A program made the position numbers and the translations under genes. From positions 1 through 27,435 of the forward strand of contig JALGWK010000011.1 in the NCBI GenBank assembly GCA_025774205.1: 27,435 bases of DNA, written 5' to 3'. Below the pieces are notes generated by a model. That model did not search any database. It had not been told where the DNA came from and saw only the letters and a program-made list of their open reading frames with translations. The stretch comes from a bacterium. Its GTDB lineage: Bacteria; Blakebacterota; Blakebacteria; Blakebacterales; Blakebacteraceae. Below, one piece after another: positions 1 through 27,435 of this stretch. Each line of letters opens with the position of its first letter. The stretch's first letter is position 1.

Positions 1-915
1 GGGTTCATCGGTGCTGAATTCGCTGATGAAATGGTGCGTAATCCCGATTCGAATGTTCATATCGTCGAAATGCTGCCCAATATCCTGTATGGAGCCTTCG
101 ATGACGAGTTCTGCGGGGAAGCGGCTGACATATTGTCGGATTCAGGTGTCACGATCCACACCGGAAAGCGGGCGGTATCCATCGACGGGTCAGAGCGTGT
201 GGAAGCCGTGACGCTTGATAATGGAGAGCAGATCCCGGCCGATATGTTGATCATCGGTGTCGGGGGCAAGCCGAATACGGAGTTGGCGGAACAGGCCGGA
301 CTGCTTGTCACTGAGAGTGGTTCGATCTGGGTCGATTCCTACATGAGGACCAGCGCGGAACATGTATTCGCGGTCGGTGATTGCGCGCTGAAGAGAGATT
401 TCTTCACCAGGCGTGAGGTTCCTGTATGGCTCGCTTCAACAGCCACGGCGGAAGCCAGGATCGCGGGTACGAACATCTATGGAATCCGTGTGCTCCGACA
501 GATCCAGGGCACGGTGGCTGCCTTTTCAACGAAGATCGGTGAGGTGTCTTTCGCCAGCGCCGGTTTGACCTGCCGTGCCTGTGACAGGGACGGATTCCGC
601 TGGGTCTCGGGCGAGGCGGTCGCGCCCGACCGTCACCCCGGAGTGCTCCCCGGCGCCTCCCGGCTCAAGGTCAAACTTGTCTTTGGAGATCGGGGAGGCG
701 CTTTGCTCGGCGGTCAGATGTCGGGTGGTTCTTCGGTGGGGGAGTTGATCAATGCGGTAGCCATCGGGATCCAGATGCAATTGAACGTGCGCGATCTGGA
801 CATGATGCAGATCGCTACCCATCCACTACTCACATCGGCGCCGACCGTTCACCCCCTGGTCAATGCCGCTCATATGGCACTGGCGACAATGAGGGATGGC
901 GCGCATCGAAGTTGA
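1..915 (+). CDS. FAD-dependent pyridine nucleotide-disulfide oxidoreductase, CoA-disulfide reductase/NADH oxidase-like (5' truncated)
   Basis: The reading frame is open from base 1, so the N-terminal FAD-binding part and the family's redox cysteine lie outside the window. The first residues read GFIGAE, the GxxGxE turn of the NAD(P)H-binding Rossmann fold. Further on are the second FAD motif (VFAVGDCA) and a C-terminal dimerisation domain typical of CoA-disulfide reductases, NADH oxidases and related NADH:polysulfide reductases (FSTKIGEVSF, then GGQMSGG, and a final ATHPLLTSAPT-type stretch). These cytoplasmic flavoenzymes pass electrons from NAD(P)H to a disulfide, polysulfide or oxygen; which substrate applies here cannot be told from the remaining part. 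The gene converges on the multihaem complex operon, ending 20 bp from it, so it is not in that operon, though a shared role in sulfur or redox metabolism is plausible. Confidence 0.88.
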   Translation, partial: GFIGAEFADEMVRNPDSNVHIVEMLPNILYGAFDDEFCGEAADILSDSGVTIHTGKRAVSIDGSERVEAVTLDNGEQIPADMLIIGVGGKPNTELAEQAGLLVTESGSIWVDSYMRTSAEHVFAVGDCALKRDFFTRREVPVWLASTATAEARIAGTNIYGIRVLRQIQGTVAAFSTKIGEVSFASAGLTCRACDRDGFRWVSGEAVAPDRHPGVLPGASRLKVKLVFGDRGGALLGGQMSGGSSVGELINAVAIGIQMQLNVRDLDMMQIATHPLLTSAPTVHPLVNAAHMALATMRDGAHRS

Positions 916-935
916 GGATGGGATCAGGCAGCCGG

Positions 936-2870
936 TCACCGACGCATCGTGACAGTCTCGATTGGAACTTCTCGTTGTTTCAGTGACCGGTGACAGGTGG
1001 AGCAGTCGTCCAGAGCCTTCTGATCAGGCTTCTCCGCCTCATCCCGGTGGCACGGGATACAGTTCTCATGCATGGCCTCCATATAACTCACCGCCAGCGC
1101 AAGATCGCTGTCCTGGTCGGCAGGTTCCTCCCACCTGGCGTCTTCCCGATGGCATTCGAGGCACGGTTTGGCGCTCTCGGCTGATTTCGCTTCCCCGGCA
1201 GGGTGGCAGACCCCACAGGAATGATTCGAAGGATATATCCCTCCGAGCTGCTCGCTTTCAGCGACAGCCAGGGTGTGCTCGCCGTGATCGAATATGCGGG
1301 TCGACTGCACCATCTGACGGTGACATCGGAAGCAGGCTGTCGTCTCATCGCCGGGAAGAGACATATGGTGGCATTGTCGGCAGGAGGTATCCCCTCCCAG
1401 CCTTTCCCGATGATCGGCGTGAGGAAAGTCGGTCTTCACGCCGGTAGTGTTACCGTTGATACAGAGTACCGTTCGGGTGACATCCAGTCCGAGAGCCGGC
1501 TCCACCTCCAATGCATCAATCCGTGCATACGATGGGTACATGAGGCTCCAGGCGAGAGGGATCATGATCACCGCGATCACCGTCGCCCGTTCCAGTCCGC
1601 TGCTCAGGGCGGTGTTCCAGACCAGGGAGAAGGAGTCGAATTTGGCCTTGAAGATCCCCATGTCTGCCCGGCGGGTCTTCCACTCTTCATCGAAGACACT
1701 GAAATTCTCGACGATGACGAGGAAGGTCAGCCCGGCAGCCGCGATGACCCCGGCTGAAAGTGCCCACTCGGCAAGAGAGGGGAAGTAGACTTCTCCCGCA
1801 CTCCTGAAGTAGCCGAAGATGCCGACATCCATCCGGTTGAGGAACAGTCCCGAGCAGGCGGAGATCGCCGCCAGGCCGAGGGCGGTCGGGGAGCGACGGG
1901 TCTGTGGGTTCCAGACCAGGAAGAGGGGGAGTCCCACAAGCAGCGCCATCTCCAGGCCGAAAAGCCAGCTCTCCCAGGTGCCGGCAGCCAGGACCCGCCA
2001 CGATCCATCGACGAGCAGCCGGGCGACCTGGATGACCCCGAAAGCCCCCAGGATCGACGTGGCGATGGACGCGAGACTGACCAGCATGGGCAGGTCTCTA
2101 CCGGTCGGTCGTTCCTTCCCGTTTCCGTTCGAGCCTCCCCCCATCGGTACGATCGCGATCGCTTCTTCCGACTTCGGTCCGAAGACCGATTCCCGATCGT
2201 ACAGGCGGGCATAGACGATCTTGATCAGCACCATGAACATCAATCCCGCCCCGGCGGCCGAAATGATGAAGAAGAGCGGCAGCAGGGAGGAGTACCAGAG
2301 CGGGTGGAGCCGCTGCGGTGTCACCAGGAAGAGCGAACCGAGTGAAGAGTGGTGCAGAGATGAGAGCGAAATGCCGACCACCACGACACCGAAGGCGATC
2401 CGGTGCAGAAAGGCCACCACCCGCTCGGCACGCAGTTTTTCGAACAGGGTCGGTCCCAGTTCGATAGCCGTGATCGTGAAGTAGAGAGATACGCACCAGA
2501 AGACCTCGAACAGGAACGAATGCTCGTTCCACATGAGGAAGGGGTGCCAGAAGCGGAACGGAAGGCCGATATCGAAGAGAAGTGCCAGACATGAGCACCC
2601 GTACCCCAGAAAGGCCACCAGAATGGCCGGTTTCATGAGGGGACGGAATCTCTCCAGCTTGAGGACATAGACCAGAAAACCGACCATGAATCCACTGGTT
2701 GAGATTGCCACTCCGGCGACCATGTTGAAGATCTTCCAGAGTCCCCACGGTACCGCGTCACTGAGGTTGGTCGTCGCTCCGAGTCCGAACCAGAGGCGGA
2801 ACACTCCTGCCACCAGCCCGGCCAGGGCGAACACCCAGAGGAGATCCTTCAAAGCCCGGGTCCGGCGCAT
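936..2870 (-). CDS. NrfD/HmcC/DsrP-like membrane subunit fused to a C-terminal hexahaem cytochrome c domain
   Basis: This 644-residue protein begins with about ten hydrophobic helices (roughly residues 10-390) resembling the NrfD/PsrC/HybB quinone-interacting family. A further helix follows near 430-450 (VIAVIMIPLAWSLMYP), then a hydrophilic tail with six CXXCH haem-c motifs: CRQCH 497, CFRCH 513, CGVCH 552, CLECH 570, CIPCH 604 and CSTCH 623. The last helix would place the haem tail in the periplasm. In Hmc and Dsr complexes the NrfD-type subunit and the multihaem cytochrome (HmcA, DsrJ) are separate proteins; here they appear fused. It is the last gene of a four-gene operon, and its start codon overlaps the previous stop as TGATG. 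Inferred role: electron exchange between periplasmic haems and the quinone pool or the cytoplasmic iron-sulfur subunits. The electron donor is unknown. Confidence 0.88.
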   Translation of the reverse strand: MRRTRALKDLLWVFALAGLVAGVFRLWFGLGATTNLSDAVPWGLWKIFNMVAGVAISTSGFMVGFLVYVLKLERFRPLMKPAILVAFLGYGCSCLALLFDIGLPFRFWHPFLMWNEHSFLFEVFWCVSLYFTITAIELGPTLFEKLRAERVVAFLHRIAFGVVVVGISLSSLHHSSLGSLFLVTPQRLHPLWYSSLLPLFFIISAAGAGLMFMVLIKIVYARLYDRESVFGPKSEEAIAIVPMGGGSNGNGKERPTGRDLPMLVSLASIATSILGAFGVIQVARLLVDGSWRVLAAGTWESWLFGLEMALLVGLPLFLVWNPQTRRSPTALGLAAISACSGLFLNRMDVGIFGYFRSAGEVYFPSLAEWALSAGVIAAAGLTFLVIVENFSVFDEEWKTRRADMGIFKAKFDSFSLVWNTALSSGLERATVIAVIMIPLAWSLMYPSYARIDALEVEPALGLDVTRTVLCINGNTTGVKTDFPHADHRERLGGDTSCRQCHHMSLPGDETTACFRCHRQMVQSTRIFDHGEHTLAVAESEQLGGIYPSNHSCGVCHPAGEAKSAESAKPCLECHREDARWEEPADQDSDLALAVSYMEAMHENCIPCHRDEAEKPDQKALDDCSTCHRSLKQREVPIETVTMRR

Positions 2871-3664
2871 CAGGCACTCTCCTCTCCGGCACGATCAGGT
2901 GTTCCTGATCCACCCGGTCCGTCAGTCTCGTCCTGCAGGTTCATCCGTCGCCGGATGATCCAGTTCACCCCCAGGAGACCGCTCGCGACACCCAGACCGA
3001 TGAACGGCGTTTTCGAGATCAGGGGTTCTGTGAGCGAGGGGACTGATCCGGCACCGCGAGGGGGCCAGCCGATAGAACTCAGATCAACATCGGAGAGGTA
3101 GAGAAGCGAAGTTCCTCCATACTCACTCTCTCCCCAGACACGCGGCAGGTACACCGTCCGATGCGAGGCAATGAGCCCGTGTGCCTCATCCAGGAGGGCA
3201 TCCCTGTCCCCGAACCGGAGGGCGTCATTCGGACAGGCCTCCACACACGCCGGAGGGATCCCCTCCTGCACCCTCTCGAAGCACATCGTGCACTTCCTCA
3301 CGAAGGGGGTCGTCTCCTGCCACTCATACCGCGGGATGGAGAAGGGACAGGCCAGCATGCAGTATCGGCACCCGATACACTTGTCGGGATCGTAGATGAC
3401 GGGTCCTTCAGGTGTTTTCGTGAGCCCGCCTACAAGGCAGGCCGACACACAACTGGGCTCCAGGCAGTGCATGCAGCTCTTGCGGGCGAATCGGCCCTCA
3501 CCGATCTGCACCAGGCTCAGCAGACGGTTCTCCGACAGGCCGTCCCACGTGACGGCCCGGTCCACATGGGCTTGTACCGGGTCACTATCGTTCTCGGCGA
3601 TGCAGGCCTCTACACAGCGTTCACATCCGGTGCATTTCGTAACGTCGACCAGGATCGCTTTCAT
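2870..3664 (-). CDS. Ferredoxin-like electron transfer subunit with four [4Fe-4S] clusters (HmcB/HybA/DsrO-like)
   Basis: This 264-residue protein has sixteen cysteines in four groups: 11/14/17/21, 64/67/72/76, 96/99/102/106 and 125/128/140/144. That is the pattern of four-cluster ferredoxin subunits of the DmsB/NrfC/HybA/HmcB group that pair with NrfD-type membrane proteins. One hydrophobic helix near residues 220-238 (IGLGVASGLLGVNWII) followed by arginines suggests a C-terminal membrane anchor. The first cysteine group begins at residue 11 and there is no twin-arginine signal peptide, unlike DsrO and many HybA proteins. The clusters are therefore predicted to lie on the cytoplasmic side (inference). 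Start and stop overlap both neighbours as TGATG, which indicates translational coupling. Within the complex it would connect the NrfD-like subunit to the HdrD-like protein. Confidence 0.88.
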   Translation of the reverse strand: MKAILVDVTKCTGCERCVEACIAENDSDPVQAHVDRAVTWDGLSENRLLSLVQIGEGRFARKSCMHCLEPSCVSACLVGGLTKTPEGPVIYDPDKCIGCRYCMLACPFSIPRYEWQETTPFVRKCTMCFERVQEGIPPACVEACPNDALRFGDRDALLDEAHGLIASHRTVYLPRVWGESEYGGTSLLYLSDVDLSSIGWPPRGAGSVPSLTEPLISKTPFIGLGVASGLLGVNWIIRRRMNLQDETDGPGGSGTPDRAGEESA

Positions 3665-4362
3665 CAGATGCGCACCTCCTCACCATAAAGCGCTTCGGCT
3701 ACCCTGTCGCCGGCCCCGGGCCGGAGCTGCCAGTGCACCGCCGAGATCCTGTCGAAGAAGAAGAGGACCACATGAGCCAGTTTGGTGGCGGGGATCATGA
3801 GGAAGAGTACCTCTGCGCTCAGGATGTGGGTCAGCATCATCACGTCCCAGGGGAGAGGATTGAGCGCGGGATGCATGGCGAGATAACCGGACACGAAGGG
3901 CAGCAGTACGAGTACCAGCAGGATGTAGTCCACCGGTCCGCTCACCGTGCGGTGGCGGGCCCGAAAGGTCCGGTAGGCCAGCAGGAGCAGGCTGCAGGCA
4001 ATGGTAAGCAGTGTCAGGATGTCCGCTGTACCCTTGCTGACAGCCGGAAGATCCAGTCCGAGGAATCGTTCCCATCTGACCACGTGGTCGAGAAGGAACA
4101 GGGGCACGACGATCACGCCGATATGCATCAGAAAGGAGGCGATCGAGAATATCTTCGTGCCCGGTTCGATATGCCGGACCGGTATGACCCAGCTCAGGGA
4201 CTCCCTGACCATCGCCATCCAGGGCACATCCTTGAGACGCCGACCTTTCTTCACCAACAGGTGATACACCTGCAGGAACACCAGGCGGAAGAGACCGGCG
4301 ATCATGATCCCGAACGTGAAGGCGAAAAGGGGTCCCTTCGCGAAGTCCAGCCAGGCTTCCAT
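3664..4362 (-). CDS. Membrane cytochrome b subunit, DsrM/HmcE/TmcC-like (NarI-related)
   Basis: This 232-residue protein has about five hydrophobic helices and histidines placed as in the NarI-like cytochrome b subunits of Dsr, Hmc and Tmc complexes. Candidate haem-b ligands include His80, His93, His179 and His197; assigning exact pairs would need an alignment. The ribosome site GGAGCAAGGTA lies directly before the ATG at 4362. The stop codon overlaps the ferredoxin-like gene's start. In DsrM/DsrK and HmcE/HmcF pairs this type of subunit anchors the HdrD-like protein to the membrane and exchanges electrons with menaquinol. The same pairing is seen here, since the HdrD-like gene lies 33 bp upstream. 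Confidence 0.87.
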   Translation of the reverse strand: MEAWLDFAKGPLFAFTFGIMIAGLFRLVFLQVYHLLVKKGRRLKDVPWMAMVRESLSWVIPVRHIEPGTKIFSIASFLMHIGVIVVPLFLLDHVVRWERFLGLDLPAVSKGTADILTLLTIACSLLLLAYRTFRARHRTVSGPVDYILLVLVLLPFVSGYLAMHPALNPLPWDVMMLTHILSAEVLFLMIPATKLAHVVLFFFDRISAVHWQLRPGAGDRVAEALYGEEVRI

Positions 4363-4395
4363 TACCTTGCTCCTGCCTTTCTCTCCGGATCCTCC

Positions 4396-5835
4396 TCAGA
4401 TGGTGAAGAGATCCGCCCGTTCTTTCCGCTCCATGGGACTGATCCCGCCCGGGATCACGATGGACTGGAGGATGAGATCGTGGAGTCCCGCCACCCTGCA
4501 GGGGATATCGTAATACTCCACCAGCTCCTTGAGCTGTTTCTTGCAGTTGGCGCAGGGCGCGACCACGATCTCGGCTCCTGTCTGACGGAGTTGCTCCGCT
4601 TTCATCCTTCCGGCGATATCCATCCGGAACTCGTGGATCTCGTCGACCGATACAAGACCGCCACCTCCACCACAGCAGAGATTGTCCGATCCCCTGGGGG
4701 TCATCTCGACGAAATCCGGGACAAAGCTGCGCAGGATCTCCCGGGGCTGTTCCACGATCCAGCCCGACCGGGCGATATTGCATGGGTCGTGGTAGGTGAC
4801 CCGCTCGGTTATGACATCAGGATCAAGGGTGATCTTCCCCTTCCTCAGGCAGTCGAGGGTATACTCCATGAAATTCAGCACCGGCGGGGCCTTGCTCCCC
4901 ATGAAGGTCGGAATGAAATCGTGTGCGGCGCGTGAGGCGTGTCCGCACTCACCGATAAGGATGTTGCGGCCACGCAGTCGGTCGACTTCCGACACCAGCT
5001 GTTTGATGATGTTCTCAAGGTGCCAGTCGCTGTAGAAGAGACCGTAATTGATCCCGTCATAGTTGCAGAGTCCGATGGTCCACCTGTCCCAGTCCCCGGA
5101 AGCGTAGAGTACGGCGGCGTTCCCCATGAGGGTGTCGGGCTCCATCAGGTAATCACTGACGGCACAGAAGAAGACGTAATCCCGGTCCTCCCTGTCGGTC
5201 GGGAATTCCAGCTCCACCCCGAGCATCTCCTCCATCTCTTCGGCCAGGAACTCCAGGACATCCAGCAGACCCGCCCGCGGGACTTTCGAAGTGTTATGAG
5301 TCTCCCCTTCGAGCTGTTCCTGAACACTGACCTGCAATGCCTTGGGTACGATGTCCACCAGACTGAGCACATACCGTCCGAGCCGGGTGATGAGACCGTG
5401 ATCGAATCCAAGAGGACACACCCTGGTGCAGCGCCTGCAGGCAGTGCATCGGTAGAAGATGTCCCCCATCTCAAAGATGATCTCTTCAGTCAGCTCGAAG
5501 GCGTTCGAGAAACGCGATTTCAACCAGCCGTCGAGCGTGAAGTACCGTTCGTAGATACCGAGCAGGAGGTTCGTACGGTAACAGGGGATATCCTTCGGGT
5601 CACCTGACGCCTGCAGGACGGGACACGCCACTGCACACCGGTTGCACTTTGTGTTGGACCTGCGGTATGAATCGAGAAGTGGTTTGTAATCTGTAAACTC
5701 AAGAACGCGCCCGAATGCCTCAAGGAAACGATCAACAAGATCATCACCGGGGTGTTTCATGAGGTGATAGGGCAGTGTCCTTCTCGATGGGGAATCGATC
5801 GTCTCGATACCGGGTACCGCAGTCGTGGTATCCAT
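4396..5835 (-). CDS. HdrD/DsrK/HmcF-like iron-sulfur protein with CCG domain
   Basis: This 479-residue soluble subunit is first in the operon. The second cluster motif is canonical (C130, C133, C136, C140, then Pro). The first is unusual: C64, C67, C71-Pro with a later C85, instead of four closely spaced cysteines. The C-terminal half carries the HdrB/HdrD-type CCG signature, with HDPC, then CC followed by five glycines, then CANC, in order. That domain binds a non-cubane [4Fe-4S] cluster in heterodisulfide reductases, where disulfides are reduced. By analogy with DsrK and HmcF it is a cytoplasmic subunit acting on a thiol/disulfide carrier or partner protein. The start at 5835 is supported by AAGGA nine bases upstream and by a sigma-54-type promoter about 40 bp upstream. 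Confidence 0.88.
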   Translation of the reverse strand: MDTTTAVPGIETIDSPSRRTLPYHLMKHPGDDLVDRFLEAFGRVLEFTDYKPLLDSYRRSNTKCNRCAVACPVLQASGDPKDIPCYRTNLLLGIYERYFTLDGWLKSRFSNAFELTEEIIFEMGDIFYRCTACRRCTRVCPLGFDHGLITRLGRYVLSLVDIVPKALQVSVQEQLEGETHNTSKVPRAGLLDVLEFLAEEMEEMLGVELEFPTDREDRDYVFFCAVSDYLMEPDTLMGNAAVLYASGDWDRWTIGLCNYDGINYGLFYSDWHLENIIKQLVSEVDRLRGRNILIGECGHASRAAHDFIPTFMGSKAPPVLNFMEYTLDCLRKGKITLDPDVITERVTYHDPCNIARSGWIVEQPREILRSFVPDFVEMTPRGSDNLCCGGGGGLVSVDEIHEFRMDIAGRMKAEQLRQTGAEIVVAPCANCKKQLKELVEYYDIPCRVAGLHDLILQSIVIPGGISPMERKERADLFTI

Positions 5836-5875
5836 ACTGTGATCCTTGTTGCACGTTTAGTTGAACAGATGCACA

Positions 5876-5891
5876 TGCAAAGACCGTACCA
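5876..5891 (-). promoter_or_regulatory. Sigma-54 (-24/-12) promoter for the Hmc/Dsr-like operon
   Basis: Read on the minus strand, the site is TGGTACGGTCTTTGCA. It matches the sigma-54 consensus TGGCACG-N4-TTGCW at every fixed position except one (T for C at position 4), with the exact GG-to-GC spacing. The predicted start is near 5865, giving a 5' leader of about 30 nt that contains the AAGGA ribosome site before the ATG at 5835. A sigma-54 activator gene lies in the divergent operon. Confidence 0.72.
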
Positions 5892-6039
5892 ATTCCGCAA
5901 TTCGGTTCGTAGACGATCGTGCGGACACCGGCACGGATCCCCGATTCAGGTAGAAGTACCATGTTTTATGCTGATCGGCGACAGGTCGGTATAAAGCCGG
6001 GCAGGGGATTCCGAGAGTCAGATTCGACACATGAGTGCC

Positions 6040-6087
6040 GTTGCATGCGTTGCAACAGTTCGATGCAGTGCAACAGTGCGTGCAACA
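6040..6087. promoter_or_regulatory. Putative shared enhancer (UAS): TGCAAC repeat cluster
   Basis: The hexamer TGCAAC occurs at 6051, 6069 and 6081, each followed by A, and its inverse GTTGCA occurs at 6040, forming an inverted repeat with the first copy. Another inverse copy (TGTTGCA) lies at 5847, in the leader of the left operon. The cluster centre is about 200 bp from both predicted sigma-54 start sites (near 5865 and 6271). That is the usual distance for an NtrC-family enhancer acting by DNA looping. Binding by the activator at 7921-9228 is inferred. Confidence 0.5.
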
Positions 6088-6185
6088 CAATCAACACGCC
6101 CGGGCATCGATCAGAGCCGCTACCGGGTATGTGAGCAGTATGTCACGCGATCCCTTTACCCCTCTGTATAGGCACTGATTTTCTC

Positions 6186-6203
6186 GTCCTGAAACATCAG
6201 GAC
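6186..6203. promoter_or_regulatory. Perfect dyad GTCCTGA-N4-TCAGGAC upstream of the right-hand promoter
   Basis: The 18-bp sequence GTCCTGAAACATCAGGAC has 7-bp arms and a 4-bp centre. It lies about 40 bp upstream of the -24 element at 6245 and is not explained by any gene. It could be a second protein-binding site (repressor or accessory enhancer), or a hairpin in a read-through transcript. It is not flanked by a T-run, so a terminator is less likely. Confidence 0.35.
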
Positions 6204-6244
6204 CGCCGGCGAAATCCTTAAAGGGCAGGAGACGCCGGTCATAT

Positions 6245-6260
6245 CGGCATGGGAGTTGCT
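6245..6260 (+). promoter_or_regulatory. Sigma-54 (-24/-12) promoter for the NifX-DUF1847/Usp/activator operon
   Basis: The site CGGCATGGGAGTTGCT keeps GG at -24 and GC at -12 with the correct spacing and matches TGGCACG-N4-TTGCW at all but two fixed positions. The predicted start site near 6271 lies 25 nt before the ATG at 6296. This excludes the TTG at 6260 as the translation start. Confidence 0.7.
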
Positions 6261-6295
6261 TGGTAAATACATCGACCGATCACGAAGAGGCAGCC

Positions 6296-7273
6296 ATGAG
6301 ATATGGAATTCCCATACTCGCCGATCGAGTCGCCCCGCGAAGCACCTTTGCCGATTCGGTGCTTCTGGTGACCGTCAGGCACAGAAGGATCCTGAACCAG
6401 TCAGTCGTTCCGCTGGAAGGTACCACGTGGGCCGATCTGGTCCGGGTCCTCACAGATCAACAGGTCGATACGCTTGTATGCGGGGGTATCAGTCCGTCCA
6501 CCAGGGAGTCGATCCAGATCAGGGAGATCGAGGTGATCGACAACGTCACGGGCACCTCTGAACAGATCGTCGATGTATTGAGACGCGGGAATATCCATCC
6601 CGGATTCGGTTTCGTCATGGAAGAAGGCTCAGATACCGGCGCCCAATACCCACCCTCTGCTCAACGTCCATTGAATGCCGAGCGCATCGATGATCCGGTG
6701 AACTGCCTGGAGTGTGAAGACAGAAGATGTCTCAGGGGTGAGCAGTGTTCGCTTACGACGATCTACGACGGCCATGTCTCAGAGGCAGGTACACATGAGA
6801 TCCTCGAATCCGCCCTGGATGTGGCCTGCGAATATGAACGCACCCTCTGCCGGCTGGCTGAACTCGTCTACTTCAGCCTCGATATGGGCTACCGCCGTCT
6901 TGGTGTAGCGTACTGTACCGACCTGATGGAACCGGCTTCCATCCTCACCGGGGTGCTCCAGCGGTTCTTCGAAGTGTTCCCGGTCTGCTGCAAAGTGGGA
7001 GGGATACTCCTGGACCCATCCCAGGTACATGCCGGACCGGGCGGGGTATCTGCCGATCACACGGTCACAGGCTGTAATCCCTCGGGACAGGCGGCGATCC
7101 TGAACTCGCTCACGACCGATCTGAACGTCATCGTCGGTCTCTGTGTTGGTGCTGATTGCATTTTTACCAGAGAGAGCAACGCTCCCGTCACCACGATCTT
7201 CGTGAAGGACAAGTCTCTGGCGAATAATCCGATCGGTGCCGTCTACTCGCACTATTACCTGGAGGATATCTGA
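6296..7273 (+). CDS. NifX-like (Fe-Mo cofactor) domain fused to DUF1847 metal-binding domain
   Basis: The 325-residue protein starts at ATG 6296, preceded by AGAGG. Residues about 1-105 look like the NifB/NifX/VnfX-type dinitrogenase iron-molybdenum cofactor domain (MRYGIPIL near the start, VCGGIS at 61-66, followed by an (EQ)IVDVLRRG helix). The rest fits DUF1847, a family of uncharacterised metal-binding proteins. It contains a cysteine cluster C137, C140, C145, C151, then GVAYCTDL, VCCKVGG, TGCNPSGQA, GLCVGADC and a final TTIFVKDKSLANNP stretch, all conserved features of that family. No nitrogenase genes are present, so the NifX-like part more likely binds another metal-sulfur species. It is the first gene of the right-hand sigma-54 operon. 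The biochemical role is unknown; a cytoplasmic metal or sulfur binding/sensing role is inference. Confidence 0.82.
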   Translation: MRYGIPILADRVAPRSTFADSVLLVTVRHRRILNQSVVPLEGTTWADLVRVLTDQQVDTLVCGGISPSTRESIQIREIEVIDNVTGTSEQIVDVLRRGNIHPGFGFVMEEGSDTGAQYPPSAQRPLNAERIDDPVNCLECEDRRCLRGEQCSLTTIYDGHVSEAGTHEILESALDVACEYERTLCRLAELVYFSLDMGYRRLGVAYCTDLMEPASILTGVLQRFFEVFPVCCKVGGILLDPSQVHAGPGGVSADHTVTGCNPSGQAAILNSLTTDLNVIVGLCVGADCIFTRESNAPVTTIFVKDKSLANNPIGAVYSHYYLEDI

Positions 7274-7337
7274 GGATGGATGGGGCGGTTCTGTTCTGCC
7301 GGACCCGATCGCTCAGACTGGAAAAAGGAGGATCCCC

Positions 7338-7874
7338 ATGGCTACCCCGACTCTCAACGCAGTCGGATTCTGCGCCCACTACTCTGAAGAGGGTGATCGC
7401 GCTTTCGAATATGCGCTGAATCTGACAATACGACACAGGATTCAGCTGAACGTATTTCACTTTCTGGCCGATCCCTTCGTCCTCGGCGATGATCCACCCC
7501 GGGATCTCACACGGGCCGAACTCGACCGACTGGTTATGGATCGGGAACGGGAGTTGAGGATGTACTATGACGAGCGCGCGGGGGACTATCTCGAAGTAGG
7601 CTTCCGGCTCTGCCAGGACAACGAATGGACCGAGTTGCACCGATGTCTCCTGGTTCGTGAATTCCAGATACTGGTGCTCGGGTATGCCGGTCCCGATACG
7701 ATCTTTGCAGGGAGGCCCATCGAAGAATTCGCTTATGGATTCGTTGCTCCCATCGTCCTGGTCGGTCCGGAGGGTCCATACCAGTATCACCTGAACAGCC
7801 AGGCGGCACTGATAATCGACAAACTGGGGATCCCCGATGGTTGTTGGACAAAGATCGAGCCTGTGACAAGTTAA
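7338..7874 (+). CDS. UspA-like universal stress domain protein
   Basis: The 178-residue protein starts at ATG 7338 behind a strong AAAGGAGG site. The N-terminal half (AVGFCAHYSE, then an AFEYALNLT helix and LNVFHFL strand) resembles the alternating strand-helix start of universal stress proteins. The C-terminal part (EFQILVLGYAG, then a VAPIVLVGP strand) corresponds to the last strands. The glycine-rich ATP-binding loop of canonical UspA is not clearly present, so nucleotide binding is doubtful. The gene lies 64 bp after the NifX-DUF1847 gene and 46 bp before the sigma-54 activator, so it is probably part of the same operon. A role as a cytoplasmic signalling or stress partner is inferred from context only. 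Confidence 0.68.
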   Translation: MATPTLNAVGFCAHYSEEGDRAFEYALNLTIRHRIQLNVFHFLADPFVLGDDPPRDLTRAELDRLVMDRERELRMYYDERAGDYLEVGFRLCQDNEWTELHRCLLVREFQILVLGYAGPDTIFAGRPIEEFAYGFVAPIVLVGPEGPYQYHLNSQAALIIDKLGIPDGCWTKIEPVTS

Positions 7875-7920
7875 TGAATGCCCCCCGTCACTTCCGGGTC
7901 GAGGCAGGAGCAGGACCGTA

Positions 7921-9228
7921 ATGGAAGAAGTCAGCGAACTGATCTTTCAGAGCATCAGTGATGGTGTGTTCACCGTGAACGAGAACCGTATCATAACCTC
8001 GTTCAACCGGGCAGCTGAGGAGATCACCGGGTTCAGTGCCGGTGAGGCTGTCGGCAAGCATTGCTTCGACATCTTCCGCACCGAGGTATGCCACACGCGA
8101 TGCGCCCTGAAGGATACCCTCCAGCATCATGATCCGGTTGAAAATGCCCGGGTAAACATCATCACCCGTCAGGGACATGAGCTTCCCATCAGCGTGACGA
8201 CAACCCTGCTGAAAGATGACGGCGGCGGAGTGGTCGGAGCCGTTGAGTTCTTCCGGGACCTCTCGGATATCGAGCACCTGGAGCGGCGCCTCGATGAACG
8301 ACGGGCCATCGACGATATCGTCAGTGTGAATCGGGAGATGCAGAAACTGGTGCAGCTCCTGCCCGACGTCGCCAAGTCGGAGTGCAGCGTTCTGATTGAA
8401 GGGCCGAGCGGGTCGGGCAAGGAACTCGTTGCCCAGGTGATCCACAACCTCAGCCCCCGCAAGTACGGGCCGTACATCAAACTGAACTGCGCGGCCCTGC
8501 CGGCATCCCTGCTCGAATCAGAGCTGTTCGGTTACGTCAAGGGCGCCTTCACTGACGCGAAGCGGGACAAGCCCGGACAGTTCTGCCTCGCGAACGGGGG
8601 TACACTGCTTCTCGACGAGATCAGTGAGATGGACGTATCACTGCAGGTGAAACTCCTCCGGGTTCTGAACAACGGTGAGTATCGTCCTCTCGGATCGACG
8701 AAGACAATGCATACCGACGCCCGCATCCTTGCCGCCACCAACGCGGACCTCCGGAAATGCATCGAATCAGGAACCTTTCGGGAAGACCTCTACTTCAGGA
8801 TCAACGTCGTCGAGTTGCGGATCCCGTCTTTGCGGGACCGGCCCAATGATATTCCGATCCTGGCAGACTTCTTTCTTCGGAAGTTCCAGGGGAAAACAGG
8901 CAAACCGATCGAGCGATTGTCACCCGAGGCCATAGCGTCGCTCAGGAAATATCATTTCCCCGGGAATGTGCGTGAGCTCGAGAATGCTGTCGAACATGCC
9001 TTCGTCATGTGTCACGGTGAGGAGATACTGCCCGGACACCTCCCGCTGGCCATCACCAGGGAAAGTGAGGGAGTGAACGGAGTAACACCGGGAAAGCAAC
9101 ATGAGGAGGATGTCATCGTCGAAACCCTGCGCCGCAATCGGGGCAATCGAACACTTGCCGCAAAGGAACTCGGCATCCACCGATCCACCCTGTGGCGCAA
9201 GATGAAGACCTACGGGCTGGACACCTGA
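7921..9228 (+). CDS. Sigma-54-dependent transcriptional activator (PAS-AAA+-Fis)
   Basis: The 435-residue protein has an N-terminal PAS domain (about 5-115), an AAA+ sigma-54 interaction domain (about 133-360) and a Fis-type helix-turn-helix at the end (about 395-433; TLAAKELGIHRSTLWRKM). The ATPase carries Walker A GPSGSGKE (161-168), Walker B GGTLLLDE and the arginine-containing FREDLYFRINV stretch. The sigma-54-contacting loop reads GAFTDA (208-213) in place of GAFTGA. Ahead of it there is no phosphoreceiver domain, so the signal probably comes through the PAS domain. The PAS contains Cys48, Cys57 and Cys61, the last two as CHTRC, which could bind a cofactor or sense thiol redox state (inference). 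Two sigma-54 promoters in the same locus are its likely targets, including the promoter of its own operon. Confidence 0.93.
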   Translation: MEEVSELIFQSISDGVFTVNENRIITSFNRAAEEITGFSAGEAVGKHCFDIFRTEVCHTRCALKDTLQHHDPVENARVNIITRQGHELPISVTTTLLKDDGGGVVGAVEFFRDLSDIEHLERRLDERRAIDDIVSVNREMQKLVQLLPDVAKSECSVLIEGPSGSGKELVAQVIHNLSPRKYGPYIKLNCAALPASLLESELFGYVKGAFTDAKRDKPGQFCLANGGTLLLDEISEMDVSLQVKLLRVLNNGEYRPLGSTKTMHTDARILAATNADLRKCIESGTFREDLYFRINVVELRIPSLRDRPNDIPILADFFLRKFQGKTGKPIERLSPEAIASLRKYHFPGNVRELENAVEHAFVMCHGEEILPGHLPLAITRESEGVNGVTPGKQHEEDVIVETLRRNRGNRTLAAKELGIHRSTLWRKMKTYGLDT

Positions 9229-9279
9229 GATCGTCCGCCTTCTGCCAGGACTCAACCACCCGGGAAGGATTCAGCGGTC

Positions 9280-10002
9280 ATGAAACGCTGGCACTGGAAC
9301 TATGTAATAGACGCCGGCATGTTCCTCTCCATGATGGCGCTGGCCGGTATCGGCCTGCTCCTGAAATACAGACTTCTACCCGGTCGTGATGCCCGCTTGA
9401 AATACGGTCTGCAGGTCGATCTGGCTTTTCTGGGGCTCGACCGGCACCAGTGGGCGACGATCCACTTCATCATATCGCTCGTTCTGCTGTCCCTGTTGCT
9501 GCTGCACATCATCCTGCACTGGTCGATGATCATCACGCTCTACCGTCGTTTCGTGCCTGCCGGACGTATCCGCGCAACCGTTACTTCCACGTTCATTTTT
9601 TCATCGATCGTCATGGCGGGTTTTCCGCTCATCGCCAGGCCGGAGTTGCAGGAACTGGAACCATTGAGAAGATCCACCCACGAAGAGTCCGCGATGACCG
9701 GCGCGATCGATACGCTGAGCAGCGGCAGATCGAATCAGCGCCGGTTGGCGGAGGCTCCGACCGATACGCACCTCAGCGGTGAGAGTGAGCACACCCTCGA
9801 TATCCGGGGATCGATGTCGCTGCAGCAGGTTGCAGACACGTATCAGGTACCCGCAGCGCATATCCTTGAAGGATTGGGTATCACAGAACGGAACGCCGCC
9901 CGGGAACGTCTGGGACAGTTGCGGAGGAGCTACGCTTTCACCATGAGTGACATCGAAGACATCATCAAGCGCTACTGGCAGGAACATCCTCCTCCAGAAT
10001 GA
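9280..10002 (+). CDS. DUF4405-type membrane protein with C-terminal helical domain
   Basis: The 240-residue protein has three to four hydrophobic helices in its first 120 residues, with histidines (HWNY near the start, HQWATIHF, LLLLHIILHW) placed like haem-b ligands in the cytochrome-b-like DUF4405 family. A low-complexity linker (about 125-165) leads to a soluble domain of about 75 residues. It begins DIRGSMSLQQVADTY and ends in a YAFTMSDIEDIIKRY helix, and resembles a small helical module found at the end of some DUF4405 and iron-sulfur membrane proteins. It is 51 bp downstream of the activator gene and is probably the last gene of the sigma-54 operon. It may be a membrane redox partner for the complex encoded divergently; this is context-based inference. 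Confidence 0.72.
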   Translation: MKRWHWNYVIDAGMFLSMMALAGIGLLLKYRLLPGRDARLKYGLQVDLAFLGLDRHQWATIHFIISLVLLSLLLLHIILHWSMIITLYRRFVPAGRIRATVTSTFIFSSIVMAGFPLIARPELQELEPLRRSTHEESAMTGAIDTLSSGRSNQRRLAEAPTDTHLSGESEHTLDIRGSMSLQQVADTYQVPAAHILEGLGITERNAARERLGQLRRSYAFTMSDIEDIIKRYWQEHPPPE

Positions 10003-10049
10003 ACGTATCGTTCGGTCGGTGGCGATGACTGCTTCTCCATGAATTATAG

Positions 10050-10063
10050 AATATTCGAATATT
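10050..10063. promoter_or_regulatory. 14-bp perfect palindrome AATATTCGAATATT upstream of the Ig-like lipoprotein gene
   Basis: An AT-rich palindrome in otherwise GC-rich DNA, 57 bp before the ATG at 10120, where the promoter of that gene is expected. It shares the ATTCGA core and AT-rich character of the elements at 18775 and 20001 but does not align with them end to end. A repressor or activator site is likely; the regulator is not identified. Confidence 0.4.
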
Positions 10064-10119
10064 AGGATATGGATGAATGCTTCAACGGTGTCTATCTTGC
10101 ATACAAGGAGGTAGTAATC

Positions 10120-10677
10120 ATGCAATACATAAACGTGATAAAATCGGCTGGACTGGTCGCCGTCATGGCAGTGGTCCTGGTTGCCTCATCCGCCTGCTCG
10201 GATAGCCCGGTCGGGTCGGAAGAGACCGCCATGCTCCTCTCCGTGACACCGGTTGGAGACAGCGCGATCATCAATCCGAACGATCCGATCGTCCTGTCAT
10301 TCGATCGTCAGATGGATCCTGCTGTCTGTGAGCCGCAGGTGCTGCTCTACGAAGGGGACCGGAGCGGGACGCTTGTTGACGTGACCTACACCTGGTCAGA
10401 GGACGGAAAGCAGCTCACCGTGATCCCGGTCGAGGCTCTGAAGTCTGAGACGACCTACACGCTCTATGTGGGTGGCGGACTCCGGGATGGTTCCGGTCAG
10501 GGGACCAACCTCTCCCAGGTACAGAATCGGTATGGAGCCCGGTGGGTCGAGGAGAACGTGGCAAATGGCCATGGGCCGAACGGCGAATGTGAGACTCCGC
10601 AGGCGCAGGGTGGCCAGCATGGACACCAGCACCGGAGCCAGCAGATGGGACTCGTCTTCACCTTCACAACGGCCTGA
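10120..10677 (+). CDS. Ig-like (SbsA/Big_5-type) lipoprotein
   Basis: The 185-residue protein starts at ATG 10120, preceded by a near-perfect AAGGAGG; the upstream in-frame ATG at 10069 has no such site and would disrupt the signal peptide. Residues 1-25 form a lipoprotein signal peptide with lipobox ending SSAC (Cys26). Residues about 38-120 match the bacterial Ig-like fold common in SbsA-type repeats (VTPVGDSA, then VLSFDRQMDP, then TTYTLYVGGGLRD). A His/Gln/Gly-rich segment (GQHGHQHRSQQ) precedes the last strand, and might bind metal. It is probably anchored in the outer or inner membrane; no enzymatic role is visible. It stands alone, with the AT-rich palindrome upstream and a hairpin downstream. 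Confidence 0.8.
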   Translation: MQYINVIKSAGLVAVMAVVLVASSACSDSPVGSEETAMLLSVTPVGDSAIINPNDPIVLSFDRQMDPAVCEPQVLLYEGDRSGTLVDVTYTWSEDGKQLTVIPVEALKSETTYTLYVGGGLRDGSGQGTNLSQVQNRYGARWVEENVANGHGPNGECETPQAQGGQHGHQHRSQQMGLVFTFTTA

Positions 10678-10690
10678 GGATTGCACCTGT

Positions 10691-10717
10691 GCCGCCGTCA
10701 CCTGGGGGGACGGCGGT
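10691..10717. terminator. Hairpin between convergent genes (weak bidirectional terminator candidate)
   Basis: CCGCCGTC (10692-10699) can pair with GACGGCGG (10709-10716), with an outer G-U pair. It lies between the convergent lipoprotein and phosphatase genes. No U-rich tract follows on either strand, so intrinsic termination is uncertain. Confidence 0.35.
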
Positions 10718-10753
10718 AACGTGCGGTATGGTGCGGCAGGGAGGTACCGGGTA

Positions 10754-12139
10754 TCAGGGGATCCGCGCGACAAGCAGGGTCAGATCGTCCTGCTGACCTG
10801 ACCCTTCCGTAAAGGACATGAGGTCATCGAGGATCGCCTCCCGGACCGATCCGGCCGACTCGCCGGCCATGCTGCTCACGACCTTGATCACCCTCTCCTC
10901 ACCATACATTTCGCCGTTCCGATTCTCCGCTTCATCCAATCCGTCAGAATAGAACACCAGCAGATCGCCGCTTCTGAGCTGCAACTCGCTCTGCGAATAG
11001 CGGCTCGTGATGAAAGCGCCCAATAGAGGTCCGCCCAGATCCAGTCGCTCAATGAGCGGGGGACCTGATTCGTTCGGGCGCAGAAGTATCGGCGCCGGAT
11101 GTCCGGCATTCAGATATTCCAGGGTGCTGTTCTCTGGATCGTAGATGGCCCATACAAAGGTGATGAATCGGTCGATCGGGGTCCGGGCAAAGAGATCCCG
11201 GTTCAGGCGCGAGATGCGATCCGAGAGTCTGTCCGGGCCGGGATCCAGATCGATAGCATGCACCGAGCCATGCAGTGATGCCATGATGATGGCCGCTGGC
11301 ATGCCTTTACCGGATACATCACCGAGCATGAGATTGATTCTTCCGTCCTCCATCACAAAGACATCGTAATAATCACCCGCTACCCCCTGGGCGGGTTCGA
11401 ACTCTGCCGAGATCTCGAGGTCGCTTACAGCCGGGAGTTCGTCAGGAAGCAGTTCACGCTGCACCAGACCGGCGAGTGCCAGTTGCTGTTCGAGTTCCTG
11501 CCCTTTCAGATAACTCTTCAGGCGCAGGATCACCGTGGAAATTGAGATCAGGAGAGCGAAGGCGGCGGCGACACTGATCACCAGGTTCCGTCTAAGGGGA
11601 GCATACGCGTCGGATACTCCGGCAGATCGAAGAGCGATCTGCGCTATCAGGAATCGGGGGCTGCCGGAACCTGCTCCCGCATCCGGAGGCCCCAGCTGTC
11701 CCCGGTCGACTCTGAATCTGAAGGGGGTGGTTGCGATCAGACGTTCCGATCCATCATCCGTGATTCTCTGTATGACCGCCTGTTCGCTACTCACAAGGAT
11801 GCTGTCGATGATGCTCCGGCTTATGGTACGCGGATCTGATGTGCCGGCGAACGCAACCGGCTCTCCCTGCTGGTCGAAGATACCGACATAGGCCAGCTGC
11901 GGCGTATTGCTCTCGAAAAAGACCTCGAGGATATCCTGCAATTCATCGGCGTCCGCCGGTTCCAGCGTTCGGACCATATTCTGGATCTCGGTGATGTGAT
12001 CCCCGGCTCGCTGCCCGAGATATGAAGTAAGGAGCTGTTCAGAGACATATCGATAGGAGAGGAACGTCCGAACGAACAGAAGCAGACCGAGGGCGAACCC
12101 GATGCCAAGGGCCAGTCTCAGCCACATACCCTTTTTCAA
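10754..12139 (-). CDS. Membrane-anchored PP2C-type serine phosphatase (RsbU/SpoIIE family)
   Basis: The 461-residue protein has a first transmembrane helix near 7-24, an extracytoplasmic sensor region to about 185, a second helix near 186-206, a short coiled stretch, then a SpoIIE/PP2C phosphatase domain. Metal-binding motifs are GDYYDV (255-260), GDVSGKG (273-279), NAGHPAP, FYSDGLDE and QQDDLTLL. Proteins of this design dephosphorylate anti-sigma-factor antagonists in partner-switching pathways; no antagonist or kinase gene is adjacent. Translation most likely starts at TTG 12139, with GGAG six bases before it; the ATG at 12127 is the alternative. It follows the terminator of the ferritin-like gene and so probably has its own promoter. 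Confidence 0.9.
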   Translation of the reverse strand: MKKGMWLRLALGIGFALGLLLFVRTFLSYRYVSEQLLTSYLGQRAGDHITEIQNMVRTLEPADADELQDILEVFFESNTPQLAYVGIFDQQGEPVAFAGTSDPRTISRSIIDSILVSSEQAVIQRITDDGSERLIATTPFRFRVDRGQLGPPDAGAGSGSPRFLIAQIALRSAGVSDAYAPLRRNLVISVAAAFALLISISTVILRLKSYLKGQELEQQLALAGLVQRELLPDELPAVSDLEISAEFEPAQGVAGDYYDVFVMEDGRINLMLGDVSGKGMPAAIIMASLHGSVHAIDLDPGPDRLSDRISRLNRDLFARTPIDRFITFVWAIYDPENSTLEYLNAGHPAPILLRPNESGPPLIERLDLGGPLLGAFITSRYSQSELQLRSGDLLVFYSDGLDEAENRNGEMYGEERVIKVVSSMAGESAGSVREAILDDLMSFTEGSGQQDDLTLLVARIP

Positions 12140-12182
12140 GTCTGTCTCCCTCGAGCGAGGTGATGCCGTCGGTTATTAAACA

Positions 12183-12207
12183 GGGCTGGTCCCGGGAGGA
12201 CCAGCCC
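12183..12207 (-). terminator. Intrinsic terminator of the ferritin-like gene
   Basis: GGGCTGGTCC and GGACCAGCCC form a perfect 10-bp stem around a 5-nt loop. On the minus strand the stem is followed by TGTTTAAT. It lies about 60 bp after the stop codon of the DUF2202 gene and before the phosphatase gene. Confidence 0.65.
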
Positions 12208-12265
12208 CTTCCTGCTGAGACCACGTTCAAAACGAGCCCTGACAATAATGGCAGAGAATCACGGG

Positions 12266-12823
12266 TTATCCGCCGCACCTCCTGAAGGCAGGGAGGTGTT
12301 TGTCCAGCGATGCCAGCCGGTTGTTCTCGAATACGATCCGCACATCTTCAGGCAATGGCGTCGCCAGATATTCATCGTACAGGGCGATATTCGCTATCTC
12401 TGCCTGGGCAGCGGCCTGGCAGGCGTCGCTGACCGATTCGAATACAGGGACGTTCTCCAGGTTCCATCTGCTCTCAGGCACCTCCAGGCCGTACCGGGTG
12501 AAGAGGATCGCCAGCGATGATGCGTGCCGGATCTCCGCATTCACGATATTCGAGAAAGGTCTGACCTGACCGAAATCAGCCATCACCCTCTGATAGATCA
12601 TCTCGGCATGGAATTCGTCCTGGATCGCTTCCTCAAGCATCTGAACGATCTCTTCGGTCATACCGGCAGCGATCAGATCAGAGGCTGCGGCAGACTCTTC
12701 CGGACTGACTGAGTTGTTGCACCCGGCGGTGGTGATGAGAGCCGTCACCAATCCTGATATCAGCAGAAGGTTGGGTGTCTTTCTTCCGAAAGTGTTCTTC
12801 GATACTCGCGGGAAGTGTCTCAT
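12266..12823 (-). CDS. Ferritin-like DUF2202 lipoprotein
   Basis: The 185-residue protein has a signal peptide with a lipobox ending at Cys35 (TTAGC). The mature part is four-helical with ferritin-like ligand patterns: EDxxxE..H-type residues in EFHAEMIYQ, EIRHASSLA, and a later AEIANIALYDEYL helix. This suggests a di-iron or related metal site. It fits the DUF2202 ferritin-like family of secreted proteins, whose physiological role is unproven. The ATG is preceded by AAGGAGG at 12832-12838. The promoter region just upstream carries a 27-bp element shared with the efflux operon. It is monocistronic, ending at a strong terminator. Confidence 0.82.
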   Translation of the reverse strand: MRHFPRVSKNTFGRKTPNLLLISGLVTALITTAGCNNSVSPEESAAASDLIAAGMTEEIVQMLEEAIQDEFHAEMIYQRVMADFGQVRPFSNIVNAEIRHASSLAILFTRYGLEVPESRWNLENVPVFESVSDACQAAAQAEIANIALYDEYLATPLPEDVRIVFENNRLASLDKHLPAFRRCGG

Positions 12824-12842
12824 GATTCAGCCTCCTTAATTA

Positions 12843-12869
12843 TAGTATTATCTTAAATACGATAATTAG
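12843..12869 (-). promoter_or_regulatory. 27-bp AT-rich element (copy A) over the ferritin-like gene's promoter
   Basis: The element reads TAGTATTAT at its left end and CGATAAT then TAG at its right end, with inverted ATTATC/GATAAT arms and an inner GTATT/AATAC dyad. It starts 20 bp upstream of the ATG. It matches the copy at 18775-18801 at 23 of 27 positions without gaps. A GATAAT -10-like hexamer sits inside it. Likely an operator; regulator unknown. Confidence 0.55.
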
Positions 12870-12948
12870 ACACACCAGGGCAAGCATTCCTTTCGGTTCA
12901 TTTCTGCTTAATCCGTTGTCGTTCAGAGGGGCGGCGGCAGACGCCGTA

Positions 12949-14172
12949 TCACTCGCTGCTCAGAGCCTCGATCGGGTCGAGGAGAGAGGCGCGATAGGCA
13001 GGGTAGGCTCCGAAGAACACACCTACTATGAGGGAAAACCCGAAGGCGAGGATCATCGAGACCGGCTCGATCTGAACGACCCAGTCGGTGACCATACTCA
13101 GGATCACCGTTCCTGACAGGCCGAGGAATATGCCCGCGAGCCCGCCCCCGGTGCCGAGCATGACGGCTTCGGTGAGGAACTGGGTCCGCACGTCACGACG
13201 CCGGGCTCCCACCGCCAGCCGCAGGCCGATCTCACGGGTCCGCTCACGCACCGACATGAGCATGATGGCAAGGATGCCGACTCCCCCGACAAGGAGCGAG
13301 ATGGTCGCAATGCCGGCAACCAGGGTGGTGAAGGTGTCTCCGATCTCTCGATGAGCGGCCATGAGTTCGCTCTGGGTCTGGATCTCGAAATCGTCCTCGG
13401 CGGCTGATCGATCAAGGCGGTGTCGCTCCCTCAACAGCCAGCGGACCTGCTCGGCGGCCTCATCCATCTCAGGGCCGGATCGGGACCGCAGAAATATCCC
13501 CCCCAGCCACTCCTGGTTGAAGAGACGGCGAAGGGAAGTGCGCAGGGGGACCATGACCAGATCGTCCTGGTCGGTACCCGAGAGATCCGCCCCCCGGGGA
13601 CGCAGAATTCCGATCACCTCGAAGGGAACCTGACCGATAAGGATCCTGTGGCCGGTCGCCGGCTCCTCTCCGAAGAGGGCCCGCGCAACGGTCGGCCCCA
13701 GCACTGCTGTCCGACCTGCCGTGAGTTCCTCACGCTCGGTGTAGAAGCTGCCCGCGGCGGTATCGAGATTGAGAATGTCGAGTACCTCGGGCGTGATGCC
13801 CTGGATCGTGGTGGTGGAGGAGAGCCCTTCGTATTTGACCGGCATCCGCTTACTGGCCCACGGCGCAACGGCGATCACCTCGGAGATGTCATCGCGGATC
13901 GCCTCGGCGTCCTGCGGCGTGAGAGTGGTCACGGTACCCCGGACCTGCATGCGGCCCGCTGAAGTACGGATCTGAGCGGGGGTGACCATGATGAGATCGG
14001 TGCCCATCGATTCGATGCTGGCCATCACGTTCTGACGAGCTCCATACCCTACCGCCACCACGGTGATCACCGAGGAGACGCCGATGACGATCCCCAGCAG
14101 TGCCAGTGCGGTCCGGGTCCGGTGGACGGTGAGTTGCCGGACGGAGATGCGCAGGCCACGGATCACCTTCAC
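12949..14172 (-). CDS. MacB-like ABC transporter permease (intact copy)
   Basis: This 407-residue permease has an N-terminal helix (TALALLGIVIGVSSVITV), a large extracytoplasmic MacB core domain and three C-terminal helices of the FtsX-like domain (ISLLVGGVGILAIMLM, then SVRERTREIGLRLAVGAR, a signature of this family). It ends with the typical LDPIEALSSE. There is no fused ATPase, so it would use the ABC ATPase at 15440-16186. The start is GTG at 14172; no better start lies in frame. It is the last gene of the efflux operon and follows a broken paralogue. MacB-type transporters work with a periplasmic adaptor and TolC to export peptides, lipoproteins, macrolides or siderophores; the substrate here is unknown. 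Confidence 0.9.
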   Translation of the reverse strand: MKVIRGLRISVRQLTVHRTRTALALLGIVIGVSSVITVVAVGYGARQNVMASIESMGTDLIMVTPAQIRTSAGRMQVRGTVTTLTPQDAEAIRDDISEVIAVAPWASKRMPVKYEGLSSTTTIQGITPEVLDILNLDTAAGSFYTEREELTAGRTAVLGPTVARALFGEEPATGHRILIGQVPFEVIGILRPRGADLSGTDQDDLVMVPLRTSLRRLFNQEWLGGIFLRSRSGPEMDEAAEQVRWLLRERHRLDRSAAEDDFEIQTQSELMAAHREIGDTFTTLVAGIATISLLVGGVGILAIMLMSVRERTREIGLRLAVGARRRDVRTQFLTEAVMLGTGGGLAGIFLGLSGTVILSMVTDWVVQIEPVSMILAFGFSLIVGVFFGAYPAYRASLLDPIEALSSE

Positions 14173-14199
14173 GGAGCCATATCCTCTTCATGACGGGGT

Positions 14200-14220
14200 G
14201 TCGGGGACCTGTGCCCCGAC
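14200..14220. other. Perfect stem-loop between the two permease genes
   Basis: GTCGGGG (14200-14206) and CCCCGAC (14214-14220) form a 7-bp stem with a 7-nt loop in the 73-bp gap between the two permease genes. No U-tract follows, so it may stabilise or partly terminate the operon transcript. Confidence 0.35.
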
Positions 14221-14245
14221 GCAGAGTTTCTTCCTCCGGCGATCC

Positions 14246-15443
14246 TCATGATCGAAGGGCGTCGACCGGGGGCATGGCGGCGGCTTTCCGGGCGGGGTGG
14301 AGCCCGGCAGTGAGACCCACTCCGGTGGAGAAGAGGAGGCCGGCGGCAAGGACATGCCAGGTCATAAGAGCCGGAGTGCCGGTGAAACGCTCAAGCAGGA
14401 TATTGACCACCAGGCCCAGCAATAATCCAGCGATCCCTCCGAGAAAGGTCACTCCGGCGGACTCAAGCAGGAACTGTCCCCGGATGTCACCGGAACTGGC
14501 CCCCACTGCCCGACGCAGGCCGATCTCGCGGCGCCGTTCACTCACCGAGAGCAGCATGATATTGGCTACCACCACCCCTCCCACGATCAGGGCGATGCCG
14601 GAAACAAGGATGAGGAACAGGTTGAAGGTTCCCTGCATCTCCTCGACCATCGCGGTGACTTCAGTGGGTGTCGTGATGCGGAAATCATCAGGAACGCCCG
14701 ATCCCGTGCCGTGCCGTTCCCTCAGCAGGATCTCGATGTCGGTGGCCGTTTCCTCCATCTCCCGCACGTCGCGGACCTGGACCCTGATTCCGGAGAGGTA
14801 GTCCACATTGGCGACCCGACGCATATAGGTGCTCAGGGGTACGAAGATCCGGTTGTCCATGTCGCCCCCGCCGGCGCTGGTACCCTTTTCAGCCATGATC
14901 CCCACGATCTCGAAGGGAGAGTTCCCGTACGACCGTGGGACCTATGGCGGCGATCCTCGAATTGCTTTCAACATCCTGCTGGGTGATGAAGGAACCGACT
15001 CCTACCGGCCAGTCCCACACATCGACCCATTCGGGAGTGACTCCGAACATCGGGGAGGCGAAATTCCGATCACGCCACTGTGCTTCACTCTGCCCGCTGC
15101 GGGCGAAAGGTGCTGCCAGGCGGATGCCCTGGATCTCAGTGTAGACAGCCTCGGCATCTTCGAGTTTGAGGGTGGCTGTTACCTCTGATCCCGAGCCCGA
15201 GCCCGACCCCGACCCCGGAACGCTGCGTACCTGGTCTGTGGCTCCGCCGGCCCAGATCATGATGTTCTCGAGCCCGAATACCCGAACCCGCTCCATGATC
15301 CGTTCCCGGGCGCCCATCCCGGCGGAGAGCACCGTGGTGAGGACCGTTATGCCCACCATGATCCCGGCCATCATGAAGAAAGTGCGGAGCCGGTTGCGAT
15401 TCAGCCCTCGCGCGGCCTGACCGATCATTCTTGAAGTTTTCAT
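14246..15443 (-). pseudogene. MacB-like ABC transporter permease, broken by an internal deletion/frameshift
   Basis: Two overlapping reading frames make up one permease. The N-terminal part (15443-14889) has the first helix and most of the MacB core domain up to IGPTVVREL. The C-terminal part (14905-14246) resumes in another frame with PFEIVGIMAEKG and continues through the three C-terminal helices to DALRS. In the intact paralogue at 12949-14172 the matching stretch is GPTVARAL, then sixteen residues, then PFEVIGIL. Here a single nucleotide stands in place of those sixteen codons, so about 47 bp appear to be deleted. The start overlaps the ATPase stop (ATGA), showing it was once coupled. Either a real lesion that leaves only the downstream permease, or an assembly error. 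A GS-repeat is present in the N-terminal part. Confidence 0.82.
15187..15216. repeat. Hexanucleotide tandem repeat encoding a Gly-Ser run
   Basis: Five in-frame units of the form GANCCC (gatccc, gagccc twice, gacccc twice) encode a glycine-serine run (GSGSGSGSGS) in the extracytoplasmic domain of the broken permease. Units of six can change in number without shifting the frame, so length variation between strains is possible. Confidence 0.55.
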
Positions 15444-16186
15444 CCGTCCACCTCCGGAGCAGGCGGGATGTCTGAGATCACTTCAGCAGTCCCCTGTCCT
15501 GATCTGGGCTCATCAGACGCGATCTGCCCATCCTGCATGGTGATGATCCGACCGGCATGGGCGGCGATCTCGCGTTCATGGGTAACGACCACGACCGTGC
15601 GGCCCCGGTTATTCAATTCGGTAAAAAGCGCCATGATCTCGTCACTCGAGGTCGTATCCAGGTTGCCCGTCGGCTCGTCAGCGAAGAGGATCTCCGGGTC
15701 ATTCACGATGGCCCGGGCGATGGCGACCCGCTGCTGCTGTCCACCTGACAGTTCCCCGGGATGATGGCTGAACCGGTCGGTCGGGAACCCCACGTCTTCG
15801 AGGGCTGCCCGGGCGGGTCCGGCCAGATCGGACCGATCGGTGTAGAGCAGGGGCAGCTCCACGTTCTCAAGGGCCGAAGTGCGGGAGAGGAGATTGAAAC
15901 TCTGGAACACGAAACCCACTTTCCGGCTGCGGATCTCCGCCAGGGCATCATCGTCGAGCTGGCTTACTTCCGCGCTGTCCAGAACCACGCTGCCTGAGGT
16001 AGGGCGATCCAGGCAGCCCAGCAGGTTCATGAGCGTACTCTTCCCTGACCCTGAGGCTCCCACTATCGCGACGAATTCACCGCGCTCGATATCGAGACTC
16101 ACACCGCGCAGGGCTGCAACCCCCACGGTGCCTTCCTTCTGAAATGCCCGGGTCAGATCCCGGGCCTGGATCAATGGCTGCTGCAT
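15440..16186 (-). CDS. MacB/LolD-type ABC transporter ATPase
   Basis: The protein has all the ABC motifs: Walker A GASGSGKST, Q-loop (VFQSFNLL), signature LSGGQQQRVAIARA, Walker B EILFADEPTGNLD and the switch histidine in VVVVTHE. It belongs to the MacB/LolD/FtsE group that powers FtsX-type permeases. ATG 16186 is chosen because GAGGAGT lies at the right distance; the in-frame ATG at 16201 overlaps the adaptor's stop codon but lacks a good site and would add five residues. The stop overlaps the start of the first permease. It would serve both permeases of the operon. Confidence 0.92.
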   Translation of the reverse strand: MQQPLIQARDLTRAFQKEGTVGVAALRGVSLDIERGEFVAIVGASGSGKSTLMNLLGCLDRPTSGSVVLDSAEVSQLDDDALAEIRSRKVGFVFQSFNLLSRTSALENVELPLLYTDRSDLAGPARAALEDVGFPTDRFSHHPGELSGGQQQRVAIARAIVNDPEILFADEPTGNLDTTSSDEIMALFTELNNRGRTVVVVTHEREIAAHAGRIITMQDGQIASDEPRSGQGTAEVISDIPPAPEVDG

Positions 16187-16197
16187 ACTCTCACTCC

Positions 16198-17250
16198 TCA
16201 TCGCTCAGGGAGTACGATGAGCTCGCCTTCGGTGAGCCCATCAGTGATCTCTGTCCAGCCGTCCTGGGTCCAGCCGATCTGTACCCGTCTGCGAACCGGC
16301 AGGCCGTCCTGCAGAACCGTAACGTAACGTTCCGAACGATCGCGACCTACCGCGGACGCAGGCACGGCTACCACATCGGGCCGCGGCTCGAGGACGATGG
16401 TGACCGCGGCGGTCATCTCGGGTCGCAGGGTAAAATCCCTGCGGTCGAGGATCTGGATGATGACCACGTAGTTCACCACATTGTCCTGGATCACGGCTTT
16501 CGGATATATGGCGGTGATCTCACCCTCGAAATCCTCGGCGGGATAACTGTCCACCGAGAACCGGGCCGGCTGTCCAAGGCGTATGCGGCCGATATCGGTC
16601 TCGTCGACATAGGCCTGAATTTCAAGACGCTCGAGGTCGATGATATTTACGAAGGTGGGGGCGGAGAAGCTGGCGGCTACCGTCTCCCCCTCCTGGGTGG
16701 CGACCGACGCCACGACCCCGCTGGTGGGCGCGGTAATACGCGTATAGGAGAGCTGGATGCTGGCCGATTCAAGATTGGCCTCAGCCTGCCGCACCTGTGC
16801 TTCTGCCACAGCCAGGGCGTATTCGGCAGTATCGACCTGCTGTCGGGATACGAACTCACGCTCGGCCATGGACGTCAGGCGATCAAGATTCAGACGGGCC
16901 AGTTCAGCCTCTGCTCGAGAGCGGGCCAGTGAGGCTTCGCTCTGGTCCACCCGGGCCTGGAACTCCGCGTCATCGATCTCGGCGATGATATCTCCGGCCC
17001 GCACATGGTCGCCGATGTTGGCCCGCAGACGGGTCACTACTCCCGAGACCCGGGAGCCGACCTTCACCTCGGCTCCAACCATGGGCCGTATCACACCCAT
17101 TGCCATGACGGTGGCGCTGATATCGCGGCGCCCGACTGTCTGGGTCCTCGTGGTCTGCTGATCGTCGCCTTCAGGTGTGCGCAGGGCGAGCCACCCGGCT
17201 GCCGCCAGGATCACCACCCCCGTAAGCACTGCCCAGCCCTTCTTTTTCAT
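16198..17250 (-). CDS. MacA/HlyD-like periplasmic adaptor (RND/MFP family)
   Basis: The 350-residue protein begins at ATG 17250, overlapping the TolC-like gene's stop as ATGA. One N-terminal membrane helix (residues 7-23) anchors it in the inner membrane. Then come a biotinyl-lipoyl half (SRVSGVVTRL, then GDHVRAGDIIAEID), a long helical hairpin (about 90-165) rich in Ala, Glu and Arg, the second lipoyl half (ITAPTSGVVAS, then QEGETV) and beta-barrel and membrane-proximal domains. It would link the MacB-type permease to the outer-membrane channel. A longer upstream reading frame exists but has no family similarity. Confidence 0.92.
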   Translation of the reverse strand: MKKKGWAVLTGVVILAAAGWLALRTPEGDDQQTTRTQTVGRRDISATVMAMGVIRPMVGAEVKVGSRVSGVVTRLRANIGDHVRAGDIIAEIDDAEFQARVDQSEASLARSRAEAELARLNLDRLTSMAEREFVSRQQVDTAEYALAVAEAQVRQAEANLESASIQLSYTRITAPTSGVVASVATQEGETVAASFSAPTFVNIIDLERLEIQAYVDETDIGRIRLGQPARFSVDSYPAEDFEGEITAIYPKAVIQDNVVNYVVIIQILDRRDFTLRPEMTAAVTIVLEPRPDVVAVPASAVGRDRSERYVTVLQDGLPVRRRVQIGWTQDGWTEITDGLTEGELIVLPER

Positions 17251-18587
17251 GGTTGTTCCTCTTTCACGATATCGATGCCGAGGGCACGATCCAGGACTGC
17301 CCGGGCGATATGCCGGTCGAATATCGCCTGAATGAATGTCTGTTCCGCGTTCGTGTGGGTAGTGCGGGCGTCTACAAGGGCTATCATGGACCCCAGCCCC
17401 AACCGGTAGCTCTCCATTGCCGCGTCCAGATTCTCCCGTGTGGCTTCGAGCAGGGTACGGGCGTTCTCCAGACGGGTTACTGACTCCCCTTCGGCAAGCA
17501 GTGCGTCCCACACCTCCCGTTCTATCTGCTGGATGGTGGTCTGCTCATCGTAGCGGGACGCCTCGAGCAGTGCCTCGCGGGCCTGCAATCGGGCAGTGGG
17601 GGCATAGCCCTCGAACAGAGGCATAGCCACCTGCAATCCGATCGACCAGCTCTCCCGGGGACTCAGGGATGACGTTCCGCCCCGGTTCAGCCCGGCGTTT
17701 GCGTTCACCGTCGGTAGAAACACCCCCCTGGACAACTGGACCTCGGCCTCATGGCGATCGGTCCGCGCCCGGGAAAGTCGTACTTCATCCCTGGTCTCGA
17801 GAGCGGTCTGCAGCAATTCCGTCCAGTCGGGCAGGGAGGGCAGGGGATCATCTTCGGATCCCGGGACCAGTTCGAGAGATGTTGATGGAGAACGTCCCAT
17901 GAGTGTGTTGAGGAGTGCCCGGGCGCCATCACGGGTATTTCTGGACCGGGTGAGTACCAGTTCGACGGCCGAGACATCCACCCGGGCGCGGAGCACATCG
18001 GGGCGGGTGGCCAATCCGGCACTGAGCTGGGCCTCGGCGAATTCCAGGTTCAGGCGGCTGAGCTTCAGCGCCTCTTCAGTGGAAAAAACAAGCCGGTCCG
18101 CCTGGACCAGCCGGTACCATGCCAGCCGTACCGCCAGGATCAGGTCGGCACGGGCGCCGGCTACGGCTGCTTCGTCAACGGCCAGAGCCGCTGCAGCGAC
18201 TTCCATTCCGGCCGCTGATCGACCTCCCCGATAGATGGTCTGCTGAAGGGAGAGTCCCAGATCATGGCGATCGACGGTACCGGCGTCACTGCTGCCCGAT
18301 CGTGAAGCTGAACCGGTGACGTCGAGGGTCGGGTAGTAGATCGAGCGGGCCACGACGAGGTCGGCACGCGTTGCCCCGAGTGCTGTCAGGCGGGATTGCA
18401 GGTTCGGATTCGCGGCCAGGGCCTGCCGGACACAGGTCATCAGGTCGAGAGGTTCGATCTCATCGTTCGATGAGCCGGGAATCTGAGCCTGGACCATCCC
18501 GGACTGCGACATGAGAACGATGATTACGAACGCATGAATCAGCGTCGCGGGACAGAGCCGGCAGCGGGAGGGGGAAGTGGATATCAC
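17247..18587 (-). CDS. TolC-like outer membrane efflux channel
   Basis: An outer-membrane efflux protein with two repeats of long helical segments. It starts its mature region with the usual LTLEEAV-like motif (here DLMTCVRQALAANPNL), followed by ARSIYYPTLDVTGSAS and the second-half LSRGVFLPTVNANAGL. The signal peptide spans roughly 35 residues from the proposed GTG start at 18587 (GGAG nine bases upstream) and ends near MVQAQ. An in-frame ATG at 18653 would add 22 residues in front of the signal peptide and lacks a ribosome site, so the GTG is preferred. It is the first gene of the efflux operon (TolC, MacA, ATPase, permease, permease), with overlapping codons to the adaptor. Confidence 0.87.
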   Translation of the reverse strand: MISTSPSRCRLCPATLIHAFVIIVLMSQSGMVQAQIPGSSNDEIEPLDLMTCVRQALAANPNLQSRLTALGATRADLVVARSIYYPTLDVTGSASRSGSSDAGTVDRHDLGLSLQQTIYRGGRSAAGMEVAAAALAVDEAAVAGARADLILAVRLAWYRLVQADRLVFSTEEALKLSRLNLEFAEAQLSAGLATRPDVLRARVDVSAVELVLTRSRNTRDGARALLNTLMGRSPSTSLELVPGSEDDPLPSLPDWTELLQTALETRDEVRLSRARTDRHEAEVQLSRGVFLPTVNANAGLNRGGTSSLSPRESWSIGLQVAMPLFEGYAPTARLQAREALLEASRYDEQTTIQQIEREVWDALLAEGESVTRLENARTLLEATRENLDAAMESYRLGLGSMIALVDARTTHTNAEQTFIQAIFDRHIARAVLDRALGIDIVKEEQP

Positions 18588-18619
18588 GATGGTATTCTCC
18601 AGTTCATGAACTTGGCTGT

Positions 18620-18745
18620 CTATAAGTACAGACACCACGGTTGACGGTTCCATGTGATGGCAGCTGCCACGATCGGTGATATCAATGGAAGATCAGGATA
18701 CATTCTGCCCGTGATGGTTGCTGATGCTTGCTGGAGCTGTCTCAT
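18620..18745 (-). CDS. Possible 41-residue leader ORF in the efflux operon's 5' leader
   Basis: Between the predicted promoter (start near 18772) and the TolC-like gene lies a small frame beginning at ATG 18745, with AGGAAAG eight bases upstream. It ends 32 bp before the preferred GTG start. The peptide contains two tryptophans near its end but has no recognisable homologue or membrane segment. It may be a translated leader or chance. Confidence 0.2.
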   Translation of the reverse strand: MRQLQQASATITGRMYPDLPLISPIVAAAITWNRQPWCLYL

Positions 18746-18774
18746 TGTCAGGTCTTTCCTGGGACTCCTTGTTT

Positions 18775-18807
18775 TAGTATTATATAAAATTCGATAATAA
18801 GATGCAA
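18775..18807 (-). promoter_or_regulatory. Promoter of the efflux operon with 27-bp operator-like element (copy B)
   Basis: On the minus strand a -35 TTGCAT (18802-18807) and a -10 TATAAT (18779-18784) are separated by exactly 17 bp. The 27-bp element (18775-18801) fills the spacer and -10 and matches the element upstream of the ferritin-like gene at 23 of 27 positions. This placement suits a repressor that blocks RNA polymerase. The transcript would have a leader of about 185 nt before the TolC-like start. Confidence 0.6.
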
Positions 18808-18854
18808 TACATTGATCCTCTCAGCAGACTGCGGCAGTTGATCAAATTTATCCT

Positions 18855-18895
18855 TTGAGAGACGGGTCGGCCACTATATTATGTGCATATGCACA
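18855..18895 (+). promoter_or_regulatory. Promoter and palindromic operator of the UPF0251 gene
   Basis: A -35-like TTGAGA (18855-18860) and -10 TATTAT (18877-18882) have a 16-bp spacer. The predicted start falls inside TGTGCATATGCACA (18882-18895), a 14-bp perfect palindrome, only a few bases before the AAGGAG ribosome site. A dimeric DNA-binding protein here would block transcription. The obvious candidate is the UPF0251 protein itself (inference). Confidence 0.5.
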
Positions 18896-18911
18896 ATTAA
18901 GGAGCCTGCTC

Positions 18912-19220
18912 GTGCCCCGACCCCGGAAACAGAGACGCTGTCAGCAATACATGGGTGACACCATCTACAAACCTCGCAGTATCCCCATGACAGAGCTCGA
19001 AGTGATCACCATCGATCTCAGCGATCTGGAAGCGATGCGTCTCTGCGACCTGGATGGTCTTGATCAGGAAGAGGCCGGTCACCGGATCGGGGTATCGAGA
19101 GGTACCGTACAGCGCATGCTCAAACGGGGTCGGGCTTCGGTAGTCGAAGCCCTCCTGACATCGAAAGCTCTACTAATTGATAAAGGGGAACATTGTGAAG
19201 ATCTGCATACCGGCCGCTAA
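18912..19220 (+). CDS. UPF0251 (DUF134) helix-turn-helix protein
   Basis: The 102-residue protein starts at GTG 18912 with AAGGAG seven bases upstream. It begins with PRPRKQRR, typical of the family, followed by a region ending KPRSIPMTELE, an acidic helix (DLSDLEAMRLCDLDGL) and a sigma-70-region-4-like helix-turn-helix (QEEAGHRIGVSRGTVQRML). Family members are predicted DNA-binding proteins, often beside NifX-like genes as here; the targets are mostly unknown. The end overlaps the NifX-like gene by 26 bp. Autoregulation through the palindrome at 18882-18895 is likely. Confidence 0.88.
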   Translation: MPRPRKQRRCQQYMGDTIYKPRSIPMTELEVITIDLSDLEAMRLCDLDGLDQEEAGHRIGVSRGTVQRMLKRGRASVVEALLTSKALLIDKGEHCEDLHTGR

Positions 19221-19547
19221 TGATCTGGGTATGAACGCGCGGGTCCACGACCATTTTGGCAGTGCGCCATTCTTCATCATCGTGGAGTCCGGAACCGAAA
19301 CGGTCGAGGTGGTCCAGAATCAGAGTGACCACAGCGCGCACGGACAGTGCATGCCCATGCAGCAACTGGGTGCCCTGGAACTTGATAGTGTAGGAATGCC
19401 CTCGCCCGGTTCTCAACTGTCGGCATCAAGGTGTTCACCACCCGCAGTCAGACGGTAGAGGAGGTCGTCGAGGAGGCCCGCAACGGGCTACTTCAGCCCC
19501 TCGATGCCTCCGGCGCCTGTGCCGGTCATGGAGGAGCGATCACATGA
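19195..19547 (+). pseudogene. NifX/NifB-type dinitrogenase Fe-Mo cofactor domain protein, frameshifted
   Basis: From GTG 19195 (AAGGGG site upstream) the frame encodes the usual start of the family (VKICIPAAND, ARVHDHFGSAPFF, then a short His-rich stretch SDHSAHGQCMPM). After LELDSV it loses similarity near 19395 and ends at 19458. A different frame resumes at about 19400 with NALARFSTVGIKVF and runs to a TGA at 19545-19547 that overlaps the next start as ATGA. The family normally has about seven residues (a VCGGIGR-like loop) between these parts; only two nucleotides are present, so about 19 bp seem to be missing. The preserved coupling to the next gene suggests the lesion is recent, or an assembly error. 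Members bind metal clusters; no nitrogenase is nearby. Confidence 0.75.
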
Positions 19548-19972
19548 AGCTCGGCATCGTCATCTGTGATCGGTATGGGAGCTGTGGCGGGGGCAAGTGT
19601 TTCCGGTCCGCGAGGGAGCGGGCCGGGGCATTTTCCATCTATCCGGAGGATGAGCCTCTGGAAGTGGTGGGTTTCGCGCATTGCGGCGGCTGTCCCGGAG
19701 GCAACATCGAGTATGTCGTCGATGAGATGAAGAACAATGGCGCGGAGGCGATCCACCTGGCGACGGGATTCGTCGTCGGGTATCCGCCCTGTCCGCATCT
19801 CGACTATCTCAAGTCATTCATCGAGTCGTTCCACGGCCTCCCGGTCGTGGTCGGGACCCACCCGATACCGGAGAAATACCTGATCGGTCACACTGATCTG
19901 GATTCAATCGGGACACTTGAGCGCTTTCCTGACCTCATGGCCACTCATGAGGTACGCAAGGCGTACGATTGA
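19544..19972 (+). CDS. CGGC-domain protein
   Basis: This 142-residue protein fits the CGGC domain family, whose name motif appears as HCGGCPGG near residue 48. An N-terminal ICDRYGSCGGGKCF segment and a later GYPPCPHLDYL supply further cysteines. The cysteine arrangement suggests metal or iron-sulfur binding; no activity is established. The start overlaps the preceding NifX-like gene, so the two were translated together. With the UPF0251 gene they form a three-gene operon, a combination that suggests a metal- or sulfur-related function. Confidence 0.82.
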   Translation: MKLGIVICDRYGSCGGGKCFRSARERAGAFSIYPEDEPLEVVGFAHCGGCPGGNIEYVVDEMKNNGAEAIHLATGFVVGYPPCPHLDYLKSFIESFHGLPVVVGTHPIPEKYLIGHTDLDSIGTLERFPDLMATHEVRKAYD

Positions 19973-20000
19973 GGGAGGTTGTGAAGGATAAATAAGTGGC

Positions 20001-20016
20001 GAATTATCGAATTAAA
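20001..20016 (-). promoter_or_regulatory. Partial copy (C) of the AT-rich operator-like element
   Basis: On the minus strand the sequence reads TTTAATTCGATAATTC, matching the right half (AAATWCGATAATT) of the elements at 12843 and 18775. The left arm with GTATTAT is absent. It lies 67 bp upstream of the small CPAC gene at 20083 (plus strand), in a suitable place for control of the metal-transport cluster. Confidence 0.35.
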
Positions 20017-20082
20017 TCCGCTTGTTAGGAGTAATGGTATCGTAGAAAGTATGTACATTGTTTCATCACCCGAAGTCACACG

Positions 20083-20436
20083 ATGACCGGACTGCGCCCG
20101 AACACGGGAGAGCCGAACGGTACGATGAGGACTTCAGATAACCGATATCCAACCGGGATCCAGGCGATCGCCGTCTGTCTGCTGGTCGTTGTCATCTCCG
20201 TCTCCACTTTCGCGAACCTGTTCCACAACCACGAGAGTATGGAGATACGACCCGATTGTCCTGCCTGTCTCTGGCAACAGCTGGACCAGGAGGCCAATGA
20301 CGGACCGACCGCCGCAGAACTGGTCACCTCCAGCCTCATCGTCACCAACGAGACCCCCCAACTCCACGATGGTCTCCTCCGTATCAGCTGTGATATCACG
20401 ATCGGCACCCCCATCAGGGCTCCACCCTCCCTCTGA
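20083..20436 (+). CDS. Small membrane protein with HNH and CPAC motifs, upstream of porin and metal ABC transporter genes
   Basis: The 117-residue protein has one hydrophobic segment (AIAVCLLVVVISVSTFANLF) immediately followed by HNHE and then CPACLW, so metal-binding His and Cys residues would sit on the outer side of the membrane if the segment acts as an anchor or signal. No known family is recognised; similar small proteins in front of metal-uptake clusters are plausible periplasmic metal sensors or binders. The start could also be ATG 20125, which would place the helix closer to the N-terminus. It is the first gene of the group that continues with the porin and the transporter. Confidence 0.6.
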   Translation: MTGLRPNTGEPNGTMRTSDNRYPTGIQAIAVCLLVVVISVSTFANLFHNHESMEIRPDCPACLWQQLDQEANDGPTAAELVTSSLIVTNETPQLHDGLLRISCDITIGTPIRAPPSL

Positions 20437-20469
20437 TCATATTCTGTAATCTCTGACAGGTTCTTTTCC

Positions 20470-20542
20470 GGTACGCGGCCTCGCACGGAGTGTCCGTGTA
20501 CCTCGCCCCTGCATGATGAGCCGGGCGGATCCTATCCGCCGG
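20470..20542 (+). other. Structured leader region before the porin gene
   Basis: The 192-bp gap before the porin holds nested inverted repeats: GGTAC (20470) with GTACC (20498), enclosing CACGGA/TCCGTG (20484-20498), and then GGCGGAT-CCT-ATCCGCC (20524-20540), a perfect 7-bp stem. The second hairpin lacks a T-run. The region may be a transcript leader with regulatory folding, or a weak terminator for the small upstream gene. It matches no riboswitch class I can recognise. Confidence 0.3.
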
Positions 20543-20628
20543 TCATCCACAGCGTTCCGCCACCGACAGGGCAACCGGCGGAGGGGAACGCAAGCAGCTG
20601 GCGCTGACAGGTAACGGAGGTAATCAGC

Positions 20629-21963
20629 ATGCCTCGATCATCGTCTCATATCGCACTGATCATTATCGCGGGCATTACGTGGATACAGCCCGTCAATGCC
20701 CAGGTGAGAGCGAGAGGAAGGCCTCCGGGTCTGGAAACCCGGCAGGCGATACCCGACACAACCCTGATCGAGGGAAAGATTCAATACCTCGAACAGCGTC
20801 TCCGACAGCTGGAAGCCCTCATGACAGCGCAGCAGGAGGAAACCCGGCGTGCATCCCTGCGGCAACGGGGCCAGCAGCAGGCCCGCGGACAGGGTGCAGC
20901 TGGTCAGCGGGAATCATCCCCGGTGCGCTTCCAGAGCGCCCAGCGGCAGATGAACCAGCTCAATCCGGAGATCAGTATGGGCGGCGATTTCATGGGCTGG
21001 ATCCGGTCCCCCGAGACGGTCCGGGACAGGGATGGTACCCCTCTGGAACCCGCCTTCGCGGCCGGGAACCGGTTCTGGTTCCGTGAAGCCGAACTAAGCA
21101 TAATCGCCCCCCTCGATCCTTATACCCGGGGGAAGTTTTTCTTCGGCATTCCCAGCGATGGCGGGGAGCTGGCCATCGAGGAAGCCTACATGCAATGGAT
21201 CAACCTGCCGACCGGTCTGAACTTGAAGATCGGTTTTTTCCGGAACCAGTTCGGACAGTTGAATCGATGGCATGACCATGCCCTGCCCCAGGCCGACCGG
21301 CCCCACGTTCTCCAGACCTTTCTCGGCGGCGAAGGCGGCCTTGCCGGGCTCGGCGGTTCGTTCAACTGGACCCTGCCGGGACTCTGGTCGCATGTGAACG
21401 ATCTGACGGTGGAGTTCATCAGCGGTGGGGATGGGATCAGCTACGCAGACAACTTCAGTCGTAACCGGATCCTCCTTGGCCGCCTGAAGAACTACTGGGA
21501 CTTGAGCGCAAACACCTACCTGGAACTGGGTGTGAGCGGCAGCTATGGGCACAACGATTCTGCCCGGCAGTACACGACCAGACTTGGCGGGATAGATCTG
21601 AACTACAGGTGGATTCCCGCCGGCAGGGGGCATTACCGGTCATTAGAGGTCCGGGCGGAGGCGATCGGGAGCTGGCGCGAAACCCTGGCCGGAGATGTTC
21701 AGGCCTGGGGAGGGTATCTGTCCATCCAGAACCGGCTCAACGCCCGGTTCCTCACCAGCCTGAGGGTTGACTATACCCAGCTGCCCGAGAATGCAGACCA
21801 TGATTTGAAGGCCATTGGCGCGACGCTCGATTACTGGCAGAGCGAGTTCGTCGTCTTCAGGATTCAGATCGACCGCATCCAGCGTTCCTTTGCCGCCACA
21901 GAGAATCGCCTGATTTTCCAGGCGATCTGGGCTATGGGCCCGCACAAACACGAGGCCTATTAA
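20629..21963 (+). CDS. Outer-membrane porin (phosphate-selective porin-like, OprP/OprO type)
   Basis: The 444-residue protein begins with a signal peptide (cleavage after PVNAQ, about residue 25). A coiled-coil segment follows (IQYLEQRLRQLEALMTAQQ, about 44-70) with a Gln/Arg-rich stretch, as in porins that use an N-terminal coiled coil to contact the cell wall. The remainder is a beta-barrel-like series of alternating strands rich in Tyr, Trp and Phe and resembles phosphate-selective-porin-like proteins (EEAYMQWINLPTGLNLKIGFFRNQFGQ). Good ribosome site GGAGG. Because it sits directly before metal-uptake genes, it may admit the metal or its complex across the outer membrane (inference). Confidence 0.8.
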   Translation: MPRSSSHIALIIIAGITWIQPVNAQVRARGRPPGLETRQAIPDTTLIEGKIQYLEQRLRQLEALMTAQQEETRRASLRQRGQQQARGQGAAGQRESSPVRFQSAQRQMNQLNPEISMGGDFMGWIRSPETVRDRDGTPLEPAFAAGNRFWFREAELSIIAPLDPYTRGKFFFGIPSDGGELAIEEAYMQWINLPTGLNLKIGFFRNQFGQLNRWHDHALPQADRPHVLQTFLGGEGGLAGLGGSFNWTLPGLWSHVNDLTVEFISGGDGISYADNFSRNRILLGRLKNYWDLSANTYLELGVSGSYGHNDSARQYTTRLGGIDLNYRWIPAGRGHYRSLEVRAEAIGSWRETLAGDVQAWGGYLSIQNRLNARFLTSLRVDYTQLPENADHDLKAIGATLDYWQSEFVVFRIQIDRIQRSFAATENRLIFQAIWAMGPHKHEAY

Positions 21964-22012
21964 TGCCCTATCACGAAATAACCGTGGCATGACACTACTG
22001 GGAGGATTCAAG

Positions 22013-23056
22013 ATGAAACGAATCATGACTGGGATAGCGGTGATCGTTATGGCGATGGCGGCGATGGGTGCCGGTCAGGAACCGGACAGAGTCAAAGTCG
22101 TAGGCTCCGTCCCCGATTTCGCGGCTATCGCGAAGGAGATCGGTGGTGATCTTGTGGAGGTGTCCTGGATCGCCCGGGGCAACCAGGACCCGCACTTCGT
22201 GCTCCCCAAGCCGAGTTACGCCCAGATGCTCTCCGATGCCGACCTCTTCATCACCACCGGGATTGACCTGGAGATGTGGGCCCCGCCGCTTATCGATAAA
22301 TCGCGCAACCCGAACATCCTGGAGGGGGCTCAAGGGTATGTGGCCGCCACGGCCGGTCTCGATCTCCTGGGAGTTCCCACCCACGGTGTGGACCGTTCGG
22401 CCGGAGACATCCACGTGTATGGCAATCCCCACATCCAGACCTGTCCTGTCCGCCTCATTGAGGCGGCCAACAACATCAAGATCGGTCTCCAGAAGGTGGA
22501 TCCGGACAACGAAGAGGCGTACGAAGAGGGATACCGGAGCTTCACCACCCGGATGCGGCAGGCCATGTTCGGCGAGGAACTCATGGAGATCGTGGGTGGC
22601 GATCTGCTCTGTGAACTCGCGATCGCGGGGTCCCTGATCGGATTTCTCGATAGTGAACAGTACAACGGCGGCACCCTGCTCGACCTCCTGGGGGGCTGGA
22701 TGAGGGAGGCAATGCCCTTCCGCGGCATGAAGATCATCGCCTACCACAAGAACTGGGAGTATTTCGCTGATCTCTTCGGGATGCGGATCATCGAATTCGT
22801 GGAGCCGAAACCGGGGATACCACCGACCGCCCGACACGTGAAAAAGGTGATCGACGATATCGAACGGCACGAGATCGAGATCATGCTGGTAGCCAATTAC
22901 TTCGAGAAGAACACCCCCCGGAGGATCGAAGAACGGACCGGCGTGAGGGCCATTTTTCTGCCGATCTCGGTGACTGGAGAACCGGGGATCGATACCATCT
23001 TCGAACTCTACGATTACTGGATCGAAACTATCAACAACGCCCTCGCAGGCAACTGA
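22013..23056 (+). CDS. Metal ABC transporter substrate-binding protein (ZnuA/TroA-like)
   Basis: The 347-residue protein starts at ATG 22013 after GGGAGG; an earlier in-frame ATG at 21989 lacks a site. A signal peptide ends near AMGAGQ (about residue 21). The TroA-fold is clear from VGSVPDFAAIAKEIGG at the start and the probable metal ligands His61, His140 and His245 (in DPHF, NPHI and AYHKNW), with an acidic residue in the C-terminal GEPGID segment. There is no long His-rich loop of the kind found in zinc-specific ZnuA, so zinc, manganese or iron are all possible. It is a periplasmic protein delivering metal to the permease encoded 81 bp downstream. Confidence 0.9.
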   Translation: MKRIMTGIAVIVMAMAAMGAGQEPDRVKVVGSVPDFAAIAKEIGGDLVEVSWIARGNQDPHFVLPKPSYAQMLSDADLFITTGIDLEMWAPPLIDKSRNPNILEGAQGYVAATAGLDLLGVPTHGVDRSAGDIHVYGNPHIQTCPVRLIEAANNIKIGLQKVDPDNEEAYEEGYRSFTTRMRQAMFGEELMEIVGGDLLCELAIAGSLIGFLDSEQYNGGTLLDLLGGWMREAMPFRGMKIIAYHKNWEYFADLFGMRIIEFVEPKPGIPPTARHVKKVIDDIERHEIEIMLVANYFEKNTPRRIEERTGVRAIFLPISVTGEPGIDTIFELYDYWIETINNALAGN

Positions 23057-23137
23057 AAGGTTCCCGGAATCACATCCGACCGGCACCCGGTCGGTCGGGT
23101 GGACGATCCGGGAGAGTGATGGAAAGAGAGCCAATCA

Positions 23138-23980
23138 ATGGGTGAGATCGTCTCCTTCATGTTCGCACCATTCATCGCCACCCTGGCCATAGTTGCAATC
23201 CACGTCTATCTCGGTATCCATGTGATCGAGCGCGAGATTATCTTCGTCGACCTGGCGCTGGCCCAGATAGCCGCCCTCGGGACTACCGTGGCCTTTATTC
23301 TCGAGATCCAGTCTGAGGAGACCCTCTCCTATCTTTTCTCTCTTGGATTCGTGGTATTCGGTTCGATCCTCTTCGCCCTGACCCGGGTCAAGAACCAGCG
23401 GATTCCCCAGGAAGCGATCATCGGTATCACCTACGTGATGGCGACGGCGGCGGCGATCATCGCGGCCGATCAGGCCGCGGGCGGTGCCGAACACATCAAA
23501 GAGGTGCTGATGGGTGCCATCCTCTGGGTGAACTGGGGGACGATCGTACCACTCGTAGTGCTTTACGCCGTGGTCGGGGTGTTCCACTACCTCTTCAGGG
23601 AACGGTTCATGAAACTCACCGACGAGTACCGTGAAGGTGAGTTCGAGAAGGGGGACCGGTTGTGGGACTTCATCTTCTACCTGACCTTCGGACTGGTGAT
23701 CGTCTTCAGTGTCAGGGTGGCGGGGGTCCTGCTTGTCTTCTCCTTCCTGGTCGTGCCGACCGCGATATCGGCGCTCTACACCGCCTCATGGAGAAAGCGC
23801 CTCTTCATGGGCTGGGGTATCGGGGCCGCCGTGACGATCCTCGGTCTCGTCCTTTCCTACGTGCTCGACCTGCCCGCCGGGCCGAGCATCGTCCTCCTGC
23901 TCGGGATCTTCCTTGTCCTGATGGCATCCCTTAGAGGGATTCTGACCGGTGGCGGGAAAGGAGCAGTCCCTGGAACCTGA
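23138..23980 (+). CDS. Metal ABC transporter permease (ABC-3/ZnuB family)
   Basis: The 280-residue membrane protein has about eight hydrophobic segments and the ABC-3 family features (VIEREIIFVDLALAQIAALG near the N-terminus, and FSVRVAGVLLVFSFLVVPTAIS). AAAGAGAG lies upstream of the ATG. It should form the channel for the metal bound by the adjacent substrate-binding protein. The ATPase subunit, usually adjacent, is missing: the next gene downstream is on the other strand and is unrelated. The transporter must borrow an ATPase from elsewhere in the genome. Confidence 0.9.
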   Translation: MGEIVSFMFAPFIATLAIVAIHVYLGIHVIEREIIFVDLALAQIAALGTTVAFILEIQSEETLSYLFSLGFVVFGSILFALTRVKNQRIPQEAIIGITYVMATAAAIIAADQAAGGAEHIKEVLMGAILWVNWGTIVPLVVLYAVVGVFHYLFRERFMKLTDEYREGEFEKGDRLWDFIFYLTFGLVIVFSVRVAGVLLVFSFLVVPTAISALYTASWRKRLFMGWGIGAAVTILGLVLSYVLDLPAGPSIVLLLGIFLVLMASLRGILTGGGKGAVPGT

Positions 23981-24023
23981 GCAGTGTGATCTTTCCCTGA
24001 GTGTTTGGACATTAAGGAACGGT

Positions 24024-24047
24024 GAATCCGTGTGCCAGATATGTGCC
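24024..24047 (+). repeat. 24-bp repeat, left copy, flanking the PadR-permease module
   Basis: It matches the sequence at 27286-27309 at 21 of 24 positions, in the same orientation. In one frame both encode a CxxCAxxC-like cysteine motif (CQICA here, interrupted by a stop), suggesting decayed copies of the same coding segment. Confidence 0.45.
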
Positions 24048-24091
24048 TGATCGTGCAGTCACGTCGAATGAAAACTGTACTCTCCGGGGCA

Positions 24092-24125
24092 GACAGGCAT
24101 GGTACTGGATAAGCAGGTGCCTGTC
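24092..24125 (-). terminator. Inverted repeat after the double permease gene
   Basis: GACAGGCA (24092-24099) and TGCCTGTC (24118-24125) are perfect 8-bp inverted repeats with an 18-bp spacer, beginning 6 bp after the stop codon of the minus-strand permease. It could end that transcript, although a U-tract is lacking. Confidence 0.35.
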
Positions 24126-24131
24126 GCCTAC

Positions 24132-26546
24132 CTATTCATATCGAAGCGCATCAGCGGGATCTACCTTTGATGCCCTTCGGGCCGGCACAGCCGCTGCCGA
24201 TAACCCGGCGGCCAGAATCAGTACGCAGACGACCACGTAAGTCGGAACATCGGTGGGAGCGATGTTGTGGAGAAGGCTGCCCATGAAGCGGGACAGAGCC
24301 AGTCCGCCCAGAATCCCCGGCACCATGCCGATTACCACGAGTCGCAGCGTCTGGACGACGATAAGGCGCATCGTTCTTCCGGCATCAGCACCGAGCGCCA
24401 TCCTCAGGCCGATTTCCCTGGTGCGTTGGGATACCGAGTAGGAAATGACCCCATAGGTACCAATAACGGCCAGAATGAAGGCGCAGAAGGCCAGGCCGAT
24501 GAGCAGCACCATAGTAAACCGGGGTTGGGCGATAGAGTTGGCAAGCAGATCGCTGATTTCGGCGACCTCGGTGATGGGAAGATCGGGATCCAGTTTCAGA
24601 ACCTCACCTTGTACCAGTGAGGCGATGTCACCAGGCTCCTCGTGGGTGTACATCACGATGTGCATCTCATTCACGGGAAGCTGGGAGTACGGGATATACA
24701 CTTCCGGCCGGGCATCACTCTGCAGACCGTCGTGTCGGACATCGGCGACCATGCCCACGATCTCCATCGGTTGGAACATCGGGATTGAAATGGTCTTCCC
24801 GATCGGATCGGAGTCTGAGAAAAAGCGCTCCGCCAGACGCTGGTTGACGATTGCTACATTCCGGCCGTCGCGGCCATCGAATTCATTCAGACGACGTCCA
24901 CGGATGACCGGGATACCCATGGTCTCGAAGTACCCGACGATTACGCCCCGGTAATCACCTCGGGGCTGATCAGTGGGCGCAACTGCTTCCCAGCCTTCAA
25001 CGGTGATCGGCGCTTCGAACTCGAGCCCGATCGCGCTCATCGGCAACCGGGTCACCGCGCCGGCTGATTCGACTCCGGGCAGGCGTTTCACGGCATCCAC
25101 CAGTTGGGTGAAGAATTGTCGCATGTTGTCATTGCCGAATTGGTAGCGTGTCGGGGGGAGGGTAATAGCGACCGAAACCACGTGCTCCGTGCGGAAGCCC
25201 GGATCAACCGAACTCAGACGGGCATAGCTGCGAGTCATCAGTACCGCTCCCACCAGGAGGACCACGGCCAGTGCTACCTCGCAGACAACCAGACCTCCAG
25301 TCAGCAGGCGCGTGCGACGGCCGGCGAACCCTCCCCGACCACCTTCCTGCAGCACACCGACAAGGTTCGGTTTCCTGGCCCGGATTCCGGGGACAAGTCC
25401 AACCAGCAATCCAGCTATAATCACCGTCCCGGCTGTGAATAGAAGAACGGTTCCGTCAATACCAAGTTCAGTTACGCGTGGAACCGTCGGCGGTATGTGA
25501 CGGCGCAGCATGCCGATGCCCCAGTAGGTGATCAGCAGGCCGACCACCCCTCCGGCTCCGACCAGGATGGCGATCTCGGCAAACGTGCGACGAACCAGTG
25601 CAAACCCTCCTGCCCCGAAGGCGGCTCGGACCGCCAGATCGCGGGAGGATCGGATTGACTTGGCCAGCAGGATGTTTGCGATATTCGCGCAGCCAATGAG
25701 CAAGACGAACAGGACGGCACCAAACAGGACCCAGAACGTGGTCCGGATGCTGCCCACTATCTGTTCCAGCGCCGGAACCAGCGTCACACCCCATCCCATG
25801 TTGGAGTCGGGATTCTCCTCGGCCACCGTCAGGGCGATTCCATCCATTTCGGCCTGTGCCTGATCGATCGTGGCGTTAGCGGCAAGCCGCCCGATGGTGT
25901 TATACATGCGATGTGGGCGTCCCATGGCAATCGCAGGTCCCAGTGTAATGGGCGACCACATTTCGACATCGAGATCATCGGGTGGAAACTGGAATCCTTC
26001 CGGCATCACGCCGACTATCGTATGCGGTTCACCATCCAGCATGATGACGCGATCGATGACGGTCGGATCACTGCCGAACCGGCGGCTCCATGAGGCATGG
26101 CTGAGTATGATATTGCGCTCACTACCAGGCGTTTCATCTTCGGGAAGAAACGCTCGTCCGAGGATCGGATCCACCTGCAGGATGCGGAACAGATCGGGCG
26201 AGATCTGCACGCTGCCGATACGCTCGGGTTCTCCATCGCCTGTCAGTACGTATCCCAGATACCGGTATGCGGCTATTCCCTCAAAGGCGCGGGATCGGTC
26301 CCGCCAGTCCTTGTAGGTGGCCGCGCTGGTTCGCACCTGGTCCTGACCCTGCTGCAGGTTGTTTTCCCAGAGCATGACCAGCTCTTCGGGCGTATCGTAG
26401 GCCAGTGGGCGCATCACCACGCCATTGAGTGCACTGAAGATGGTTGCATTGGCGCCGATCACGATGGCCATGGTGGCAACCACGATGGCCGTCGTACCTG
26501 GAGTGCGACCCAGCGCACGGATAGCTTCCTTCAAATCCCGTATCAT
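24132..26546 (-). CDS. ADOP-family double MacB/FtsX-type ABC permease
   Basis: The 804-residue protein contains two repeats, each with a MacB-like periplasmic core domain followed by FtsX-type helices. The first helix (AIVVATMAIVIGANATIFSALNGV) and the typical (A)RDLAVRAAFGAG and (E)IGLRMALGADAGRTMRL segments mark the two FtsX blocks. This size and design match the ADOP (acidobacterial duplicated orphan permease) family, which has no fused ATPase and is often paired with PadR regulators. No ATPase is in this unit, so the partner is unknown; the family's substrates are not established. The gene starts at ATG 26546, with AAAGAG upstream, and lies 60 bp after the PadR gene. Confidence 0.88.
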   Translation of the reverse strand: MIRDLKEAIRALGRTPGTTAIVVATMAIVIGANATIFSALNGVVMRPLAYDTPEELVMLWENNLQQGQDQVRTSAATYKDWRDRSRAFEGIAAYRYLGYVLTGDGEPERIGSVQISPDLFRILQVDPILGRAFLPEDETPGSERNIILSHASWSRRFGSDPTVIDRVIMLDGEPHTIVGVMPEGFQFPPDDLDVEMWSPITLGPAIAMGRPHRMYNTIGRLAANATIDQAQAEMDGIALTVAEENPDSNMGWGVTLVPALEQIVGSIRTTFWVLFGAVLFVLLIGCANIANILLAKSIRSSRDLAVRAAFGAGGFALVRRTFAEIAILVGAGGVVGLLITYWGIGMLRRHIPPTVPRVTELGIDGTVLLFTAGTVIIAGLLVGLVPGIRARKPNLVGVLQEGGRGGFAGRRTRLLTGGLVVCEVALAVVLLVGAVLMTRSYARLSSVDPGFRTEHVVSVAITLPPTRYQFGNDNMRQFFTQLVDAVKRLPGVESAGAVTRLPMSAIGLEFEAPITVEGWEAVAPTDQPRGDYRGVIVGYFETMGIPVIRGRRLNEFDGRDGRNVAIVNQRLAERFFSDSDPIGKTISIPMFQPMEIVGMVADVRHDGLQSDARPEVYIPYSQLPVNEMHIVMYTHEEPGDIASLVQGEVLKLDPDLPITEVAEISDLLANSIAQPRFTMVLLIGLAFCAFILAVIGTYGVISYSVSQRTREIGLRMALGADAGRTMRLIVVQTLRLVVIGMVPGILGGLALSRFMGSLLHNIAPTDVPTYVVVCVLILAAGLSAAAVPARRASKVDPADALRYE

Positions 26547-26606
26547 ATTGGCTCTTTCCCTTTCATGTCGGGAAGCGACAGGTTCTCTCGTGTAATCCGG
26601 TACCCA

Positions 26607-27140
26607 TCAGGACTCCAATTCCGTGATTACCTCGTTCAGAAACCGGATCTCCAGGTCGAGGGATCGCCGTGTGTATTCGATTGTCAGAAACATACTCCCG
26701 CTGTGGTGCGCATCGTTATCAGCGCCATTCTCGCCCTCCCCCTGAGTGAATGTTGTAGAGGAATTCTCGATCGCCGTCAGTCTCTGTTTGAGAAGATCGA
26801 TCGCCTCAACGGCTGGAATGCAATCGAGGAAATTCAGGCTCACAACACCGGGGAACTCGGCAGGTATAAAGGTGCCGAGTTGTTGGCGGAGTAGTTCCTG
26901 GAAAGCGCGTTCACCTTCTCCAGTGACCTTATAGACCCTGCGCGGCCTGTCTCCGACAGGCTCGTCCCGGTATGTCACCCAACCATCATCTTCCATCCGT
27001 TCCAGCAGGTTGTAGGCGGTCGGTTTCTTCAATGAGATCGGGGTTATACTTCCGAGATGTGCATTGAGCAGATAACCGTGCATATCCGCTTCTCGAAGCA
27101 GACCGAGCAACAGCAGTTTTCGCTCATCGGTCAATGCCAT
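26607..27140 (-). CDS. PadR-family transcriptional regulator
   Basis: The 177-residue protein starts at ATG 27140, with GAGGT about eight bases upstream; the longer frame to 27212 runs through the operator-like repeats and is rejected. The N-terminal winged helix fits the PadR family (LLLGLLREADMHGYLLNAHL, then KKPTAYNLLERMEDDGWVTY and a wing with GDRPRRVYKVT), followed by a helical C-terminal dimerisation domain. PadR proteins are ligand-responsive repressors. It precedes the double permease in what looks like one operon, so it probably controls it and itself. Confidence 0.9.
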   Translation of the reverse strand: MALTDERKLLLLGLLREADMHGYLLNAHLGSITPISLKKPTAYNLLERMEDDGWVTYRDEPVGDRPRRVYKVTGEGERAFQELLRQQLGTFIPAEFPGVVSLNFLDCIPAVEAIDLLKQRLTAIENSSTTFTQGEGENGADNDAHHSGSMFLTIEYTRRSLDLEIRFLNEVITELES

Positions 27141-27177
27141 GCCAGCTACCTCATGGGTTGAATATGGTGTAGATCTA

Positions 27178-27224
27178 TAATAGTCAGTTTCGACTACCCG
27201 TAGAATGGTCAATCTTGACTATTA
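27178..27224 (-). promoter_or_regulatory. Putative PadR operator region
   Basis: TAATAGTCA (27178-27186) and TGACTATTA (27216-27224) are perfect inverted repeats. They contain or adjoin two similar dyads, GTCA-N4-CGAC (27183-27194) and GTCA-N4-TGAC (27208-27219). The region lies 38-84 bp upstream of the PadR start, in its promoter region, as expected for autoregulation. Confidence 0.5.
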
Positions 27225-27285
27225 AGTCAAGGAGCCATCTCACTATCAATTCACAGGAATACCAGAGAGACACTGAACAAAGGAT

Positions 27286-27309
27286 GATTCCGAGTGCCGG
27301 ATATGTGCC
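27286..27309 (+). repeat. 24-bp repeat, right copy, flanking the PadR-permease module
   Basis: Right-hand counterpart of the sequence at 24024-24047 (21 of 24 identical). In one frame it reads ECRICANACNYGALLI, a cysteine-rich ferredoxin-like fragment, and the frame stays open to 27420 but has no start codon. The rest of 27225-27435 contains nothing else recognisable. Confidence 0.45.
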
Positions 27310-27435
27310 AACGCCTGTAACTATGGCGCTTTACTCATTATCCATGCCGGGAGGCAGGCCATCAGGGTTCGGGAGATGGTATTTGACTGGCAGGAGTTCG
27401 GCCTGCAGGCTTGCCATCTCTGAATCCGCATGAAC

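Follow-up and report, generated by a model that had tools for sequence, protein, structure and literature searches.

A putative two-way sigma-54 control region shared by a membrane redox operon and a NifX-DUF1847 operon in an uncultured anaerobic bacterium

Two divergent operons and their products

We analysed a 27.4 kb stretch of DNA (the window) from the genome of an uncultured anaerobic bacterium (G000), which, like the genomes compared with it, is a fragmented assembly (527 contigs, 85.85% complete, 4.84% contamination). Towards its left end lie two divergent gene sets, separated by a gap of 460 bp (5836-6295). The features that concern us are as follows:

936..2870, minus strand: NrfD/HmcC-like membrane protein with a multihaem cytochrome c domain fused to its C terminus (Pfam NrfD and Cytochrom_CIII; HmcC/HmcA matches)
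2870..3664, minus strand: HmcB/HybA-like ferredoxin subunit (profile matches)
3664..4362, minus strand: NarI-like membrane anchor, TmcC/HmcE-like (NCBIfam TmcC E=1e-33, HmcE E=4e-31, below cut-offs)
4396..5835, minus strand: CCG-domain iron-sulfur subunit, DsrK/HmcF/TmcB-like (Pfam CCG and Fer4_8; NCBIfam gives 263 bits for DsrK and 212 bits for HmcF, each short of the equivalog cut-off)
5876..5891, minus strand: predicted sigma-54 promoter, -24/-12 (TGGTACGGTCTTTGC), for the left redox operon; strict pattern match
6040..6086, no strand: putative shared enhancer, a 17-bp palindrome GTTGCA-N5-TGCAAC (6040-6056) plus TGCAAC at 6069-6074 and 6081-6086
6245..6260, plus strand: predicted sigma-54 promoter, -24/-12 (CGGCATGGGAGTTGC), for the right operon; strict pattern match
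6296..7273, plus strand: NifX-fold domain fused to DUF1847; eight cysteines of the DUF1847 region are invariant in the alignment
7338..7874, plus strand: Usp-like protein, a weak assignment (Pfam Usp E=0.11, under cut-off)
7921..9228, plus strand: PAS-AAA+-Fis enhancer-binding protein (EBP), OrpR-like, with CxxxC in the PAS domain, a GAFTDA loop in the AAA+ domain and a Fis-type HTH
9280..10002, plus strand: DUF4405 membrane protein, probably the last gene of the right operon

The left operon encodes subunits related to HmcF/DsrK, HmcE/TmcC, HmcB and HmcC, and in this it resembles complexes known from sulfate reducers (Hmc, Tmc, Qrc and DsrMKJOP). It differs from them in that every window subunit falls below the NCBIfam equivalog cut-offs for Hmc, Tmc and DsrMKJOP, and in the fusion of the NrfD-like subunit to the multihaem cytochrome.

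In the right operon, the N-terminal domain of NifX-DUF1847 has the NifX/ORP fold, matching ORP at Z 13.8 (2wfb; 100 residues aligned at rmsd 2.1) and NifX at Z 10.4 (9ian_F; 97 residues aligned at rmsd 2.4). The DUF1847 part carries a Cx2Cx4Cx5C motif and four more invariant cysteines, which make it a candidate metal or cluster binder. We claim no fold for this part, for which the model was weak (mean pLDDT 61) and the matches were generic Rossmann-like ones, including Dph2. For the whole protein, a role in cofactor handling or as a redox relay may be envisaged. The next gene had been called Usp in an earlier first-pass annotation; that family call is weak, but the gene stands as a conserved partner, since it also follows NifX-DUF1847 in two other loci (L098 and L099, 40-42% identity). 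The same annotation had placed an activator gene third in the right arm, and it is indeed found there, at 7921..9228. The order Usp-EBP-DUF4405 also occurs in the sister species (G001).

The promoter pair and the TGCAAC cluster

The two -24/-12 elements, reported in the first-pass annotation as exactly spaced and on opposite strands, are the only matches in the 27.4 kb window to a strict pattern (YGGYAYGNNNNTTGC, i.e. YGGYAYG-N4-TTGC; matched at 5877-5891 on the minus strand and 6245-6259 on the plus strand), where 0.05 would be expected and 0/100 shuffles reach 2. A loose pattern (2 mismatches) was not enriched in the window, with 21 found and 20.7 expected, and the weight therefore rests on the strict form and its conservation. 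Transcript starts near 5865 (left) and about 6270 (right) would be compatible with the positions of the boxes. A genome without rpoN had been named in advance as grounds for abandoning sigma-54 control, and a profile search found rpoN in the window genome (G000:C36, E=7e-62). No IHF-like site was found in the window spacer at ≤1 mismatch.

Midway between the boxes, GTTGCA/TGCAAC half-sites start at 6040, 6049, 6051, 6069 and 6081, with a sixth, at 5848, outside the cluster. Neither the half-site count nor the presence of five within 60 bp was reached by any of 5000 dinucleotide shuffles. The repeat cluster described earlier is thus real, but it does not consist of plain repeats: it is a 17-bp palindrome followed by two direct half-sites. 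The exact inverted repeat GTTGCA-N5-TGCAAC occurs at one place in the window genome and at one in the sister genome; an exact match in another genome (G002) was set aside as it sits within a 472-aa reading frame.

The homologous locus of the sister species (L032, G001:C154) keeps the gene order up to the contig limit, and its spacer has diverged in both sequence and length. Since a whole-spacer MAFFT alignment put the plus promoter in the wrong place, we used local alignment, in which three strong blocks remain: the minus promoter region (box TGGTACGGGCTTTGC, conserved), a 56-bp block over the TGCAAC cluster (E=2.6e-10) and the plus promoter (22/23 bases the same). Selection acting on the promoters and the TGCAAC cluster, and on hardly anything else in the gap, would be expected to leave such a footprint. 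The conservation that the first-pass annotation had called for in related loci is therefore present, with the boxes and repeats as the only strongly conserved spacer blocks.

A wide sample of 386 genomes yielded full-length NifX-DUF1847 fusions in 6 genomes (G000, G001, G026, G145, G146 and G260), of which G026, G145 and G146 belong to one phylum and G260 lies outside both that phylum and the phylum of the window. Eight NifX-DUF1847 loci were found, in three phylum-level lineages, and each has the fusion gene transcribed away from an electron-transfer operon across a spacer with one -24/-12 box for either side, so the divergent order anticipated for related genomes recurs. GTTGCA/TGCAAC was the top over-represented 6-mer when six spacers were pooled. 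Five of the eight spacers (the window, L032, L056, L098 and L138) have a clear TGCAAC cluster halfway between their two boxes; L099 has one weak palindrome, and the two spacers adjoining Hdr-type operons (L057 and L139) have no TGCAAC cluster.

The partner operon itself varies. In G260 it is a CCG-NarI-cytochrome operon. A Qrc-plus-Tmc set is found in G026 (C15), with scores over the cut-off for QrcB, QrcD and TmcD and just short of it for TmcB, and the operons in G146 (C8) and G145 are alike as far as read. An HdrA-type set is present at a second place in G026 (C145), with a similar layout in G146 (C21). The constant part is the CCG-domain subunit, the G145 contig stopping before that point. 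A sigma-54 module can, on this evidence, retain its control logic while its cargo is swapped.

These comparisons bear on two other explanations of the gap. Sigma-54 dependence might be confined to one arm, the other box being a relic and its operon being driven by another promoter; the plus box invites this, being the poorer match (CGGCAT against the consensus TGGCAC). However, it is this box that retains 22 of 23 bases in the sister species despite its diverged surroundings, boxes are paired in 8/8 spacers, and no sigma-70-like match lies within the gap, such matches being no commoner in the region than in shuffles. We regard dependence in one arm only as very unlikely. The arrangement could also be a matter of chance, with promoter-like and repeat-like sequence lacking any regulatory role, given that loose -24/-12 matches are common; the strict match statistics, the conservation of blocks and the recurrence in three lineages strongly disfavour this, and leave it hardly any probability.

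The dsrA gene exceeds the curated cut-off in the window genome (L132, G000:C450) and in its sister (L133, G001:C3), in a phylum-level orphan lineage, and on this basis both organisms probably reduce or oxidise sulfur compounds. Sulfate reduction was ruled out as a requirement of the module: dsrA is over the cut-off in G000 and G001 and not in G026 or G146.

The linked activator and its relatives

In a tree of 44 related EBPs, the window activator falls in a clade (clade A) with support of 100/99. Its closest relatives (clade A, at least 57% identity) are confined, among the 386 genomes, to the 6 that have the NifX-DUF1847 fusion, and the copy numbers match, two of each in G026 and G146 and one of each elsewhere; in G001 and G260 the two genes are on different contigs. 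Most other EBPs of the tree adjoin NifX-domain genes, as DVU2106 does in Desulfovibrio vulgaris; ORFs of ~290 aa are frequent there too, and those that were read (L099) encode P-loop ATPases. Another clade (L063, L116, L123 and L124) adjoins CCG-NarI-(FeS)-NrfD operons without NifX-DUF1847.

The CxxxC motif is present in at least 42 of the 44 EBPs. In OrpR, a [4Fe-4S] cluster bound by the PAS domain reportedly serves as the redox sensor. By analogy the window PAS domain, with its conserved CxxxC, probably responds to redox state as well; the module would then be on under reduced, anaerobic conditions. Because the tree was built without the DVU2106 sequence, the OrpR-like assignment rests on the domain architecture, on the neighbouring genes and on the GAFTDA loop also reported for DVU2106 (PMC4641369).

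Six clade-A activator genes have an upstream region of their own, and the TGCAAC counts there are 6, 5, 4, 3, 1 and 0, so that four of the six carry 3-6 half-sites. The density is 6.9 per kb in clade A, while 32 other related EBPs have 0.6 per kb (P=0.0007 by a Mann-Whitney test, uncorrected for relatedness). In L098, L099 and L056, a sigma-54-like box lies between most of the TGCAAC sites and the activator gene. Taken together, these patterns connect TGCAAC with the activator and speak for autoregulation. TGCAAC is not exclusive to clade A, as the clade-B locus L063 carries it too.

The gap is very probably a two-way sigma-54 control region, at which the linked activator would bind TGCAAC, open both promoters and regulate itself positively. 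Divergent sigma-54 promoters around one shared, autoregulated enhancer were what the first-pass annotation had proposed, and the boxes, the repeats and their recurrence over three phylum-level lineages support it. In outline, the activator made from the right operon would bind the TGCAAC cluster in the middle of the gap, and the DNA would loop to either side so that both promoters are opened. The left output, the membrane electron-transfer complex, would rise, as would the right output, comprising NifX-DUF1847, the Usp-like protein, the DUF4405 membrane protein and the activator itself, hence the positive feedback. The evidence for the control region is sequence throughout; it documents the two predicted promoters and the putative enhancer, all three of them conserved, together with the genes on either side and the presence of activator and NifX-DUF1847 in the same genomes, and from it we infer activator binding to TGCAAC, looping and redox sensing.

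A different EBP of the same genome could instead bind the enhancer, with the linked activator controlling something else. About 19 places in the window genome match the activator EBP, some over part of its length only, so another EBP could act at the gap, and one paralog (G000:C414) has as neighbours a NifX gene and a redox operon of similar make-up. Yet the TGCAAC clusters track the clade-A activator gene across lineages, the activator and NifX-DUF1847 are found in the same genomes in equal copy numbers, and the C414 paralog has distinct candidate sites of its own (GTTTCA/TGAAAC). We consider binding by a different EBP unlikely, and prefer the linked activator as the protein acting at TGCAAC.

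The cluster around this paralog (L060, G000:C414, 915-7588) has a counterpart in the sister species (L061, G001:C25, 5408-12288). In both, an OrpR-like EBP gene and a gene for a NifX protein without a fusion partner accompany a CCG-NarI-FeS-NrfD/cytochrome operon, all in one direction, and the palindromes between the EBP and NifX genes are GTTTCA/TGAAAC and not TGCAAC. The clade-B activators of L063, L123 and L124 face redox operons of a similar kind, and their candidate sites vary (L063 6400-6600, L123 2590-2810, L124 4270-4480), with TGCAAC in one and TGTCAC/GTGACA-type sites in others. Half-sites across the family resemble GTNNCA-TGNNAC and perhaps shift with the recognition helix.

Precedents and the place of NifX-DUF1847

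The first-pass annotation knew of no described system with this combination. That holds for the cargo but not for the regulatory design, which is already known, as the orp operons of Desulfovibrio vulgaris share the divergent sigma-54 layout: there, NifX/ORP-domain products come from a pair of divergent sigma-54 operons that have palindromic sites for an activator and a cognate EBP (PMC3897727, PMC4641369, PMC6345978). Like the orp locus of D. vulgaris Hildenborough (DVU2106/OrpR), the window has divergent sigma-54 operons with palindromic sites between them (the assignment of site to activator being inferred here), a one-component EBP encoded at the locus with the GAFTDA variant loop, and a NifX/ORP-domain product. 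Unlike it, the window has as its cargo an Hmc/DsrMK-like membrane complex, the NifX-DUF1847 fusion and a Usp-like protein, and a profile search of both arms found no Mrp/MinD-type P-loop ATPases, which in the orp operons occur along with ferredoxin-like Orp proteins. Its enhancer is TGCAAC, and the activator gene lies inside one of the two operons. The NifX domains differ too: that of the ORP system (NifX/Di-Nase) is marked by CXHFGHCE and CDH motifs, and the CXHFGHCE motif, the proposed cluster holder in MrpORP (PMC6345978), is absent from that of the window, where the motif region reads RVAPRSTFADS.

A second precedent is the ohcBAC operon of D. vulgaris with its divergent EBP, DVU3142 (PMC4641369). 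In both cases a sigma-54 EBP controls, or in the window would control, a membrane cytochrome/iron-sulfur electron-transfer complex; ohcBAC differs in being a single target operon with no NifX-DUF1847 and a different complex. New here are the TGCAAC site and the nature of the cargo, in which NifX-DUF1847 accompanies an Hmc/DsrMK-like, Qrc-Tmc or Hdr complex. In the literature searched, we found no description of this cargo, the TGCAAC site, the NifX-DUF1847 partner or the spread over three lineages. The locus offers a testable regulatory site and target set for probable redox-type activators in uncultured lineages outside Desulfovibrio.

We also considered that NifX-DUF1847 might serve CCG-domain (heterodisulfide-reductase-like) electron-transfer complexes as a dedicated partner, in their maturation or as a redox relay, with both under the control of an OrpR-like redox sensor. 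This reading draws on the fact that the type of complex varies (Hmc/DsrMK-like, Qrc-Tmc, HdrA-type) while the divergent sigma-54 pairing with the NifX-DUF1847 gene stays constant; we hold it tentatively, as possible and rather doubtful. No mention of DUF1847 was found in the literature searched, and the association ties this family of unknown function to CCG-domain electron-transfer complexes, which are central to anaerobic energy metabolism.

Elsewhere in the window, a SpoIIE-type phosphatase gene (10754-12139) is convergent with the right operon. Genes for MacB-type ABC efflux and its HlyD and TolC-like partners lie at 12949-18653 and 24132-26546, where the overlapping frames at 14246-14905 and 14889-15443 look like a single MacB gene split by a frameshift. 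A ZnuA-like binding protein and an ABC-3 permease (21989-23980) probably serve metal uptake.
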